A DNA stretch of 64,000 nucleotides from Amycolatopsis sacchari (GTDB taxonomy: Bacteria > Actinomycetota > Actinomycetes > Mycobacteriales > Pseudonocardiaceae), in contig NZ_FORP01000004.1 in the NCBI RefSeq assembly GCF_900114035.1, positions 1-64,000 on the forward strand. Reading direction: 5' to 3'. A program made the translations under genes and the position numbers. Shown piece by piece: positions 1 through 64,000 of the stretch (position 1 is the stretch's first letter; each line of letters starts with the position of its first letter). The notes beneath the pieces were generated by a model, which saw only the letters and a list, made by a program, of their open reading frames with translations, was not told the origin of the DNA and searched no databases.

Positions 1-352
1 GAAATCTGGGCACTCCTGCTCACCCACTACAGCATCCGGCACCTGATGACCCGCGCCGCCGACCAGGCTGACCTCGACCCCGATCAACTCTCCTTCACCC
101 GCTCACTCCGCATCATCCGCCGCCAGGTCACCAACCAGGCGGATTTTTCCCCCTCAACGCCGCCGCGCCGCACTTCATGAAACCCTGACAGAAATACTCG
201 AAAAGACCTACCCACCCACCCGGCGACAACGCAGCCACCCCCGCGTAGTCAAACGCGCCAGAGTACTCCACTACAAAACCAAAAAACCCCACCACCACAC
301 CACCACATACCCCCAGCCACCACGCATCCGACTCCTCACCCAAACCGCCTAA
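1..352 (+). pseudogene. IS4-family transposase C-terminal remnant, frameshifted
   Basis: Frame 1 reads from the window edge to about position 150 as the end of a DDE transposase (EIWALLLTHYSIRHLM, then SFTRSLRIIRRQV). It then runs into a stop at 178-180. From 152 the expected tail continues in frame 2 (RRRAALHETLTEIL, then RSHPRVVKRARVLHY) to a stop at 350-352. The switch falls in the homopolymer run TTTTTCCCCC at 144-153, so one base is gained or lost there. Family assignment is from recognised C-terminal motifs; the DDE core lies outside the window. Either the element is dead, or the run is a programmed slip or a sequencing error. Confidence 0.7.
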
Positions 353-426
353 CTTAGCGGTATTGGCCGGCGGGCAGGCTCCAGGATGATGGGGGCCCAA
401 AGGGATCTCGCCTTCTCGAGGTGATC

Positions 427-580
427 GAGTTGAGTGATCATCCCGTCGCCTGCGGTTTGTGCATATCACTTTGACCCAGAGCCGCAAGCCTGGCATGGCA
501 AGCGCCGGTCTCGAAAAAGGTTGCGGCCCTGGCTCAAAGTGATCCACCGGTATCAGGCGACGGGATGATCACCCAACTCT
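427..580. repeat. 154-bp imperfect palindrome (MITE-like or IS terminus)
   Basis: The arm starting at 427 (GAGTTGAGTGATCATCCCGT) is repeated inverted at the other end, with its tip at 580 and one mismatch in the first 26 bases. A second matching block (ATCACTTTGA, CCAG, GCCGCAA) lies inside each arm. Arms of about 62 bp surround a loop of about 30 bases. No coding capacity is evident. It could be a small non-autonomous element, or the right end of the IS4 element with a nested inverted copy. No target-site duplication was evident. The rest of 353-630 holds nothing else I recognise. Confidence 0.65.
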
Positions 581-630
581 AGGGTGCGAAAGCCCCGCCG
601 CACCCTTCGGGCGCGACGGCCTTTCCCCTC

Positions 631-1779
631 TCAGCAATGCGGCGCCACAGGCTGATCCGACCCGGTGTACACATAGGCGTCCGAAACGTACTGACCCGGC
701 CCGATACGGTCCCAGATCGCGCTCGTTCCGTAAGTCCCTGTCACCGCATCACCTTCGACGTAGCATTCTATGGTCACCTTGGCGTAGTTCGCGGCCAGGC
801 CCTTGACGCTCGCCGTCGTGCTCGGGGCGGAACGGACGTTCATCGGGCCACCCGCGGTCTTCACCTTGCCGGTCGGGCCGGTGCCGGTCCACAGGTAGGT
901 CACGTCGACCCAGCCGTTGTCCGGCATCTGCAGCCCGTCCCAGAAAGTGCCGTCTGCGAGGTCGATCCCGGCCGGGTTGGCCACCTTGCGACCGTACTGG
1001 TCCTTGCCCCCGTTGTACCCGTCCTGGTACGCGGCCTGCGCCTCCGGTTCACCCTGCGGCAGGTCCGTCCACATCTGACGGTCCGCGTTCCAGTAATCGT
1101 CCTGGGTGTTCCACGGGCCCTTGTCCCACACCGGCGCGTACTCGCAGCGGCTGTTGTCCGTCTTGCAGACCCGCACGGTGTAGTCGCCGGTGCCCTTCGG
1201 CGACAGGCTCCTCCCCGAAGGCAGCGCCACGAAGTGGTCCCGGCCGGTGATCACGTGCCCGTTCGCCGTCTGGTTGCCCGTCAGGCCCTCGCGGGTGGCG
1301 AAGACCCGGTACGTCAACGGCGTCGCCGCGGCGGTGACCAGGATCCGTGCGACTTCATCCGCCGTGAGCCGGACGCCGGTGACGGCCGAGCGCTGGTCGG
1401 CGACCTCGACCCGGACCTGCACGGTGGTCACCTCGGCGGGCAGCACGGCCGCTCCCCCGCTCGCCGGAATCCACTCGGTCCAGTCATGGCCGTCGAGCCG
1501 GCCGCGCACGTCCACCTCGAACCCGCCGCTGCCCCGGGCTTCGGCGACCACCCGGTTCACGCGGCGGTCCAGCTTCCTCGGCGGCAGCACGAGGTACCCC
1601 GCCTCGGCGCCGGTCGCGCGCAGCGCACCACCCGCGAAGGTCACCCTGGCGTCGTCACCGTCCACAGTCGACAGATCGGCCTGCCAGCTGACCCCGCCCG
1701 GCACGGCCTGCGCGGGCGCGGCGAACGCGAGCGGCACGGACAACGCGGCCGCGACGGCCAGCGCGATTCTCCGGTTCAT
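631..1779 (-). CDS. Secreted SH3-like domain protein
   Basis: The 382-residue product starts at the internal ATG at 1779, where a typical signal peptide begins (MNRRIALAV, hydrophobic core, cleavage near APAQA). The upstream extension in the same frame lacks a signal and is rejected. The C-terminal 80 residues (MNVRSAPSTTASVKG, then YVSDAYVYTG) look like a bacterial SH3 domain, commonly used to bind peptidoglycan. The middle has many Trp and Tyr residues and resembles actinobacterial secreted proteins of unknown function. No catalytic motif was recognised. It is divergent from the epoxide hydrolase, with about 70 bp between starts. Function beyond wall association is not known. Confidence 0.7.
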   Translation of the reverse strand: MNRRIALAVAAALSVPLAFAAPAQAVPGGVSWQADLSTVDGDDARVTFAGGALRATGAEAGYLVLPPRKLDRRVNRVVAEARGSGGFEVDVRGRLDGHDWTEWIPASGGAAVLPAEVTTVQVRVEVADQRSAVTGVRLTADEVARILVTAAATPLTYRVFATREGLTGNQTANGHVITGRDHFVALPSGRSLSPKGTGDYTVRVCKTDNSRCEYAPVWDKGPWNTQDDYWNADRQMWTDLPQGEPEAQAAYQDGYNGGKDQYGRKVANPAGIDLADGTFWDGLQMPDNGWVDVTYLWTGTGPTGKVKTAGGPMNVRSAPSTTASVKGLAANYAKVTIECYVEGDAVTGTYGTSAIWDRIGPGQYVSDAYVYTGSDQPVAPHC

Positions 1780-1837
1780 CCCAGCCACGGTGTAGTGCTT
1801 ACCCCGCGGAGTCTCGAAAACCCCTGTACACGATCCA

Positions 1838-1843
1838 TACAAT
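1838..1843 (+). promoter_or_regulatory. -10 box TACAAT of a leaderless promoter
   Basis: TACAAT ends seven bases before the GTG at 1851, so the transcript should begin at or next to the start codon. No Shine-Dalgarno sequence precedes the GTG, which supports leaderless translation. Confidence 0.6.
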
Positions 1844-1850
1844 CGCAAGG

Positions 1851-2987
1851 GTGAACGAGCCGCTCACCCCGTTCCGCATCGACGTGCCGCAGGAGCAGCT
1901 GGACGACCTGCGAGAGCGCCTGCGCCGCACCCGCTGGCCCGACCCCGAACCCGTGGCCGACTGGTCGCAGGGCGTGCCGCTGTCCTACGTCCGGGACCTC
2001 TGCCGCTACTGGGCGGAGGAGTACGACTGGCGCGCGACCGAGGCGCGGCTGAACGCGCTTCCCCAGTACGTCACCGAGATCGACGGTGTCCGCGTCCACT
2101 TCGCACACGTGCGCTCGCCGCACCCGGACGCGCTGCCGCTCGTGCTCACCAACGGCTGGCCCGGCTCGCTCACCGAGTACCTGAAAGTGGTCGAACCGCT
2201 CACGAACCCACCGGACCCCGCCGACGCGTTCCACCTCGTCCTGCCGACCCTGCCGGGCTACGGGTTCAGCGGCAAGCCCACGACCACGGGCTGGGGTGTG
2301 CAGCGCATCGCCCGCGCCTGGGCGGAGCTGATGGCGCGCCTGGGCTACGCGCGTTACGGCGCCGCGGGCAGCGACTGGGGCACGAGCGTCACGACCAGCC
2401 TCGGCCAGCAGGACGCCGCGCGCCTCGCCGGCATCCACGTCATCCCGCCGATCGCCGCGCCGGACCCCGCGACGTTCGACGACCTCACCGACGACGAGCG
2501 CGCCACGCTGGAGGCGCTCGAGCACGCCGGGGAGCACGAGTCCGGCTACTCGGCGGAACAGTCGACGAAACCGCAGACCCTCGGCTACGGGCTGGTGGAC
2601 TCACCGGCGGCGCTGTGCGCGTGGATCGTGGAGAAGTTCCGCTCCTGGACCGAACGGCCGGACCTGCTCACGCGCGACGAACTGCTGGACAACGTGATGC
2701 TGTACTGGCTGCCGGGCACGGGCGCGTCCTCCGCGCGGCTGTACTGGGAGAGCTTCCGGCAGGTCTCGGAGTGGTTCACGCGCACCAACGACGACACGAT
2801 CGACGTGCCGACGGGCTGCTCGGTCTTCCCGCGCGAGGTGCCGCGCCCGTCCCGCCGGTGGGCGGCGCGCCGCTACACCGACATCCGCTGGTGGCACGAG
2901 CCGCCCCGCGGCGGGCACTTCGCCGCGCTGGAGGAGCCGGAGCTGTTCGCCGAGGAGCTGCGCTCGTTCTTCCGGCTGGTCCGCTGA
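1851..2987 (+). CDS. Epoxide hydrolase (EHN / alpha-beta hydrolase)
   Basis: The 378-residue protein has an N-terminal EHN domain (about 5-110, with IDVPQEQLDDLRERLRRTRWP) followed by an alpha/beta-hydrolase fold. HGWPGS-like sequence appears as NGWPGS (oxyanion region), and AGSDWGTSV carries the probable Asp nucleophile. A late His lies in PRGGHFAALEEPE. The family opens epoxides to vicinal diols, as in microsomal-type epoxide hydrolases and juvenile-hormone-like enzymes. The His before NGWPG found in many relatives is replaced by Asn, which might alter activity. Expression is probably leaderless from the TACAAT box. It is cytoplasmic, with no signal peptide. Confidence 0.85.
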   Translation: MNEPLTPFRIDVPQEQLDDLRERLRRTRWPDPEPVADWSQGVPLSYVRDLCRYWAEEYDWRATEARLNALPQYVTEIDGVRVHFAHVRSPHPDALPLVLTNGWPGSLTEYLKVVEPLTNPPDPADAFHLVLPTLPGYGFSGKPTTTGWGVQRIARAWAELMARLGYARYGAAGSDWGTSVTTSLGQQDAARLAGIHVIPPIAAPDPATFDDLTDDERATLEALEHAGEHESGYSAEQSTKPQTLGYGLVDSPAALCAWIVEKFRSWTERPDLLTRDELLDNVMLYWLPGTGASSARLYWESFRQVSEWFTRTNDDTIDVPTGCSVFPREVPRPSRRWAARRYTDIRWWHEPPRGGHFAALEEPELFAEELRSFFRLVR

Positions 2988-3068
2988 CGCGACCCAGCAT
3001 CTGGACGTCGTTGCGCGCACGGGCCTGCGGCGGTGCACTCGGACAGCCAGCCGAACCGAGGAGCACCC

Positions 3069-3557
3069 ATGTCAGTCACCGACGAACTGCTCGCGAACAA
3101 CGCCCGCTACGCCGAAACCTTCACCGGACCGCTCCCCCTCCCGCCGGCGAAGCACGTCGCCGTGGTCGCGTGCATGGACGCCCGGATCAACGTCTACGGC
3201 GTGCTGGGCCTGGCCGAGGGTGAGGCGCACGTGATCCGCAACGCGGGCGGCGTCGTCACCGACGACGAGATCCGCTCGCTCGCCATCAGCCAGCGGCTGC
3301 TCGGCACCGAGGAGATCATCCTGATACACCACACCGACTGCGGCATGCTCACGTTCACCGACGACGGCTTCCGCAAGTCCATTCAGGACGAAACGGGGAT
3401 CAAGCCCCCGTGGGCGGCCGAGGCGTTCGACGACCTGGAGGGCGACGTGCGGCAGTCGATCGCGCGCATCAAGGCCAGCCCGTTCGTGCCCAGGAAGGAT
3501 TCCGTGCGGGGCTTCGTGTTCGACGTGGCCACCGGCAAGCTCGCCGAGGTGGTCTGA
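3069..3557 (+). CDS. Beta-class carbonic anhydrase
   Basis: The 162-residue cytoplasmic enzyme would interconvert CO2 and bicarbonate. Zinc ligands are visible: C35 in CMDAR (with the D37/R39 dyad), H88 and C91 in HTDCGM. The start at 3069 is chosen because GAGGAG at 3058-3063 is well placed. An in-frame ATG at 3033 has no such site. Its length is typical of the short actinobacterial beta-CA branch. It ends four bases before the stop of the convergent ROK regulator. Confidence 0.9.
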   Translation: MSVTDELLANNARYAETFTGPLPLPPAKHVAVVACMDARINVYGVLGLAEGEAHVIRNAGGVVTDDEIRSLAISQRLLGTEEIILIHHTDCGMLTFTDDGFRKSIQDETGIKPPWAAEAFDDLEGDVRQSIARIKASPFVPRKDSVRGFVFDVATGKLAEVV

Positions 3558-3561
3558 CGCC

Positions 3562-4737
3562 TCACCAGTCCGACAGGACGGTTTCGAAGGCGAGCTCCGC
3601 GGCGCCGAGCAGCTTGGCGTCCGAGCCCAGTGACGACGTCACCACGTCGGTGCCGCCGAGGGCCCGGCTGACGAGGCTGCGGCCGCGCATGGTCTCCTGG
3701 ATCCTCGCCACCAGCGGTGCGGGCAGGGCCGTGAACAGGTCCCCCAGCACGACGAGCTGCGGGCACAGCAGGTTCACGACGTTGCCGAGCCCCAGCGCGA
3801 GCCACTCGACGAACTCGTCGAGCCGCTCCAGTGCCTGGTCACCCTGCGCGGCCAGCGCCCGCAGCTCCGCGACGATCGCCCCCACTGGCGAATCCTCGTC
3901 GATGCCCAGCGCCCGGCACAGCGCCCGCTCGCCGACCTCGGTCTCCCAGCAGCCGCGCGAGCCGCAGTAGCAGGGCAGCCCGCCGGGCTTGACCACCATG
4001 TGGCCGACCTCGCCGATGTGGTGCCCGCCGACACCCCGCAGCGACCGGCCGTTGGAGATCACCCCGCCGCCGACGCCCACCTCCGCGCTGATGTACACGA
4101 CGTCGTCGGCCCGCCGCGCCGCGCCCCGCAGGTGCTCGGCCAGCGCGCCCAGCTCGGCGTCGTTGCCCATGTGCACCGGCAGCTTCAGCGCGTGCGAAAG
4201 CCAGGCGCCCAGCGGCACGTCTTTCCAGTGCAGGTTCGGCGCCTCGTGCACGAACCCGTCGGCCCGCCGCACCACACCGGGCACGGACACGCCGACCGCG
4301 ACCGGCCCGACCTCCTGCTCGGCGACCAATGGGCCGACGTAGTCCATGATCTTCGTGAAGACCTCGCGGGGCTCGTTGCTGCCGCGCACGCGCCAGCTGT
4401 CCCTGCCGAGGATCTGCCCGCCGATGCCCACGAGCGCCATCGCCGCGCGCTCCACGCGGATGTCGATCGCCAGCACCACCGCGGCCTGCGGCTGCGGCAG
4501 CACCAGCAGCGACGGGCGGCCCGCCCCGCTGCGCTGGGCGGGCACCCGTTCCTCGACCACCCCGTCCTCGGCGAGGCCGTCCACCAGCGCCTTGATGGTG
4601 CTGCGGTTGAGCCCGAGCGCCGTCGCGAGCGTGGCCCGGGTGGAAGGGCCGTCGACGTGGAGGCGGCGCAGCAGGGCCGCCCGGTTGTGGCGACGGACGT
4701 CGTCCGGGCGCGTCCCGGAGGTCGAAGTCGTCGTCAC
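3562..4737 (-). CDS. ROK-family transcriptional repressor
   Basis: The 391-residue protein has an N-terminal winged helix (about 15-75, STRATLATALGLNRSTIKALVDGL) and a C-terminal ROK sugar-kinase-like domain with the zinc motif CYCGSRGC followed by WE. ROK regulators of the NagC/XylR type sense sugars. It starts with GTG, 47 bp after the permease stop and on the same strand. It is therefore probably the last gene of the sugar ABC operon and controls it, most likely through the paired palindromes at 8226-8267. The ligand is inferred to be a pentose such as xylose from the transporter type. Confidence 0.85.
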   Translation of the reverse strand: MTTTSTSGTRPDDVRRHNRAALLRRLHVDGPSTRATLATALGLNRSTIKALVDGLAEDGVVEERVPAQRSGAGRPSLLVLPQPQAAVVLAIDIRVERAAMALVGIGGQILGRDSWRVRGSNEPREVFTKIMDYVGPLVAEQEVGPVAVGVSVPGVVRRADGFVHEAPNLHWKDVPLGAWLSHALKLPVHMGNDAELGALAEHLRGAARRADDVVYISAEVGVGGGVISNGRSLRGVGGHHIGEVGHMVVKPGGLPCYCGSRGCWETEVGERALCRALGIDEDSPVGAIVAELRALAAQGDQALERLDEFVEWLALGLGNVVNLLCPQLVVLGDLFTALPAPLVARIQETMRGRSLVSRALGGTDVVTSSLGSDAKLLGAAELAFETVLSDW

Positions 4738-4784
4738 CTAAGGCTTCCCTGCTGCTGTCGTCTCCTCTTCGGACGCCACCGAGC

Positions 4785-6209
4785 TCAGCGTGCCGCCGCG
4801 GCACGCCTGCGGGACAGGGCGTCCACGGCCGCCGCCACCAGCAGCACCAGTCCGGTGATGATGTTAACCGTGTCCGCCTGGTAGCCGAGCAGGCCGAGTC
4901 CGTTCTGGACGGTCGCCAGCACCAGGCCACCGATCACGGCGTCCCGGATGCGGCCACGGCCACCGAACAGCGACGTGCCACCGATGACCGCGGCGCCGAC
5001 GGCGAACAGCAGCGTGTTGCCGTTACCGGCATTGCCGTCCACCGAACCGACCTTGGAGCTGTAGACGATCGCGCCGATCGCCGCGACCGACGAGCAGATC
5101 ACGAACACGCTCATCCGGATCTTGTCGACCTTCACACCGGCGCGGCGCGCGGCCTCCTTGTTGCCGCCGACCGCGTAGACGTGCCTGCCGTAGCGGGTCC
5201 GGTCGAGCACGAACGTGCCGACGACCAGCAGCACCAGGATGATCGGCACCACCCACGGCACACCCGAGATCGTGGTGAGGTCCGGGTTCGGCGAGCGGTT
5301 GATCGTCAGCAGGTAGGTCGCCACGGCGCCCAGCACCACCACGGCGCCGACCTTGATCGCGATCAGCGTGGTCGGCTGGGCCACGAGACCGTTCCGCAGC
5401 CGCGAGAAGTGGCGGAACAGCACCACGACCGCGTACCCGCCGCCGGCCACGATGAACAGCACCCAGCTGGCCACTGTCCCGAGGTTGCCGTTCGCGACGT
5501 CGAAGAGCACCTTGCTGTCGCGGATCGGGATCGTGCCGCCCTCGCCGACGAGCGCGAGCACGACGCCGTACCAGGCGATGAACAACGCCAGCGTCACGAC
5601 GAACGACGGGATGCCGATCTTGGACACCAGCGCGCCGGTGATGGAACCGATCACGGCGCCGATCGTGATCGCGAGGACGATCTCGACCCACGGGTTGTTC
5701 GTGAACCCGACCAGCAGCACCAGCAGCGCGACGGCGGACAGCGCCGCGCCGATCCAGATCCGCATCCACGCGCACAGCGCGATCGCGACCACGGCACCGA
5801 TGACGAAGCCGTAGAACATCGTCGGCCCCATGGCGCCGAGCAGGTTGCCGTGCTGCGTCCAGTGCAGCGCGAGGATGGAGGCGCACACTCCGGACGCGGT
5901 ACCCGCCGACAGGTCGATCTCGCCGAGCAGCAGCACCGGCACGATGCCCATCGCGATGATCGTCTGGCCGCCGCCCTGCGCGAACAGGTTGGCGATGTTG
6001 TTGAGCGTCAGGAACGAGTCCGACAGCCCGGTGAACACCAGCACCAGCACCAGCAGGCCGAGCAGCGCGGGCACGGCGCCCAGCTCGCCGCCGCGCAGGC
6101 GGCGGAAGTAGTCGCCGATCGCCTCGCCGGTGGTGCGGGAGGTGGTGTCGATCCCGAAGTCGGCGATCGCCGAGTCGGGCTCGGAAGACTTGATGGGTGT
6201 CTCAGTCAT
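4785..6209 (-). CDS. xylH: Sugar ABC transporter permease (XylH-like)
   Basis: The 474-residue membrane protein has about ten or more hydrophobic segments and belongs to the BPD_transp_2 (ribose/xylose) permease family. GGTSLFGGRGRIRDAVIGG near residue 410 is the conserved cytoplasmic loop that contacts the ATPase. It starts 15 bp after the ATP-binding gene's stop. Length and the central insertion match XylH/GguB-type permeases rather than the shorter RbsC. The substrate is inferred from family and operon context, not proven. Confidence 0.85.
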   Translation of the reverse strand: MTETPIKSSEPDSAIADFGIDTTSRTTGEAIGDYFRRLRGGELGAVPALLGLLVLVLVFTGLSDSFLTLNNIANLFAQGGGQTIIAMGIVPVLLLGEIDLSAGTASGVCASILALHWTQHGNLLGAMGPTMFYGFVIGAVVAIALCAWMRIWIGAALSAVALLVLLVGFTNNPWVEIVLAITIGAVIGSITGALVSKIGIPSFVVTLALFIAWYGVVLALVGEGGTIPIRDSKVLFDVANGNLGTVASWVLFIVAGGGYAVVVLFRHFSRLRNGLVAQPTTLIAIKVGAVVVLGAVATYLLTINRSPNPDLTTISGVPWVVPIILVLLVVGTFVLDRTRYGRHVYAVGGNKEAARRAGVKVDKIRMSVFVICSSVAAIGAIVYSSKVGSVDGNAGNGNTLLFAVGAAVIGGTSLFGGRGRIRDAVIGGLVLATVQNGLGLLGYQADTVNIITGLVLLVAAAVDALSRRRAAAAR

Positions 6210-6224
6210 TTCGGTTTCCTGCCC

Positions 6225-6998
6225 TTACACGGCCGCGACTTCGGGCCGGGCCAGCCCGAGGTCCCCGGACCGGCCGGCGGTGATCAGCTCGACCACCTGG
6301 TTGTTGGTGACGTCCTTGGTCGCCACGTCGGCGGCGAGCCTGCCGAGGTAGAGCACCGCGATGCGGTCGGCGACCTCGAAGACGTCGTTCATGTTGTGGC
6401 TGATCAGGACCACGCCGAGGCCCTGCTCCGCGAGCCGGCGCACGAGGTCGAGCACCTGGCGGGTCTGGGCGACGCCCAGCGCGGCGGTGGGCTCGTCGAG
6501 CAGCACCACCTTGCTGTTCCACAGCACGGCCTTGGCGATCGCGACGGTCTGCCGCTGCCCACCGGACAGCGCGGACACGGGCGTGCGCACCGACTTCACG
6601 GTGCGGACCGACAGCGAAGCCAGCGTCTTGCGCGCGGCGGTTTCCATCGAGGCCTCGTCGAGCAGGCCGCGGGCCGTGCGCTCGCGGCCGAGGAACATGT
6701 TCTGCACGATGTCCAGGTTGTCGGCCAGCGCGAGGTCCTGGTAGACGACCTCGATGCCCAGCGCGGCGGCGTCGCGCGGGTTGTGGATCTGCACGGGCTC
6801 GCCGTCGAAGAGCACCTCACCGCTGTCGATGCCGTGGATGCCCGCGATGCACTTGACGAGCGTCGACTTGCCGGCCCCGTTGTCACCGACGAGTGCGGTC
6901 ACCTCCCCCGGGCGCACCGTGAGGTCCACGTCGTGCAGCACGTGGACCGGGCCGAAACTCTTGTTCACACCGCGCAGCGCGAGGATCGGCTCGTTCAC
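6225..6998 (-). CDS. xylG: Sugar ABC transporter ATP-binding protein (XylG-like)
   Basis: The 257-residue protein has a single ABC domain: Walker A GDNGAGKST (about 38-46), signature SGGQRQ, Walker B KVVLLDEPTAAL and the switch His in LISHNM. Classical XylG/RbsA proteins have two ABC domains; this is a one-domain version, so it probably acts as a homodimer. It lies between the binding-protein and permease genes, separated from the former by 85 bp that contain a strong hairpin. Confidence 0.88.
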   Translation of the reverse strand: MNEPILALRGVNKSFGPVHVLHDVDLTVRPGEVTALVGDNGAGKSTLVKCIAGIHGIDSGEVLFDGEPVQIHNPRDAAALGIEVVYQDLALADNLDIVQNMFLGRERTARGLLDEASMETAARKTLASLSVRTVKSVRTPVSALSGGQRQTVAIAKAVLWNSKVVLLDEPTAALGVAQTRQVLDLVRRLAEQGLGVVLISHNMNDVFEVADRIAVLYLGRLAADVATKDVTNNQVVELITAGRSGDLGLARPEVAAV

Positions 6999-7031
6999 CG
7001 CGGTACCTCCACATCATCGGGGGCAGCAGGC

Positions 7032-7064
7032 GCGGGGAAGCGCCGAGGGGCGGCGCTTCCCCGC
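7032..7064 (-). terminator. Intercistronic hairpin between binding-protein and ATPase genes
   Basis: Perfect 14-bp inverted repeat (GCGGGGAAGCGCCG at 7032-7045 and its complement at 7051-7064) with a five-base loop. There is no T-tract. Such hairpins after the binding-protein gene usually stabilise the upstream mRNA or partly stop transcription, so the binding protein is made in excess. Confidence 0.7.
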
Positions 7065-7083
7065 TGGTCCCGCTGCGCAGGGA

Positions 7084-8208
7084 TCAGGAAATGCCCAGCT
7101 GGGTGCACACGGCGGCGGCGCTGTCGGTGCAGATCTCGCTGGCCTTCACGTAACCCTGGTCGATCACGGTCTTGACGTTGTCCTTGGTGATCGACTGCGG
7201 GGTGAGCAGCACGGACTTCACGGTACGACCGTTCTTCGGGTCCTGCGAGGACGCGGTCGCGATCTTGTCGGCACCGGCGGTGTCGCCCTTGGCCAGCGCG
7301 GCGGCCAGCTGCGCGGCGGCGTCGGCCTCCTGCTGGATCGGCTTGAACACCGTCGAGTACTGCAGGCCCTGCAGGATGGCCTTCAGGCCGGCCGCGCTCG
7401 CGTCCTGCCCGGTCACCGGCACCTTGCCGGCCAGCCCGGCCCGCTGCAGCACGGTGATGATCGCGCCGGCGAGACCGTCGTTGGCGGCGAGCACGCCGTC
7501 CACCTTGCCGCCGTTGGCCGACAGCAGCTGCTCGAAGGTCGTGCCGCCCTTCTGGTTGTCCCAGCCGTCGATGGCCTGGCTGGCGACCTTCTTCAGCGCA
7601 CCGGAGGTGTACAGCGGGCCGACGATGTTCTCCTGCCCGTTGTGGAACAGGGTCGCGTTGTTGTCGGTCGGCGAGCCTTCGATCTCGATGACCTGCGCGC
7701 CCGGCTTGTCCTTCAGCGAGTCCGCGAGCGCCTGGCCCTGCAGCTCACCGACGCGGGTGTTGTCGAAGCTGACGTAGTAGTTGGCGCTGCCGCCCAGGTT
7801 GAGCCGGTCGTAGTCGATGACCGGGACACCCTGCTGCGCGGCCTTCTGCTCGACGGTGGCGCCGACGTCACCGCTGGGCGCACCGATGATCAGCACCTTC
7901 ACGCCCTGGCTGAGCATGCTGTCGGCGTACTGCGAGAACTTCTGGTTGTCGCCCTGGGCGTTCTCGATGATCGGGTTGAGCCCGGCCTTGGTGAGCGCCG
8001 CCTGCAGCATGGGCTGGTCGAACGCGGCCCATCGTGCGGAAGTCGCGGTCTCGGGGAGGATGACGCCCACCTTCGGGCCGCCGTTGTTGCTGCTCCCTTG
8101 GTCGCCGCTGCCCGAGCCGCCGCTGGAACTGTTCGCCCCGCAGGCCGTCAGCGCCAGGGCCACGCCCGTCCCGGCGGCCAGCAGGGCAAGGGTCTTTCTC
8201 CGCTTCAT
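7084..8208 (-). CDS. xylF: Sugar ABC transporter substrate-binding lipoprotein (XylF-like)
   Basis: The 374-residue exported lipoprotein starts at ATG 8208, preceded by AGGGGA. The signal ends in a lipobox LTAC with Cys23 as the lipid anchor, followed by a Ser/Gly-rich linker. The mature part is a periplasmic-binding-protein type I fold (VGVILPETATSARW, then VLAANDGLAGA and VPVTGQDA), closest in style to D-xylose-binding XylF. It is the first gene of the operon with xylG, xylH and the ROK gene. Two 19-bp palindromes lie directly upstream. Confidence 0.87.
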   Translation of the reverse strand: MKRRKTLALLAAGTGVALALTACGANSSSGGSGSGDQGSSNNGGPKVGVILPETATSARWAAFDQPMLQAALTKAGLNPIIENAQGDNQKFSQYADSMLSQGVKVLIIGAPSGDVGATVEQKAAQQGVPVIDYDRLNLGGSANYYVSFDNTRVGELQGQALADSLKDKPGAQVIEIEGSPTDNNATLFHNGQENIVGPLYTSGALKKVASQAIDGWDNQKGGTTFEQLLSANGGKVDGVLAANDGLAGAIITVLQRAGLAGKVPVTGQDASAAGLKAILQGLQYSTVFKPIQQEADAAAQLAAALAKGDTAGADKIATASSQDPKNGRTVKSVLLTPQSITKDNVKTVIDQGYVKASEICTDSAAAVCTQLGIS

Positions 8209-8225
8209 TGCGTCCCCTAGAGGAA

Positions 8226-8244
8226 ATGTTGTGGTCGGCAACAT
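8226..8244. promoter_or_regulatory. Operator palindrome 1 of the sugar ABC operon
   Basis: ATGTTG-N7-CAACAT, with perfect six-base arms, 18 bases upstream of the binding-protein start. The twin site follows at a centre-to-centre distance of 23 bp. Probable binding site of the operon's ROK repressor (inference). Confidence 0.65.
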
Positions 8245-8248
8245 TTGA

Positions 8249-8267
8249 ATGTTGTGTGCGACAACAT
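8249..8267. promoter_or_regulatory. Operator palindrome 2 of the sugar ABC operon
   Basis: ATGTTG-N7-CAACAT, identical in arms and spacer length to the site at 8226-8244. A spacing of about two helical turns would allow two repressor dimers to bind on one face of the DNA. Confidence 0.65.
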
Positions 8268-8324
8268 ACGTCCGGAGACGGCGGAAGTGGAAGATCTCCG
8301 GATCGATTCAGTCACGAAGAGTTC

Positions 8325-9227
8325 TCACGTTCTGGTAACGGTCGCCCGATCGGCCCCCGGGAGCGCGATGTCGAGGAAGGCCCGGGTGGCCGGGGTGACC
8401 TTGCCCGCCCGGTGCACGAGCCACTGCGGCAGCCGCTCCGGCGGGTCGAAGCGGCAGACCTCCGCGCCCGCGCGCAGTGCCAGCTCGGCCCAGCCGTCGG
8501 GCATCAGACCGGCCCCGATGCCCCGCAGCACCATGGGCAGCACGACGCTGCGGTCCCCCACCTCCGCGGCCACGGCGAGACCGGGCACCGCCTCGGCGAG
8601 CCGGTCGAACAGCGCCCGCACGGCGGTCGCGGGTTTGGTCACGACGAACCGCATGCCCGTCAGATCGCGGAGAGTCACCACGCCGTCGCGGCCGGCGCCC
8701 GTCCCCGGTGGGGCCACGAGCAGGAACTCCTCGTCACGCAGGTGGTGCGCCACAAGCCCCTGCCCCGCCGGGCGTTCGGCGCTGCCGCACACCCCGACCT
8801 CGCACCGCCCCTGCGCGACCATCGCGACGACCTCAGCGGCCGACACCGCCGACGACGTGCTGACCAGGACACCCGGGTGCCGTTGGCGCAGCCGCGCCAC
8901 GATGCTGATCACCGGCTCCAGCGCGGAGGACGACGTCGCGGCGACGTCCACCCGGCCCACCGGCCCGTCCCCCACGGCCCGCGCGGCGGCACGCAGGGCG
9001 TCGAAGTCCCGCAGCACCAGCCGCGCCCGGTCGGCCAGCAGCTCACCCGCGCTGGAAAGCACCGCGTGCCGCCCGACCCGGTGGAACAGGGCGACGCCCA
9101 GCTCGTGCTCCAGTTTCGCGATGGCCCGCGACAGCGAGGGCTGCGCCACCCGCAGCGCCTTGGCGGCGTGCGTGAACCCGCCGTGCTCGACGATCGCGAC
9201 GAAGTACTCCAGCTGACGGCGTTCCAT
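8325..9227 (-). CDS. LysR-family transcriptional regulator
   Basis: The 300-residue protein has the LysR HTH at 1-60 (RQLEYFVAIVEHGGFTHAAKALRVAQPSLSRAIAKLE) and a periplasmic-binding-like effector domain after about residue 90. It is divergent from the gamma-glutamyltranspeptidase gene with 29 bp between starts, the usual arrangement for a regulator of its neighbour. A -10-like box TAGCGT (plus-strand 9234-9239) lies six bases before the ATG, so its mRNA is probably leaderless. The effector is unknown. Confidence 0.88.
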   Translation of the reverse strand: MERRQLEYFVAIVEHGGFTHAAKALRVAQPSLSRAIAKLEHELGVALFHRVGRHAVLSSAGELLADRARLVLRDFDALRAAARAVGDGPVGRVDVAATSSSALEPVISIVARLRQRHPGVLVSTSSAVSAAEVVAMVAQGRCEVGVCGSAERPAGQGLVAHHLRDEEFLLVAPPGTGAGRDGVVTLRDLTGMRFVVTKPATAVRALFDRLAEAVPGLAVAAEVGDRSVVLPMVLRGIGAGLMPDGWAELALRAGAEVCRFDPPERLPQWLVHRAGKVTPATRAFLDIALPGADRATVTRT

Positions 9228-9233
9228 AGCCGG

Positions 9234-9239
9234 ACGCTA
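9234..9239 (-). promoter_or_regulatory. -10 box TAGCGT of the LysR gene (leaderless)
   Basis: Read on the minus strand, TAGCGT is followed by six bases and then the ATG at 9227. It sits in the 29-bp space shared with the divergent gene. Confidence 0.5.
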
Positions 9240-9256
9240 TCGAAGTGGTGCCACAC

Positions 9257-11083
9257 ATGTCTTGGACGACCGGTGCCCTGACGCGGGACACTGCGAGGAT
9301 GTTCCAGACCCGCCCCACGCTGCAGGGCACCTTCGGCATGGTGTCGTCCACCCACTGGCTCGCCTCGGCCACCGCGATGGCGGTGCTGGAGGACGACGGC
9401 AACGCCTTCGACGCGGCCGTCGCCGCCGCGTTCGTGCTGCACGTGGCCGAACCGCACCTCAACGGCCCCGGCGGCGAGGTGCCGATCATCGCGGCGCCGG
9501 CGGGCGGGGCACCACGGGTGCTGTGCGGGCAGGGCCCTGCCCCGGCAGGCGCGACCATCGAGCACTACACCTCCCTCGGGCTGGACCTCGTGCCCGGCAC
9601 CGGCCCGCTCGCGGCCGCCGTGCCCGGCGCGGTCGACGCGTGGCTGCTGCTCCTCCGCGACCACGGCACGAAGTCCCCGCGCGAGGTGCTGCGCTACGCC
9701 ATCGGTTACGCCGAGCACGGCGTGCCCGCGGTCGAGCGCATCGGCGCGACCGTCGAGACCGTGCGTGAGCTGTTCGAGACCGAGTGGACCACCTCGGCGG
9801 AGGTCTACCTGCGCGGCGGGCGGGCGCCGAAGCCCGGTGAGCTGCTGAAGAACCCGGCGCTCGCGGAGACGTGGCGGCGGCTGCTCACCGAGGCGGAAGC
9901 CGCTGGGGGTGATCGTGAGAACCAGATCGAGGCCGCACGCCGGGTGTGGCGCGAGGGCTTCATCGCCGAGGCCATCGCCGAGTTCGCCGCCAAGTCCACA
10001 ATGGACACTTCTGGGCAACGGCACGCCGGGACGCTCACCGGCGACGACCTCGCCGCGTTCTCCGCCACGTACGAGGACCCGGTGACCGCCGACTGGAACG
10101 GCTGGACGATCGCGAAACCGGGGCTGTGGAGCCAGGGTCCGGTGTTCCTCCAGCAGCTCACGCTCCTGCCCGGCGAACTCGACTACGGCACGCCGGACTA
10201 CTACCACACGCTCATCGAGGGCACCAAGCTCGCGATGGCCGACCGCGAGGCTTGGTACGGGGACAGCACTGAAGTACCCGTCGAGGCGCTGCTTTCCCGT
10301 GAATACAACGATTCCCGGCGTGCGTTGATCGGCGAGAAGGCGTCGCACGAGCTGCGCCCCGGCCGCCCGGTAGGCCGTGAACCGCGGCTGAGCAAGCACG
10401 CCGAGTTCGTCGCGGCGGGCGGCACGATCCTGACCCCCGCCGGAGCGGGCGAACCGACCGTCGCGAAGGACGGCGCGACGCGCGGGGACACGTGCCACGT
10501 CGACGTCGCCGACCGCTGGGGCAACCTCGTCGCGGCCACCCCGAGCGGCGGCTGGCTGCAGTCCAACCCCGTCATCCCGAGCCTCGGCTTTCCGCTCGGC
10601 ACCCGCCTGCAGATGGCGTGGCTCGACCCCGGTCTGCCCAACTCGCTCGCTCCCGGCAAGCGCCCGCGCACGACGCTCACGCCGTCGCTCGCCCTGCGTG
10701 ACGGGGTGCCGGTCATGGCGTTCGGCACCCCCGGCGGCGACCAGCAGGACCAGTGGAACTTCCACTTCTTCCTCGCCGTGGCGCTGCGGGAGAACGTGCG
10801 TGGCGGACTCGACCTGCAGGGCGCCATCGACGCCCCGAACTGGCACACCGACAGTTTTCCGGGGTCGTTCTACCCGCGTGGCATGGTGCCCGGCGGCGTC
10901 ACGGTCGAATCGCGCATCGGCGACGACGTGATCGGGGCGCTGCGGGAACGCGGGCACGTGGTGACCGTGGGCGGCCCCTGGTCGGAAGGGCGGTTGTGCG
11001 CCGTGGCGCGCGACCCCGAGACCGGCGTGCTTTCGGCCGCCGCGAACCCCCGGGGAATGCAGGGCTACGCCGCCGGGCGATGA
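9257..11083 (+). CDS. Gamma-glutamyltransferase family Ntn-hydrolase
   Basis: The 608-residue protein belongs to the gamma-glutamyltranspeptidase superfamily, which self-cleaves in front of a Thr and then transfers or hydrolyses gamma-glutamyl groups. The family N-terminus (RPTLQGTFGMVSSTHWLASA, then NAFDAAVAA) is present. The likely nucleophile is the Thr of GDTCH, about residue 412, followed by DRWGN. No signal peptide was seen, so it may act in the cytoplasm like the actinobacterial YwrD/GGT-like branch. The start could be GTG 9245/9248, ATG 9257 or ATG 9299; 9257 is a compromise. It is divergent from its probable LysR regulator. Confidence 0.85.
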   Translation: MSWTTGALTRDTARMFQTRPTLQGTFGMVSSTHWLASATAMAVLEDDGNAFDAAVAAAFVLHVAEPHLNGPGGEVPIIAAPAGGAPRVLCGQGPAPAGATIEHYTSLGLDLVPGTGPLAAAVPGAVDAWLLLLRDHGTKSPREVLRYAIGYAEHGVPAVERIGATVETVRELFETEWTTSAEVYLRGGRAPKPGELLKNPALAETWRRLLTEAEAAGGDRENQIEAARRVWREGFIAEAIAEFAAKSTMDTSGQRHAGTLTGDDLAAFSATYEDPVTADWNGWTIAKPGLWSQGPVFLQQLTLLPGELDYGTPDYYHTLIEGTKLAMADREAWYGDSTEVPVEALLSREYNDSRRALIGEKASHELRPGRPVGREPRLSKHAEFVAAGGTILTPAGAGEPTVAKDGATRGDTCHVDVADRWGNLVAATPSGGWLQSNPVIPSLGFPLGTRLQMAWLDPGLPNSLAPGKRPRTTLTPSLALRDGVPVMAFGTPGGDQQDQWNFHFFLAVALRENVRGGLDLQGAIDAPNWHTDSFPGSFYPRGMVPGGVTVESRIGDDVIGALRERGHVVTVGGPWSEGRLCAVARDPETGVLSAAANPRGMQGYAAGR

Positions 11084-11094
11084 CGCCCGGTCCC

Positions 11095-11113
11095 TTGTAC
11101 CCGGAACGTACAA
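11095..11113. promoter_or_regulatory. Inverted repeat TTGTAC-N7-GTACAA
   Basis: A 19-bp perfect dyad with six-base arms, about 190 bp upstream of the globin operon and just after the transpeptidase stop. Symmetry and spacing suit a dimeric repressor. The regulator is unknown. The adjacent stop codon sits in a small hairpin (11073-11090). Confidence 0.4.
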
Positions 11114-11184
11114 AACCGCGATTCCGCTCACTCTGCGCGTTGTGCGAATTCGACGGTGGGTGAGCGTTACCCGCTGCCCGTACT

Positions 11185-11197
11185 GGAAAGCGCTTCC
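11185..11197. promoter_or_regulatory. Palindrome GGAAAGCGCTTCC
   Basis: A 13-base imperfect palindrome in the space upstream of the globin operon, of the GAAAGCGCTTTC type typical of LacI-family operators. Similar sites occur at 34349, 46552, 46595 and 56294, some inside genes, so its role is uncertain. Confidence 0.3.
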
Positions 11198-11300
11198 GTG
11201 ACTTTTTCCCGGCAGCCGCAACCCCTTGAATGCAAATTGCGCGGCACCTACCCTTCTCCGCACCAGCTCACCGATTTTCCGAAGGGATGCAAGATCTCCG

Positions 11301-12452
11301 GTGGACACCGCTCGGCTGCGCAGCAGCTGGAACACCGTCGCGGGTTTCGGCGGCGGAGTCCCGTTGTTCTTCTATTCGACCTTGTTCCTGACCCGGCCGC
11401 ACCTGCGTGAATTGTTTCCGGCGGGTATGTCCGCCCAGCGCGACAAACTGGTGCGCGCACTGGGCCGGGTCGTCGCCTCGGTCGACGAACTCGACGCCGC
11501 GGTCCCGTTCCTGCGGCAGCTCGGCCGCGACCACCGCAAGTTCGCGGTGACCGCGGACCACTACCCCGCGGTCGGCCAGGCACTGCTGACCACGCTCGAA
11601 CACTTCCTCGGCGAGGAGTGGACACCCGAACTGGCCGCGGACTGGGCCGCGGCGTACAAGATCGTGGCCGACGTGATGACGGCCGCCGCCAAGGAAAGCG
11701 CGCACACCACACCGGCGTGGTGGAACGGGGAGGTCCTGCGGCACGAGCGCCGCGGCCTCGACGTCGCGGTGCTCACGATCCGGACCGACCGCCCGCTGGG
11801 TTACCGGGCCGGGCAGAGCGTTTCGGTGGAAACCGCGCTGCGGCCCCGGATCTGGCGGTACTACTCACCGGCGACGGCGCCGCGTGAGGACAACCTGGTG
11901 GAGCTGCACGTCCGCATGGTCGACGGCGGCACGGTCAGCTCGGCGCTCGTCCAGGCGGTCCGGCCCGGCGACGTGCTGCGGCTCGGCGCCCCGGTCGGCT
12001 CGCGGCTCACGATCGAGCACGAGCGGGACGTCGTGCTGATCGCGGGAGGCACCGGGCTCGCGCCGTTCAAAGCGCTGCTCGGCCAGATCGCGAACGAGTC
12101 GCTGCCCTCCCGGCGGGTGGAGCTGTACGTGGGTGCCCGCACGGCGCGGGAGCTGTACGACCTGCCCGCGTTGCGCGCGCTGGCCTCGGCGCTGCCGGAG
12201 CTGCGCGTGGTGCCGGTGGTGTCGGACGATCCGCGGTTCGGCGGACCCCGTGGCACGGTCGGCGAGGTGGCGGTGCGCCACGGGCCGTGGCCGGGACGGG
12301 AGGTCTACGTGTGCGGCTCGCCCCCCATGGTGTCGGCCACGCGGAACCTGCTGGCGGGCGCGGGGGTCGCGGCCGAGCACGTGCACTGGGAGGACTTCTC
12401 CGGTTACCAGGACCCGGCGGAGGCCGGGGTCGGCTTCTTGACGAGGGGATGA
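11301..12452 (+). CDS. Flavohaemoprotein-like globin-reductase
   Basis: The 383-residue protein has a globin domain at about 1-135 (proximal His87 in TADHYPAVG; Tyr25 in LFFYSTLFL near B10) joined to a ferredoxin-reductase domain. The FAD-binding motif RYYS is at 186-189, and the NAD(P) site is GGTGLAPFKAL. Such proteins oxidise NO to nitrate or reduce other small oxidants. The GTG at 11301 is chosen because the conserved globin N-terminus (VDTARLRSSW) begins there. The ATG at 11226 would add an unconserved leader. It is first in an operon with a DivIVA-like gene 12 bp later and a truncated haemoglobin. Confidence 0.85.
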   Translation: MDTARLRSSWNTVAGFGGGVPLFFYSTLFLTRPHLRELFPAGMSAQRDKLVRALGRVVASVDELDAAVPFLRQLGRDHRKFAVTADHYPAVGQALLTTLEHFLGEEWTPELAADWAAAYKIVADVMTAAAKESAHTTPAWWNGEVLRHERRGLDVAVLTIRTDRPLGYRAGQSVSVETALRPRIWRYYSPATAPREDNLVELHVRMVDGGTVSSALVQAVRPGDVLRLGAPVGSRLTIEHERDVVLIAGGTGLAPFKALLGQIANESLPSRRVELYVGARTARELYDLPALRALASALPELRVVPVVSDDPRFGGPRGTVGEVAVRHGPWPGREVYVCGSPPMVSATRNLLAGAGVAAEHVHWEDFSGYQDPAEAGVGFLTRG

Positions 12453-12464
12453 GGACTTCCCGCG

Positions 12465-13088
12465 ATGACAGTGCAGGCCAACGAATCCCGGCAGCCCGCC
12501 GCCCGGCGGATCCTGACCCCCGAGCGGATCCGCAGCATCACGTTCAGCAAGTCGCCGCTGGGCAGGCGGGGGGTCGACCCGGACGAGGTGGAGTTGTTCC
12601 AGCGGCGGCTGGCGGAGGAGATCGCGGCCGGTGAGGCCGAGAACGCGCGGCTGCGCGCGGAGGTCGAGCGGTTGCGCGACTGGTACCGCAGCCACGGCGA
12701 GAACGTGGACCCGGTGCTGCTGCCCGCACAGGTGGACGTCGAGGCGGTGACCCTGCTGTCCGAGGCGCAGTTGCAGGCGGAGGCCTACATCGCGCAGGCG
12801 GAGGCGCACTGCCGTCGGCTCACCGGCGACGCGCGGCGGCAGGCGACCACGCTGCTGCGGGACGCGGAGCAGCGGGCCGAGGTGGCGGCGCGGGAGGCGG
12901 TGCGCGCGTACCGCGCCGACGCCGGGCCCGACCACACGGCGGAGCTCGAGGAGATGGAGCGGCGGATGGCGTGGCTGCGGGCGTTCTGCCACGCGGTGCA
13001 GGTCCAGCTGCACGCGGCCTCGGACGCGTTCGCGGAGGAGATCGACAAGCTCACCCAGTTCAGCCCACCGGAGCGGAGGCGGCCATGA
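12465..13088 (+). CDS. DivIVA-domain coiled-coil protein
   Basis: The 207-residue protein has an N-terminal DivIVA-like segment (LTPERIRSITFSKSPLGRRGVDPDEVELFQRRL, residues 17-50), a coiled coil at about 50-75 and a long helical Ala/Glu/Gln-rich region (95-150). DivIVA proteins bind curved membranes at cell poles. Here it is sandwiched between two haemoglobins: 12 bp after the flavohaemoprotein, and overlapping the truncated haemoglobin start by four bases (ATGA). The pairing suggests it positions or scaffolds a globin system (inference). Confidence 0.8.
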   Translation: MTVQANESRQPAARRILTPERIRSITFSKSPLGRRGVDPDEVELFQRRLAEEIAAGEAENARLRAEVERLRDWYRSHGENVDPVLLPAQVDVEAVTLLSEAQLQAEAYIAQAEAHCRRLTGDARRQATTLLRDAEQRAEVAAREAVRAYRADAGPDHTAELEEMERRMAWLRAFCHAVQVQLHAASDAFAEEIDKLTQFSPPERRRP

Positions 13089-13465
13089 GCAGCATCTACG
13101 AGCAGATCGGCGGCGAGGAGGCGTTGAGCGCGGTCGTGGAGGACTTCTACGACCGGGTGCTGGCGGATCCGGAGCTGCGGGTCTTCTTCGCCGGTGCCAA
13201 CCTGAACCGGTTGAAGGGCAGGCAGGTCGAGTTCTTCTCCGGCGCGCTCGGTGGTCCGGACCACTACGAGGGGCTGAGCATGAAGGAGGCGCACCGCGGG
13301 CGCGGCATCGGCCAGGACCACTTCGACCGCGTGGCCACCCTGCTCGCCGCTTCCCTGCGCGACGCCGGGGTGCCGCCCGAACTGGTGGACCGGATCCTCG
13401 CGGCGGTCGCCCCGCTCGCGACGGACATCGTGTCCCCGGCGGCGGCCCCCACCCCGCGCGGCTGA
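13085..13465 (+). CDS. Truncated haemoglobin, group I-like
   Basis: The 126-residue protein has a 2-on-2 globin fold. It begins SIYEQIGGEEAL, has the B-helix Phe21-Tyr22 pair and the proximal His70 in KEAHRGRGI. Family members bind O2 and NO and often detoxify NO with a reductase partner. The reductase could be the flavohaemoprotein two genes upstream. Translation is probably coupled to the DivIVA-like gene through the ATGA overlap. A very strong terminator follows 18 bases after the stop. Confidence 0.9.
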   Translation: MSSIYEQIGGEEALSAVVEDFYDRVLADPELRVFFAGANLNRLKGRQVEFFSGALGGPDHYEGLSMKEAHRGRGIGQDHFDRVATLLAASLRDAGVPPELVDRILAAVAPLATDIVSPAAAPTPRG

Positions 13466-13483
13466 AAGCCGGGGGACGCCCTA

Positions 13484-13535
13484 CCCCGAAAAACCGCGCC
13501 GCCCGCTCCCCCACGGGCGGCGCGGTTTTTCGGGG
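13484..13535. terminator. Strong bidirectional terminator after the globin operon
   Basis: Perfect 22-bp inverted repeat (13484-13505 and 13514-13535) with an eight-base loop. The stem carries an A5/T5 stretch, so an intrinsic terminator can form on either strand. Confidence 0.92.
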
Positions 13536-13901
13536 GGTGGTGCGTGGGTGTTGCGGGGTGGCGGCGAGCGTCGTTCCCGGCCCCGCGTCGTTCCCGGCCC
13601 CGGGTGAGCCGCGTCGGTGGGCCCGGCGGCAGGGTCGTCGCAGCACGGCTCGGCAGCCGCGGGTGCCCCCTGTGGCCACCATCGTTGCCTCCCAGCGGCG
13701 ACAGCGCGCCCGTCCACCCGGCCACGGCAACTCGCCCCGCCGGTACGAACGCGGCCACCCCGCCTCATGCGGCCACCATCACCGGTTCCCAGCGGCGCCC
13801 GTCCACGAAGCCACCACAACTCGCCGCCGGATGCGGCCAGCCCCCGGGCCGCCACCGTTCTCGCGCGCTGCCCCGGCGGTCGCCGTTCCGCCCCGGCCCC
13901 G
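13536..13901. repeat. Non-coding spacer with two direct-repeat families
   Basis: No credible gene. A 17-bp unit (GCGTCGTTCCCGGCCCC) is duplicated exactly and in tandem at 13568-13584 and 13585-13601. A longer degenerate repeat of 90-97 bp period links 13674-13740 with 13771-13830, sharing GGCCACCATC, CCCAGCGGCG, CGCCCGTCCAC and CAACTCGCC. It could be decayed intergenic repeat DNA; no function is visible. Confidence 0.6.
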
Positions 13902-14834
13902 TCAGCCGTGGATGGCGGAGAGCCCGGCCGCGGCGAGGAGCTCCCGCACCTCGGCCTGCTCGCGTTCGCCGAGCGGGTGCATGGGCAGGCTCGTGGTGCC
14001 GTGGGCCAGGATCCCGCGGGCGACGAGCGCGTGCTTGAACGCGCCGATCGCGGAGGCGTAGGGCCCGAGGTCCGCGCCGCCGACGGTGATCATCCGGAAC
14101 AGGGCGCGCAGGCGGCGTTGTTCGGTCGCGGCCTCGGCCCAGTCGTCCCGTCTGGCGGCGTTCCAGAGCCGGAGGTAGCCGTGGGGGTCGACGTTGCCGA
14201 GGCCGGGGACGAGTCCGTGCGCACCGAGGAACACGGCGACGTCTGCCATGGTCTCGGAGCCGGTGAAGACCCGGAAACGCGTGGTGTCGACGAGTTCGAG
14301 CACGGCGCGGAGGCCGTCGAGGTCGCCGCTGGAGTCCTTGAGCCCGTCGAGGGTGCCGTCGGCGGCCAGTTCGGCAACGGTGTGTGCGGGCAGTTTGGCG
14401 TGCACCGAGCCGGGGATGTCGTAAGCGACGAGCGGCAGGTCGACGGCGGCGCGGATGGCGCGGAAATGCGTGCCGAACTCGACGGGCGCGGTGGGCGCGT
14501 AGAACGGCGCCGTCGCGACGACGGCGTCCGCCCCGTGCGCCTGGGCGGCGCGGGCCTGCGCGATGACGCGGGGCGTGGTGGTGTCCACGACGCCGGCCAG
14601 CACGGGCACCTGCCCGGCCGCGACGGAGGTGACGACGTCGAGCACCCGGTGGCGGACGTCGTCGGTCAGGTAGGCCACCTCGCCCGTCGAACCGGTGACG
14701 AAGAGCCCGTGCACGCCCGCGTCGAGCAAGAAGCCGGTGAGCCGCTCCAGCGAGGGAACGTCCAGTTCGCGCCCGGGCGTGAGCGGCGTGCACAGCGGCG
14801 GGATGACGCCGTGGTCGGGGACGGGGGCAGGCAT
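13902..14834 (-). CDS. nanA: N-acetylneuraminate lyase (DHDPS family)
   Basis: The 310-residue TIM-barrel aldolase would split N-acetylneuraminate into ManNAc and pyruvate. Seen: GVIPPLCTPL at the start, GSTGE (carboxylate-binding), YDIP with the catalytic Tyr, and the Schiff-base Lys in LKDSSGD. VPGLGNVDP and VATAPFY match actinobacterial NanA proteins rather than DapA. The start at 14834 has GGAG five bases upstream, and a perfect operator palindrome lies 17 bases above it. Genomic pairing with nanT and a FadR-type regulator supports the assignment. Other 2-keto-sugar aldolase activity cannot be excluded. Confidence 0.8.
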   Translation of the reverse strand: MPAPVPDHGVIPPLCTPLTPGRELDVPSLERLTGFLLDAGVHGLFVTGSTGEVAYLTDDVRHRVLDVVTSVAAGQVPVLAGVVDTTTPRVIAQARAAQAHGADAVVATAPFYAPTAPVEFGTHFRAIRAAVDLPLVAYDIPGSVHAKLPAHTVAELAADGTLDGLKDSSGDLDGLRAVLELVDTTRFRVFTGSETMADVAVFLGAHGLVPGLGNVDPHGYLRLWNAARRDDWAEAATEQRRLRALFRMITVGGADLGPYASAIGAFKHALVARGILAHGTTSLPMHPLGEREQAEVRELLAAAGLSAIHG

Positions 14835-14850
14835 GAAACTCCGATCAGGA

Positions 14851-14873
14851 CATAGGACGTTGGACGTCCTATG
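14851..14873. promoter_or_regulatory. NanR-type operator upstream of nanA
   Basis: Perfect palindrome with arms CATAGGACGT and ACGTCCTATG around a TGG centre, extendable by one more pair on each side. A 19-of-23 match occurs at 16168-16190 between nanR and nanT. Such dyads are typical of FadR/GntR dimers. Confidence 0.8.
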
Positions 14874-15459
14874 TTGCCGCTGGAGCGGGCCGGGGTCAAG
14901 GGGCGAAGTGGCAGCGGAGGGGCTACGGCGAGACAAGGCAAGGAACAAGGGCAAGCCAGCCTGAGCGGCCGCGGCGAGGAGGGCTTCCACGCCATGCGGC
15001 GATGAGCGGCGGGAAGGCAGCGGAGCCGGTTTCCGCCTGGGAATTTCGTCCTGATCACGTCGAAATCCTCATTCCTTCTGGCGCGGAAGCTGGATTCCCA
15101 TCCACTCCGAACCGTCGGACGTCCTGGCAATCGGGAGAGCGCCGCCTAGAAAATCGGGAAGGGCGCCAGCCTAATTCTGCGAAGGCGCCATTTGCCCGAT
15201 TTCACGGCATGCCTCGACGGCTGGCGGAATTGACCTTTCCTTGCTTCCGGAACGGGAGCAAGGAACCGATCCTGAATTCACCCACACCAAGACCGCCTTG
15301 GCCAGACCGCGCCACCAGTGCCGGAGGCCGAACACCATCCAGGCCCAACCAGCTCGAGCCGTCAGCCCCAACCCCCACGCAGCAAACCGCAAGCCCAACC
15401 CCACCCCGCCTCAACCCACGCCGGAGCCCCAAACCCAGCAGCCCAACCCCACCCCGGCC
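14874..15459. other. Intergenic region with hairpins and C-rich tract
   Basis: No gene is supported. There is an interrupted inverted repeat (AAATCGGG..GGCGCC / GGCGCC..CCCGATTT) at about 15151-15200. A ten-base stem with one mismatch and a five-base loop lies at 15239-15263. A C/A-rich low-complexity tract (AACCCCACCCC-like units, G-rich on the other strand) runs from about 15320 to 15460 and resembles the G-rich block at 37476-37930. The hairpins may end nanR transcription. Confidence 0.5.
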
Positions 15460-16125
15460 TCACCCCGCCGCGATGCGCTGCCGGATCTCGTCGAAGTGGC
15501 GGCTCACGGCTTCGCCGATCGCGCGGGGGTCGGCGGCCGCTATGGCCTCCAGGATCTCCTGGTGCTTGGCCACCAGGCCCTCCGGCTGCGACGTCGGCGC
15601 GCCCACGTGCGACTCGGTCTGCCGGTAGACGTCCCAGAACAGGCGGATCAGCTCCAGCGCCAGCTCGTTGCCCGCGGCCTCGCCGATCAGCTCGTGGAAG
15701 CGGCGGTCGGCGGCGGGCGCGGTCGCCGGGTCGACCATCCGGTCGACGCACTCCCCCAGCGCGCTCAGCAGCTTCCCGTCCCCCACCACGCGCCGCGTCA
15801 GCTCCGTCTCCAGTATCTGCCGCACCTCCAGCAGATCGCTGAGCCCCCGCAGGTCGTCCCTCGACCGCGCCCTCGTGCGGAACAGCAGCGACGGGCTCAG
15901 CGCCGCCATGCTGGCCTCCCCCACGAACGTGCCGTACCCGTGCCGGATCTCCACGATCCCCAGCGCCTGCAACGTCCGCAGCGCCTCCCGCACCGAGTTC
16001 CGCGCCACCCCGAACTCCTCCATCAGCCGCGGCTCCGGCGGCAGCGGGTCACCCGGCCGCAGCTGCCGCCGGTCGATCAGCTCGACGATGGAATCGACCA
16101 GCTCCTGGCTGCGTGTGGTGCGCAC
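15460..16125 (-). CDS. nanR: FadR-type GntR regulator of sialic acid genes
   Basis: The 221-residue protein has a winged helix at about 5-70 (VDSIVELIDRRQLRPGDPLPPEPRLMEEFGVARNSVREALRTL) and a C-terminal FCD all-helical effector domain. The GTG at 16125 is preceded by GTGAGG at a good distance. Upstream ATGs (16167/16170) would run into the operator and are rejected. It is divergent from nanT with a matching palindrome between them and a second one at nanA. It therefore likely represses nanA, nanT and itself until a sialic-acid-derived ligand binds. Confidence 0.85.
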   Translation of the reverse strand: MRTTRSQELVDSIVELIDRRQLRPGDPLPPEPRLMEEFGVARNSVREALRTLQALGIVEIRHGYGTFVGEASMAALSPSLLFRTRARSRDDLRGLSDLLEVRQILETELTRRVVGDGKLLSALGECVDRMVDPATAPAADRRFHELIGEAAGNELALELIRLFWDVYRQTESHVGAPTSQPEGLVAKHQEILEAIAAADPRAIGEAVSRHFDEIRQRIAAG

Positions 16126-16167
16126 TCTTGCCTCACTTCGACGTTCTGGGCTAGCGTACCGGCGCAT

Positions 16168-16190
16168 CATATGACGTCCAACGTCCTACC
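16168..16190. promoter_or_regulatory. NanR-type operator between nanR and nanT
   Basis: The core ACGT-CCA-ACGT with flanks TATG and CCTA matches 19 of 23 bases of the perfect palindrome at nanA. It lies 22 bp before the nanT start and 42 bp before the nanR start, so one site can control both. Confidence 0.78.
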
Positions 16191-16212
16191 ACTCCTCGAC
16201 GAAGAGGTGACC

Positions 16213-17616
16213 ATGAGTTCCCCCCGCATCCCCTGGTACCGCCAGCTCGGACCAGGGCGGTGGAAGGCGTTCGGCGCCGCCTGGCTGGGCTACCTGCTCG
16301 ACGGCTTCGACTTCGTGATCATCACGCTGGTCCTCACCGAGATCCGCACCGAGTTCCACCTGTCGCTGGCCGGCGCCGCGACGCTCGTGTCCGCCGCGTT
16401 CGTGTCGCGCTGGTTCGGCGGGCTCGCGCTCGGCGCCTTCGGCGACCGCTTCGGCCGCCGCCCCGCCATGATCCTCAGCATCGTCTGCTACGCCGTGGGC
16501 ACCGCGCTCTGCGGCTTCGCCTGGAGCTACTGGTCCCTGTTCGTCTTCCGGGCGATCGTGGGCATCGGCATGGCGGGCGAGTACGGCTCCAGCAGCACCT
16601 ACGTCCTGGAGAGCTGGCCGAAGCACCTGCGCAACCGCGCGAGCGGCTTCCTGCTGTCCGCCTACCCCGTCGGCACGATCCTCGCCGCCCGCGCGTACGA
16701 CCTCGTCGTCCCGCACCTGGGCTGGCGGTGGCTGTTCTGGATCGGCATCGTGCCCGTGCTCGTCGCGCTGTGGCTGCGCCGCGCCCTGCCCGAGGCGCAG
16801 GACTGGACCGAGGAGGTCGCCGCACGCCGGGAAGGCAGCACGAGCGCCACGGCGCTGCTGAACCGCCGGTGGACCGCCGTCAACGTCGTCATCGGCGTGG
16901 TGATCGCCGTCTGCCTCGTGCTCATCTTCTCCGGGCACGCCGGCTCGCTCTACCCGCTGTACATCGCGCTCTGCGTCGCCGGGTTCGTCGCGTTCGCCGT
17001 GCAGGTCGCGGGCCGCTCGTGGGCGATGGCCGTCGGCCTCATGGCCACCGTGTTCTGCGCCTTCCTCTACTCCTGGCCGATCCAGTCGCTGCTGCCCACC
17101 TACCTCAAGACCGCGCTGCACTACGACGCCGGGCAGGTCGCCAACGCGCTGACCTGGGCCGGGCTCGGCTACGCGGCGGGCTCGTGCCTCGCGGGGATCG
17201 TCGGCGACCGGTTCGGCACGCGCACCACCTACGTCGGCGGGCTCGTGCTGTCGCTGGCGTTCGTGTTCCCCGCGTTCGCGCTCGGCGGGGGCAACGTCGT
17301 CGCTGTGTGGGTGCTGTTGTTCGCGCTGCAGGCCACCAGCTCCGGCATCTCCGGCCTGCTGCCGAAGTACATCGGCGACCACTTCCCGGTCCGGGTGCGC
17401 GCGGCGAGCCTCGGCTTCACCTACAACGTCGGCGCGCTCGGCGGCGCCGTGGCCCCGCTCGCCGGTGCCCAGGTTTCGGCGCACATCGGGCTCGGCCCGG
17501 CACTGGTGTGGCTCGCGGGCGGGCTGACGCTGGTCACGGCGCTGCTGGTCGGGTTCAACGTTCCGGCCAGGCTGGCCCGGGCGCGCCGCGAGGAGGCTTC
17601 CGCCGCCGCAGGGTGA
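16213..17616 (+). CDS. nanT: Sialic acid MFS transporter
   Basis: The 467-residue membrane protein has about 12-14 hydrophobic segments and is recognisably a NanT relative: IPWYRQL near the N-terminus, AAWLGYLLDGFDFV, SRWFGGLALGAFGDRFGRRPAM, GMAGEYGSSSTYVLESWPKH, FLYSWPIQSLLPTYLKT and GFTYNVGALGGAVAPL all follow the NanT pattern. It would import N-acetylneuraminate with protons. ATG 16213 has GAGGTGA just upstream. The last 62 bases overlap the convergent rhomboid gene. Confidence 0.88.
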   Translation: MSSPRIPWYRQLGPGRWKAFGAAWLGYLLDGFDFVIITLVLTEIRTEFHLSLAGAATLVSAAFVSRWFGGLALGAFGDRFGRRPAMILSIVCYAVGTALCGFAWSYWSLFVFRAIVGIGMAGEYGSSSTYVLESWPKHLRNRASGFLLSAYPVGTILAARAYDLVVPHLGWRWLFWIGIVPVLVALWLRRALPEAQDWTEEVAARREGSTSATALLNRRWTAVNVVIGVVIAVCLVLIFSGHAGSLYPLYIALCVAGFVAFAVQVAGRSWAMAVGLMATVFCAFLYSWPIQSLLPTYLKTALHYDAGQVANALTWAGLGYAAGSCLAGIVGDRFGTRTTYVGGLVLSLAFVFPAFALGGGNVVAVWVLLFALQATSSGISGLLPKYIGDHFPVRVRAASLGFTYNVGALGGAVAPLAGAQVSAHIGLGPALVWLAGGLTLVTALLVGFNVPARLARARREEASAAAG

Positions 17617-18352
17617 ACCCCAGCAGCGCGCCGACGAGGAACCCGGCGACGTGCGCGGCGTAGGCGACCGAGCCCGCCTGCGCCGTGCCGTAGCCGGTCG
17701 CGTAGAACGCCTGCAGGACGAACCACATGCCGAGCATCAGCCACGCCGGCACGCGCAGCGGCAGGAAGAACAGCACCGGGATCAGCCCCCAGACGCGGGC
17801 ACGGGGGTAGATCACCAGGTACGCGCCGAGCACGCCCGCGATCGCTCCCGACGCCCCGACGAGCGGCTGCGTCGAAGACGGGTCGGTGAGCGCGAAGCCG
17901 TAGCCCGCGGCGTACCCGCACACGAGGTAGAACAGCAGGAACCGCACGCGGCCGAGCCGGTCCTCGATGTTGTTGCCGAAGATCGCGAGGAACAGCATGT
18001 TGCCGAGCAGGTGCGTCCAGCTGGAGTGCAGGAACATCGACGTCAGCACCGACAACACGGGCGACTTGCCGTAGCCGGGCGGGCCGAGCAGGCAGCCCGC
18101 GCCCTGCGGGGTGAGCACGGCGCGGCCGGTGGGCACGAGCGCGGGTCCCTGGTTGCGCAGCAGCTCGGCGGGGACGGCACCCCACCGTTCCACGAACGCC
18201 TGCAGGTCGCACAGCTGTGCCAGGCCGGGGTTGCCGACGAGCGTGTGCGCCGCGGCGGGCATCAGCAGGAACACCACCACGTTCGCCGCGACGAGGGCGT
18301 AGGTCAGCCAGGGCGTGCGGCGCAGCGGGTTGACGTCGTGGACGGGGATCAC
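17555..18352 (-). CDS. Rhomboid family intramembrane serine protease
   Basis: The 265-residue protein has about six or seven membrane segments. Rhomboid catalytic features are visible: Ser in GASGAIAG and His in AAHVAGF, plus the HLLGNMLFL and N-terminal NP segments. It would cut membrane proteins within the bilayer; the substrate is unknown. It starts with GTG at 18352 and overlaps the 3' end of nanT by 62 bp on the opposite strand, so transcription of the two may interfere. Confidence 0.9.
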   Translation of the reverse strand: MIPVHDVNPLRRTPWLTYALVAANVVVFLLMPAAAHTLVGNPGLAQLCDLQAFVERWGAVPAELLRNQGPALVPTGRAVLTPQGAGCLLGPPGYGKSPVLSVLTSMFLHSSWTHLLGNMLFLAIFGNNIEDRLGRVRFLLFYLVCGYAAGYGFALTDPSSTQPLVGASGAIAGVLGAYLVIYPRARVWGLIPVLFFLPLRVPAWLMLGMWFVLQAFYATGYGTAQAGSVAYAAHVAGFLVGALLGFTLRRRKPPRGAPGPAWPER

Positions 18353-18381
18353 GCGTCAGGCATACCCCACGAAAGCCCGGG

Positions 18382-18387
18382 TAGCAT
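18382..18387 (+). promoter_or_regulatory. -10 box TAGCAT of prs (leaderless)
   Basis: TAGCAT ends seven bases before the GTG at 18395, and no ribosome-binding site is present. It lies in the 42-bp space between divergent rhomboid and prs starts. Confidence 0.55.
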
Positions 18388-18394
18388 TCCGGGC

Positions 18395-19339
18395 GTGCGC
18401 GAGATCGCCGTTTTCAGCGGTAGTGCCCATCCCGAGCTGGCCGAGGAGATCTGTGCCCACCTCGGCGTCGACCTGCACCCGGTGAGCGTGCGGCGGTTCG
18501 CCAACGACTGCCTCGAGGTGCAGCTGCAGGCCAACTGCCGCGAGCGGGACGTGTTCCTCATCCAGCCCATCGTCGCCCCGGTGCAGGAGCACCTCGTCGA
18601 GCTGCTGCTCATGCTCGACGCCGCGCGGGGCGCCTCGGCGGCCCGTACGACCGTGGTGATGCCGCACTACGCGTACGCGCGGTCGGACAAGAAGGACGCG
18701 CCGCGGATCTCGATCGGCGGGCGGCTGGTGGCGGACCTGCTGGTGACGGCCGGCGCCAACCGGGTGCTCGCGATGACGCTGCATTCGCCGCAGGTGCACG
18801 GGTTCTTCAGCGTGCCGGTCGACCACCTGCACGCGCTGCGGGAGCTGGCCCGGCACTTCCGCCGCCACGACCTGGGCAACACCACCGTCGTCTCCCCCGA
18901 CCTCGGCAACGCCAAGCCCGCGTCGCACTTCGCGCGCCTGCTCGGCGTGCCCGTCGCGGCCGGGGCGAAGGAACGCTTCGCCGACGACCGGGTGAGCATC
19001 ACGTCGATCATCGGCGAGGTCGCCGGGCGGGACGTGATCGTGCTCGACGACGAGATCGCCAAGGGCAGCACGGTACTGGAGCTGCTCGCGCGGCTGCGGG
19101 AGATGGGCGTGCGGTCGATCCGGGTGGCGTGCACGCACGGGCTGTTCGCGGGCGGGGCGCTCAAGCGCATCGCGGACCAGCCCGACGTGGTGGAGATCGT
19201 CTGCACGAACACCGTGCCGGTGCGTCCCGACGAGACCACGCCGAAGCTGACCGTGCTGTCCATCGCGCCCGCGCTGGCGGAGGCGATGCGCCGCATCCAC
19301 AACGGCGAGTCGGTCAGCGCGCTGTTCGACGCGCAGTGA
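18395..19339 (+). CDS. prs: Ribose-phosphate pyrophosphokinase
   Basis: The 314-residue enzyme would make PRPP from ribose 5-phosphate and ATP. Seen: FSGSAHPELAEEI at the N-terminus, the catalytic flexible loop around YARSDKKDAPRISI, TLHSPQVHGFF, and the PRPP loop DDEIAKGST. It diverges from the canonical housekeeping Prs: SAHPELAEEI replaces the usual SNxxLA, and YARSDKKDAPR replaces YARQDRK. It may therefore be a second, specialised copy. The start is GTG 18395, leaderless. The stop abuts the stop of the convergent esterase gene with no gap. Confidence 0.85.
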   Translation: MREIAVFSGSAHPELAEEICAHLGVDLHPVSVRRFANDCLEVQLQANCRERDVFLIQPIVAPVQEHLVELLLMLDAARGASAARTTVVMPHYAYARSDKKDAPRISIGGRLVADLLVTAGANRVLAMTLHSPQVHGFFSVPVDHLHALRELARHFRRHDLGNTTVVSPDLGNAKPASHFARLLGVPVAAGAKERFADDRVSITSIIGEVAGRDVIVLDDEIAKGSTVLELLARLREMGVRSIRVACTHGLFAGGALKRIADQPDVVEIVCTNTVPVRPDETTPKLTVLSIAPALAEAMRRIHNGESVSALFDAQ

Positions 19340-20308
19340 TCACGCCAGGCGCTGCCTGCTGAGGAAGTCCCACATGACCGTCGCCGCCGCGGCCTGCTCG
19401 CTGACGGCCGTGGTGTAGGGCGCGGAGGTGTGGCCCGCGGTGGGCCAGTAGTGCGTCAGTCCATTGTAGACGGCCGACGCCAGCTGGGTGCCCGTCGCGC
19501 ACCCGGTCCACGTCGACAGCGTCAGCGGGCCGGTGTGGCTCGTGCTCGGCACGCCCGGGCAGCTGTCGCGTCGCTGCCACTGCGAGACCGCCTGGGCGAG
19601 CGCCGCGGTGGCGCTGGGCGAACCGCGTTCGGTCCGCACGAACGGGTCGGCCGTGCCCGCGGCGAGCAGTGCCGAAACCGGTTCGCCACCGGGGCAGTCC
19701 GCGAGCGGAACGGCCCCGTAGGTCGCGATTCCGGCGAAAACCCCCGGATGTGTGCAAACCTCTTCGAACGACAGTTTCGCCCCATTGCTGTAGCCCACCA
19801 GGTAAACCCGGCGCGGATCGCTCGCGAAGTACTGGGAAGCATCGGAAACCACGGCGGTCACGAACGCGGTGTCGGGCACGCCTTCCCGGCCGGCCACCCC
19901 GCAGCAGCCGTGCCCCGCGTTCCACGACTGGGAGATCCCGGAGGGGTAGACGATGTCGGCCAGCCCGCGCTGGGCGTAGAGCAGGAACCCGGTCCGCGCC
20001 GACTCCTGCTGCGCGGTGATGCCGCGGCCGTGCAGCACGACGAGCAGGGGAAGTCCCTTGTGGTGCAAGGAGGAGCCGACTGCGAGGTACGTCCGCTTCG
20101 TCCCCGCCACGGTGAGGTGGCGCTGCACCGTCGTGGTGGCGCCGGTGACGGCCGGCTGCGCCGGCGCGGTGTGGGCGGCGGGCGTGGGCGGCGCGCTCGC
20201 GGCCGGGGCGGCGCAGGCGGCCAGTGTGACGAACGCGGCGAGGCACGCCACCAACAGTCCTTTTTGTCCAGTTGCACGCGGAAACCGCCGGTAGCGCCGC
20301 CTTTTCAT
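19340..20308 (-). CDS. Lipoprotein esterase, PHB-depolymerase/LpqC-like
   Basis: The 322-residue exported lipoprotein starts at 20308. The lipobox LAAC places the lipid on Cys32. The alpha/beta-hydrolase fold has a nucleophile Ser in GYSNGAK, an Asp in GTADPFV and a late His in WPTAGH. Paired Cys in GHGCCG and TGCATG look like extracellular disulfides. Members hydrolyse polyhydroxybutyrate oligomers or feruloyl/acetyl esters of plant polymers; the exact substrate is unknown. It is divergent from the ComA-containing operon. Confidence 0.82.
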   Translation of the reverse strand: MKRRRYRRFPRATGQKGLLVACLAAFVTLAACAAPAASAPPTPAAHTAPAQPAVTGATTTVQRHLTVAGTKRTYLAVGSSLHHKGLPLLVVLHGRGITAQQESARTGFLLYAQRGLADIVYPSGISQSWNAGHGCCGVAGREGVPDTAFVTAVVSDASQYFASDPRRVYLVGYSNGAKLSFEEVCTHPGVFAGIATYGAVPLADCPGGEPVSALLAAGTADPFVRTERGSPSATAALAQAVSQWQRRDSCPGVPSTSHTGPLTLSTWTGCATGTQLASAVYNGLTHYWPTAGHTSAPYTTAVSEQAAAATVMWDFLSRQRLA

Positions 20309-20400
20309 GACTGCCAGTGTGCCGGAACGACCGCGAAAAAAGCGTGAGCCGCAGGCCGTTCTCAGCTCCCTCTCATCCGCCTGCCAGCGGGCTCCTAGGA

Positions 20401-20424
20401 ACACGGACGAAACTCGCTCCGTGT
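20401..20424. promoter_or_regulatory. Inverted repeat upstream of the ComA-containing operon
   Basis: ACACGGA-N10-TCCGTGT, seven-base perfect arms, 26 bases before the first start codon and next to a possible -10 (CCTAGGAA). Likely operator of the operon or of the divergent esterase; the regulator is unknown. Confidence 0.45.
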
Positions 20425-20450
20425 CCGGCGGAATGCGCGAGGAGGTTTTC

Positions 20451-21935
20451 ATGACGGTGTCCCGCTTGTTGTCCACGCGGGCGGGCGAGCGGCCGGAGGA
20501 GGCCGCGTTCCTGTCCGGCGAGGACGGACGGGCACTGACCTGGCGAGCGGTGGCCGGGCACGCCGCGCGGTGGCACGGCCTCGCCCCGCCCGGCAGCCGG
20601 GTCGGGCTCGTCGTCGCCGACCCGCTGGCCTTCACCGCCGCCTACCTCGGCTGCCTGTCCGCGGGCCTCACCGCGGCCCCCGTGGACCCGCGGCTCACCG
20701 CGGCCGAGCTGTCCGACGTGCTGACGCGGCTGCACGTGGACGTGCTCGCCACCGACGGCGCGGACCCCGTCATCCGGCCCGAGGTCGACACCGTGCTGGT
20801 GGACCTCGCCGGCCCGCGGCGGATCTGGTCCGCCACCACGGCGGCCCGGCCCAGCGACGACGCGGCGCTGCGGCCCGCCGTCCTGCTCACCAGCTCCGGG
20901 ACCACGGGGCGCCCCAAGGGAATTCCGCTCACCGAGTGGCAGCTGCTGCACGCCGCCGCCCGCGTCGCGCGGCACCACGGCTTCGGTCCCGGCGAGCGCG
21001 GGTACACGCCGCTGCCGTTGTTCCACGTCAACGCGCAGGTGATGGGCCTGCTCGCGACCGTGGTCAGCGGGGCGTCGCTGGTGCTGGACCGGCGGTTCGA
21101 CGCGGGCGAGTACTGGGCGCGCGTGGCACGCCACTCCCCCACGTGGCTCAACGCCGTTCCCGCCGTGCTGGCGTCGCTCGCGGCACGCCCGGCCCCGCCC
21201 GCGCACGTCGCCGACCGCATCCGGTTCGCGCGCTCGGCGTCCGCGCCGCTGCCGCCCGCGACCGCGACGGCCTTCGCCGAGCGGACCGGGATCGGCGTGC
21301 TGGAGACCTACGGCATGTCCGAGGCGGCCGGGCAGATCACGGCGAACCCGCTCGACCCGGCGCGGCGCCGGGCCGGGTCGGTGGGCCTGCCGGTCGAGCT
21401 GGACCTCGTCGTCGCCGGGCCGGACGGCCGCGAAGCCGGACCGGGCGAGGAAGGCGAGGTGCTGCTGCGCGGCCCGCAGATCGTGTCGCAATACCTGGAG
21501 CTGACCGAGCGGGGGCCGGAACGGACGCGCGCGGCTCGCGACGACAACGGCTGGCTGCACACCGGCGACGTCGGCATCCGTGACGAGGCCGGGTTCCTGC
21601 GGCTGGCGGGCCGCGCGGACGACGTGATCAACCGGGGCGGCGAGAAGATCTACCCGCAGGAAGTGGAAAACGTGCTGCTCGCGCATCCCGGGGTCGCCGC
21701 GGTGGCGGTGGTCGGCGCACCGCACGAGCGCCTCGGCCAGGTACCGGTCGCGTTCGTGACGACCCGCGAACCGGACGCCGAAGCCCTCAAACGGCAACTG
21801 GGCGCCTGGTGCGAGGAGCGGCTGGCGCGCTACAAGCGGCCCACCGTCGTCGAAGTCACCGACGCGCTGCCGCTCGGGCCCACGGGCAAGGTGCTGCGCC
21901 GGGCCCTGCGCGCGGAGCTGGCGGGCAAGGCGTGA
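20451..21935 (+). CDS. AMP-dependent acyl-CoA synthetase/ligase
   Basis: The 494-residue adenylating enzyme has the P-loop-like TSSGTTGRPKG (147-157), the ETYGMSEAAGQ core motif, the hinge GRADDVINRGGEKIYP and the catalytic Lys in PTGKVLRR. It would activate a carboxylic acid as acyl-AMP and transfer it to CoA or another acceptor. The substrate cannot be read from sequence. A perfect GAGGAGG lies five bases before ATG 20451. The stop overlaps the next gene's start (GTGA), opening a five-gene coupled operon with a phosphosulfolactate synthase. Confidence 0.88.
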   Translation: MTVSRLLSTRAGERPEEAAFLSGEDGRALTWRAVAGHAARWHGLAPPGSRVGLVVADPLAFTAAYLGCLSAGLTAAPVDPRLTAAELSDVLTRLHVDVLATDGADPVIRPEVDTVLVDLAGPRRIWSATTAARPSDDAALRPAVLLTSSGTTGRPKGIPLTEWQLLHAAARVARHHGFGPGERGYTPLPLFHVNAQVMGLLATVVSGASLVLDRRFDAGEYWARVARHSPTWLNAVPAVLASLAARPAPPAHVADRIRFARSASAPLPPATATAFAERTGIGVLETYGMSEAAGQITANPLDPARRRAGSVGLPVELDLVVAGPDGREAGPGEEGEVLLRGPQIVSQYLELTERGPERTRAARDDNGWLHTGDVGIRDEAGFLRLAGRADDVINRGGEKIYPQEVENVLLAHPGVAAVAVVGAPHERLGQVPVAFVTTREPDAEALKRQLGAWCEERLARYKRPTVVEVTDALPLGPTGKVLRRALRAELAGKA

Positions 21936-23080
21936 GCGCCCGCGGCGAGCACCTGCACTACGTCGACCTGATCCGGGTGCTGACCGTCGGCCTGGTCATC
22001 GGCACGCACGTGCTGGCGCTCGCGCCCGTGCCGCCGACGGCGCTCGACGGCGCGCTTGGCATGGTCTTCCACGTCAGCCGCGAGGTGTTCTTCCTGCTCA
22101 CCGCGTTCGTGCTGACCTACAGCACGGGCCGGAAGCGGGTGCGCTGGCCGCGGTTCTGGCGGCGGCGCTACCTGTTCGTCGTGGTGCCGTACGTGGTGTG
22201 GACGGTGCTGTACTTCCTCGCCGACGGCGGCCCGTTCCTCGGCGAGAACCTCGTGCACCAGCTGCTCACCGGCACCGCGCGGTACCACCTGTACTTCCTG
22301 CTCGTCTCGATGCAGATCTACCTGGTGTTCCCGCTGATCAGGGCGCTGCTACGGGCGACGGAGCGGTGGCACGGCGCGCTGCTCGCGGGCGCGGCGGTAT
22401 TCCAGCTGACCTTCACCTACGCCGTGCAGCAGCAGTGGGACCTCGGACCGCTGACGGGCTGGGTCCGCACGCCCGACGCGCTGCTGCCCAGCTACCTCGG
22501 GTACGTCCTCGCGGGCTCGATCGCCGCGTGGCACCGGGACGCGCTCGTGGCCTGGACCCGGCGGCACACGCGGGCGGTGTTCGCCGGGTGCGCGGCCATG
22601 ATCACGCTGAGCGTGGCCGTCTACCTCGTGCACGTGTACGCGCTGGGTCAGCCGCCGTTGCAGGCGAGCGTGGTGTTCCAGCCCGTCGTCGCGGCCGAGA
22701 GCGTGGCGATCGCGTGGGCGTTCCTCGCCGCCGGGCTGCGGTGGCAGGAAAGCGGCCGCTTCGGGGAAAAGCTCGTCACCGCGACGTCGGACGCCTCGTT
22801 CGGCATCTACCTGCTGCACCCGCTGGTCCTGCAGGGCGCGCTGCTCGGCGCAACCTCGATCGGGCTCGTCGGCTTCGCCCAGACGGTGCCGAACGCCGTC
22901 GTGCTCGGCGTGCTCGTGGTCGTCGCGCTGCCCCTGCTCTACCTCGTCTCCGGGGTCGTCACCGCCGCCGCCCGGCGCACCCCGGCGAGCCTCGCGCTCA
23001 CCGGCCGCGCCCGCACGCGGGCGTCCCGGCCCGCCCCCGCCCCCGAACTCGCGCTCGTGAACTCAGGAGGAGCCCGATGA
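21932..23080 (+). CDS. Membrane acyltransferase, OatA/acyltransferase-3 family
   Basis: The 382-residue protein has about ten hydrophobic segments and the acyltransferase-3 N-terminal pattern (HYVDLIRVLTVGLVIGTH with conserved Asp, Arg and His). Such proteins O-acylate surface sugars, lipids or antibiotics using acyl-CoA. GTG start and ATGA overlap with the next gene show strong coupling in the operon. An inferred role is to move the acyl group activated by the upstream ligase onto a small or lipid acceptor at the membrane. Confidence 0.83.
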   Translation: MSARGEHLHYVDLIRVLTVGLVIGTHVLALAPVPPTALDGALGMVFHVSREVFFLLTAFVLTYSTGRKRVRWPRFWRRRYLFVVVPYVVWTVLYFLADGGPFLGENLVHQLLTGTARYHLYFLLVSMQIYLVFPLIRALLRATERWHGALLAGAAVFQLTFTYAVQQQWDLGPLTGWVRTPDALLPSYLGYVLAGSIAAWHRDALVAWTRRHTRAVFAGCAAMITLSVAVYLVHVYALGQPPLQASVVFQPVVAAESVAIAWAFLAAGLRWQESGRFGEKLVTATSDASFGIYLLHPLVLQGALLGATSIGLVGFAQTVPNAVVLGVLVVVALPLLYLVSGVVTAAARRTPASLALTGRARTRASRPAPAPELALVNSGGAR

Positions 23081-23808
23081 GCCGCACCACGATGATGATC
23101 GACACCGGCCTGCCGACGGGACTGTTCACCGACGTGATCGCCAGCCACGGCGAGCTCGTCGGGCTGGTCAAGTTCGGCTGGGGCACGGCGCTCGTCACCA
23201 GGGAGCTCCACCGCAAGATCGCCGTGCTGCGGGAGGCCGGGATCGGCTTCTACTTCGGCGGCACGCTGTTCGAGTGGTACCTCGTGCAGGGCCGGATCGA
23301 CGACTACCTGGCACTCGTCGAGCGCACCGGCGCCACCCACGTCGAGGTGTCCAACGGGACGATTCCCCTTGACCAGCAAGGCAAAGCGGAGTGGGTGCGG
23401 CGGATGTCCCGGTACCGGCCGGTGCTGGCGGAGGTCGGCTACAAGGACGCCGAACGCTCCGCGCGGCTGTCCCCCGCCGACTGGGCGGGTGCGATCCGGG
23501 AGGACCTGGACGCCGGGGCCGAACTGGTGATCACCGAGACGCGCGAGAGCGGCCGCAGCGGGATGGCCAGGCCCGACGGGCACCTGCGTGACGACGTGCT
23601 GCGCGCCGTGCTGGCGCGGATCGACGCCGGGCGGCTGCTGTTCGAGGCCCCCACGAAGGACCTGCAGGTCGAGCTGATCCGCGCGCTCGGGCCCGACGTG
23701 AACCTCGGCAACATCGCGCCCACCGACCTGGTCGGCGTGGAGACCCTGCGGCGCGGGCTGCGCGGCGACACGCTGCTGCAGCTCACCCCCGTCGCCGTGC
23801 CCGCCTGA
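23077..23808 (+). CDS. comA: Phosphosulfolactate synthase, ComA family
   Basis: The 243-residue TIM barrel would join sulfite to phosphoenolpyruvate to give (2R)-phospho-3-sulfolactate. Conserved ComA blocks are present: DTGLP, KFGWGT (32-37), GGTLFEW (61-67), VEVSNG, LAEVGYKD, ETRESG, FEAPTKDLQV, and NLGNIAPTD followed by ETLRRGLRGDT. The archaeal EGRESG appears as ETRESG. AGGAGG lies six bases before the ATG, which overlaps the acyltransferase stop. In methanogens the product goes to coenzyme M and in some Bacillus to spore sulfolactate; no other coenzyme M gene is here, so the end product is probably different. Confidence 0.85.
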   Translation: MSRTTMMIDTGLPTGLFTDVIASHGELVGLVKFGWGTALVTRELHRKIAVLREAGIGFYFGGTLFEWYLVQGRIDDYLALVERTGATHVEVSNGTIPLDQQGKAEWVRRMSRYRPVLAEVGYKDAERSARLSPADWAGAIREDLDAGAELVITETRESGRSGMARPDGHLRDDVLRAVLARIDAGRLLFEAPTKDLQVELIRALGPDVNLGNIAPTDLVGVETLRRGLRGDTLLQLTPVAVPA

Positions 23809-23829
23809 ACCGTCCACAAAGGAGAGAGA

Positions 23830-24228
23830 ATGCGCAACACCCACGACGCCTGCCACATCGCCGTCCCGGCGAAGGACCTCGACGAGGCGGTGGAGTTCTA
23901 CGTCTTCGGCCTCGGCGCGAAGCTCGCCCGCCGCTACGACGACCGCGTCACCTTCGACTTCTTCGGTGACCAGCTCGTGTGCCACCTGTCCGACGACGTG
24001 CCCGAGGAGGCCGTGATGTACCCGCGGCACTTCGGCGTGAGCTTCGCCGCGGCCGAGGACTTCGACCGGCTGCTGCGGCTCGTCGAGCACCGCAAGCTGC
24101 GCGTGCTGGCCGGTCCCGCGCTCCGCTTCGAGGGCACGGCCGAGCAGCACCGCACGATCGCGCTCGCCGACCCGTCGAACAACGTGATCGAGTTCAAGAA
24201 CTACGACGACCCGCGGCTGCAGTTCTGA
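23830..24228 (+). CDS. VOC/glyoxalase-fold protein
   Basis: The 132-residue protein has a single vicinal-oxygen-chelate domain: CHIAVPAKDLDEAVEFYVFGLG at the start and NNVIEF near the end, with His and Glu in metal-ligand positions. VOC enzymes catalyse epimerisation, dioxygenation or isomerisation, or bind ligands. It starts after GGAGAGAG, 21 bp downstream of comA, and its stop shares a base with the next ATG (TGATG). Its job in the operon is unknown; acting on a sulfolactate or sulfopyruvate derivative is one possibility. Confidence 0.78.
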   Translation: MRNTHDACHIAVPAKDLDEAVEFYVFGLGAKLARRYDDRVTFDFFGDQLVCHLSDDVPEEAVMYPRHFGVSFAAAEDFDRLLRLVEHRKLRVLAGPALRFEGTAEQHRTIALADPSNNVIEFKNYDDPRLQF

Positions 24229-24797
24229 TGGCGGTGCTGCACCTGGTGCGCCACGGCGAAAGCGCATGGAACCTCGCCGGGCGCGTGCAGGGACAGTCCG
24301 CCGAGGCCGGGTCGCTCACCGCGCGCGGCCTGCGGCAGGCGGCGGAGACGGCGGAGTTGCTCGTGCGGCGGCCCGTGTCGGCGATCTTCAGCAGCGACCT
24401 GCCCCGCGCCAGGGCCACCGCCGACGTCATCGCCCGGGCACTCGGGCTGCCCGTCCGGGAAGACCCGGCGCTGCGGGAACAGCACCTGGGCCACCTGGAG
24501 GGACGCCGGTTCACCGACCGGCTCGGTGACGGCACCGTGCAGGACGAGATCGACCGCCTGTGGCGCGAACCGTGGCGGCGGCCCGAAGGCGGCGAGAGCA
24601 TCGCGGACCTCTACGAACGCATCCACACGACACTGGACCGCTACGCCGCGCACGACGGCGAACTGGTCCTCGTCGCCCACGGCGGACCCGTCCGCGTGGC
24701 CACCACCAGCGCCGATCCCCGGCTGCGTGAACCCGTGCCGCGCGTCGCTGTCGGTAACGCCTCGGTGACCACTCTGGGCCGCTCGCGCTGTTGCTGA
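24228..24797 (+). CDS. Histidine phosphatase (phosphoglycerate-mutase-like)
   Basis: The 189-residue protein has the RHGE motif (LVRHGESAWN, His9 the phospho-acceptor), SSDLPRARATA and the second catalytic His in LVAHGGP. It would remove a phosphate from a small molecule. In the coenzyme M route the phosphosulfolactate made by ComA is dephosphorylated by ComB, an unrelated phosphatase. This enzyme could do the equivalent step here (inference). It is the last gene of the five-gene operon; 43 bases separate it from the next gene. Confidence 0.85.
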   Translation: MAVLHLVRHGESAWNLAGRVQGQSAEAGSLTARGLRQAAETAELLVRRPVSAIFSSDLPRARATADVIARALGLPVREDPALREQHLGHLEGRRFTDRLGDGTVQDEIDRLWREPWRRPEGGESIADLYERIHTTLDRYAAHDGELVLVAHGGPVRVATTSADPRLREPVPRVAVGNASVTTLGRSRCC

Positions 24798-24840
24798 ACA
24801 GACATCCGCGGGCCGCACCGGCTATGGGAAAGTTACCGCG

Positions 24841-27087
24841 ATGTCGTTCGAGTCCGGAAGCAGAGCATGGCGCCTCCTCGGTGCGGGCGCCGCCGCCGCG
24901 GTGGCCGTCGCCGCGGGGCTGCTCACGAGCGGGGGCACGCTCCCCGGCACCGTCGGGTGGACGATCGAGGTGGTCGCCGCGGCGGTGACCGGCCTGCTGG
25001 TGCTGCTCGCGTTCCGGCCGCCCCGGCGCGCGCCGCGCCCCGCGCCGCCACCGCCGGTGCCGGCGCGGCCGGCGTCCGCCCCGGCGAGGGCGATCCGGAC
25101 CCTGCGGATCGGCGAACTGGACCCGGTGGCGCTCGGCGTCCACCCCGCGTGGCTCCTGCCGGGCGGGGCGCCCCTTCCCCCGTACGTCCCGCGCACCGCC
25201 GACGCCGAACTCGACCGCGCCCTCGCGCGCGGCGGGCTGGTGCTCGTGCAGGGCGACGCGGCGACGGGCAAGACCCGCACCGCGTACGAGGCCGTGCTGC
25301 GCAACGCGGAGCGACTCGGCTGGGAGAACGTGCTCGTGCCCGCCGACGCGGGTGCGCTGCGGGAGCTGGCGCGCGCGCTGCCGCCGAAGACCGTGGTGTG
25401 GCTGGACGACCTCGAGCGCTACCTCGCGACCGACAGCCTCGACGACCGGGTCCTGACGACCCTGTGCACCCGCGGCCCGTCGGACACGGTGATCCTCGCG
25501 ACGCTGCGGTCCCGTGCCAGGGAAGCGCTCGGCGTCGACACCGACGGTCCCGGCGGCCGGGCCCGCCGGGTGCTGACGCGGGTCACGCCGGTGGAACTGG
25601 AGCGAGCGCTGGACCGGACGGAAACCGCCGCGGCACACCGGTTCCAGTCGGATCCGCGGATCGCGGGCGCGTTGCTCGACGAGACGCGACCCGGGTTCGG
25701 CGCGCACATCGCCGCCGGCCCGGAGGCGGTGCGACGCTGGCGGGAGGCCGAGAACGAGCGGGGCGCCGCGCTGGTGAGCGCCGCGGTCGACCTGCGTCGT
25801 GCCGGGTACCTCGAGCCGGTGCCGCTGGACTGGCTGGTGGCGCTGCACCCGCACTACCTGTCGCCGCGGTTCCGCAACCGCCTCGGCGAGCCGGACCTGG
25901 CGGGGGCGCTGGAGTGGGCGACGCAGCCGGTGCGCGGCGCGAGCCCCTGCCTCAAGCCCGCGGGGCCGGACCGCTACGTCGCGTTCGACTACCTCGTGGA
26001 CGCCGCCGAGACCGGCGGTGACGTGCCGGAGCCGGTGTGGCAGCGGCTGCTGGGCGCGCACGCGCTGACGCCGGACCAGACGTTCCGCATCGCCAGGGCG
26101 GCGGTTCGGTTCGGGCGGCTGGCCGAGGCGGCGAACCTGTGGCAGCGACTCGCGCAGCGGGGTGACCAGCACGCGTTGTTCGACCTCGGGTGGGCGGCGC
26201 AGGCGGCCGGGGACCAGGCGGCGGCGGAGCAGTGGTACGTCCGGGCCGCCGAGGCGGGCAACGGCTGGGCGATGTCCAACCTCGGCACGCTCGCCGAAAA
26301 CCGGGGCGAGATGCAGGTCGCCGAGCAGTGGTACCAGCGGGCCGCCGACGCCGGGGACACCACGGGCATGACCAACCTCGGCGGGCTGCTGGCGCAGACG
26401 GGGCGGATCGACCAGGCGCGCGCGGCCTACCAGCGGGCCGCCGCGGCGGGTGATCCGAACGGGCTGCGCAAGGAGGCCGTGCTGGAGCTGCTGCACGGGG
26501 ACCGCAAGCGCGGGGCGGCGTTGCTGCGCAAGGTCGCGCTGTCCGGGGACCCGGCCGCGGTGCGGTTGATGGGGCTGTTGTCGCAGACCGAGGAGAACGC
26601 GCCGCACCGCCCGGACGTGGAGGCGCTGCGCCGGCTGGCGGCCGAGATGGGTGACGGCCAGGCGGCGCTCGACCTCGCGCGGAACCTGTGGAACCAGGGC
26701 GATCTCGACGCGGCGGAGACGTGGTTCCGCCGGGCGGCGGAGACGGAGAACGGCCGGGTCGCGGAGTTCGGGCTGGCGGTGCTGCTGGAGCAGCGGGGGC
26801 GGCCCGGTGACGCCGAGGTGTGGTACCGCCGGTCCGCCGAGCACGGCCTGCCGGAGGCGATGCTGAACCTGGGCACGCTGCTGCAGGACCGCGGTGTGTT
26901 CGCGGAGGCCGAGCGCTGGTACCACCGGGCGCTGGAGGCCGGGCACCTGCCCGCGGAGGTGAACCTGGGGGCGCTGCACTGGCGGCGCGGGAACCTCGCG
27001 GAGGGCCGGGCGTGGTACCAGCGGGCCGCCGACCGCGGGGACGAGCTGGCGAAACAGGCGCTGGAGAACCTCGAACCACGCCGGTGA
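24841..27087 (+). CDS. Membrane-anchored P-loop NTPase with Sel1/TPR repeats
   Basis: The 748-residue protein has two N-terminal hydrophobic segments (about 11-30 and 41-58), a Pro-rich linker (60-85), and a P-loop domain with Walker A GDAATGKT (138-145) and Walker B VVWLDD (185-190). A middle helical region is followed by about eight or nine Sel1/TPR-like repeats from 430 to the end (AAEQWYVRAAEAGN-type units). The layout resembles STAND-like signalling ATPases with a TPR sensor, or a TPR scaffold tied to the membrane. Partner and trigger are unknown. Confidence 0.75.
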   Translation: MSFESGSRAWRLLGAGAAAAVAVAAGLLTSGGTLPGTVGWTIEVVAAAVTGLLVLLAFRPPRRAPRPAPPPPVPARPASAPARAIRTLRIGELDPVALGVHPAWLLPGGAPLPPYVPRTADAELDRALARGGLVLVQGDAATGKTRTAYEAVLRNAERLGWENVLVPADAGALRELARALPPKTVVWLDDLERYLATDSLDDRVLTTLCTRGPSDTVILATLRSRAREALGVDTDGPGGRARRVLTRVTPVELERALDRTETAAAHRFQSDPRIAGALLDETRPGFGAHIAAGPEAVRRWREAENERGAALVSAAVDLRRAGYLEPVPLDWLVALHPHYLSPRFRNRLGEPDLAGALEWATQPVRGASPCLKPAGPDRYVAFDYLVDAAETGGDVPEPVWQRLLGAHALTPDQTFRIARAAVRFGRLAEAANLWQRLAQRGDQHALFDLGWAAQAAGDQAAAEQWYVRAAEAGNGWAMSNLGTLAENRGEMQVAEQWYQRAADAGDTTGMTNLGGLLAQTGRIDQARAAYQRAAAAGDPNGLRKEAVLELLHGDRKRGAALLRKVALSGDPAAVRLMGLLSQTEENAPHRPDVEALRRLAAEMGDGQAALDLARNLWNQGDLDAAETWFRRAAETENGRVAEFGLAVLLEQRGRPGDAEVWYRRSAEHGLPEAMLNLGTLLQDRGVFAEAERWYHRALEAGHLPAEVNLGALHWRRGNLAEGRAWYQRAADRGDELAKQALENLEPRR

Positions 27088-27175
27088 GCGGCGTTCCCGG
27101 GCCGGGAGCGCGCTTCCCGAACGACCACCGCCGCCCGACCAGCCGGGCAGGACGGGCGCGCCCGACCCCGAAATG

Positions 27176-27199
27176 CTTGTAGCATCCCCTTGATACAAG
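27176..27199. promoter_or_regulatory. Inverted repeat CTTGTA-N12-TACAAG, probable GntR/YtrA operator
   Basis: Perfect six-base arms just before the AAGGAGGT of the membrane-protein gene, overlapping a possible -10 (TAGCAT at 27180-27185). The YtrA-type GntR encoded as the second gene of this operon is the likely ligand, giving autoregulation. Confidence 0.5.
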
Positions 27200-27209
27200 G
27201 AGGTGCCCG

Positions 27210-27932
27210 ATGGCGCTCGACAACATCCTGGCCGTGGCGGTGCTGCTGGGCCTGTTCGGCCTGGTGCTCCTCGTCGTGCTGTGGCCGGGACCCAGGCAAG
27301 GCCGCCGCCTGCTCGTGCGCTGGGGCGTGCCCGAACCGTCCGAAGTGGACACCGCGGAAGCGGTCCGCTATCTCAAGCGCCGCAGGTTCTGGTACCCCTG
27401 GCTGTTCCTGGCGCTGCCCCTGCTCGGCGACGCCGCCGGCCTCGCGCGGGCGGACGACTGGACTCTCGTGTGGACGGTACTGGTGGGCGGCCTGCTCGGC
27501 GAGCTGCTCGGCTGGCGGCCTCCGGCCGGTCCCCGCCGCGAGGCGATGTTGCGGCACCGCGGCGTCAGCGACCTCGTGCCCGTCTGGGCGCTCGTCCTGC
27601 TCGCGCTGGCCGTCGCCGGGGGCGTGGTCCGCGCCGTGCTCGCGCGGGACTGGGCGTGGCTGGGCGTGGACGCCGGCTGCACGCTCATCGTGGCCGCGGT
27701 GGTGCTGCTCGCCCTGCGCCGGCCCGCCACCGGGGACGCCGCGGTCGACCTCGTGCTGCGGGCCCGCAGCGCACGCGTCGCCACCGGGCTCGCCATCCTC
27801 GTCCCGGCCGCGCTGCCCCAGGCCTCGCAGACGCTGAGCCTGGGGCCGGTGCTGGTGTTCGTCGTGAGCCTGGCCGCCACGATCGCCGTGCTGGGACCGG
27901 ACCGGCACGTCGCGGCCGCCGCGGTGGCATGA
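27210..27932 (+). CDS. Multi-pass membrane protein, GntR-coupled
   Basis: The 240-residue protein has about six hydrophobic segments. I do not recognise a named family. The near-perfect AAGGAGGT seven bases upstream fixes the start. The gene overlaps the following YtrA-type GntR regulator by four bases (ATGA). Small YtrA regulators often control an adjacent transporter or membrane-stress protein, so this is probably the regulated partner. Confidence 0.75.
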   Translation: MALDNILAVAVLLGLFGLVLLVVLWPGPRQGRRLLVRWGVPEPSEVDTAEAVRYLKRRRFWYPWLFLALPLLGDAAGLARADDWTLVWTVLVGGLLGELLGWRPPAGPRREAMLRHRGVSDLVPVWALVLLALAVAGGVVRAVLARDWAWLGVDAGCTLIVAAVVLLALRRPATGDAAVDLVLRARSARVATGLAILVPAALPQASQTLSLGPVLVFVVSLAATIAVLGPDRHVAAAAVA

Positions 27933-28303
27933 CGGCGCTCCGGGTCGTCGTCGACGTGGGCAGCGGGCTCGCGCCGTGGCGCCAGGTGCAGGACCAGATC
28001 GTCCGGCTCATTACGCGCGGGGCGCTCACGCCGGGCACCCGCCTGCCGCCGATCCGCCAGCTGGCGGGCGACCTCGGTCTCGCGTCGGGCACGATCGCCC
28101 GCGTCTACCGCGAGCTGGAGGCGGCGGGCTGGGTCCGCACGGCACGCGCGCGCGGCACGGTCGTCGCGGACACCGCACCCCGTGCGGACGCGGCGGCGTT
28201 GCTGAGGGCGGCGGCCGCGGAGTTCGCCACCGCCGCGAAGGACCTCGGCGTCGACGCGGAAACAGCCGTCGCGGCGGTACGCGAGGCCTACGGCCCGGGC
28301 TAG
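27929..28303 (+). CDS. GntR regulator, YtrA subfamily
   Basis: The 124-residue protein has a winged helix (about 15-80, PWRQVQDQIVRLITRGALTPGTRLPPIRQLAGDLGLASGTIARVYREL) and a short helical C-terminus of about 40 residues, as in the YtrA branch. That branch lacks a large effector domain. It is translationally coupled to the membrane protein upstream. The dyad at 27176-27199 is the candidate target. Its TAG stop forms the first half of the next gene's -10 box. Confidence 0.85.
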   Translation: MTALRVVVDVGSGLAPWRQVQDQIVRLITRGALTPGTRLPPIRQLAGDLGLASGTIARVYRELEAAGWVRTARARGTVVADTAPRADAAALLRAAAAEFATAAKDLGVDAETAVAAVREAYGPG

Positions 28304-28306
28304 CCT
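28301..28306 (+). promoter_or_regulatory. -10 box TAGCCT overlapping a stop codon
   Basis: TAGCCT begins with the TAG stop of the GntR gene and ends seven bases before ATG 28314, which lacks a ribosome-binding site. The downstream gene is therefore probably transcribed without a leader. Confidence 0.5.
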
Positions 28307-28313
28307 GCCCGGC

Positions 28314-29096
28314 ATGGTGCTGGAGTGGCTGCTCAATGCCGATCCCGGTCTGCGGTGGCAGGTGCTGCGTGACCTGACCGGCGCGCCACCCGAAAAGGTG
28401 GCCGCCGAGCGTTCCCGCGTCGCGCGCGAGGGCTGGGGTGCGCGCCTGCACGCACTGCGCGACGACGACGGGCAGTGGGCGGGCGGGGCGTGCTTCCCGG
28501 CGGGGTTCGGCCGCGACTTCTCCGCCGGGCAGCCGTGGACGTCGACCCTGCCGACCCTGACCCTGCTGCGGGAACTCCGCGTCGATCCCGCGGACGCCCG
28601 TGTGCGCGAGACCATCGCGCTGGTGCGGGAGAACTGCCGGTGGGAGCACGCCGGGCAGCCGTTCTTCGCCGGCGAGGTCGAACCCTGCATCAACGGGCGG
28701 ACCGTCGCGATCGGCGCCTACTTCGGTGTCGATGTCGACGGGATCGTCGAGCGGCTGGTCGGCGAGCAGCTCCCCGACGGCGGCTGGAACTGCGAGGCCG
28801 AGAACGGATCGGTGCGCTCTTCCTTCCACTCGACGATCTGCGTGCTCGAAGGGCTGCTGGAGCACGAGCGGGCGACCGGCGGCTCGCCCGCCTCCCGCCA
28901 GGAGGAGGCGATCGCCGTCGTGACCACGGCGCGCACGACCGACGGACGGTGGCTGCTGGAGAACACGCACCCCGGCGCGGTCCACTTCCCACTGGAGGAC
29001 GGCGACGGCGCGCCGAGCCGGTGGAACACGCTGCGTGCCCTGCGCGTCCTGAACTGGTACGACGGTGGCCGCCCGCCCGGCCCGGCCGGTCTCTAA
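28314..29096 (+). CDS. Half-length squalene-cyclase/prenyltransferase-fold protein
   Basis: The 260-residue protein has an alpha/alpha-toroid pattern with cyclase-type QW-like repeats (DGQWAGG, DGGWNCE) and helices containing TLTLLRELRVDP and LRALRVLNWYDGG. Full triterpene cyclases have about 630 residues and a DxDD motif, which I do not see. It is thus a small single-domain relative, probably not a true cyclase. It may bind or process a hydrophobic substrate. Function unknown. Confidence 0.6.
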   Translation: MVLEWLLNADPGLRWQVLRDLTGAPPEKVAAERSRVAREGWGARLHALRDDDGQWAGGACFPAGFGRDFSAGQPWTSTLPTLTLLRELRVDPADARVRETIALVRENCRWEHAGQPFFAGEVEPCINGRTVAIGAYFGVDVDGIVERLVGEQLPDGGWNCEAENGSVRSSFHSTICVLEGLLEHERATGGSPASRQEEAIAVVTTARTTDGRWLLENTHPGAVHFPLEDGDGAPSRWNTLRALRVLNWYDGGRPPGPAGL

Positions 29097-29099
29097 GCT
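29094..29099 (+). promoter_or_regulatory. -10 box TAAGCT overlapping a stop codon
   Basis: TAAGCT begins with the TAA stop of the cyclase-like gene and ends six bases before ATG 29106. There is no ribosome-binding site, so leaderless transcription is likely. Confidence 0.5.
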
Positions 29100-29105
29100 C
29101 ACGGC

Positions 29106-29729
29106 ATGGCGAAGTACTTCGACGTCCATCCCGAGAACCCGCAGCGCCGCGCGATCGACCAGGTCGTCGGGATCGTCCGGGACGGCGGGCTCATCGCGTA
29201 CCCGACGGACTCGTGCTTCGCGCTGGGCTGCCGGCTCGACAACAAGGACGGGCTCGACCGCATCCGCGAGGTCCGGCACCTCGACGACCGGCACCACTTC
29301 ACCCTGGTGTGCTCGGATTTCGCGCAGCTCGGCCAGTTCGTCCACCTCAGCAACACCGTGTTCCGCGCCCTCAAGGCCGCCACCCCGGGCAGCTACACCT
29401 TCATCCTCCCGGCCACCAAGGAGGTGCCGCGGCGGCTGCTGCACCCGAAGAAGAAGACCGTCGGCGTGCGCATCCCGGACCACGTCGTCGCGCAGGCGCT
29501 CGTCGCCGCGCTCGGGGAGCCACTGGTCTCGAGCACCCTCCTGCTGCCGGACCACGAGGAGCCGCTGACGCAGGGCTGGGAGATCAAGGACGAGCTGGAC
29601 CACGCGCTCGACGCCGTGATCGACTCCGGGGACTGCGGCACCGAGCCGACGACCGTAGTCGACTTCTCCGAGGACGAGCCGGTGATCGTGCGCCGCGGCG
29701 CGGGTGACCCGGCGCGGTTCGAGTCCTGA
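29106..29729 (+). CDS. YciO/Sua5/YrdC-family protein
   Basis: The 207-residue protein has the YrdC-like fold: IAYPTDSCFALGCRLDNKDGLDRIREVRHLDDRHHFTLVCSD near the N-terminus, the FILPATKEVPRRLLHPKKKTVGVRIPDH core and TTVVDF late. TsaC/Sua5 members make threonylcarbamoyl-AMP for tRNA t6A. The SYTFILPATKEVP form is closer to YciO, whose activity on L-threonine is weak or uncertain. The gene is leaderless from TAAGCT. Confidence 0.82.
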   Translation: MAKYFDVHPENPQRRAIDQVVGIVRDGGLIAYPTDSCFALGCRLDNKDGLDRIREVRHLDDRHHFTLVCSDFAQLGQFVHLSNTVFRALKAATPGSYTFILPATKEVPRRLLHPKKKTVGVRIPDHVVAQALVAALGEPLVSSTLLLPDHEEPLTQGWEIKDELDHALDAVIDSGDCGTEPTTVVDFSEDEPVIVRRGAGDPARFES

Positions 29730-29740
29730 CGGGCGCGGGC

Positions 29741-30568
29741 GTGGACCCCGGCATCGTCCGCGGCACCCCGGCCTGGCGGTACTTCGGGGACTTCCGCGGC
29801 ATCCTGCTCGCCGGTTCGACGCTCGTGCTGCAGACCGCGCACCCGGTGGTGGCCGCCGGGGTGCGCGACCACTCCGACTACACGCGCGACCCGTGGACCC
29901 GCCTGATGCGGACGGCCGCCTCGCTGTCGATCTACGTCTACGGCGGCCCCGAGGGCGCGGCGTTCGAGGCACGGCGCCTCCGCCGCCTGCACCGGGCGTT
30001 CACCGGGATCCGCGAGGACGGGAGGCGCTACTCGGCGCTGGACCCGCACGCCTACGCCTGGGTGCACGCGACCCTCGTCCAGCTGCCCGTGGACACGCAG
30101 GGTTTCTTCGGGCGCCCGCTCAGCGCCGCCGAGCTGGCGGAGTACTACGCGCAGATGCGCCGCGTCGGCCTGCTGCTCGGCGTCCGCGACCAGGACCTGC
30201 CACCGGACTGGCCCGCCTTCCGGGCCTACTACGACGACATGGTCGAGTCGTTGCGGCCGAACGACACCATCACGGCGCTGTTCGACACGATCCGCACCGT
30301 GCCCAAACCGGTCCGCCCGCTGCCGGACGCCGCGTGGCCCTGGCTGCGGGACCGGCAGGCCACGCTGCAGCTGTTCCTCATCGCCGCGACCCTGCCGCCC
30401 GTGTTCCGCGACCGGCTCGGCCTGGACTGGTCACCGGCACGCCGGCGGCGGTTCGACCGGTTCCGCCGCGCCGTGCGCCTCGTGGCCACCGCGGTGCCGC
30501 CGCCGCTGCGGGCCGCCCACATCCGGGCCGTGGCGCGGCTCAACGTCTGGTACCGGCAGCGGGCGTGA
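29741..30568 (+). CDS. MpaB/DUF2236-family haem oxygenase-like protein
   Basis: The 275-residue protein is of the oxygenase-MpaB (DUF2236, latex-clearing-protein-related) family. It begins GTPAWRYFGDFRGILLAGSTLVLQTAHPVVAAGVRDHSDY, with conserved His residues that could bind haem. AYAWVHATLVQ and YYAQMRRVGLLLG follow the family pattern. Relatives oxidise rubber or mycophenolate side chains; most members are uncharacterised. It starts at GTG 29741 without a clear ribosome-binding site. The stop lies three bases from the convergent gene's stop. Confidence 0.78.
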   Translation: MDPGIVRGTPAWRYFGDFRGILLAGSTLVLQTAHPVVAAGVRDHSDYTRDPWTRLMRTAASLSIYVYGGPEGAAFEARRLRRLHRAFTGIREDGRRYSALDPHAYAWVHATLVQLPVDTQGFFGRPLSAAELAEYYAQMRRVGLLLGVRDQDLPPDWPAFRAYYDDMVESLRPNDTITALFDTIRTVPKPVRPLPDAAWPWLRDRQATLQLFLIAATLPPVFRDRLGLDWSPARRRRFDRFRRAVRLVATAVPPPLRAAHIRAVARLNVWYRQRA

Positions 30569-30571
30569 GGT

Positions 30572-31015
30572 TCAGTTCAGCGTGGGATTGGGCGGCAGGC
30601 ACACGGCGAGCCGGGACCACGGCGGCGCCTGACGCGCGGCGGACGGCGAAGGCAGCGTCAGGTACGCCCAGACGCTCATGCCCTCCTCGCGGTACACCAC
30701 GCCCCAGCCCGCCGAACCCTGCGGGCCGTGGCCGTCCATGAACCCGGGCCGGGTGGGCGGGACGAGCTGGGGCCCTTCCACGTCGATGCGCAGGTAGTGC
30801 GGGTCGGTGCCGCGGACGAGGCAGACCTCGATGGGGAACTTGTCGGCCTCCGGCGCGCCGCACAACTCGTCGACGAACGACAGGACGCTGACGACCGTCT
30901 GGGCCGCGCAGTCGAAGAGCAGCCCGCAGATGGCGTTGCGGAGCCGCCCGAGGTCGGCGAACCCTCGGACACGCCTCCACACGATCTGCTCTCCGCAGGG
31001 TCGTTCGAGCGACAT
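30572..31015 (-). CDS. Degenerate anti-sigma-type HATPase
   Basis: The 147-residue protein starts at 31015, after GGAGGA. It follows the layout of RsbW/SpoIIAB-like ATPases (RVRGFADLGRLRNAICGLLFD, then VVSVLSFVDELCGAPEADKFPIEVCLV). The N-box, normally ExxxNAxxH, is degraded (VDELCGAPE), and no clear G-box was seen. It may bind ATP poorly and act by protein contact. It is divergent from a GAF-ANTAR regulator, with 122 bp between starts, suggesting a shared stress-sensing unit (inference). Confidence 0.55.
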   Translation of the reverse strand: MSLERPCGEQIVWRRVRGFADLGRLRNAICGLLFDCAAQTVVSVLSFVDELCGAPEADKFPIEVCLVRGTDPHYLRIDVEGPQLVPPTRPGFMDGHGPQGSAGWGVVYREEGMSVWAYLTLPSPSAARQAPPWSRLAVCLPPNPTLN

Positions 31016-31137
31016 GAGCGGTTCCTCCGCTGTCGGTCTCAACGGTCGGTCCCGGCGAGTACCCCGCGCGCCGCGGTTAAACCACACCTTCGGAGGTTGT
31101 GCTGGCGTCCCGTCCGCGCGTGGGCGAGACTGAGCCG

Positions 31138-31863
31138 ATGACGGACCGGACAGCCCCGCCGAAGCAGCCGTCCGGCGACGATCTGACCCTCGCCGAACTC
31201 CTCGGTGACGTGGTGCGCACGCTCGAAGCCGAGCCCGATGTCGAAAGCACGGTCGAGCGCGTGGTGCACGCCGTCCTCGGTACCGTACCCGGCGTCGAGG
31301 AAGCCGGGGTGTCGCTACTGGAGCGGGACGACGTCAAATCGGTCGCGCCGAGCAGTTCCCTGGTGGCCCGGCTCGACCGACTGCAGCACGAGCTGCGGGA
31401 AGGGCCCTGCGTGGGCGCGGTGTTCGACGACCCGGTCTACCGCACCGACCAGATCGGCTCCGACACCCGCTGGCCCCGCTTCGGCGCCGCGGCCTTCGAC
31501 CTGGGCATCCGCTCGATGCTCAGCGTCCGGCTGTTCACCACGTCGGCGAACCTGGGTGCGCTGAACCTCTACGCCACGCGCGAGAAGGCGTTCGACGCCG
31601 ACGCCGCGCACCTGGCAGGGCTGTTCGCGGCACACGCGGCGGTGGCGCTGGCCGGGTCCCGGCGGCAGGAGCAGCTGCGGGAGGCGCTGCGCACCCGCGA
31701 CGTGATCGCCACCGCGAAGGGCATCCTCATGCAACGCCACTCGATCGGGGAAGACGCGGCCTTCCACCTGCTGGTCCGCGTGTCGCAGCAGACGAACCGC
31801 AAGCTGCACGACGTGGCGGCGCTGCTGGTCCGCCAGGTTTCCGGCGGCGACGCCGGGGCCTGA
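31138..31863 (+). CDS. GAF-ANTAR antiterminator regulator
   Basis: The 241-residue protein has a GAF sensor domain at about 15-165 (FGAAAFDLGIRSMLSVRLF) and a C-terminal ANTAR RNA-binding domain at about 170-232 (RTRDVIATAKGILMQRHSIGEDAAFHLLVRVSQQTNRKLHDVA). ANTAR proteins bind paired hexaloop RNA hairpins and prevent termination. The GAF ligand is unknown. The start at 31138 is chosen over 31099 because homologous sequence begins after it. It ends 11 bp from the convergent MarR stop. Confidence 0.87.
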   Translation: MTDRTAPPKQPSGDDLTLAELLGDVVRTLEAEPDVESTVERVVHAVLGTVPGVEEAGVSLLERDDVKSVAPSSSLVARLDRLQHELREGPCVGAVFDDPVYRTDQIGSDTRWPRFGAAAFDLGIRSMLSVRLFTTSANLGALNLYATREKAFDADAAHLAGLFAAHAAVALAGSRRQEQLREALRTRDVIATAKGILMQRHSIGEDAAFHLLVRVSQQTNRKLHDVAALLVRQVSGGDAGA

Positions 31864-31874
31864 GCGCGGTGCCC

Positions 31875-32342
31875 TCAGGCCGCCTCCTCCTCGGCGAGCC
31901 GGGCCAGCACCTGCTCCGAGATGGCCGCCAGCGCCTTGACCTGCTCCGGCGTGAGCGCGTCGAACACCAGGCGGCGCACGGTCTCCACGTGCCGGGGCGC
32001 GGCGTTCTCGATGGCCGCCCGGCCTTGCGGCGTGAGCACGATGAAGGCGCCCCTGGCGTCCGACGGGCACTCCTCGCGGGCGATGAGCCCCCGCTTCTGC
32101 ATGCGCGCGAGGTGGTGCGACACCCGGCTCTTCTCCCACTCCAGCGCCCTGGCCAGCTCGAACACCCGCACCCGCTCCTCCGGCGTGTCGGTGAGCTGCA
32201 CCAGCACGGCGAAGTCCGCGTGGGACAGCTCCGAGTCCGCCTGCAGCTGTTTGCTCAGCCGCGCGTTCAGCTGGGTCTGCATGGACACGTAGGAGCGCCA
32301 GGCGTGCTGCTCGGCGTCGGTCAGCCATCGGGTACCGGTCAC
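31875..32342 (-). CDS. MarR-family transcriptional regulator
   Basis: The 155-residue protein starts at GTG 32342. It has the winged-helix core (VFELARALEWEKSRVSHHLARMQKRGLIAREECPSDARGAFIVLTPQGRAAI). A -10 box TATACT lies seven bases before the start, so it is leaderless. The palindrome TGACGCGTCA is just upstream and close to the divergent yceI gene. MarR/YceI divergent pairs are common in actinobacteria, so it likely represses yceI and itself. Confidence 0.88.
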   Translation of the reverse strand: MTGTRWLTDAEQHAWRSYVSMQTQLNARLSKQLQADSELSHADFAVLVQLTDTPEERVRVFELARALEWEKSRVSHHLARMQKRGLIAREECPSDARGAFIVLTPQGRAAIENAAPRHVETVRRLVFDALTPEQVKALAAISEQVLARLAEEEAA

Positions 32343-32349
32343 GAGATCG

Positions 32350-32376
32350 AGTATAGCGGGAATAGTTGACGCGTCA
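32350..32376 (-). promoter_or_regulatory. MarR promoter with TATACT and TGACGCGTCA dyad
   Basis: TATACT (plus-strand 32350-32355, read on minus) is seven bases before the MarR GTG. The ten-base perfect palindrome at 32367-32376 lies near its -35 position and would suit binding of the MarR dimer itself. Confidence 0.55.
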
Positions 32377-32426
32377 CCGAGGTTGGTCCACGCTGGATGA
32401 CACATCATCAAACCGGAAGGAACGTC

Positions 32427-32984
32427 ATGACCGCCCCGACGAACTACGCCCAGCTGACCGGCACCTACACCCTCGACCCCACGCACACCCGCATCGGGTT
32501 CGTCGCGCGGCACGCGATGGTGACGAAGGTCCGCGGCGCGTTCAACGAGTTCACCGGCACCGCCCGGATCGACGGGGAGAACCCGGAGAAGTCGAGCGCC
32601 ACGGTGAGCATCAAGGCGAACAGCATCGACACCCGCAACGCCGACCGCGACGCCCACCTGCGCAGCAACGACTTCCTGCAGATGGACGAGCACCCGGAGA
32701 TCACCTTCACCTCCACCGAGATCAAGCAGACCGGCGAGGACACCTTCGACGTCACCGGCGACCTGACGATCAAGGGCGTGACCAAGCAGGTGACCATCCC
32801 GTTCACCTACGAGGGCACCGCGCAGGACCCGTTCGGCAACACCCGCGTCGGCTTCGAGGGCTTGACGGTGATCAACCGCAAGGACTACGGCATCACCTGG
32901 AACGCCGCGCTCGAGACGGGCGGCGTGCTCGTGAGCGACAAGGTGACCCTGGAGTTCGAGGTCTCGGCCGTCAAGAACGCCTGA
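32427..32984 (+). CDS. YceI-family lipocalin-like protein
   Basis: The 185-residue protein has the YceI beta-barrel pattern (GTYTLDPTHTRIGFVARHAMVTKVRGAF, then LRSNDFLQMDEHPEITFTST and NRKDYGITWN). YceI folds bind isoprenoid-like lipids such as polyprenyl pyrophosphate. No signal peptide was seen, so it is cytoplasmic here. GGAAGG lies six bases before ATG 32427. A strong terminator follows. It is probably repressed by the divergent MarR. Confidence 0.88.
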   Translation: MTAPTNYAQLTGTYTLDPTHTRIGFVARHAMVTKVRGAFNEFTGTARIDGENPEKSSATVSIKANSIDTRNADRDAHLRSNDFLQMDEHPEITFTSTEIKQTGEDTFDVTGDLTIKGVTKQVTIPFTYEGTAQDPFGNTRVGFEGLTVINRKDYGITWNAALETGGVLVSDKVTLEFEVSAVKNA

Positions 32985-33005
32985 CCTGCGGCCAGGACGG
33001 CGTGA

Positions 33006-33035
33006 AGAAGGCCCCCGCCGCGGCGGGGGCCTTCT
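33006..33035. terminator. Terminator after yceI and after the coxM-like gene
   Basis: Perfect 15-bp arms (AGAAGGCCCCCGCCG and its complement) with effectively a four-base CGCG loop. It lies between convergent genes, so it can end transcription from both sides. Confidence 0.85.
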
Positions 33036-33050
33036 CGCACGATGCGGGGA

Positions 33051-33863
33051 CTACCCCGCGGCTGTGGTCAGCGCGCGCTTGGTGAGCACGCGCGCCAGGT
33101 GCTCGCGGAACTCCGCGCTCGCGTGCGGCTCCGACACCGGGCTGGTGCCCTCCGCCGCGACCGCGGCCGCGTCCTCGATCGACGCGCCCGAGGCCAGCGC
33201 CTGCTCCGTGGCACTCGCCCGCAGCGGCGTGCCGCCCATGTTGATCAGCCCGACCCTGCCGCCGACGACGGCGACGCCGACGATGGCCCAGTCGATGCTG
33301 CGGCGCGTGAACTTCTCGAAGCCCCAGCCCTGCCCGGTCTGCACCGGCACCCTGATCTCGGTGACCAGCTCGTCCGGCTCCAGCGGCGTGGTGAACGGGC
33401 CGAGGAAGAACTCCGCGGCCGGGATCTCCTTGCGCCCCTGCGGGCCCTGCACGACGAGCACGCCGTCGGACGCCAGCAGCGCCGCGGGCAGGTCGGCCGC
33501 CGCGTCGGCGTGCACCAGCGAGCCGCCGATGGTGCCGCGGTGGCGCACCTGCTGGTCGCCGATCGCGCCGGCCACGTGGGCCAGCAGCGGCGCGTGCTCA
33601 CGCAGCACCGCGTCGGTGTGCAGGTCGTGGTAGCGCGACAGGGCACCGATCGCGACCGTGCCGTCCTCGACGCGCACGTACCGCAGCTCGTCGACCGGCG
33701 CGATGTCGACCAGCAGCTCCGGCGTGGCGAAGCGCAGTTTCATCAGCGGCAGCAGGGAATGCCCGCCCGCCAGGACCTTCGCGTCCTCGCCGTGCTCGCC
33801 GAGCACGCTCAGCGCTTCGTCCACAGTGGACACCCGGCGGTAGGTGAACGGGGCCGGGATCAC
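33051..33863 (-). CDS. coxM: Molybdenum hydroxylase FAD subunit (CoxM-like)
   Basis: The 270-residue subunit has the FAD-binding motifs [13 protein letters not shown] and a [14 protein letters not shown]-type stretch (GTIGGS) of the xanthine dehydrogenase/CO dehydrogenase medium chain. The GTG start at 33863 has AGGAGGT upstream and overlaps the small-subunit stop by four bases. It passes electrons from the Fe-S subunit to NAD or a quinone in a three-subunit enzyme. Confidence 0.88.
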
Positions 33864-34330
33864 CGGTCGACCTCCTGTCCGGACGCGTCGATCACCGCGT
33901 TGACGATGTTGTGGTAACCCGTGCAGCGGCACAGGTTGCCCTCCAGCCCCTCGCGCACCTCTTCACGCGTGGGCTTCGGGTTCTGCGCCAGCAGCGACAC
34001 CGACGCCATGATCATGCCCGGCGTGCAGAAGCCGCACTGCAGCCCGTGCTGCTCGCGGAACGCCCGCTGCACGGGGTGCAGCTCGCCGTCACCGGAAGCC
34101 AGGCCTTCGACGGTGGTGACGCGGTGCCCGTCGGCCTGCGCCGCGAGCACCGTGCACGACTTCACCGCCTCGCCGTCGAGCAGCACCGTGCACGCCCCGC
34201 AGGACGTGGTGTCGCAGCCGATGTTCGTGCCCGTCAGCCCCGCCGTGTCGCGCAGGTAGTGCACGAGCAGCGTGCGGTCCTCGACCTCCTCGGCCACGGT
34301 GGAGCCGTTGACCTCGATGGAGACCTTCAC
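33860..34330 (-). CDS. coxS: Molybdenum hydroxylase [2Fe-2S] subunit (CoxS-like)
   Basis: The 156-residue subunit carries the two [2Fe-2S] centres: [16 protein letters not shown] (plant-ferredoxin type) and CGFCTPG with CRCTGY (C-terminal all-helical type). Overlaps of four bases on both sides couple it to the large and medium subunits. Expected cofactor chain: Mo-pterin, two Fe-S clusters, FAD. Confidence 0.92.
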
Positions 34331-36585
34331 TTCGCCTCACCCTTCACAGAAAGCGCTTCCCAGACCCGTTGCGGGGTCGTGGGCATGTCCAGGTGGCGCA
34401 CGCCGAGGTGCGCCAGTGCGTCGACCACCGCGTTGTGCACCGCCGGGGTCGAGCCGATCGTCGCGGCCTCACCGATCCCCTTGACGCCCAAGGGGTTGCG
34501 GTCCGTCGGCGTGACCGAGTCGACCAGCTCGAAGTCCGGCAGCTCCGTCGCGGTGATGAACGAGTAGTCGGCCAGCGTGGCCGTGGTCGGGTTGCCGTCC
34601 TCGTCGTAGCTCATGACCTCCAGCAGCGCCTGCGCGATGCCCTGGCCGAGCCCGCCGTGCCGCTGCCCGCGGAACACCAGCGGGTTGACCACCGGGCCCG
34701 CGTCGTCCGCGGCGATGATCCGCTTCACCACGACCTTGCCGGTCTCGGTGTCCACCTCGACGACCGCGAGGTGCGCGCCGAACGGGAACGTCGGCGTGCC
34801 CTCGCCGAACCAGACGTCCGCCGACAGCGCGCCTTCCTCCGCGCGGGCCGCCAGCTGGACCCAGTCCACCGCACCGCTCGACGGCGCGCCCTTGACCCGC
34901 CACGCGCCCTCGTCCACGTCGAGCTCGAGGTCGTCCGGCGACGCTTCGAGCAGGTCCGCGGCGATCTCGCGCGCGTTGGCGATGACCTTGTCCGCGGCTT
35001 GGCGGATCGCCGAGCCGCCCAGCTGCAGCGAGCGCGAGCCGAACGTGCCGATGGCCCTGGGGATCTCGTCGGTGTCGCCGTGCTTGACGGTGATCCGGTC
35101 CATCGGGATGCCGAGCTGGTCGGACAGCAGCATCGCCAGCGACGTGTGCAGGCCCTGGCCGTGCGGGGAGCTGCCGGTGTACGCGGTCACCGTGCCGTCG
35201 GGGTTGATGTCGACGCGGCCACTTTCGCCACCGCCGTCGCCGCCGGTGATCTCGACGTAGCTCGCGATGCCCAGGCCCAGCGCGACCGGGTCACCGGCCT
35301 CGCGCCGCCGCCGCTGCTCGGCCCGCAGCTCCTCGTACCCGGCGGCCTCCAGCACCTTGTCCAGCGCCTTGGCGTACTCGCCGCTGTCGTAGTTCGCCCC
35401 GGACCTGGTGGTGAACGGGAACTCCTCCGGGCGGATGAAGTTGACCTTGCGCACCTGCGCGGGGTCCATCCCGATCTCGGCGGCGAACAGGTCCATCGCC
35501 CGCTCGACCGCGGCGGTCGCCTCGGGGCGGCCGGCCCCGCGGTAGGCGGCGACCGGGGTGGTGTTGGTGACGACGCCGCGGCTGCGCGTCTCCACCTTCG
35601 GGAAGTGGTAGACGCCCGAGGCCATCAGCTCCGTCAGCGTCGGCAGGAACAGCGTGCGCGGGTAGGCGCCCGCGTCCTGCACCACGTCGAGGCGGAACAC
35701 CTCGACGGTGCCGTCGCGGCGGCCGCCGATGGTGACGGTGTTCTGCTGCGCGCGGCCGTGCGTCATCGAGGTGAAGTTCTCGCTGCGCGATTCCGTCCAC
35801 CGCACCGGCCTGCCGCTGCGGCGCGCGGCCCAGCCCAGCACGATCGGCTCGGGGTCGGAGCCGATCTTGGCGCCGAAGCCGCCGCCCACGTCGGGCGCGA
35901 TCACGCGCACCTGCTCCTCGGGCACGCCGAGACCGGCCGCGATGGCGCCGCGGCCCAGCTGCGCGTTCTGCGTCGACAGCCAGACCGTGAGCCTGCCGTC
36001 CTCGCCCCACACGCACGACGCGCCGCGCACCTCCAGCGGCGCGGGGGCGACGCGCTGGTTCACGATCGTCTGCGTCACCACGACTTCGCAGCCGGCGAAG
36101 CTGTCCTCCGGGAACTCCTCGATCCCGTGGACCTGCATGACGTTGCCGCCGGACTCGGGGAACAGCACGGTTTCGCCCGACAGCGCCGCGTCGATGCTCG
36201 CCACCGCGTCCAGCGGGTCGTAGTCCACGTCGACGAGCTCGGCCGCGTCGGCGAGCTGGTAGCGCTGCTCGGTGAGCACCAGCGCCACCGGTTCGCCGAC
36301 GTAGCGCACGACGTCCGACGCGAGCCACGGCTCGGTGACCGGTCCCGCCTGCCGCGGCGCCAGGTCCAGGTCGGCCGCGGTGTAGACGGCGACCACGCCG
36401 GGCGCGGCGAGGGCGGCGGAGGTGTCGATCGACGTGATCCGCGCGTGGGCGATGGGGCTTCGTACGAACGTCGCGAACACGGCACCCGTGAGCGCCGGTT
36501 CACGCAGGTCGTCGACGTACGTGCCACCCGTGGTGATGAGCTTCTGGTCCTCGATCCGGACCACTCTGGTCCCGACAATGCTCAA
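34327..36585 (-). CDS. coxL: Molybdenum hydroxylase large subunit, form II (CoxL-like)
   Basis: The 752-residue Mo-pterin subunit has [11 protein letters not shown], the active-site loop [10 protein letters not shown], and the late GIGEAATIG with the catalytic Glu in KGIGEAA. The loop is AYRGAGR, not AYxCSFR of true CO dehydrogenase, so it belongs to the form II group with unknown substrates such as purines, aldehydes or N-heterocycles. It appears to start with TTG at 36585, with GGAGG seven bases upstream. It is first in the coxL-coxS-coxM operon; a TauE-like permease lies 110 bp upstream on the same strand. Confidence 0.9.
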
Positions 36586-36695
36586 CTCTGGGCCTCCAAC
36601 TGATGGGTACGTCCGAGATCATGCCTCACCGGTGGCCCAACTTCCCAGCACCCGCCCCGTGTTCCGCCTTGTCTTCCGCAGCGCGGAAACCGCCT

Positions 36696-37454
36696 TTACG
36701 CGGCGAAGGCCTGCCAGGCAAGGGTTCCGGCGAGGCCCAGGCCGGCCAGCCCGATCCCGATCCGCAGCGGGGTCGCGGGCAGCCGCCGCACGACCGCCGG
36801 GCCGACCCACGACCCGAGCACGGAGCCGAGGCACAGCGCGACGACGGAGGGCCAGTCCACTTCGCCGGTGAACGCGAAGACCACGGCGGCGATGAGGTTG
36901 GCCGCACCGGTGGCGATGTTCTTGGCGGCGTTGGAGCGGGCGAGCGACTGCGCCCACACCGTCGACAGCAGCGCGAGCATCAGAACTCCCGCCGCCGCAC
37001 CGAAGTAACCGCCGTAGATGGCGACGGCGAACGCGGCGGCTCCCGTGACGGGGCCGAGGCCGGAGGAGTTCGCGCTCACCTTCCGCAGTTTGGGTGCGAC
37101 GAACAGCAGGATCGACGCACCCGCGATGAGGAAGGGGACGATGAAGGTGAACGTGTCGGACGGGGTCCACAGCAGGAGGGCGGCGCCGAGCGCGCCCCCG
37201 GCGGCGGTGATGGAGCACAGCACCTTCAGCCGGCCGCGCTGCCCGGCGAGCTCCGGCCGCGAGCCCGCGGCGGCGCCGATGGTCGTGCCGAGCATCGCGA
37301 CGGTGTTGGTGACGTTGGCCGAAACCGGCGACAACCCGACGGCGAGCAGTGCCGGGTAGGACACGAGGGACGCCAGCCCGGCGATGGACCCGGTGAGGCC
37401 GGCCCCCACGCCGGCGGCGAACAGGAACAGCAGTGCCAGGGGGTCGAAGCTCAC
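36696..37454 (-). CDS. TauE/SafE-family membrane permease
   Basis: The 252-residue protein has seven or eight membrane segments and the TauE/SafE pattern (GVGAGLTGSIAGLASLVSYPALLAVGLSPVSANVTNTVA, then GGYFGAAAGVLMLALL). Members export sulfite, sulfoacetate or other small anions. A GATAAT box lies eight bases before GTG 37454. Whether it belongs to the molybdenum hydroxylase operon downstream is open; the 110-bp gap allows it. Confidence 0.85.
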   Translation of the reverse strand: MSFDPLALLFLFAAGVGAGLTGSIAGLASLVSYPALLAVGLSPVSANVTNTVAMLGTTIGAAAGSRPELAGQRGRLKVLCSITAAGGALGAALLLWTPSDTFTFIVPFLIAGASILLFVAPKLRKVSANSSGLGPVTGAAAFAVAIYGGYFGAAAGVLMLALLSTVWAQSLARSNAAKNIATGAANLIAAVVFAFTGEVDWPSVVALCLGSVLGSWVGPAVVRRLPATPLRIGIGLAGLGLAGTLAWQAFAA

Positions 37455-37475
37455 GACGAGGCATTATCTCCGGCG

Positions 37476-37930
37476 CAGCGCCCGGGAGCGGCGGTGGGAG
37501 GCGGAGGGGAGACGGGGCTCACGGGAGGTGGGGGGCGGTGGTGGGTGGGGCGGTTGGGCGGCGGCTGCGGTGGGGGCGGCGGCTGGGGTGGGGGCGGCGG
37601 CTGGGGTTGGCGGGGGTTTGGGGTGGCTGGGCCGGAGGGTGGGGGCGGCTGGCGTTTGGGCGGGGACCGGGCGGGTTCGACGGCGGGGCGGCTGGGCCTG
37701 GGGTGCGGGGGCGGCGGCTTCGGCCGGTGGCAGGGCGGTTGGGGCGGAGAGTGCGGAAACGGCTGGGGTTTGGGCGGGGAGCCAGGCGGGCTCGGCGGTA
37801 GGGCGGCTGGGTCTGGGGTGCGGGGGCGGCTGAGGTTGGGGGCGCGGGGTGCCGGGTGGATTCAGGGGCTGGTGGGTTCGATGGTGGCGGATTCGGCCGG
37901 TGGCGGGGCCTGCCGGGGGTCGGGGGCGCC
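37476..37930 (+). repeat. G-rich low-complexity repeat block
   Basis: About 450 bp of GGGGCGGCGGCTGGGGTTGG-like sequence with extreme G/C strand skew. Within it a segment containing GTTTGGGCGGGGA and GGGCGGCTGGG is repeated with a 114-bp offset (37654 and 37768). Many runs of three or more G could form quadruplexes. A Pro/Arg-rich frame reads through on the minus strand but looks spurious. It separates the TauE-like gene from the GH16 gene. Confidence 0.65.
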
Positions 37931-37956
37931 AGGCGGCTCCCCTCAAAACTGGCCCC

Positions 37957-38091
37957 CCGGATTCGGCACGGCCTCCGCGCCGAATCCGGTTCGCCGCGTC
38001 CGGCCCGCCATCCTTGCCGGAATCGAGCCGCCACGCCCGACTCGACGGCGGCGGCCGAACCCAGTTCTGCGCACCGGCCGAACCCAGTTCT
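37957..38091. repeat. Inverted and direct repeats upstream of the GH16 gene
   Basis: CCGGATTCGGC (37957-37967) is repeated inverted at 37979-37989, an 11-bp stem with an 11-base loop. CGGCCGAACCCAGTTCT occurs twice at 38052-38068 and 38075-38091, period 23 bp. They lie 90-230 bp before the GH16 promoter; the hairpin could be a terminator, the direct repeats activator sites. Confidence 0.5.
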
Positions 38092-38182
38092 ACCGAGCCC
38101 CACGGCTTTCCCCTCCCCGCGCAGGGCGCTGCGCCGTTCGGGGCACGGACGTCCGATGTCGGAAAATACCTACCCAAGTCTC

Positions 38183-38211
38183 TTGAAGGTCTGGACCACT
38201 GCGCCCATACT
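38183..38211 (+). promoter_or_regulatory. GH16 promoter with a DasR-like site
   Basis: TTGAAG (38183-38188), a 17-base spacer and CATACT (38206-38211) form a good sigma-70-type promoter. Directly after the -35, GGTCTGGACCACT matches 12 of 16 bases of the DasR-type element ACTGGTCTAGACCACT. That position is ideal for repression. The match is from memory of the Streptomyces consensus. Confidence 0.55.
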
Positions 38212-38252
38212 TTGTTCCCGCTCACAACAAACGAGCCGACCGAGAGGCAGTG

Positions 38253-39074
38253 ATGTCGATGAAGACTCGCACCCGCCTGTCCCGCCTCCTGCGGCTGAGC
38301 GTGCCCGCGCTCGCCGTCGCCGCCGTACTGGTGGCACCGGGGAACGCCAGCGCAGCCACGGTGTTCAACGACGACTTCGACGGCCCCGCCGGAGCCGCCG
38401 CCGACGCCTCGAAGTGGACCAACGAGACCGGCGACAACGTCAACAACCACGAGCTGCAGTGGTACACCCCGGGCGCGCAGAACGCCGCGCTCGACGGGCA
38501 GGGCCACCTCGTGATCACCGCGCGCCAGGAGGGCGGCCACAACTGCTGGTACGGCTCGTGCACCTACACCTCCGCGCGGCTGAACACCGCGGGCAAGTTC
38601 ACCCAGACCTACGGCCACTTCGAGGCCCGCATGAAACTGCCGCGCGGGCAGGGCATGTGGCCCGCGTTCTGGGCGCTGGGCAACGACATCGGCAGCAACG
38701 GCTGGCCCAACTGCGGCGAGATCGACTTCATGGAGAACGTCGGGTTCGAGCCCAACACCGTGCACGGCACCATCCACGGCCCCGGCTACTCGGGCTCCGG
38801 CGGCATCGGCGCGGCCTACAGCGGGCCGAACTTCTCCGACGGTTTCCACACCTTCGCCGTGGACTGGGCGCCGAACAGCATCAAGTGGTACGTCGACGGG
38901 AACCTGTACCAGACCCGCACGCCCGCCGACCTCGGCGGCAACCGGTGGGTCTTCGACCACCCGTTCTTCATCATCCTCAACCTCGCCGTCGGCGGCTACT
39001 GGCCCGGCAACCCCGATGGCAGCACACAGTTCCCGCAGCAACTGGTCGTCGACTACGTGCGCGTGACGGCCTGA
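38253..39074 (+). CDS. Secreted GH16 beta-glucanase
   Basis: The 273-residue exported enzyme has a signal peptide ending near NASAAT, then a single GH16 jelly-roll domain. The catalytic motif appears as EIDFMEN (nucleophile and acid/base Glu). WPAFWALGND and the aromatic-lined cleft residues match laminarinase-type (beta-1,3 or 1,3-1,4) enzymes. There is no binding module. A promoter with a DasR-like site lies 42 bp upstream and a strong terminator follows. Confidence 0.92.
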   Translation: MSMKTRTRLSRLLRLSVPALAVAAVLVAPGNASAATVFNDDFDGPAGAAADASKWTNETGDNVNNHELQWYTPGAQNAALDGQGHLVITARQEGGHNCWYGSCTYTSARLNTAGKFTQTYGHFEARMKLPRGQGMWPAFWALGNDIGSNGWPNCGEIDFMENVGFEPNTVHGTIHGPGYSGSGGIGAAYSGPNFSDGFHTFAVDWAPNSIKWYVDGNLYQTRTPADLGGNRWVFDHPFFIILNLAVGGYWPGNPDGSTQFPQQLVVDYVRVTA

Positions 39075-39083
39075 CCCACCAGA

Positions 39084-39111
39084 TCCCCGGGCGCCACCCG
39101 GCGCCCGGGGA
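39084..39111 (+). terminator. Terminator hairpin after the GH16 gene
   Basis: Perfect 12-bp arms (TCCCCGGGCGCC and complement) with a four-base loop, ten bases after the stop codon. There is no T-run, as is common in these genomes. Confidence 0.8.
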
Positions 39112-39135
39112 CTGGCCTCCAGCAGTAGAACGTGT

Positions 39136-39141
39136 TCTAAT
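39136..39141 (+). promoter_or_regulatory. -10 box TCTAAT of the LLM gene (leaderless)
   Basis: TCTAAT ends seven bases before ATG 39149. No ribosome-binding site is present. Confidence 0.45.
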
Positions 39142-39148
39142 TCCAGGC

Positions 39149-40024
39149 ATGCGCCACGGCATCGTGCTGTTCACCAGCGACCGCGGGATCTCCCCCGCCG
39201 ACGCGGCGCGAGCCGCCGAGCGGGCCGGGTTCTCCTCCTTCGCCGTCCCCGAGCACACCCACATCCCCGTGCGGCGCCAGGCCGCCCACCCCCGTACCGG
39301 CGACGCCTCCCTGCCCGACGACCGCTACCTGCGCACGCTCGACCCGTGGGTGGCGCTCGCGACCGCCGCCTCGGTCACCGAGCGGATCCGGCTGTCCACC
39401 GCCGTCGCGCTACCCGTCGAGCACGACCCGATCACCCTCGCGAAGACGATCGCCTCACTCGACCACCTCTCCGGCGGCCGCGTCACGCTCGGCGTCGGCT
39501 TCGGCTGGAACACCGACGAACTGGCCGACCACGGCGTGCCCGCGAACCGGCGCCGCACCGCGCTGCGCGAGTACCTCGAGGCGATGCGTGCACTGTGGAC
39601 GGACGAAGAGGCTTCCTACGCCGGGGAATTCGTCGAGTTCGGGCCCAGCTGGGCGTACCCGAAACCGGCCGGGGCGGTACCGGTCGTCGTCGGCGCGGCG
39701 GGTACCGAGAAGACGTTCCGCTGGCTCGCCCGGTCCGCCGACGGCTGGCTCACCACGCCCATGGAAGCCGGCCTGGACGACAAAATCGCGTTGCTGCACC
39801 GGATCTGGCAGGAGGCGGGACGCGCGGGCTCACCGGAAATCGTGGTGCTGGCCGGAAAACCGGAGCCGGGACTACTGGAGCGGTACGAGGAACTGGGCGT
39901 GACGGAAGTCCTCTTCGGACTTCCCGACCGGTCCGCCGAGGAGGTCACCGCCTACCTCGGCAGACTGGCCGGGAAGCTCGGCATTCACTCCGAAGCCTGC
40001 TCCGTGACCGGCAGCAGCGTCTGA
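39149..40024 (+). CDS. LLM-class F420-dependent oxidoreductase
   Basis: The 291-residue TIM-barrel protein has luciferase-like features: FAVPEHTH, STAVALPVEHDPITLAKTIASLDHLSGGRVTLGVGFGWNTDE, and VVVGAAGTEKTFRWLARSADGW. The pattern is typical of actinobacterial F420-dependent reductases rather than FMN luciferases. Substrate unknown. The last 40 bases overlap the convergent sensor kinase gene. Confidence 0.87.
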   Translation: MRHGIVLFTSDRGISPADAARAAERAGFSSFAVPEHTHIPVRRQAAHPRTGDASLPDDRYLRTLDPWVALATAASVTERIRLSTAVALPVEHDPITLAKTIASLDHLSGGRVTLGVGFGWNTDELADHGVPANRRRTALREYLEAMRALWTDEEASYAGEFVEFGPSWAYPKPAGAVPVVVGAAGTEKTFRWLARSADGWLTTPMEAGLDDKIALLHRIWQEAGRAGSPEIVVLAGKPEPGLLERYEELGVTEVLFGLPDRSAEEVTAYLGRLAGKLGIHSEACSVTGSSV

Positions 40025-41433
40025 AACCGCGTGTCCCCCGGCACCGACTTCACGCGCAGGTCCCCGTGGTGACGCTCCACCACGATGCGCCACGAGATGT
40101 CCAGCCCCAGCCCGGTGCCCTCGCCGACCGCCTTCGTCGTGAAGAACGGCTCGAAGATCCGCTGCCGGTTCTCCTCGGGCACGCCGGGGCCGGTGTCGCC
40201 GATCTCGACGCACACCTGGTCCTCGACCAGCGCCGTGTGGACGGTCAGCGTGCCGCTGCCGCCCATCGCGCCGAGCGCGTTGTCGATCAGGTTGGTCCAC
40301 ACCTGGTTCAGCTCGCCGGGGTAGGCGGGGATCCGCGGCAGGGTGCGGTCGTAGTCCTTGACGACCTTCACCCCCGGCCCGATCTTGCTGCCCAGCATGA
40401 CGAGGGTCGAGTCGAGCCCGTCGTGCACGTCGATCCACTGGTGCGGCGCGCGGTCCATCTGCGAGTACTGCTTCGCCGCGCCGACGAGCGCCGAGATGCG
40501 GGTGGTCGAGTCCTCGATCTCGCCCATCAGCATCTCGGTCTCCAGCGCGTACGCCAGCCAGCGCACGGCGCTGTCGATCAGCTCGTCACCGACCGAGTCC
40601 AGCACGTCGTCGAGGCTCGCGGCGCTCAGCCCGGCGCTGACGAAGATCGGCGCGAGGTCCCAGCCCTGCTCCAGCCCGTGGTCCTCCAGCCAGTCACCGA
40701 TCTCGTCCTCGCGGTCGGCCTGCTGCATCGCGGTGAGCGGCGGCGCCGACGCGACCTGCTTGACCAGCTGCTCCTGCACGTCGATCAGCTGCTCGAGCAG
40801 GTTGGGGTCGATGTCCTTCTTCGCCAGGATCGCCAGCTTGTGCCGCATGCCGGCGACGCGTTCCCGCAGGGAGGCGGTCGCCCGCACCGCCGCGGCGGCC
40901 GGGTTGTTCAGCTCGTGCATGAGCCCAGCGGACACCTGCCCCAGCGCCAGCAGGCGCCGCCGCCTGCCGATCAGCGCGTCGGCGTTGCGCCAGCCGAGGT
41001 AGGAACCCTCCAGCAGGTGCGTGGCCATCGGGAACCAGCGGCGGAACTGCTCGGCGAACTCCCGCGCGGGCAGGGTCAGGAACGTCAGGTCGCTCAACGC
41101 GTACACCGAGGCGCCGTAGTTCTGCTGGTCCTGCCCGTAGAAGAACATCGTGGCCCCGCAGTAGGCGCCACGCTGGTCGGACCGGGTGGTCTCGACCTCG
41201 CCGCCGGAGTCCTGCTTGGTCATCCGCAGCGCACCCGAGAGCAGCACGTAGAAGCACGTCGCCGGGTCGCCCTCGCTGATCACCTTGACGCCGCCCTCGT
41301 AGTGCTCCACGGAGGCGTGCTCCAGGATCCAGTCCAGCTGGGCGTCGGACAGGCTGGTGAACAGGAACAGCTCCCGCAGGAACTCACGGGTCAGTTCGGG
41401 TTCGGGCGCGGGTTCGATCATCGGCTCGCTCAC
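39985..41433 (-). CDS. Histidine kinase with cyclic-nucleotide-binding domain
   Basis: The 482-residue soluble kinase has a cNMP/Crp-type sensor domain (about 20-140, VISEGDPATCFYVLLSGALRM), a long linker, an H-box LMHELNNPAA with His173, and an HATPase domain (NLIDNALGAMGG, GDTGPGVP, GEGTGLGLDIS). No membrane segment is seen, so it senses a cytoplasmic signal. GTGA overlap couples it to the upstream receiver-oxidoreductase fusion, its likely partner. It overlaps the LLM gene by 40 bp at the 3' end. Confidence 0.88.
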   Translation of the reverse strand: MSEPMIEPAPEPELTREFLRELFLFTSLSDAQLDWILEHASVEHYEGGVKVISEGDPATCFYVLLSGALRMTKQDSGGEVETTRSDQRGAYCGATMFFYGQDQQNYGASVYALSDLTFLTLPAREFAEQFRRWFPMATHLLEGSYLGWRNADALIGRRRRLLALGQVSAGLMHELNNPAAAAVRATASLRERVAGMRHKLAILAKKDIDPNLLEQLIDVQEQLVKQVASAPPLTAMQQADREDEIGDWLEDHGLEQGWDLAPIFVSAGLSAASLDDVLDSVGDELIDSAVRWLAYALETEMLMGEIEDSTTRISALVGAAKQYSQMDRAPHQWIDVHDGLDSTLVMLGSKIGPGVKVVKDYDRTLPRIPAYPGELNQVWTNLIDNALGAMGGSGTLTVHTALVEDQVCVEIGDTGPGVPEENRQRIFEPFFTTKAVGEGTGLGLDISWRIVVERHHGDLRVKSVPGDTRFQTLLPVTEQASE

Positions 41434-43085
41434 TGCTGCTCCAGGTACCGGTGCACGAGGGTGACCGCCATGGCGCCCTCACCGACGGCGGAGGCGACGC
41501 GCTTCACCGACTGCGAGCGTACGTCGCCCGCGACGAACACCCCCGGGATCGACGACTCCAGGTGGTGCGGATCGCGGTCGAGCGGCCAGCCCGGCGGCCG
41601 CTGCCCGTCCACGAGCAGGTCGGGCCCCGTGCACACGAACCCGTGCGCGTCCCGCACCACGTCGTCGCCGAGCCACTCGGTGCGCGGCGCCGCGCCGATG
41701 AACACGAACAGGTGCCCCGCCTCGACGGTCTCCTGCACGCCGTGCCGGTCGCACAGCGTCAGCTTCTCCAGGTGCTCGTCCCCGTGCGCGCGCACGACCG
41801 TGGTGTGGGTGCGCACGTGGATGTTGTCGATCTGCTCGATCTGCTCGATGAGGTAGTGCGACATCGACGCCTGCAGCGACTCGCCGCGCACCAGGATCGT
41901 GACGTCCTTGGCGTAGCGGGAGAAGAACACCGCCGCCTGCCCCGCGGAGTTCGCGCCGCCCACGATGTAGACGTGCTGGTCGGTGCACTCCCCCGCCTCG
42001 GTGGCGGCGGAACCGTAGTACACGCCGCGCCCGGTCAGGTCCGCGCAGCCCTCGGCCTCCAGCTCGCGGTACGACACGCCCGTCGCGAGCACCACCGAGT
42101 GCGCGGCCAGCTCCGTGCCGTCACCGAACTTGATCACGCGCGCGGAGCCGCGGGCCTCCAGCCCGACGACGTCGCGGGCCGTGAGCACCTCGGCGCCGAA
42201 CTTCTGGGCCTGGCGGCGGGCGCGGTCGGTCAGCTGCGCGCCGGACACGCCGTCCGGGAAGCCGAGGTAGTTCTCGATGCGGGAACTCTGCCCGGCCTGG
42301 CCACCGGTCGCCTTGCGCTCGACCAGCACCGTGCGCAGGCCTTCCGACGCCCCGTACACCGCCGCGCCGAGGCCCGCGGGACCGCCGCCGACGACGATGA
42401 GGTCGTAGAACTCCTCCGCCGGACGGGTGGACAGGCCGACGGCGTTGGCGATCTCCTCGCCGGCCGGCTTGCGCAGCACCTCCCCCTCAGGGGTGACCAG
42501 CACCGGGATGTCGTCGGCGGTCGCGCCCGCCGCCTCCAGCAGGCGGGCACCCTCCGGCTCGTCGACGGAGTACCAGCGGTAGGGCACGGAGTTGCGGGCG
42601 AGGAAGTCGCGGACCCGGTACGAGGGCGCTGACCAGCGGTGACCGATCACCTTGGTCTCCTCGACCGGCCGGTCCCCGGCCGCCCGCCACGCCTCCACGA
42701 GCGCGTCGACCACCGGGTAGAGCTTCTCCTCCGGCGGGTCCCACGGCTTGAGCAGGTAGTGGTCGACGTCCACGACGTTGATCGCCTGGATCGCGGCGTC
42801 GGTGTCGGCGTAGGCGGTCAGCAGCGCGCGGCGCGCGTGCGGGAACAGGTCCATGGCCTGTTCCAGGAAGGAGATGCCGTCCATGTTCGGCATCCGGTAG
42901 TCGGCGAGGATCGCGGCGACCGCGTCCCCCCGCAGCTTGATCTCACGCAGGGCGTCGAGCGCGTCGGCACCGGAGCCGGCGCGGACCACGCGGTAGTCCT
43001 GGCCGTAGCGACGGCGGAGGTCACGCGCGACCGAGCGGGACACGGCGGGGTCGTCGTCGACCGTCATCAGGATGGGCTGGCTCAC
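41430..43085 (-). CDS. Receiver / glutaredoxin-like / FAD-NAD oxidoreductase fusion
   Basis: The 551-residue protein has three domains. The receiver (5-118) is complete, with Asp10-12, phospho-acceptor Asp62, Thr90 and Lys113. A glutaredoxin-like fold (about 150-218, RVRDFLARNSVPYRWYSVDE) lacks CxxC. A thioredoxin-reductase-like FAD/NAD domain (FAD GGGPAG 233-238, NAD GGANSAG 376-382) has no redox CxxC: where CATC is expected it reads SAAT (359-362). It is thus a phosphorylation-controlled flavoenzyme that is not a disulfide reductase. Its -10 box TAGGGT is six bases before the GTG start. It is co-transcribed with the cNMP-binding kinase. Confidence 0.85.
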   Translation of the reverse strand: MSQPILMTVDDDPAVSRSVARDLRRRYGQDYRVVRAGSGADALDALREIKLRGDAVAAILADYRMPNMDGISFLEQAMDLFPHARRALLTAYADTDAAIQAINVVDVDHYLLKPWDPPEEKLYPVVDALVEAWRAAGDRPVEETKVIGHRWSAPSYRVRDFLARNSVPYRWYSVDEPEGARLLEAAGATADDIPVLVTPEGEVLRKPAGEEIANAVGLSTRPAEEFYDLIVVGGGPAGLGAAVYGASEGLRTVLVERKATGGQAGQSSRIENYLGFPDGVSGAQLTDRARRQAQKFGAEVLTARDVVGLEARGSARVIKFGDGTELAAHSVVLATGVSYRELEAEGCADLTGRGVYYGSAATEAGECTDQHVYIVGGANSAGQAAVFFSRYAKDVTILVRGESLQASMSHYLIEQIEQIDNIHVRTHTTVVRAHGDEHLEKLTLCDRHGVQETVEAGHLFVFIGAAPRTEWLGDDVVRDAHGFVCTGPDLLVDGQRPPGWPLDRDPHHLESSIPGVFVAGDVRSQSVKRVASAVGEGAMAVTLVHRYLEQQ

Positions 43086-43091
43086 GGGAAA

Positions 43092-43097
43092 ACCCTA
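43092..43097 (-). promoter_or_regulatory. -10 box TAGGGT of the receiver-oxidoreductase gene
   Basis: Read on the minus strand, TAGGGT is followed by six bases and the GTG at 43085; no ribosome-binding site. Leaderless start is likely. Confidence 0.5.
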
Positions 43098-43113
43098 CGG
43101 GGCGCGGGCCACC

Positions 43114-43863
43114 TCAGTCGATGGTGTGGCCCCCATTGACCGTCACACGTTCGCCGTTGACGAACGACGCCGCGTCGGAAGCCAGGAACGACACGACCGC
43201 CGCGATCTCCTCGGGGCGGCCGAACCGGCCCAGCGGCACGTCGCCGGTGTACGCACGCCGTTCGTCCTCGCTGGTGCCGGCGTGCCGTTCGACCGGGATC
43301 CAGCCGGGTGCCACGAGGTTCACGGTGATGCCGTGCGGGCCCAGCTCACGCGCCCAGCTGCGGGTGAGGCCGTCCTGCGCGGCCTTCGCGGCGAGGTAGG
43401 CCGACATCCGCGGCAGCCCGCGCGCGACGATGTCCGAGCCGACCTGGACGATCCGGCCCCGGCCCGCGGCCTTCATCCCGGGCAGCACGGCCTGCAGCAA
43501 CAGGGTCGGGCTCTTGACGAAGAACTCCAGCTGCGCCAGGTGCGCCTCCCACGTGAGGTCCTCGACGGGGATCTCCGGCTGCGGCCCGGTGGCGTTGGGC
43601 ACGAGCACCGCGACGGGCCCCAGCACCGACTCCACGTCGGCGACGAGCCGCCGCACGCCGTCCTCGTCGGTCACGTCGGCGGCGAAGGCCTCCGCGGTGC
43701 CCCCGTCCGCGCGGATGCCGTCGACCACGCCCTTCGCGCCGTCGGCGTCGGAGCGGTAGTTGACCGCCACCGCCCAGCCGTCACCGGCCAGCTGCCGGGC
43801 GATCGCCGCCCCCAGCCCGCGTGAAGCCCCCGTCACGAGAGCCACGCCGCGTGATGCGCTCAC
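43114..43863 (-). CDS. Short-chain dehydrogenase/reductase (FabG-like)
   Basis: The 249-residue Rossmann enzyme has TGASRGLGAAIA (NAD(P) site), NATG in the NAG position, Ser in QVGSD, and YLAAK with catalytic Tyr and Lys. C-terminal SFVNGERVTVNGGHTID is typical of FabG-type reductases. It overlaps the upstream MFS gene by four bases, so the two are coupled. Substrate unknown. Confidence 0.87.
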   Translation of the reverse strand: MSASRGVALVTGASRGLGAAIARQLAGDGWAVAVNYRSDADGAKGVVDGIRADGGTAEAFAADVTDEDGVRRLVADVESVLGPVAVLVPNATGPQPEIPVEDLTWEAHLAQLEFFVKSPTLLLQAVLPGMKAAGRGRIVQVGSDIVARGLPRMSAYLAAKAAQDGLTRSWARELGPHGITVNLVAPGWIPVERHAGTSEDERRAYTGDVPLGRFGRPEEIAAVVSFLASDAASFVNGERVTVNGGHTID

Positions 43864-45233
43864 CGAGCCTCCTGTGCCTGTTGGTCCGCGCCAGGAGCGA
43901 CTCTACTGTTCACCGCCTCCAGCACCCGGCCCGTGGTGCGGGGACCGAACAACGCGACGTCGACCACCACCAGCACCATCGCGAGCGCGACGACCGTGAA
44001 CAGCACCCCGGCGCCGGCGGAGTGCAGCAGGGGCAGCAGCACGAACGGCATGACCCCGCTGGCGAGCCTCGACAGCGCGTACGTGCCGCTCGTCGCCGTG
44101 CCGCGCAGGGCCGTCGGGAAGATCTCGGCCTGGTAGATGTGGAACGCGTTGGAGAAGAGGTTGCTCGCGGTGGTGTAGAGGAACCCGCAGACCACGATCA
44201 GCCACGCCGCCGTCGCGAGTCCGAACGCGACGCCGAACACCGCCATCAGCACCGCGGAGCCCAGCACGAGGAACTTGCGCTCGACCCGTTCGACGACCGG
44301 CAGCGAGAGCGCGGAGCCCACGGGGTAGCCGAGGTAGGTCAGCGCCGTGAACAGCAGCGACTGCACGACGGGGAAACCCTTGGCCACCAGCACGATCGGT
44401 GCCAGCGTGCCGAAGCCGTAGTAGCCGATCGTCTGCAGGACGTGGAAGACGGCCATCATCCCCGTGCGGCGGCGGTAGGGCGGCACGAACAGCTCCCGCA
44501 GCCGCCCGCTTTCCGTTGGTGCTACGGGGTTTTCGGTGGGTTCCGGCAGCTCGCCCGCGTCGCGCTCGAACCGCGCCACCACCTCCTCGGCCTCGCGTTT
44601 GCGGCCGACGGCTTCCAGCCAGCGCGGCGACTCCGGCAGTCCCGTGCGCAAGGCGAACACGATGACCGAGCCCAGCGCGCCGAGCACCAGCAGCCAGCGC
44701 CAGCCCTCGAACCCGAGCGGCGCGGCGGGTGTCAGCCAGCGGCCGAGGAAACCGGCGGCGGGCACCCCGAGGAACGCGATGGTGTAGGCCCAGGCGGTGT
44801 ACCGGCCGCGGTGTTTCGGCGGCAGGAGGTCGCCGAGGTAGGTGTCCGACACCGGCGGCTCGGCGCCGATCCCCAGCCCGGCGAGGAACCGCGTCACGAC
44901 GAGCATGGCCGGGCCCGTGCTGAACGCGCCGAGCAGCGAGAACAGGGAGTACGTGCCGAGGCTGAGCAGGAACGCGCGGCGGCGGCCCAGCCGGTCGGCG
45001 ATCCGTCCGAAAAGGACGGCGCCGGCGAACATGCCGAGGAACGCCGAAGCCAGCAGCAGCGCGAGCGCCGATTTGGACAGGTGGAAGTGCTTTTCCAGCA
45101 CGCTGCCCAGGACACCGGCGAGGAAGATCTCGTACAGGTCGAAGAACAACCCGAGCCCGATCGCGACGGTGGCGAGGCGGTGCCGTCGCGTGATCGGCAA
45201 CCGGTCCATCCGCGCGGCGATCGTGCCTGCCAT
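43860..45233 (-). CDS. MFS transporter, sugar/aromatic-acid type
   Basis: The 457-residue membrane protein has 12 expected segments. GRIADRLGRRRAF is the MFS loop signature, and GLPESPRWLEAVGRKREAEEVVARFE before the central loop is typical of the sugar/metabolite-proton symporter branch. The start at 45233 follows GGGAGG. It is coupled to the SDR gene, which may act on the imported compound. A hairpin-repeat array lies between it and the next divergent gene. Confidence 0.87.
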   Translation of the reverse strand: MAGTIAARMDRLPITRRHRLATVAIGLGLFFDLYEIFLAGVLGSVLEKHFHLSKSALALLLASAFLGMFAGAVLFGRIADRLGRRRAFLLSLGTYSLFSLLGAFSTGPAMLVVTRFLAGLGIGAEPPVSDTYLGDLLPPKHRGRYTAWAYTIAFLGVPAAGFLGRWLTPAAPLGFEGWRWLLVLGALGSVIVFALRTGLPESPRWLEAVGRKREAEEVVARFERDAGELPEPTENPVAPTESGRLRELFVPPYRRRTGMMAVFHVLQTIGYYGFGTLAPIVLVAKGFPVVQSLLFTALTYLGYPVGSALSLPVVERVERKFLVLGSAVLMAVFGVAFGLATAAWLIVVCGFLYTTASNLFSNAFHIYQAEIFPTALRGTATSGTYALSRLASGVMPFVLLPLLHSAGAGVLFTVVALAMVLVVVDVALFGPRTTGRVLEAVNSRVAPGADQQAQEAR

Positions 45234-45328
45234 CGGCTGCCTCCCGTTCCGCTCCCACACCTCGGCGAGGGGAGCCTAACGGGACACGCGTGCGGACAGC
45301 AATTGCCTCACTGCGGGTGGGATTCGGG

Positions 45329-45600
45329 AGTGGCTTCCCGGCACGGAGGCGAGGGGGTTTGTGGCGGAGTGCGTGGCTGGCTCCCCGGCGCGGGGGCCCG
45401 CGGGCCGGAGCTCGCGAGTGGCTCGCGGCGCCGGGCAAGGGGCTTGTGGAGGGATGCGCGAGTGGCTCCCCGGCGCGGGGGCCAGTGAGTTCGTGCGCTG
45501 GGTTCGCCAATGGCTCCCCGGCGCGGAAGGCCAGGGAGCCCGCGCGGGCGGGACGCGCAAGTGGCTCCCGGCGCGGGGGGACAAGGGAGCCCGCGGCCGG
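45329..45600 (+). repeat. Six degenerate tandem hairpin repeats
   Basis: A core AGTGGCTCCCCGGCGCGG recurs at 45331, 45378, 45419, 45463, 45511 and 45562, giving periods of 41-51 bp. Each core can fold (GGCTCCCC against GGGGGCC). Units vary too much for a CRISPR. Frames through it encode repeated GEPLA-type peptides on the minus strand, but these look like by-products of the repeat. The remainder of 45234-45824 holds no gene. Confidence 0.6.
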
Positions 45601-45734
45601 GAGCCACCCGCCCGCCACGGCACCCCGAGGGGGAGTCCGAGCGCCGGGCGAGACCGGGGGTGCCGCATTTACCGGCACCGTCCCGTTGTGCCCCGTAGTC
45701 GCGGCCTCCGCGCCCGCCGTTACACCCACCTCTT

Positions 45735-45763
45735 TGTCCTGTTTGTCTGTTCTTTACTGTTCT
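45735..45763. promoter_or_regulatory. T-rich direct repeats upstream of the SDR gene
   Basis: An unusually T-rich stretch for this genome with TGTTCT repeated at 45748 and 45758, exactly one helical turn apart, and related TGTCCT/TGTCTG units just before. It may be a promoter or activator site of the gene starting about 60 bp downstream. Confidence 0.35.
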
Positions 45764-45824
45764 GTGTGTAGCACTGCGCCCGGACTTCGCGACTACGAAG
45801 AGATGGCTTGTGACTGGAGGAGCG

Positions 45825-46529
45825 GTGGGGGCGGAACGAGACCCGGTGGCCGTGGTGGTGGGCGCGACCGGCGGGATCGGCAGCGCGGTCGCCACCGACC
45901 TGGCCGCACGCGGCTTCCGCGTGTGGCTCGCGAGCCGCGACGAGCACGCGCTCGTGGAACTGACCGGCAAGCTGCCGGGCGCCGCGGCGTGGCCGCTCGA
46001 CCTGGCCGCCGGACCGCTGGTGCCGCCGTCCGGGCTGGTGGGCGTCGACGTGCTCGTGCACTGCGCGGGGGTGTTCGACGCGGGGCCGGTGGCCGAGACG
46101 TCCGCCGACCGGTGGCGGCACGTGTTCGCGGTGAACCTGTTCGGCGTGGTCGAAGTGACGCGGGCACTCCTGCCCGCGCTGCGGCGGGCGCGGGGCAGGG
46201 CGATCCTGGTGAACTCGACGGTCGTGCGCGGGGCCGCGGCGGGGCGTTCGGCGTACGCGGCGAGCAAGGAGGCGCTGCGGGTGTTCGCCGAAGCCCTGCA
46301 CCAGGAGGAACTCGAAAACGGTGTCCGCGTGACGACGGTGTACCCCGGCCGCGTGGCGACCGGGATGCAGCGTGAGGTGCGTCAGCGCGAGGGCGGGCCG
46401 TATGAGCCCGAGCAGTACCTGGCCCCCGAGGCGGTCGCCGCCGCCGTGGCGTCGGTGGTGTCGTCTCCGGACGAAGCGCACGTCACGGAGCTGACGGTGC
46501 AGCCCGCTCGGGGGCGGTTCCCGCGCTGA
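45825..46529 (+). CDS. Short-chain dehydrogenase/reductase
   Basis: The 234-residue Rossmann enzyme has VVGATGGIGSAVA (cofactor site), NAG-equivalent HCAGVFD, Ser in VNSTVV and YAASK with Tyr and Lys. GTG 45825 is preferred because GGAGG lies four bases upstream; GTG 45810 would add five residues. It is divergent from the MFS gene across the repeat array. It ends in a 38-bp convergent space with a perfect GAAAGCGCTTTC palindrome. Substrate unknown. Confidence 0.84.
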   Translation: MGAERDPVAVVVGATGGIGSAVATDLAARGFRVWLASRDEHALVELTGKLPGAAAWPLDLAAGPLVPPSGLVGVDVLVHCAGVFDAGPVAETSADRWRHVFAVNLFGVVEVTRALLPALRRARGRAILVNSTVVRGAAAGRSAYAASKEALRVFAEALHQEELENGVRVTTVYPGRVATGMQREVRQREGGPYEPEQYLAPEAVAAAVASVVSSPDEAHVTELTVQPARGRFPR

Positions 46530-46551
46530 GGCGGGCTGCTGGTCGGGGCGA

Positions 46552-46563
46552 GAAAGCGCTTTC
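46552..46563. promoter_or_regulatory. Perfect palindrome GAAAGCGCTTTC
   Basis: A 12-base palindrome of LacI-operator type located between two convergent stop codons, where an operator would be unexpected. A near copy lies at 46595-46607 inside the NUDIX gene and another at 56294-56305. Confidence 0.35.
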
Positions 46564-46567
46564 CCGC

Positions 46568-47098
46568 TCACGCGCCCAGCAACCGCCGCACCCAGGAAAG
46601 CGCTTCCCGCACGTTCGCCTCCCCCGTGGCTTCGAGCGCCTCGTCGACCGGTAGCCAGCGCAGCGGCGCCTCCGGCTTTTCCGGGCGGATCGCCTCGGGC
46701 TGGGTTGTCGCCAGGACGAACCGGAGGTCTGCGTGCTCGTGCGCGGGTTCGGCGCCTTTCGCGGGCACCGGCACCACGGCCACCTGGAGCAGCGAGTCGT
46801 CCGGCCAGGGCGTCAAGTCGGGCAGGCCCGTCTCCTCGCGGCCCTCGCGCAGCGCGACGGCGAGCGGGTCCCGCTCCCCCGGGTCGCCGTGCCCGCCCAC
46901 CTGCAGCCAAGCCTGCTGACGCTCGTGCCACCGCAGCAGCACCCGGCGGGTCGCGGGGTGCACGACGAACGCGGAGGCCGTGAGGTGCAGGGGGAGGTCC
47001 CGCCGCCACGGGTCGGGCTCGGCCGCCAGCAGCCGCCGGACTCGCGCCACGTCGTGGTCCTCGGCGCCGTACTGCGCCAACATCGCGGTGACCGTCAT
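46568..47098 (-). CDS. NUDIX hydrolase
   Basis: The 176-residue protein carries a full Nudix box (GGHGDPGERDPLAVALREGREETGL, about residues 68-92), the metal-binding loop that splits X-linked nucleoside diphosphates. The N-terminal 35 residues are an extension seen in several actinobacterial members. A -10 box TAGGCT lies six bases before the ATG, so it is leaderless. Substrate cannot be told. Confidence 0.9.
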   Translation of the reverse strand: MTVTAMLAQYGAEDHDVARVRRLLAAEPDPWRRDLPLHLTASAFVVHPATRRVLLRWHERQQAWLQVGGHGDPGERDPLAVALREGREETGLPDLTPWPDDSLLQVAVVPVPAKGAEPAHEHADLRFVLATTQPEAIRPEKPEAPLRWLPVDEALEATGEANVREALSWVRRLLGA

Positions 47099-47104
47099 GG
47101 GCGC

Positions 47105-47110
47105 AGCCTA
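47105..47110 (-). promoter_or_regulatory. -10 box TAGGCT of the NUDIX gene
   Basis: On the minus strand TAGGCT is followed by six bases and ATG 47098. It overlaps a small dyad CTAGG-N6-CCTAG (47108-47123). Confidence 0.5.
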
Positions 47111-47119
47111 GGAGAAGGC

Positions 47120-47911
47120 CTAGCCCGGGAAGTCGAAGCGGTAGCCCTGCGCCGTGAACCACGGCAGCAGCTGGTTGAGCGCCTCGACGGTCTGCGCCCG
47201 CTTGCCCCCGCCGTCGTGCAGGAGGACGACCGTGCCCGGCTGCACCGCCCGCTGCACGGTCGCCACGATCTGCGCCGTCCCGGGCAACGTCCAGTCGCGG
47301 GAGTCGACGCTCCAGGAAAGCGGTTTCATGCCCTGCCGTGCCGCGACGGTGGTCAGCAGCTCCGACCAGTTCCCGCCCGGCGCGCGGAAGTACGGCACGG
47401 GCACGTCGCGGTCGGCGGCGACCTGGAGGTCCGACCAGCACCCCGCGATCTCGGCGGTGATCCGCTGCTCACTGCGCCGCGGCAGCTGCTCGTCGTGGCT
47501 GATCGTGTGGTCGCACAGGCGCATCCCCCGGTCGACCACGGCGCGCACCAGCTCGGGGTGGCGCGCGGCGTTCGTGCCGATCATGCAGAACGTCGCCACC
47601 GCACCCGCGCGGGTCAGGGCGTCGAGGATCTGCGGCGTGTAGACCGGGTCGGGACCGTCGTCGAACGTGAGGGCGACCGTGCGGCCCTGGCCGGCGGCGC
47701 TGCGCACGAGGCCCGCGGCGGGAGGCGGAGGCAGCTCCGTGGCAGGGGCGGGCGTGACCTGCGCGGCAGCGGCGGCGACGGGGGCAGGGGCGGCGGGTGC
47801 GCCCTCCGCGGAGGAGAACAGCGCCACGGCCGCCGTCGTGGCCAGGACGAGCGCGCTGAGCAGCACCGCCCACCGGTAGCAGTACGGCGGGCGCAGCACC
47901 CGGTAACGCAA
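47120..47911 (-). CDS. Membrane-anchored or secreted polysaccharide deacetylase
   Basis: The 263-residue NodB-fold enzyme has a signal-anchor at about 14-32, a Pro/Ala linker and the catalytic domain: TFDDGPD (base and metal Asp), HTISHD (metal His pair), FRAPGGNW and LLHDGGG. It would remove N-acetyl groups from peptidoglycan or chitin oligomers. The best start is TTG 47911, because GGAGGTGG sits about seven bases upstream; GTG 47899 is the alternative. Confidence 0.87.
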   Translation of the reverse strand: MRYRVLRPPYCYRWAVLLSALVLATTAAVALFSSAEGAPAAPAPVAAAAAQVTPAPATELPPPPAAGLVRSAAGQGRTVALTFDDGPDPVYTPQILDALTRAGAVATFCMIGTNAARHPELVRAVVDRGMRLCDHTISHDEQLPRRSEQRITAEIAGCWSDLQVAADRDVPVPYFRAPGGNWSELLTTVAARQGMKPLSWSVDSRDWTLPGTAQIVATVQRAVQPGTVVLLHDGGGKRAQTVEALNQLLPWFTAQGYRFDFPG

Positions 47912-48053
47912 GCCGCCACCTCCAGCCGGTCACGGAACGCAAGACGTCTTGTCGACTCGGGCTGCACGATAGGGTGACGTGGGCGAAAACCGGCGGAACC
48001 GCGCCGGTCTTTCGTAGCGTCGTGTCGCGGTTGCTCCGGATGGCCCACACGGT

Positions 48054-48827
48054 TCAGTGAGCAGCCAAGGCCCGTCCGATGTAGATCGCGCTCAGCGCGG
48101 CGAAGATGTAGGCCTGCACCACCTGGACCAGCGCCTCCAGGAACGTCGTGAGCACCGCGAAGGCGAACGCGACCACGGACACGGCCTTGCCGAGCCCGTT
48201 GCCGTGCAGCAGCAGGAACTCCCCGCCGAGGGTGAACGCGAGCAGCAGCAGGTGCCCGGCGAACATCGCGGCGAACACCCGGATGGCGAGCGTCAGCGGG
48301 TCCATGAAGAACCGCAGGAACGCCTCGATCGGCGTCAGCAGCGGGTACACGGCCTTCGGCACCCCAGCGGGGAACAGCTGGTTCTTCAGGTAGCCGCGCA
48401 GGCCGTGCCGCCGGATGCCGACGACCTGGCACAGCGGGAACACCACGAAGACCGCGAGCGCGACCGGAAAACCGATCCGCCCCATGGTCGGGAACTGCAC
48501 GAGCGGGATCAGCCCGAAGATGTCGTTCACGAGCACGAAGGTGAACAACGCCAGGATCAGCGGCACGAACGGCCGGAAGTCGGCGCTGCCGATCTGGTCG
48601 CGCGCGATGCGCTCGCGGGCCAGGTCGTACACCCATTCGGCGGCGAACTGCAGCCGCCCGGGCACGAGCCGGGGCCTGCGGGTCGCCAGCAGGAAGAAAC
48701 CGGCGATGATCACGACCGACAGCACCACCAGCACCATGGGCTTGGTGACGGGGCCGAAGAACGGTGGCAGGGCGAAGTCACCCGCGCCGGGTGCCTCGAA
48801 GGTCCCGGCCCGGAGCGAAATCCTCAT
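48054..48827 (-). CDS. atpB: ATP synthase F0 subunit a, solitary copy
   Basis: The 257-residue membrane protein has the subunit a pattern: NDIFGLIPLVQFPT, PLTLAIRVFAAMFAGHLLL with the essential Arg, and EALVQVVQAYIFAALSAIYIGRAL with the late Glu/Gln pair. All key residues are kept, so it could work in a rotor. No other ATP synthase gene is near; neighbours are a deacetylase and an MmcQ-like gene. GGGGAGA precedes ATG 48827. It is either a second subunit a or a displaced gene. Confidence 0.85.
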   Translation of the reverse strand: MRISLRAGTFEAPGAGDFALPPFFGPVTKPMVLVVLSVVIIAGFFLLATRRPRLVPGRLQFAAEWVYDLARERIARDQIGSADFRPFVPLILALFTFVLVNDIFGLIPLVQFPTMGRIGFPVALAVFVVFPLCQVVGIRRHGLRGYLKNQLFPAGVPKAVYPLLTPIEAFLRFFMDPLTLAIRVFAAMFAGHLLLLAFTLGGEFLLLHGNGLGKAVSVVAFAFAVLTTFLEALVQVVQAYIFAALSAIYIGRALAAH

Positions 48828-48888
48828 CGATCTCCCCAGTTCTCCCGCCGCCACCGATCCTACTGGCCGCCGGGAGCCCGGAGGAACC

Positions 48889-49260
48889 TCATTTCCGGGC
48901 GAGGCCCACCCAGTGCAGCTTCTCCCGTTCCCGCTTCGGCAGGCCGGCCACGACGAGGTCGTAGGAGTCCTCGACGAGCTGGTGCACCAGCGGATCGGGC
49001 ACCGAGCCGTCGAGTACGACGGTGTTCCAGTGCCGCTTGTTGAGGTGGTACCCGCCGGTGATCGCCGGGTACTGCAGGCGCAGCTGAACCGCGAAATCCG
49101 GGTCGCACTTCAGGCTCACCCGCAGGGGTTTCGCGCGCAACGGGCTCAGCGCGAACATCTTCCCCGCCACCTTGAACACGCTGTTGCGCTCGTCGAAGGG
49201 AAACTCCTCGCGCGCGCCGGGCAGGTCCAGGCACAGGCGCTTCAGCTCCGCAGGCTTCAC
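48889..49260 (-). CDS. MmcQ/YjbR-family protein
   Basis: The 123-residue protein has the MmcQ/YjbR fold: FPFDERNSVFKVAGKMFAL, LKCDPDFA and GYHLNKRHWNTVVLDGSVPD. The CyaY-like fold resembles a DNA-binding or protein-interaction module; function is unknown. It starts with GTG 49260 and a -10 box TAGGGT made partly of the preceding gene's stop codon. Confidence 0.87.
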   Translation of the reverse strand: MKPAELKRLCLDLPGAREEFPFDERNSVFKVAGKMFALSPLRAKPLRVSLKCDPDFAVQLRLQYPAITGGYHLNKRHWNTVVLDGSVPDPLVHQLVEDSYDLVVAGLPKREREKLHWVGLARK

Positions 49261-49266
49261 CGCCCC

Positions 49267-49272
49267 ACCCTA
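49267..49272 (-). promoter_or_regulatory. -10 box TAGGGT overlapping a stop codon
   Basis: On the minus strand the TAG stop of the beta-helix gene starts the box TAGGGT, followed by six bases and GTG 49260. It is the third case in the window of a stop codon used as promoter sequence. Confidence 0.5.
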
Positions 49273-50730
49273 ACCCGGTTTGCGCACCAGCCCGGTGAAC
49301 CCGGCGACGAACAACGTGACGAAAGCCCACGCCAGCGCCTGCAGCACCCACGACGCGGCGACGAGGACCCCGCCCGCGCCCGCCGCGTCGAGCTGACAGC
49401 GCTGCTGCATGTCGGTCTTGACCAGCGGGGTGGCGGTGTTCAGCGCGAGCCCGACCTGCTCGACGAGCGTGCACCGCCCTGACTGTCCGATGTGGACAGC
49501 CAAACCCGCTGGTCCCGCGATTCCGGCGACGAGCAGCACCGACAACGCCACCACCCCGGCCCACCACACCAGCGCGACCGCGGGCCGGTAGCCGTAACCG
49601 ACGGTGAGCCCGGCGACGCGGTGCCACAGCCTGCCGCCGGGCGGGAGGTGGCCGCGGCGCAGCAGGTCCCGTTGCCGCGCAAGGTGGATCCGGCGCACGT
49701 CCCGCTCGTTGCCCGCCGCGCGGTGCGCCTCGGCCAGCTGCAGGTACGGCTGGCTGGCGTAGTGCGAAGTCCGGTGCGCCAGCAGGTCCAGCCACTCCGC
49801 CAGCTCGGTCCGCCGCGGGACGCCGGTGTAGGTGAGGCCGTCGAGCTGCACGAGACCCGGGGTGAACGACGCGGGCAGCTGCACCGTGCCCGCGACGCGC
49901 ACCTGCCCGAGGTTGAGCACCAGGTCACGCGGTTCCGCGGCGAACGCGTGCCCGTCCTCCCCCGCGAAGCGCCCGCCGATCTCGGCGCCCACCAGGCGCA
50001 GCGTGCCGTTCTCGTGCCTGCCTTCGGCGTGGAAACCCTGGTTGAGCATGAGGTTGCTGCGGGTGCACAGGTAGTCGCCGACGAGCGTCGGGCCGTCGGC
50101 GTTCACCAGCCACGCGCCGCCGAGGTTCAGCTGACCGCCGATGCGGGCGCCGGAGAGCCGGATGGTGCCGAGCGGGCCGCCGCCCTCGGCGCGGAACCCG
50201 CGGTTGAGGAACACGCCCGCACCCGTGACGAGGTTGTTGCCGTGGAAGGCCGGGGCCTCCGGGTGGGTGCTGATCAGGTGGGCGCCGGACACGTCGACCA
50301 CCGACCCGACGCTCGCCCCGGCCAGGTTCAGCACGCCGTCGGCGGTTCCGGCGCGCAGCCGGGCACCCATGAGCAGCAGCGCCCGGTCGAAGCGGGCCTC
50401 CACCGCGACGACGTTGTTCCCCACCAGACCTGACAGGTCCACTGTGGACAGATGTGCGCCGGTGAGCAGGACCGGTTCACTCGTCCGGCAGTCGACCAGG
50501 TGCAGTGGCAGCCGGGTCTCGACCTCGCTGAGGTCCAGGCCGCCCCGCAGCTCCGCGTTGCGGAGCCGGATGCCCCGCGGATCGGGCTCGCCGCCGGGCC
50601 ACGCGAACCCGCCGAGCAGCATCCGGCGGAGCAGCCCACCGCGGACGGGCTCGCCTCCGGCGTCGTACCACTCCCCCTTCACGACCGCTTCGGCGAGCGC
50701 GGTTTCGGCGGCGGTGAGCGTGTCTTCCAC
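49270..50730 (-). CDS. Beta-helix repeat membrane protein
   Basis: The 486-residue protein has a large repeat region (about 50-300) with units such as LNLAGASVGSVVDVSGAHL and IRLSGARIGGQLNLGGAWL that predict a right-handed beta-helix. A helical part and two or three C-terminal membrane segments (about 375-480) follow. Actinobacterial relatives are called membrane-associated oxidoreductases, but I see no cofactor motif. GTG 50730 is chosen because TACTGT lies exactly seven bases before it; GTG 50739 would run into that box. Confidence 0.68.
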   Translation of the reverse strand: MEDTLTAAETALAEAVVKGEWYDAGGEPVRGGLLRRMLLGGFAWPGGEPDPRGIRLRNAELRGGLDLSEVETRLPLHLVDCRTSEPVLLTGAHLSTVDLSGLVGNNVVAVEARFDRALLLMGARLRAGTADGVLNLAGASVGSVVDVSGAHLISTHPEAPAFHGNNLVTGAGVFLNRGFRAEGGGPLGTIRLSGARIGGQLNLGGAWLVNADGPTLVGDYLCTRSNLMLNQGFHAEGRHENGTLRLVGAEIGGRFAGEDGHAFAAEPRDLVLNLGQVRVAGTVQLPASFTPGLVQLDGLTYTGVPRRTELAEWLDLLAHRTSHYASQPYLQLAEAHRAAGNERDVRRIHLARQRDLLRRGHLPPGGRLWHRVAGLTVGYGYRPAVALVWWAGVVALSVLLVAGIAGPAGLAVHIGQSGRCTLVEQVGLALNTATPLVKTDMQQRCQLDAAGAGGVLVAASWVLQALAWAFVTLFVAGFTGLVRKPG

Positions 50731-50737
50731 GGCGGGC

Positions 50738-50743
50738 ACAGTA
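50738..50743 (-). promoter_or_regulatory. -10 box TACTGT of the beta-helix gene
   Basis: Minus-strand TACTGT, seven bases, then GTG 50730. This decides between two in-frame GTG starts. Confidence 0.5.
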
Positions 50744-50801
50744 GCGGGAGGTCCCCCGGGGCCGCTCCGGGAGTCGGTCGGAGTGGCCCCGGAGGCTTCC
50801 C

Positions 50802-51980
50802 TCAGTGGAACGGGGCGAGTTCCACGGTGAAGGAAGTCGGTGCGGTGTCCTGGATGTAGGAGGCGAACCCGGCGACGTCGTCGAAGGCGAAGCCGTACGC
50901 CTTCCCGTCCGCGCTGTTCTCGTGCAGCAGGCGGGCGTAGTGGTTCGTCACGGACTCGCGGTAGAACGCCGCCGGGTCCGTGCCGGGCTGCGACGCGCTG
51001 CTCAGCAGGGTCGACCGGTTGAACCCGGCCGCCAGCACCGCCGCCACGGGCCCGGTGACGCCGTCGTTCGGCGCCGCGAGCGCCCCGTCGCAGAACAGCA
51101 CGTCACGCGTGCTGGGCCTGGAGAAGGGCGCCACGCCCCCGTCGAACCGGAACAGGCCGTCGGACACCCGGCCGGTGCGGGTCCCGCCGTTCACCGACAC
51201 CGTCAACGGGGTCGAGGCGTACTTCTGCCACACCGCGTCGATGTAGGGGTCGAAGTAGTTCGCCGGGAACAACCCGGCCTCGATCCCGTGCCCCGGCGCG
51301 ATCACGCGCAGGTCGTCCACGACGAGCGACGCGAACTCGGGCACCTGGGCCAGGCCGCGGAAGATCGCGTCCCGCCCGCCCGGCACGAGGTGACCGGTGG
51401 TCTGCGTGCTCGCGCCGGTCAGCGTGATCGCCAGCGGGACGGCGAACATGTCGACCATCGTGGTGTTGCAGAACATCCCCGCGCTGTTGTGGGTGAACTC
51501 GACGAAGTCGTGCAGCACGCGGTAGCTCGGGTCGCTCGCGACCCAGCCCGCCGGGTACTGCAGCGCCGCGTTCCCCGCGCCGTCGGTGACGACCTTGAAC
51601 CTCAGCTTGTCGCCGAGGGAGAAGTACACGCGGCCGGACATGTCCGCGGGGATGCTCAGCCGGGTGTCGCCGTCTGCCGCGAGCGGGATCGACAGGTCCG
51701 CGAACCCGTCGGAACCGTTGTCGGACAACGAAACCTGCTTCACGCTGCCGTCGGGCCGGACGAACACCTGCTTGCCGCTGGTGAGGTCCGTGCCGACGAT
51801 GTAGCAGAAGATCTGGCTGTTGGCGAACCGGTAGGTGTGGTTGACGACGGTCATCGGCAGGGTCGCGCCGGCGGCCTGCGCGCCCCGGCCGGAGGTCTGC
51901 GCCGCGACCACGGCGGCACCGATCGGGGCGCCGACAAGTGCGACCGCCATGCCCTGGAGGAACGAACGTCGGGTGGGCAT
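50802..51980 (-). CDS. Secreted GH64 beta-1,3-glucanase (Tat substrate)
   Basis: The 392-residue enzyme has a twin-arginine signal (RRSFLQGMAVALVG) and a GH64/thaumatin-like domain: LPMTVVNHTYRFANSQIFCYIVGTD, then FVEFTHNSAGMFCNTTMVDMFAVPL, which holds the conserved acidic residues. The family cuts laminarin-type beta-1,3-glucan to pentasaccharides. GGAG lies seven bases before ATG 51980. It sits 17 bp after a chitinase gene on the same strand, so both are probably made together to attack fungal walls. Confidence 0.92.
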   Translation of the reverse strand: MPTRRSFLQGMAVALVGAPIGAAVVAAQTSGRGAQAAGATLPMTVVNHTYRFANSQIFCYIVGTDLTSGKQVFVRPDGSVKQVSLSDNGSDGFADLSIPLAADGDTRLSIPADMSGRVYFSLGDKLRFKVVTDGAGNAALQYPAGWVASDPSYRVLHDFVEFTHNSAGMFCNTTMVDMFAVPLAITLTGASTQTTGHLVPGGRDAIFRGLAQVPEFASLVVDDLRVIAPGHGIEAGLFPANYFDPYIDAVWQKYASTPLTVSVNGGTRTGRVSDGLFRFDGGVAPFSRPSTRDVLFCDGALAAPNDGVTGPVAAVLAAGFNRSTLLSSASQPGTDPAAFYRESVTNHYARLLHENSADGKAYGFAFDDVAGFASYIQDTAPTSFTVELAPFH

Positions 51981-51997
51981 TTTTCCGCTCCACTCGC

Positions 51998-53473
51998 TCA
52001 GAAGGCCGCGAAGGCCCTGGTGAAGTCCAGCGGCTGCTGGGCGATGCTGCTGCAGGTGGCCTGCGCGAACCCGGCGGGGCCGCCGGGGCAGGGCTGGTCG
52101 CGGGTGGCCGACCACATGGCGAGCCACGCCAGCCCCTTGCCGCTCGCGAACTCCGCGAGCTGCTTCGCGTCGGCGACGGTGAACACCTCGGTCGCGACGT
52201 CGTTCACGCCGATCATCGGGGTGACGGCGACGTGGTGCCACGCGTCGGCGTCCGGCAGCCCGAGCACGGACTTGACCTGCGCCTGGGTGGCGGTGGCGGC
52301 GTCGATCGCGAACTGGCCCATGCGACCAGAGGGGTTCGGGGCGGCGCCGTCGCCGTAGTCCATGGCCATCACGTTGACCGCGTGCACGGTGACGCCGTTG
52401 GCCTTGGCGTTCTGCAGCAGGTTCACGCCATCCTGGGTGAGACCGCTGGGCAGCACGGGCAGGGTGAAGGACACGTCGAGCGTGCGGCCCGCGGCCGCGG
52501 CCTGCTGCTGCAGCTGGGCGATCGCCTGTGCGCGGCGGGTGTTGGCCGCGACGTCACCGAGCGCACCGCCCTCGATGTCGAAGTCCACCTTGGACAGTCC
52601 GTAGGTGCTGATCACCTTGCCGTAGGCGGAAGCCAGGGACGAGGCGTCGGTGCAGGCCTGCGCGAGCTCGATACCCGCGGCGCCACCGAAGGAGACGCGC
52701 ACGTCACCGCCGAGCTCCCGCAGCCGCCCGATCTGCCCCGGCACGCCTTCGGTGTTCAGCTCGCTCACGCCGCCCCACTTCGGGGTGCAGCCGCCGCCGG
52801 AGAGCACGAACGCGAGCGTGAAGTCCTTGACGCCCGTGGCGTTCGCGGTCGAGATGAGGTCGTAGGGCGGGTACAGCGAGGTGTCGACGTAGGGCGCGAA
52901 GCGGCCGGACGCGTCGGTGGCCGGCTTGCTCGTGGTCGTGCTGGGCGTGGACCGCGTGGTGGTCGTCTTCGAGGTGGACGGTGCGGTCGTCGGCGCGCTG
53001 GAGGGGGCCGAGGTGGTCACAGGCGGCGAACTCGTCGTGGGGGTGCTGCCGGGGGTGGTGCAGTCGGCTCCGTTGATGCGGCACTCGGTGGGGTCGGCGC
53101 CCCCGCTCACGACGAAACCGACGTCGACGGAGCCGTCGGCGGGCAGCGTCGGCTGCCAGGCGGGCGGGGTGACCGTGACCTGCTGCCCGGACACCGTGTA
53201 GGACGCGTTCCACAGCGACGTGATCTTCGCGCCGGCGGGGAGGGTGAAGGTGAGCTTCCAGGCGCTGGGCCCGCCGCTGGGGTTGCTCACCTGGTACTGC
53301 GCCGAATAGCCGGTGCTCCAGTCGCCGGTCTTGACGTAGACCGCGCTCGGGCCCGCGGCGCTGGCCGTGCCGGGGATCGCGGCGAACGCGACTCCGCCCC
53401 CGATCGCGAGGGCCGCCGCGGCGCCGGAGAACAGCTGGCGCCGGCGGCGGTGCCGGCCTGGGTGGGACGACAT
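51998..53473 (-). CDS. Secreted chitinase, CBM2-GH18
   Basis: The 491-residue enzyme has a signal peptide ending near TASA, a CBM2-type binding module (about 40-140, WSTGYSAQYQVSNPSGGPSAWKLTFTLP), a Thr/Ser/Pro linker (145-190) and a GH18 barrel. The catalytic motif is VDFDIEGG with the acid Glu. MAMDYGDG and AWLAMWSATRD match bacterial GH18 exochitinase-like enzymes. AAGGAGGT is nine bases before ATG 53473. It is first in a two-gene unit with the GH64 gene. Confidence 0.92.
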   Translation of the reverse strand: MSSHPGRHRRRRQLFSGAAAALAIGGGVAFAAIPGTASAAGPSAVYVKTGDWSTGYSAQYQVSNPSGGPSAWKLTFTLPAGAKITSLWNASYTVSGQQVTVTPPAWQPTLPADGSVDVGFVVSGGADPTECRINGADCTTPGSTPTTSSPPVTTSAPSSAPTTAPSTSKTTTTRSTPSTTTSKPATDASGRFAPYVDTSLYPPYDLISTANATGVKDFTLAFVLSGGGCTPKWGGVSELNTEGVPGQIGRLRELGGDVRVSFGGAAGIELAQACTDASSLASAYGKVISTYGLSKVDFDIEGGALGDVAANTRRAQAIAQLQQQAAAAGRTLDVSFTLPVLPSGLTQDGVNLLQNAKANGVTVHAVNVMAMDYGDGAAPNPSGRMGQFAIDAATATQAQVKSVLGLPDADAWHHVAVTPMIGVNDVATEVFTVADAKQLAEFASGKGLAWLAMWSATRDQPCPGGPAGFAQATCSSIAQQPLDFTRAFAAF

Positions 53474-53770
53474 CAGGGTGTTACCTCCTTGGGACGGGAA
53501 CTGACGGCGGGGACGCTAATGCGGGCACGCGCTGTCAGAGCCGTTCCTCAGGGAGGGCGAAAGGTCTTTTAAGGCGGGGTTAAGGCAGGGGTCTGGGTCG
53601 CCCGCCGCCGGGGAGCCACGTGCGTGCACCCAGGGAACGGTGCCGGACCCCGGTCCGTCACCACGACAACCGTGGGATTCCCCGGGCACCGCATGTGCCC
53701 GCGAGGAGCGTTGTTCAGCGCGTCGACGAGATTCGGCGGTTCCGTGCCAGCACGCAAGCACCCCAACGCC
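53474..53770. other. Intergenic region upstream of the chitinase-glucanase unit
   Basis: No gene is supported. On the minus strand there are two CCTTAA elements five bases apart at about 53570-53586, 100 bp upstream of the chitinase start. No DasR-like repeat of the kind at 57558-57600 was found. Short frames here look spurious. Confidence 0.4.
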
Positions 53771-55102
53771 TTACGAAACCCCCACCGCCGCGGGCGCCGT
53801 GCGCAACCTCAACCGGATGTCCGCTCCGCCGCGGGCCGTGCGGCCGATCGTCAGCTCGCCGCCGGTCGATTCGGCCACACGGCGGGCGATGTCCAGGCCC
53901 AGGCCCGTCGAACCGGCGCCGCCCGCGCCCTCGCCCCTGCGCAGCGCCGCCTCCGGGTCCGCGATGCCGGGACCCGAGTCGTAGACCCTGACCGTCACCG
54001 CGTAGTCCGTCCGGCGCACCTCCACCCCGAACGACACACCCTCGTCGGTGTGCCGGAAAACGTTGCCCAGCACGGCATCCAGCGCGGCGGCTAGGTCCGC
54101 CCTCGACACCGGCACCAGCGCGGGACGCCCCGTGCCGTCGACCCGCCAGCGGCGGCCCTGGTCCTCCGCGAGCGCCGACCAGAAGTCCGTCCGGTCGCGC
54201 ACCACGTCGGCGGCGTCGCAGCCCAGGATCACCGTCTCGTCCTCGCCCCGGCCGCGGGCCGCGCGGATGAGGTGGTCCACCTCGTGCTCCAGCCGCGCCA
54301 CCGCCTGCCGCGTCTGTTCCGCGGTTTCCGAATCGTCCAGCGCGGCGGTGTTGAGCCGCAACACGGTCAGGGGCGTGCGCAGCCGGTGGGACAGGTCCGC
54401 GGCCATTTCCCGTTCCGTCGCCAGCAACTGCCGCACGCGCTCGGCCATCGCGTTGAACGCCGCGGCCGCCTCCCGCAGCTCCGGCGGCGCGTCACGGTCC
54501 TCGTCGGGGGCTCGCGCCTGGAGGTTCCCCGCCCCGAGATCCCGCGCCGCCGCCGCGAGCCTGCGTGCCGCGCCGACGATCCGGGTGCCCAGCCGGTCCG
54601 CGACGAGCACCGAGATCACCACCAGCGCGGCCGCGACCCCGCTGAGCACGAGCCACGCCGTCGGCACCCCCGCCGACAACGCCGCCTCCGGGACGAACAC
54701 CTCCACCAGCGCGATCCTGGCGTTGTCCACGGCGACCGGTTGCAGCAGCGCATACCCACCGGGCACCGGCACGGTGGCCGACCGCCCACCCGCCGCCGTC
54801 GCCGCGAGCTGCCCCGCGTCCGCGCGCGCCGTGCCGAGCGTGTCGAACACGCCCTCGGCGGTCGGCACGTGCACCGCGACCAGCCCCGCCGTGCCCGCCT
54901 TCGTGCTCGCCAAGGCCCGTTGCAGCGCACCGTGATCCGTGGTGATCGCCAGCGCCGGGCCGAGTTCCGCCGCCTGCCGCTCGGCCGAGCTGAACGCGCG
55001 GTCGTGCGCCGTCTCCTGCACCATCAGGCCCAGCGGCACCAGGAACGCCAGCGCCACCATCGTGGTCACGGCGACCGCCACCTTGGCCAGCGCCCACCTC
55101 AC
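53771..55102 (-). CDS. Sensor histidine kinase, OmpR-system type
   Basis: The 443-residue membrane kinase has TM1 at 4-27, an extracytoplasmic sensor of about 120 residues, TM2 at 148-168, HAMP at 170-228, H-box SHRLRTP with His239, and an HATPase domain (NVFRHTDEG, DSGPGI, GLGLDIA). The start GTG 55102 overlaps the regulator stop (GTGA). Flanked by chitinase and glucanase genes on the same strand, it may sense wall stress or breakdown products. Confidence 0.9.
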   Translation of the reverse strand: MRWALAKVAVAVTTMVALAFLVPLGLMVQETAHDRAFSSAERQAAELGPALAITTDHGALQRALASTKAGTAGLVAVHVPTAEGVFDTLGTARADAGQLAATAAGGRSATVPVPGGYALLQPVAVDNARIALVEVFVPEAALSAGVPTAWLVLSGVAAALVVISVLVADRLGTRIVGAARRLAAAARDLGAGNLQARAPDEDRDAPPELREAAAAFNAMAERVRQLLATEREMAADLSHRLRTPLTVLRLNTAALDDSETAEQTRQAVARLEHEVDHLIRAARGRGEDETVILGCDAADVVRDRTDFWSALAEDQGRRWRVDGTGRPALVPVSRADLAAALDAVLGNVFRHTDEGVSFGVEVRRTDYAVTVRVYDSGPGIADPEAALRRGEGAGGAGSTGLGLDIARRVAESTGGELTIGRTARGGADIRLRLRTAPAAVGVS

Positions 55103-55776
55103 GGCGCCTCGATCTTCACGCCGACCCCCCGCACGGTGTGCAGGTAGCGGGGTTTCGCCGCCGTCTCCCCCAGTTTCCGGCGCAGCCACGACAGGTGCAC
55201 GTCGATGGTCTGGTCCCCGCCGTAGGCCTGCTGCCACACCGCGGCGAGCAGTTCCCGGCGCGGCACCACGACCCCGGGCCGCGCCGCCAGGAACGCCAGC
55301 AGGTCGAACTCACGCCGCGTCAGCTCCAGCGGCCTGCCGTCGAGCGTGGCCTCGCGGCGGTGCGGGTCGACGACGAGCCCGCCGACGCGCAGCAGTGCCG
55401 GAGCCGCGCCCGCCGCCCCGGACCGCCGCAGCACGGCCGCGATCCGCGCGGTGAGGTGCTCGGGAGAAAACGGTTTCACGAGGTAGTCGTCGGCGCCGCT
55501 GTTGAGCAGCCGCACGATCCCGCTCTCGTCGTCGCGTGCCGTCGCGACGACCACCGGGACGTCCGTGACGGCCCGCAGCATCCGCAGCGCCTCCGCGCCG
55601 TCGAGGTCGGGCAGCCCCAGGTCGAGCACCACGAGATCGCAGCCGACCCGCGTCACCTCCTGCAGCGCGGGCAGCGCGGCACCGACGCTGCGCACCGCGT
55701 GCCCGGCGGCCGACAGGTGCCGGACGAGCGCGGCCCGCACCGAGGCATCGTCTTCCACCACGAGAACTGTCGCCAT
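55099..55776 (-). CDS. OmpR-family response regulator
   Basis: The 225-residue regulator has a receiver domain (Asp9-10, phospho-acceptor Asp52, Lys101) and a C-terminal winged helix (125-220, LELTRREFDLLAFLA, VDVHLSWLRRKLG, HTVRGVGVKIE). It is coupled to the sensor kinase by overlap. Its promoter faces that of the small secreted protein and shares a TACCGTA core. Targets are likely the neighbouring hydrolase genes or the secreted protein (inference). Confidence 0.92.
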   Translation of the reverse strand: MATVLVVEDDASVRAALVRHLSAAGHAVRSVGAALPALQEVTRVGCDLVVLDLGLPDLDGAEALRMLRAVTDVPVVVATARDDESGIVRLLNSGADDYLVKPFSPEHLTARIAAVLRRSGAAGAAPALLRVGGLVVDPHRREATLDGRPLELTRREFDLLAFLAARPGVVVPRRELLAAVWQQAYGGDQTIDVHLSWLRRKLGETAAKPRYLHTVRGVGVKIEAP

Positions 55777-55783
55777 AGCGCGC

Positions 55784-55790
55784 TACCGTA
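55784..55790. promoter_or_regulatory. Shared -10 core TACCGTA of two divergent promoters
   Basis: On the plus strand TACCGT is followed by seven bases and GTG 55797. On the minus strand TACGGT is followed by eight bases and ATG 55776. The two -10 boxes overlap by five bases, so only one polymerase could use the site at a time. Confidence 0.4.
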
Positions 55791-55796
55791 CGCAAC

Positions 55797-56285
55797 GTGA
55801 GAGGTCGTACGCTGCTCCGCGTCGCCGCCTGGGCGGCGGCCACCGCACTGGGCATGGCGCTGTCGTGGTTCGGGGTGCACAGCGTGCTTTCCGCCGACGC
55901 CTCCGGTGACGCACCACAGGCGATCCCGGTCACCGCGCCCACGCCGTCGCCGACGCTCGCGCCGCCCACGAGCACCACTACCCGCTCCTCGTCACCACCA
56001 CCACCGACGTCCTCCACCACACGCACGACGACGTTCACCCCACCCCCGGTCACCAGCAGCAGCGCCGCCGGTGACGTGCGCGCCTACCAGCTCACCGGCG
56101 GCCGCGTGGTGCTCGAACTCGGTGCCACGTCGGCGAAACTGGTGTCCGCCACCCCCGCGGAGGGGTGGCAGGTGCAGGCTTGGCAGGCCGACGGCTGGCT
56201 GCGGGTGGACTTCAGCCGCGACGGCACGACGTCCTCCTGCTTCGTCACGTGGAACGGCCATCCCCCGTCGGTCCAGACCACGTGA
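55797..56285 (+). CDS. Small secreted or anchored protein with Ser/Thr/Pro linker
   Basis: The 162-residue protein has a hydrophobic signal or anchor (about 5-30), a Thr/Ser/Pro-rich linker (45-92) and a compact C-terminal domain (93-162, VVLELGATSAKLVSATPAEGWQVQAWQADGWLRVDF) with a single Cys. I recognise no family. Its position opposite a response regulator suggests it is a target or an accessory sensor of that two-component system. Leaderless GTG start. Confidence 0.7.
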   Translation: MRGRTLLRVAAWAAATALGMALSWFGVHSVLSADASGDAPQAIPVTAPTPSPTLAPPTSTTTRSSSPPPPTSSTTRTTTFTPPPVTSSSAAGDVRAYQLTGGRVVLELGATSAKLVSATPAEGWQVQAWQADGWLRVDFSRDGTTSSCFVTWNGHPPSVQTT

Positions 56286-56303
56286 CGAAGCAGGAAAGCG
56301 CTT

Positions 56304-57518
56304 TCAGCAGGCGCCGTTGTCGACCCAGACCCCGGCAGCGCCACCCGGGGTGTCACCGTAGGTCCACCAGCGGGCCGTCCACTTGTGTCCGTTGTAGGAA
56401 ACGACGGCGCCGCCGTTGTACGCGGTGGTGGCACTCCACGCCGCGACCGCGCAGCTGCCCGGCGTCGTCGAGGTCGGCGGCGGCGTCGTGGGCGGCGTGG
56501 TGGTCACCGGCGGGGTCGCCCCGGCGAACCGGGCGGTGAACTTCGTGAAGTCCCAGTCGTTCTGCGTCACGTTGCTGCACACGCCGTTGTCGGTGGTCGT
56601 GGTGCAGGCGCGGTCGCGGTTGACGGACCAGAACGTGAACCGCCCCAGGCCGTGGCTCGTGGCGTAGTCGAGCACCGTCTGGAAGTCGGCCTGGGTGAAG
56701 TACTCCGACACGTCGGTCTTGCCGTTCATGCCCGAGAAACCCTCGTGCGCGTAGGCGGTGGCGCTGTCCCACCCGAGGTGGCTCATCAGCAGCGAGTGGA
56801 ACGCCTCCAGCGCCGAGGTCTGGCTCGCGGCGCCGTTGAAACCACCGTCGAAGGGCATGATCGAGAAGTTGTTCGGCGTGAAGCCCAGGCTCTTCGACTT
56901 GTCCAGCAGCTGGGTCCCGAACCAGCCGGTGCCCGCGGCCGTGCCCGGCATGGTGACCGACACGAACAGGCCCGGGTTGTTGCGCTGCAGGATCTGCGCG
57001 GCGCCGAGCTCGTTGTTGATGGCCGCGTCGTTCTCGTACTCCGGCTCCTCCAGGTCGAAGTCGATCGCGCGCAGCCCGTAGCGGTCGATCACCTGCTGGT
57101 ACGCGGCCGCGGTGGCGGCCGGGGTCGAGCAGGTCTGCCCGAGCTTGGTGCCGCCGTACCCGCCGACGGAGACCGAGACGTCCCCGCCCGCGCCTCGGAT
57201 CCGGCTGATCACGTTCGCGACCGTCGTGTCGGAGGAGACGGCGGACGTGCCGTCCCACGTCGGGCTGCAGCCCCCGCCGTTCGGGGCGAGGATGAAGGCG
57301 AGCTGGAAGGCCTTCTGCCCCGTCGCGCTCATCACGGTCACCGGGTCGGGCGGGTTGTTGCTCTGCGGCATCAGGTAGGGCGCCGAGGCGTACCAGTTGC
57401 TGCTCAGCGCCGCGGCGCCGACGGCGGCCGAGGCGCCGGTGTGCGCGGCGAGGGTGAAGGCGGTGCCGGCCGCGACCGTGGCCGCGGCGAGCGCGGCGGC
57501 GATCCTGTGTCTACGCAT
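56304..57518 (-). CDS. Secreted GH18 chitinase with C-terminal chitin-binding module
   Basis: The 404-residue enzyme has a signal peptide (cleavage near SAAVG), a GH18 barrel with the catalytic motif IDFDLEEPE, a Pro/Thr linker and a C-terminal CBM5/12-like module (WSATTAYNGGAVVSYNGHKW). AGGAGG precedes ATG 57518. Two 12-bp DasR-like direct repeats flank the promoter, as in Streptomyces chitinase genes. It should be induced by chitin breakdown products. Confidence 0.92.
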   Translation of the reverse strand: MRRHRIAAALAAATVAAGTAFTLAAHTGASAAVGAAALSSNWYASAPYLMPQSNNPPDPVTVMSATGQKAFQLAFILAPNGGGCSPTWDGTSAVSSDTTVANVISRIRGAGGDVSVSVGGYGGTKLGQTCSTPAATAAAYQQVIDRYGLRAIDFDLEEPEYENDAAINNELGAAQILQRNNPGLFVSVTMPGTAAGTGWFGTQLLDKSKSLGFTPNNFSIMPFDGGFNGAASQTSALEAFHSLLMSHLGWDSATAYAHEGFSGMNGKTDVSEYFTQADFQTVLDYATSHGLGRFTFWSVNRDRACTTTTDNGVCSNVTQNDWDFTKFTARFAGATPPVTTTPPTTPPPTSTTPGSCAVAAWSATTAYNGGAVVSYNGHKWTARWWTYGDTPGGAAGVWVDNGAC

Positions 57519-57557
57519 TTTTCCTCCTGGGGGACGGGGAACGCGCTTCTCGTAATG

Positions 57558-57600
57558 TGGACTAGACCAATCTCGTCCGTCAACACTTTGGACTGGACCA
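57558..57600 (-). promoter_or_regulatory. Chitinase promoter with paired 12-bp DasR-like repeats
   Basis: On the minus strand TGGTCCAGTCCA (57589-57600) and TGGTCTAGTCCA (57558-57569) are direct repeats 31 bp apart, three helical turns. A -35-like TTGACG (57578-57583) lies between them. The repeats resemble the TGGTCYAGACCA elements of Streptomyces chitinase promoters bound by DasR. Confidence 0.65.
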
Positions 57601-57711
57601 GGCCGTGGTGCCTACTTCCGTCGGGATCCCGGCAAAGCAGGCGAAAAGTTCAGGGACCCCCTCCGGGGACTTCCCGATGCGGGACGGGCGGCGGGGCGGG
57701 ATCGTGGAGGC

Positions 57712-57906
57712 ATGCCGAACACGAAGACCCTGACCCGATCCCGCCACGACCGCGTGATCGCCGGCGTGTGCGCCGGCCTCGCCGACTGGCTGGGCTGGCG
57801 CCCCCGCACGGTGCGGCTGCTGTTCGTCCTGTCGTGCCTGCTGCCCGGCCCGCAGTTCCTGATCTACCTGCTGCTGTGGATCATCCTGCCGAAGGCGCCC
57901 CGCTGA
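57712..57906 (+). CDS. PspC-domain membrane protein
   Basis: The 64-residue protein has the PspC pattern: RSRHDRVIAGVCAGLADWLGWRPRTVRLLFVL, then a membrane segment ending LLLWIILPKAPR. It sits in the inner membrane and relates to envelope-stress sensing. GGAGG lies close to the ATG. It ends 20 bp before tag. Confidence 0.88.
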   Translation: MPNTKTLTRSRHDRVIAGVCAGLADWLGWRPRTVRLLFVLSCLLPGPQFLIYLLLWIILPKAPR

Positions 57907-57914
57907 ACCCCTGT

Positions 57915-57920
57915 TAGCCT
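57915..57920 (+). promoter_or_regulatory. -10 box TAGCCT of tag (leaderless)
   Basis: TAGCCT, six bases, then GTG 57927, with no ribosome-binding site. Confidence 0.5.
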
Positions 57921-57926
57921 CGCGAC

Positions 57927-58478
57927 GTGGGTCGTTGCGCCTGGGCCGAGGGCTCCGAACTGATGATCGCCTACCACGACACCGAATGGGGCCGCCCGGC
58001 GCACGACGACGGGTACCTGTTCGAGCTGCTGCTGCTCGAGGGCGCGCAGGCGGGGCTGTCGTGGTCCACGGTGCTGAACAAGCGCGAGAACTACCGCCGC
58101 GCGCTGGACGGGTTCGACTACACCCGCATCGCCCGCTACGGGCAGGCGAAGCTCGACGAGCTGCGCGCCGACGCCGGCATCGTCCGCAACCGCCTGAAGA
58201 TCGAGTCCACGGTCCGCAACGCCAAGGCGTTCCTCGCCGTGCGCGAGGAGTTCGGCACCTTCGACGCGTACCTGTGGCAGTGGGTCGACGGCGTGCCGGT
58301 GGTGCACCGCCGCCGCGCCGGGGAACCGCTGCCCGCGAGCACGGAACTGTCCGACCGCCTCTCGAAGGACCTCAAGCGCCGCGGCTTCACGTTCGTCGGC
58401 ACCACGATCGTCTACGCCTACCTGCAGGCGGTCGGCGTCGTCGACGACCACGTGGAAGGCTGCGTCGCGATCGCCTGA
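57927..58478 (+). CDS. tag: DNA-3-methyladenine glycosylase I
   Basis: The 183-residue base-excision enzyme removes 3-methyladenine from DNA. The zinc snap is visible: Cys4 in RCAWAEG, His17 in YHDTEWG, and the late His and Cys in DDHVEGC. GLSWSTVLNKRENYRRAL and KRRGFTFVGTTIVYAYLQAVGVV are family blocks. Length is normal. Its stop is three bases from that of the convergent MFS gene. Confidence 0.95.
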   Translation: MGRCAWAEGSELMIAYHDTEWGRPAHDDGYLFELLLLEGAQAGLSWSTVLNKRENYRRALDGFDYTRIARYGQAKLDELRADAGIVRNRLKIESTVRNAKAFLAVREEFGTFDAYLWQWVDGVPVVHRRRAGEPLPASTELSDRLSKDLKRRGFTFVGTTIVYAYLQAVGVVDDHVEGCVAIA

Positions 58479-58481
58479 GCG

Positions 58482-59774
58482 TCACGACGCGCGGGTCCCG
58501 GCGGCCGCTCCTCCCGCGAGCACGAGCGCGAACACCACGTACGAGGCGAACAGCCCGCCGGTGCCGGGCGCCGAGCTTAGCGCGCCGCCCACCGCGCGGC
58601 CGAGCACCCCGCCGATGGCCTCCGCCGCGATGGCGGACGTGGCCAGTTCCGTAGGAGTGAGCCCGGTCGTCCCGGCCGTGGTGGCCATGACGTACAGGGC
58701 GGGGTAGGCGATCCCGACCCCGACGCCCGCCACGGTCCAGGACACCAGCGCGGCGGGGAACGACGGGGCCACGAGCAGCATCGCGGCCACGACACCGACC
58801 CCGGCCGCCGCGACCGCCAGCCCCGCCACCGGGAACGCCCCCTTGCCGTGGCGCCGCACCAGGCGCGGGATCAGCAGGCTCGTGACCGCCCACGCCAGCG
58901 GCGCCCCGCTCAGCACGATCGCCGCCTGTGCGAGCGGGGTGCCGTAGCCGTCCGTGAGCAGGACCGTGATGAGGCTGTCGGCGCCGAAGTAGCCGAAGGC
59001 GAACAACACCAGCGCGGCGACCGCCGCCGGAGTTCCCCGCCGCAATCGCCCGGCCCCGGGTGGCAGCAGCGCGCCGGCACCGGCGAACGCGACGGCCGCG
59101 CCCGCCAGCGTGACCGGCCAGCCGCCCGCGCCGAACGCGATCACCGTGGCACCGGCCGGGACGAGCAGGGCGCGCCCGACCGGCCGGGGCGGGCCCTGTG
59201 GCCGGGCGGACCGCAACGCCGCCCTGCCGACGAACAGGCGACCGAGGAGGACGACCGGCACCGGCGCGAGCAGCGTCCACCGCCAGCCCAGCCAGTGCTC
59301 GAGGGCGAGCGTCGCGGCGGGACCCACCAGCGCGGGCAGGATCCACATCGCCGAGGACGCCGCGACGACCCGCACCCGCAGGCGCTCGTCGAGGTGCTCG
59401 ATCGCCGAGCTGATCCCGAACACGCCCAGGACCCCACCCGAGAACCCGGCGAGGAACTGTCCCAGCGCGAACAACTCCGCGCTCACGGCGGACGCGGCCA
59501 CGCCCAGCCCGGCGAGGTAGCCGGCCAGCCCGGCGGTGAGCGTGAGCCGGGCGCCGAGCCGGTGCACGACCCGGCCCGCCAGCGGCAGCGCGACGAACAA
59601 CCCGAGCGTCGTGCCCGCCGTCAGCAGGCCCAGCCGGTCGCGTGCGGACAGTCCGGCGGCGACGACCGGCAGCAGCGTCGACGCCACGAAACTGGTGACG
59701 GCGGCACCGAACTCCAGCGCGACGATGCCCACCGCCAGCGCGACCGCTCCCCTGGCGACCGGCTTCGACCCCAT
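58482..59774 (-). CDS. MFS transporter
   Basis: The 430-residue protein has about 12 hydrophobic segments. GRVVHRLGARLTLTAGLAGYLAGLG corresponds to the loop between helices 2 and 3. It begins five bases after the amino-acid dehydrogenase stop, so both share a transcript. Substrate unknown; an amino acid or its keto acid would fit the partner. Confidence 0.83.
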   Translation of the reverse strand: MGSKPVARGAVALAVGIVALEFGAAVTSFVASTLLPVVAAGLSARDRLGLLTAGTTLGLFVALPLAGRVVHRLGARLTLTAGLAGYLAGLGVAASAVSAELFALGQFLAGFSGGVLGVFGISSAIEHLDERLRVRVVAASSAMWILPALVGPAATLALEHWLGWRWTLLAPVPVVLLGRLFVGRAALRSARPQGPPRPVGRALLVPAGATVIAFGAGGWPVTLAGAAVAFAGAGALLPPGAGRLRRGTPAAVAALVLFAFGYFGADSLITVLLTDGYGTPLAQAAIVLSGAPLAWAVTSLLIPRLVRRHGKGAFPVAGLAVAAAGVGVVAAMLLVAPSFPAALVSWTVAGVGVGIAYPALYVMATTAGTTGLTPTELATSAIAAEAIGGVLGRAVGGALSSAPGTGGLFASYVVFALVLAGGAAAGTRAS

Positions 59775-59779
59775 ACCCG

Positions 59780-60973
59780 CTAGGGAATCACAACCTCCGT
59801 GTCCTCGCGGGCGAACGCCCAACCCCGCGCCGTCGCCCGCGGCGTCACGCCGTCGGTGATCCAGCGCTCCAGCAGCAACGCGACCTTCGCCCGCATCTCC
59901 GTGCGCAGGCGGCGGAACGAGTCCTCCGGGTCCGCGCCGACCTGGCCCAGCAGCAGCCACCACGCCCACGCCGCCGCGCCCGCGTTGGCCACGAAGTCCG
60001 GGATCACCGGGATGCCGCGCCCGGCGAGCATCGCCTCGGCCTCGGCGGTGGTGGCCGCGTTCGCCGCCTCGACGACGACCTTCGCCGCGACGTCCACCGT
60101 GTTGTCCGGCGTGATCGCGTACGAGATCGCCGCGGGCACGAGGATGTCCGCCTCGATCCCGACGACGGCGCCGCGCGGCAGCCGCCGCACGTCCTCCGGC
60201 ACGCGGGACCGGTCGATCTCCCCGAAGGCGTCCCGCAGGTCCAGCAGCGACGGCACGTCCAGCCCGTCCGGGTGGTACAGGGTGCCCGCGGCGTCGGCGA
60301 CCGCGACCACGCGCATCCCCGCCTCGTGCAGGTACCAGGCCGCGCCGCCGCCCATCGTGCCGATGCCCTGGATCGCCACCGTCGTCGTCTCCGGCGCCCA
60401 GCCCCATGCGCTCGCGGCCCCGAAACACGCCTGCGCCACGCCGTACCCGCCGATCACGTCGCCCAGCAGGCCGCCGGGCACGGGCGTGCCGAGACCGGCC
60501 CGGACGCGGCGCAGCGTGCGTTCCGGATCGGCCGAGCGGCTGATCGCCGCGTGGTAGGACTGCTGCAGACCGAGCCGGGCGAACACGTCGTCGATGAGGT
60601 GCTGCGGCACGCCCAGGTCCTCCGCGGTGACCCAGTGGTCGTCGAGCCAGGGCCGCATCGCGGCGCAGAACCGGGTCAGCACTTCCGTCGCACGCGGGTC
60701 CTTCGGGTCGAAGTCGATCCCGCCCTTCGCCCCGCCCACCGGCAGGTCGAACGCGGCCGTCTTCGCGGCCATGCCGCGGGCCAGGTCCTCGACCTCGCGC
60801 AGCGTGCAGCCCGCGCGCATCCGCGTGCCGCCCGTGGCAAGACCGGAAACCAGGGTGTGCACCACGAGGTACCCGTGTGCGCCGGTGACCGGGTCCGTCC
60901 ACGTCAGCCGCAGCAGCGGCTCGGCCTCCCCCGCGGCGTCCCTGCCCCGCACCGGGTCCTGCATCGTGGTCAT
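59780..60973 (-). CDS. Glu/Leu/Phe/Val dehydrogenase
   Basis: The 397-residue enzyme has the ELFV dehydrogenase core: GGTRMRAGCTLREVEDLARGMAAKTAAFDLPVGGAKGGIDFDP with the catalytic Lys, the VTAEDLGV segment, and a Rossmann site GIGTMGGGAA. ANAGAAAWAWW differs from the usual AGGV motif. It would interconvert an amino acid and its 2-oxo acid with NAD. The start 60973 follows GGGGAGG. It is divergent from a LysR regulator and followed by an MFS gene. Confidence 0.87.
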   Translation of the reverse strand: MTTMQDPVRGRDAAGEAEPLLRLTWTDPVTGAHGYLVVHTLVSGLATGGTRMRAGCTLREVEDLARGMAAKTAAFDLPVGGAKGGIDFDPKDPRATEVLTRFCAAMRPWLDDHWVTAEDLGVPQHLIDDVFARLGLQQSYHAAISRSADPERTLRRVRAGLGTPVPGGLLGDVIGGYGVAQACFGAASAWGWAPETTTVAIQGIGTMGGGAAWYLHEAGMRVVAVADAAGTLYHPDGLDVPSLLDLRDAFGEIDRSRVPEDVRRLPRGAVVGIEADILVPAAISYAITPDNTVDVAAKVVVEAANAATTAEAEAMLAGRGIPVIPDFVANAGAAAWAWWLLLGQVGADPEDSFRRLRTEMRAKVALLLERWITDGVTPRATARGWAFAREDTEVVIP

Positions 60974-61093
60974 CCGACCTCCCCACTCACCGCCAGCAAC
61001 ATCAGCCAGGGTGCGGGCGGGGCCGGACCGGCGTCCAGTTAGGGATCGTGCACGGTTCCGTTCACGCTTCCTGCACAAGGGCACGGTGGCTTT

Positions 61094-61099
61094 TACGCT
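61094..61099 (+). promoter_or_regulatory. -10 box TACGCT of the LysR gene (leaderless)
   Basis: TACGCT, seven bases, then ATG 61107, with no ribosome-binding site. Confidence 0.5.
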
Positions 61100-61106
61100 G
61101 GGACGC

Positions 61107-62030
61107 ATGGAGCTTTCGCTGCACCGGTTACGGTTGCTCCGGGAGCTGCGCCGCCGCGGCACGGTCACCGCGGCCGCGGCCGCCCTGCACTACACGGCGT
61201 CGGCCGTCTCGCAGCAGCTCGCCCAGCTGGAGCGGGACGTGGGCGCCAAGCTCATCGAACGGCTCGGCAGGCGCGTGCAGCTGACGGAGCTGGGGATGCT
61301 GCTCACCGACCACGCCGAGGAGATCCTCAAGTCCGTCGAACGCGCGACGATGGCGCTCAAGGAGGCGCAGGAGGGTGTCACGGCGCGGCTGACGGCGGGT
61401 GTGTGGGCGTCGGTCGCGTCGGGGCTCCTGCCGTTCGCGCTGTCCGCGCTGGCCGCGGAGCACCCCGGGATCGAAGTGCGGACGAGGGAACTGGCGCCCG
61501 AGGACACGGCGGCCGCCGTGCGGGACGGGAGCCTGGACTTCTCGTTCGTCATCGAGTACTCCGACTACCCGATGCCGTGGGACCCGGCGCTGACGAAGGT
61601 CGTGATCGCCGTGGAGCGGATGCACGCCGCGGTGCCGGAGGGCTGGGTGCCCGCGGGCAGCGTGCGGATGATCGAGCTGGCCGAGCACCCGTGGGTACTG
61701 GCCGGCCCGCGCTCGCACTTCGGCCGGGCGGTGCGCCTCGCGTGCCAGCGGCACGGGTTCGAGCCCCGGATCGAGCACGAGGTCGGCGAGCAGGCGACGG
61801 CGCTGGCGATGGTGGGCGCGGGGCTGGGCGTGACGCTGGTGTCGGACCTGGGGTTGTCGCTGCGCCCGGCGGGGGTGGACATCGTCGCGCTGACCGAACC
61901 GGTGATGCGCACGGTGTCGATCGCCCACCGCACGTCCAGCGCGAACCGGCCCTCACTGCAACTGGTGATCGAAGCGGTCCGCGCCGCCGCCGCGGAGCAG
62001 GGCCTCGGGGCAGCGGCTCCGTTGCCCTAG
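61107..62030 (+). CDS. LysR-family transcriptional regulator
   Basis: The 307-residue protein has an N-terminal HTH (LSLHRLRLLRELRRRGTVTAAAAALHYTASAVSQQLAQLE) and a substrate-binding domain. GTVTAAAAALHYTASAVSQQ is the actinobacterial form of the HTH. It is divergent from the amino-acid dehydrogenase/MFS pair with 133 bp between starts and is their probable activator, responding to an amino acid (inference). Confidence 0.88.
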   Translation: MELSLHRLRLLRELRRRGTVTAAAAALHYTASAVSQQLAQLERDVGAKLIERLGRRVQLTELGMLLTDHAEEILKSVERATMALKEAQEGVTARLTAGVWASVASGLLPFALSALAAEHPGIEVRTRELAPEDTAAAVRDGSLDFSFVIEYSDYPMPWDPALTKVVIAVERMHAAVPEGWVPAGSVRMIELAEHPWVLAGPRSHFGRAVRLACQRHGFEPRIEHEVGEQATALAMVGAGLGVTLVSDLGLSLRPAGVDIVALTEPVMRTVSIAHRTSSANRPSLQLVIEAVRAAAAEQGLGAAAPLP

Positions 62031-62362
62031 CTTCGGGCGAAAAAGGCGGTTTTTCCCACCAAAGCAACTGGCACCGCCGCGGGTTCTGAGGGGCTTCCTC
62101 GCGAGGACAGCGCCTCCGTGGTGGGAGGCACAGCCGCGGAGCGTCCGTGAGGGGTGGTGGTCGGGCTGGCGGGCGGGGGGTCATGAGGAGGCGATCCCGG
62201 AGCCGAGAACACCGCGGCGCGCAGCGCCTCCGCCGGGGGTGGTGGTCGGGCCGGCGGGCGGGCCTCAGGTTCCGCCACCCGCACCGCCAAGCAGGCTTTC
62301 CGACACAGTTATCCACCGAAAACAGGTCACGGAGTGTCGGGGGTAGGTGGTAGGAAGGCTGG
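62031..62362. repeat. Intergenic region with a 27-bp direct repeat
   Basis: No gene is supported. A G-rich 27-bp sequence beginning GGGGTGGTGGTCGGGC occurs at 62151-62177 and 62236-62262 with one mismatch, offset 85 bp. CAGCGCCTCCG is also repeated upstream of each copy. A weak -10 (TAGGAA) lies six bases before the GTG of the next gene. Confidence 0.5.
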
Positions 62363-64000
62363 GTGACTTCCGACGACCCCTTCGCCGACCTCGATGGCTA
62401 CGTCGCGCTCCCCCGCGCCGCCGGGCTCGCCCTCTCGCCCGACGGGCGGCGCCTGGTGGTGGGCGTGTCCACGCTCGACGCCAAGAAGACCAGGTACGTC
62501 TCCGCGTTGTGGGAGGTCGATCCCACCGGCGAGCGCCCCGCCCGGCGGCTGACGCGCAGCAAGGAGGGTGAGTCCGGCGCGGTGTTCACGCCGGAGGGCG
62601 ACCTGCTGTTCGTGTCGTCGCGCCCGCTGCCCGACGCCGAGGAGGAGGACACCCCGCCTTCGCTGTGGCGGCTGCCCGCGGGTGGCGGCGAACCGGAGCG
62701 GCTCGCCTCGCCGCCTGGTGGTGTGCAGGGCGTTGCCGTCGCCCGTGAGGCGGGCACGGTCCTGGCGGGTACGGCCATGCTGCCCTCGGCGGCGGACGCC
62801 GAGCAGGACCGGAAGCTGCGTGCCGAACGCAAGGAGGGCAAGGTTTCCGCGATCCTCCACGAGGAGTACCCGGTCCGGTACTGGGACCACGACCTCGGCC
62901 CGGCGCGGCCCCGGCTGCTGGCCGGGCAGCCCGGCGAGGAGCTGCGGGACATCACGGGGCACGTCGGCCGCGCGCTCGACTTCGAGGTCAGCTGGGACAT
63001 CTCGCCCGACGGCCGCACGGTCGCCACGATCTGGCAGGTCGCCGAGCCCGGTGGGTCGCAGCGGGAAACGCTCGTGGCCATCGATGTGGCGAGCGGGGAG
63101 CGGCGCGTGCTGGCCGACGACCCCGAACTGGAGTACAGCACGCCCCGGTTCTCGCCGGACGGCTCGCAGCTCGCGGTGATCGTGACCGAGCGGTCCCAGG
63201 CGACGAAGATCGGCGACAGCTGGCTGGCGTTGCTGCCCGTGGACGGCGGTCAGCCCCGGGCGCTGACGGCGTCGTGGGACCGCTGGCCGGGCGGGGCGCG
63301 GTGGCTGCCGGACGGCAGCGCGCTCGTCGTCATCGCGGACGACCAGGGCAACGCACCGTTGTGGCGCGTGGACGCGACGTCCGGCGAGGTGACGCGGCTG
63401 ACGGACCGCGGCGCGTTCACCGACGTGCAGATCTCCCCCGACGGGCAGTGGGTGTACGCGCTGCGGTCCTTTGTGGACAGTCCACCCGCGCCGTACCGGA
63501 TCGCGCTCGACGGCGGTGTCGTCGAGCCGCTGCCGGGCCCGGTGCCCGAGGTGGCGCTGCCGGGGCACGTCGAGGAGGTCACGGCGACCGCGGCGGACGG
63601 GGCACCGCTGCGGGCGTGGCTCGCGCTGCCGGAAGGGGCGTCGGCGGAGCAGCCCGCGCCGCTGCTGCTGTGGATCCACGGTGGTCCGATCGGGTCGTGG
63701 AACGCCTGGCAGTGGCGGTGGAACCCGTGGCTCGCGGTCGCGCGGGGTTACGCGGTCCTGTTGCCCGACCCGGCGATTTCCGTGGGGTACGGCCTCGACT
63801 TCGTCCAGCGCGGCTGGGGTGACTGGGGCGGCGCGCCGTACACCGACCTGATGACGATCACGGACGCGACCGTCGAGCGTGCCGACATCGACGAGTCCCG
63901 CACGGCCGCGATGGGTGGTTCGTACGGTGGGTACATGGCGAACTGGGTGGCCGGCCACACCGACCGGTTCAAGGCGATCGTGACGCACGCTTCGGTGTGG
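62363..64000 (+). CDS. S9-family serine peptidase, prolyl-oligopeptidase type (3' end outside window)
   Basis: The reading frame is open from GTG 62363 to the last base (546 codons), so the C-terminus is missing. An N-terminal beta-propeller (repeats such as ISPDGRTVATIW, FSPDGSQLAVIV, ISPDGQWVYAL) leads into an alpha/beta hydrolase with IHGGPIGSW and the catalytic Ser in GGSYGGYMANW. The Asp and His should follow beyond the window. No signal peptide, so it degrades peptides in the cytoplasm. The family is S9C-like (acylaminoacyl-peptidase or dipeptidyl-peptidase). Confidence 0.88.
   Translation, partial: MTSDDPFADLDGYVALPRAAGLALSPDGRRLVVGVSTLDAKKTRYVSALWEVDPTGERPARRLTRSKEGESGAVFTPEGDLLFVSSRPLPDAEEEDTPPSLWRLPAGGGEPERLASPPGGVQGVAVAREAGTVLAGTAMLPSAADAEQDRKLRAERKEGKVSAILHEEYPVRYWDHDLGPARPRLLAGQPGEELRDITGHVGRALDFEVSWDISPDGRTVATIWQVAEPGGSQRETLVAIDVASGERRVLADDPELEYSTPRFSPDGSQLAVIVTERSQATKIGDSWLALLPVDGGQPRALTASWDRWPGGARWLPDGSALVVIADDQGNAPLWRVDATSGEVTRLTDRGAFTDVQISPDGQWVYALRSFVDSPPAPYRIALDGGVVEPLPGPVPEVALPGHVEEVTATAADGAPLRAWLALPEGASAEQPAPLLLWIHGGPIGSWNAWQWRWNPWLAVARGYAVLLPDPAISVGYGLDFVQRGWGDWGGAPYTDLMTITDATVERADIDESRTAAMGGSYGGYMANWVAGHTDRFKAIVTHASVW

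Follow-up and report, generated by a model that had tools for sequence, protein, structure and literature searches.

A gene of the ComA family is often assigned to coenzyme M synthesis, as cg2797 of Corynebacterium glutamicum is in the accessible part of PMC2627906. Whether this reading suits Amycolatopsis sacchari is the question raised by a ComA-family gene packed among genes for a ligase, a membrane acyltransferase, a small metalloenzyme-like protein and a phosphatase. We analysed positions 1–64,000 of contig NZ_FORP01000004.1 (GCF_900114035.1), a stretch of 64,000 nucleotides referred to here as the window. Here ComA belongs to a separate clade, and a ligase and a membrane acyltransferase are conserved alongside it. 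The set appears to make sulfolactate, probably for use in acyl transfer at the membrane.

Table 1. Features of the operon and of the divergent gene in the window.
Feature	Position	Strand	Details
Lipoprotein-type esterase (Esterase_PHB), divergent from operon	19340..20308	-	PF10503 5.6e-9 on 19340-20305
AGGAGG, ribosome-binding-like, 5′ of LIG	20440..20445	+	sequence
LIG, AMP-forming acid-CoA ligase	20451..21935	+	494 aa; Pfam AMP-binding 6.6e-57 and AMP-binding_C
AT3, membrane acyltransferase 3	21932..23080	+	GTG start; Acyl_transf_3 PF01757 5.2e-30
ComA, phosphosulfolactate synthase family	23077..23808	+	PF02679 1.1e-70
VOC, small metalloenzyme-like protein	23830..24228	+	Glyoxalase/VOC PF00903 1.7e-12
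HP, histidine phosphatase, candidate phosphosulfolactate phosphatase	24228..24797	+	His_Phos_1 PF00300 4.3e-42

LIG and AT3 overlap by 4 bp (GTGA), as do AT3 and ComA (ATGA); VOC and HP share 1 bp (TGATG), and 21 bp separate ComA from VOC. The Pfam matches of all five genes lie above the cut-off of each family, and the promoter/terminator scan gave no hits, with no terminator-like site in 20250–24900. The five-gene coupled operon of the original prediction is thus borne out by the open reading frames, the sequence and the Pfam matches. Among the results that would have refuted that prediction was a gene order without conservation, and the order proved to be conserved. Of 14 genus genomes with a ComA, 13 (the window genome and 12 others) keep LIG-AT3-ComA-VOC in sequence, and the set recurs elsewhere. 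In the fourteenth genome (G013) the matches are fragmented, with none for LIG. HP comes next after the block in 10 of the 14 and is fragmented in G013. One gene is matched in two frames in 2 of the 13 genomes, VOC in L030 and LIG in L035. ComA is absent from 5 of 19 genus genomes, so the operon is a patchy trait.

Outside the genus the gene set is present in further orders of actinobacteria, in Alicyclobacillus, and in individual MAGs that bear the labels Acidobacteriota and Pseudomonadota. VOC, ComA, LIG and AT3 occur together at 32 of 80 VOC loci, and ComA at 60 of the 80, directly adjoining VOC in all of those except L177; these and the following VOC-locus counts are raw, with the relatedness of the genomes uncorrected. 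A LIG-AT3 pair is present at a second site in 13 of 20 genomes whose ComA-VOC has neither gene beside it. Chance proximity of the genes is rejected by the conserved order in the genus together with this co-location at other VOC loci.

The original prediction rightly placed ComA in its family. The protein scores 238.3 bits against PF02679 (cut-off 25.2) and the conserved lysine is present: K123 aligns with K137 of 1qwg, which we take to be the catalytic lysine, and is invariant in 81/81 VOC-linked ComAs and in all 21 rows of a smaller alignment. The best solved match is 1u83 (4.8e-59), presumably a Bacillus subtilis protein. Against TIGR03849, the NCBIfam equivalog for archaeal ComA, the score of 210.7 bits is below the cut-off of 280, so the window ComA is not filed as the archaeal equivalog. 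Family membership argues strongly that this protein would be a phosphosulfolactate synthase, condensing sulfite and phosphoenolpyruvate to phosphosulfolactate.

Coenzyme M synthesis starts with ComA according to the parts of PMC8727900 and PMC2627906 that were available, and the operon might be a remnant or variant of that pathway. The bacterial coenzyme M cluster (Xanthobacter autotrophicus Py2, Mycolicibacterium chubuense NBB4) likewise begins with a ComA-family synthase, but there ComA is accompanied by lyases and a PLP-type enzyme in place of VOC, LIG and AT3. At two coenzyme M loci (L249, L250) ComA has lyase and PLP-type genes as neighbours, whereas here the five-gene operon and the divergent esterase gene include neither kind; in the tree the ComAs of those two loci fall outside the separate clade formed by the VOC-linked ComAs. 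The best match to sulfopyruvate decarboxylase beta (TIGR03846) in the window genome reaches 41.3 bits, with a cut-off of 221.5. The claim that no other coenzyme M gene is present therefore stands at the locus and, for sulfopyruvate decarboxylase, across the genome. A coenzyme M role is disfavoured by the neighbours, the clade and the decarboxylase score, and is extremely improbable.

HP has RHG and AHGG motifs and, with its PF00300 match, falls in branch 1 of the histidine phosphatases. Its best solved matches are a phosphatase that we take to be PhoE-type and a glucosyl-3-phosphoglycerate phosphatase. At the 80 VOC loci HP is found 14 times, a ComB-type phosphatase 5 times and an HAD-type phosphatase 3 times (22/80 in total); two types never stand together at one locus, and none of the three was found at 58. 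ComB (PF04029) has 0 matches in the window genome (G000) and is present in 7 of 19 genus genomes. Three genus genomes are without HP, two of which (G001 and G014) are also without ComB. Because unrelated phosphatase types alternate and the window genome has no ComB, a conversion of phosphosulfolactate to sulfolactate is supported. The phosphatase role suggested earlier for HP holds as plausible on these grounds: HP is a candidate phosphosulfolactate phosphatase, which would remove the phosphate as a ComB or HAD phosphatase probably does elsewhere. Synthesis and dephosphorylation of phosphosulfolactate are likely the first two steps of the pathway.

Bacillus-type sulfolactate synthesis consists of ComA and ComB, and Bacillus spores accumulate free sulfolactate. 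As proposed for the window operon, ComA and a phosphatase yield sulfolactate there; the window genome differs in having no ComB and in adding VOC, a ligase, an acyltransferase and an esterase. If sulfolactate were a free solute here too, the remaining genes would be bystanders. The Bacillus subtilis control indeed has both the ComA and ComB families, and a ComB-type gene, ComA and VOC occur without LIG or AT3 beside them at five loci, three of them in genomes where no AT3 match was found (G1124, G1125, G1131). However, LIG and AT3 are elsewhere adjacent or paired at a second site, and four contigs from three MAGs (L175, L190, L192, L193) have LIG and ComA in one continuous open frame, which in L190 also takes in VOC. 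A free solute is thus very unlikely to be the purpose of the set.

The closest solved relative of VOC is PDB 3rri (3.1e-45), a VOC protein of Alicyclobacillus acidocaldarius that is close to it by sequence and whose title gives no function. The fold resembles FosA/B/X, and many His, Glu and Arg residues are invariant. The likeness to the Fos fosfomycin enzymes is in fold only; VOC stays below the curated cut-off of each Fos family, with a best FosB-type score of 25.5 bits against a cut-off of 295. An assignment of the exact metal ligands was dropped, H67 being shifted in the alignment relative to the FosB histidine, presumably a metal ligand in the Fos enzymes. The substrate of VOC may be a small C3 anion or something derived from one, and the reaction could, for instance, be to set the stereochemistry of that compound.

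ComA is missing at 20 of the 80 VOC loci. No ComA was found in 6 of those genomes, and in the remaining 14 the tree-placed ComAs fall outside the VOC-linked clade. LIG-AT3-VOC is kept at four of the 20 (L151, L171, L186, L191), with HP also present at L171 and L191. The existence of such loci suggests that VOC may not need a VOC-type ComA and that HP may serve another substrate. The end product could then differ, with VOC converting sulfolactate and LIG and AT3 acting on the resulting compound, or with a small molecule being secreted. VOC is the usual partner of the VOC-linked ComA clade and persists without that ComA, which is consistent with such a product, as is Actinomadura rubrisoli (L180), with condensation/carrier, MFS and radical SAM genes next to its LIG, ComA and VOC. 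L180 is, however, one contig ending just past VOC, and AT3 is found neither there nor at L203, its nearest ComA relative. We regard a different end product as unlikely.

LIG has the AMP-binding and C-terminal domains of an ANL acid-CoA ligase and the C-terminal lysine, K480; this lysine has a role in ANL ligases. H192, N194, R261 and K480 are invariant among 43 aligned sequences. Among its top four solved matches, FadD13 ranks third and the other three are oxalate-CoA ligases. Since N194 stands where oxalate-CoA ligases have His, FadD13 is among the matches, and the highest-scoring NCBIfam models, all below their cut-offs, describe fatty-acid ligases, the substrate of LIG is not readable from sequence.

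AT3 combines the PF01757 match with the R-X10-H motif in its first helix (R15/H26), a motif of AT3 proteins described in the available part of PMC9833829. The structure model is helical with a mean pLDDT of 89; a sequence search of solved structures gave no match, and a fold search gave a weak match to HGSNAT (E 0.25). The same part of PMC9833829 models AT3 proteins as offering cytoplasmic acyl-CoA at the outer face, and stand-alone AT3s such as OpgC succinylate glycans, as excerpted from PMC9558356. Like OpgC and MdoC, listed in that excerpt as glycan succinyltransferases, the window AT3 is stand-alone, and the acyl group that it would add outside the cytoplasm would be anionic; unlike theirs, its donor would be sulfolactyl-CoA from a dedicated ligase. 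No glycan-synthesis gene was seen among the flanking ORFs, which are annotated in part.

The divergent esterase, which the original prediction did not include, has its ATG just upstream of the Pfam-matched stretch and contains a lipobox-like motif, LAAC. Of 12 genus loci that have the four-gene block (window excluded), 11 also have this esterase next to it, the exception being L030; it is kept even at L028, L029 and L032, which show none of the other window flanks tested. It accompanies the operon in another genus too (L024). Esterase groups (the PHB type and two GDSL types) occur at 15 of 36 LIG+AT3 loci versus 1 of 44 others, counting a PHB-type member (L115) without a Pfam match and a GDSL group with 2 of its 3 members below cut-off. 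The single locus among the 44 lies on a truncated contig that holds one end of LIG. The esterase is probably a sixth member of the operon.

We tentatively favour a dedicated pathway in which (R)-3-sulfolactate is made and then used as an acyl group. Hypothetically, LIG would activate the carboxylate to give sulfolactyl-CoA, AT3 would transfer the sulfolactyl moiety to an acceptor on the outer side of the membrane, which is probably a glycan or a lipid of the envelope, and the esterase would remove or remodel this moiety. The product would be an anionic decoration comparable to succinylation. Sulfolactate is preferred as the transferred group because of AT3 biology, the solved relatives of LIG, the ligase-ComA frames and one nonulosonate/flagellin island. 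This island, in a Methyloprofundus MAG, has ComA, an ATP-grasp protein, a ComB-type gene and VOC among NeuC, NeuB-like and PseF-like genes, and flagellin follows downstream; the ComA of the island sits on a long branch outside the VOC-linked clade.

The main rival is the acyl-sulfolactate lipid of the original prediction. LIG would make a fatty or other acyl-CoA, AT3 would esterify the sulfolactate hydroxyl to give an amphiphile or small molecule, and the esterase would recycle it. The gene set is compatible with this scheme, the fatty-acid models and the FadD13 match of LIG point the same way, and an AT3 protein can take a non-sugar acceptor, as TmaT acetylates a mycolate in the excerpt of PMC9558356. 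The LIG-ComA open frames, the nonulosonate/flagellin setting of the ComA-ComB-VOC set and the usual AT3 acceptors outside the cytoplasm, so far as the excerpted sources describe them, nevertheless fit a sulfolactyl donor better, though not decisively. An acyl-sulfolactate product is somewhat unlikely.

Should sulfolactyl transfer be true, it would provide a natural source of sulfolactate, a new anionic surface modification (a new sulfonolipid on the rival view), and a role for VOC proteins near 3rri. It is possible, if doubtful, that in more than one phylum ComA serves a purpose other than the two known ones, coenzyme M and free sulfolactate: a third pathway in which PEP and sulfite would lead through sulfolactyl-CoA to glycan or lipid sulfolactylation outside the membrane and a sulfonate-charged surface, with VOC as a new C3-sulfonate metalloenzyme. 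Among the papers listed in searches of an open-access library, none describes the gene set, judged from titles and abstract openings.

ComA by itself was rejected as a marker of the pathway: 9 of 20 fetched loci have a ComA of 41–44% identity without LIG, AT3 or VOC nearby. L129, one of these nine, has an HP-like gene beside ComA, and L112 and L114 among the 20 are second ComA copies. A plasmid collection held only ComAs below 60% identity to the window ComA (17 records; surroundings viewed for two, L249 and L250). In an evenly drawn class sample VOC is present in 5 of 246 genomes, the window genome included; ComA is adjacent in all four others, and three of these have LIG, AT3, ComA and VOC together. 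Several of the set-bearing organisms have names that hint at acidic habitats.

The five genes and their overlaps claimed in the original prediction are confirmed as stated, and family profiles assign each clearly: an AMP-forming acid-CoA ligase (LIG), a membrane acyltransferase 3 (AT3), a phosphosulfolactate synthase (ComA), a small metalloenzyme-like VOC protein and a histidine phosphatase (HP). ComA is single in the 7.59-Mb genome carrying the window, and occurs in 14 of 19 genus genomes and 82 of 390 family genomes. The gene order proved conserved on checking, LIG-AT3-ComA-VOC recurring in 13 of the 14 ComA-bearing genus genomes and HP following in 10; HP is absent at genus loci L028, L031 and L038. 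Matches fall in two frames for VOC in L030 and for LIG in L035. At L040 (genome G013) the operon matches are fragmentary and in several frames, with no LIG match, indicating either a decaying locus or assembly errors. Second ComA copies without operon neighbours exist in genus genomes G004 and G014 (loci L026 and L039); that at L039 is a distant ComA-like gene, with 30% identity and a long branch in the ComA tree.

As a whole, the best explanation, which we hold tentatively, is a sulfolactate pathway with sulfolactyl as the transferred group. The steps from PEP to sulfolactate are likely; LIG would then make sulfolactyl-CoA, and AT3 would transfer the sulfolactyl group.

Among 20 further ComA loci taken from other genera and orders, the full set (VOC, ComA, LIG, AT3) lies together in 7, in two different gene orders. 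Three of the four genes are present at L121 (a contig end) and L130; L112 and L114 have ComA alone, the other ComA of the same genomes having the full set; and in 9 loci ComA, at 41-44% identity, has no LIG, AT3 or VOC nearby, although one of the nine, L129, has an HP-like gene next to it. Scanning a VOC alignment against one genome per species gave 432 relatives, of which the best 80 loci were kept. They belong to Actinomycetota, Bacillota (Alicyclobacillus, Sulfobacillus, MAGs) and further MAGs labelled Acidobacteriota, Pseudomonadota, Planctomycetota and Sphingobacteriaceae. ComA is found at 60 of these 80, LIG at 43, AT3 at 36 and all four genes at 32. Outside Actinomycetota, the full set occurs in the Alicyclobacillus isolates L139, L145, L148 and L174, and in MAGs of Bacillota (L173), Pseudomonadota (L182) and Acidobacteriota (L176). 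The last phylum label may be wrong, since in the tree the L176 ComA is almost identical to that of the actinomycete MAG L188. Some genomes are counted in both searches (L132/L113, L158/L120, L207/L024). In an even sample of 246 genomes drawn from the class, VOC is present in 5, the window genome included; ComA adjoins it in all of the other 4, and 3 have the full set together (L294, L295 and L296, of which L296 also has an esterase). On its short contig, L297 carries ComA-VOC-HP. Thus the trait is rare and patchy, yet its parts stay together.

A fast phylogeny covering 162 ComAs places all 81 VOC-linked members within one 85-member branch (SH-aLRT 98, no bootstrap; some long branches meet). 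Of the four remaining members of this branch, two lie at contig ends and the other two are second copies; the coenzyme M ComAs of Xanthobacter and Mycolicibacterium lie outside it, as does the ComA of L129. The named genomes nearest to that of the window in this tree are Pseudonocardiaceae. We searched 28 VOC genomes for ComA, of which 20 lack ComA beside VOC and 8 have it there, and found ComA somewhere in 22. None was found in 6 of the 20 (L151, L171, L191, L205, L210, L211), several of which are MAGs that may be incomplete; for the remaining 14 genomes, those ComAs that were placed in the tree fall outside the VOC-linked clade, which slightly lowers our confidence in the best explanation. 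LIG-AT3-VOC stands at L151, L171 and L191, with no ComA in the genome sequence searched. At the Sulfobacillus/Bacillota MAG loci L135, L136, L138, L140-L142, L144, L147, L149 and L150, VOC has no adjacent ComA and a D-2-hydroxyacid dehydrogenase-group gene lies nearby upstream; each genome has ComA elsewhere.

VOC (132 residues) keeps H9, H52, H67, E105, H107, E121, R34, R39, R66, R88, R99 and K123 invariant in 48 sequences. Its closest solved structure is 3rri, then FosA, FosB and FosX among others; its predicted pocket would suit a small, multiply charged anion.

At the best 80 of 432 VOC loci, HP occurs at 14, a ComB-type phosphatase at 5 and a HAD hydrolase at 3; the types never share a locus, and 58 loci have none of the three. 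The window genome has no ComB. Pfam PF04029 matches the ComB-type member of L201; NCBIfam matches to that of L177 are below cut-off. This alternation is the strongest evidence that ComA yields a phosphorylated product in need of dephosphorylation; HP kept at L171 and L191 without ComA, however, counts against the argument.

The LIGs form one consistent subfamily, with H192, N194, R261 and K480 invariant in 43 aligned. Among solved structures, the window's LIG comes closest to oxalate-CoA ligases, FadD13 and MenE; its best NCBIfam models are fatty-acid ligases, none over cut-off. AT3 has the R-X10-H motif (R15, H26); among solved structures no relative was found by sequence, and a fold search gave a weak match only. 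The original prediction made sulfolactate itself the acceptor of an acyl chain. This is provisionally less favoured than transfer from sulfolactyl-CoA by AT3, because one open frame spans LIG and ComA in four contigs of three MAGs, because of published AT3 biology, and because of the setting of L177. At L190 the LIG-ComA frame is joined to VOC too, possibly by sequencing error, as coverage is about 1.3.

Twenty-two of the best 80 VOC loci have ComA-VOC with no LIG or AT3 alongside. An AT3 profile searched against 20 of these genomes matched at E 1e-95 or better in 16, and a LIG relative (44-56% identity) adjoins AT3 in 13 of the 20; no match at that level was found in the genomes of L177, L179, L194 and L201.

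Twelve genus loci besides the window have the four-gene block, and at 11 of them a lipoprotein-type esterase adjoins the operon. Any of three esterase groups is present at 15 of 36 LIG+AT3 loci versus 1 of 44 others among the best 80 VOC loci (Fisher 9e-6, relatedness uncorrected); the Pfam match is not firm for every member. Only a few esterases were inspected visually for a signal sequence, and secretion is presumed for the rest.

Coordinates and gene content of individual loci
Locus	Coordinates	Genes
Window, Amycolatopsis sacchari	20451-24797	Five-gene operon
L177, Methyloprofundus MAG	1117-12329	Nonulosonate genes interspersed with ComA, an ATP-grasp protein, a ComB-type gene and VOC
L180, Actinomadura rubrisoli	583-8402	LIG-like gene, ComA and VOC adjoining condensation/carrier, MFS and radical SAM proteins
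L129 (G972)	20-993	HP-like gene adjoining ComA at contig end
L177, L179, L184, L198, L201 (among best 80 VOC loci)		ComB-type gene

The sugar genes of L177 are PseF-like, NeuC, NeuB-like and a nucleotidyltransferase, NeuC alone being over its cut-off, and flagellin lies downstream. Its ComA is outside the main clade. On our reading of this one contig, sulfolactate would be built into a surface sugar. L180 is possibly a natural-product cluster with a sulfonate unit.
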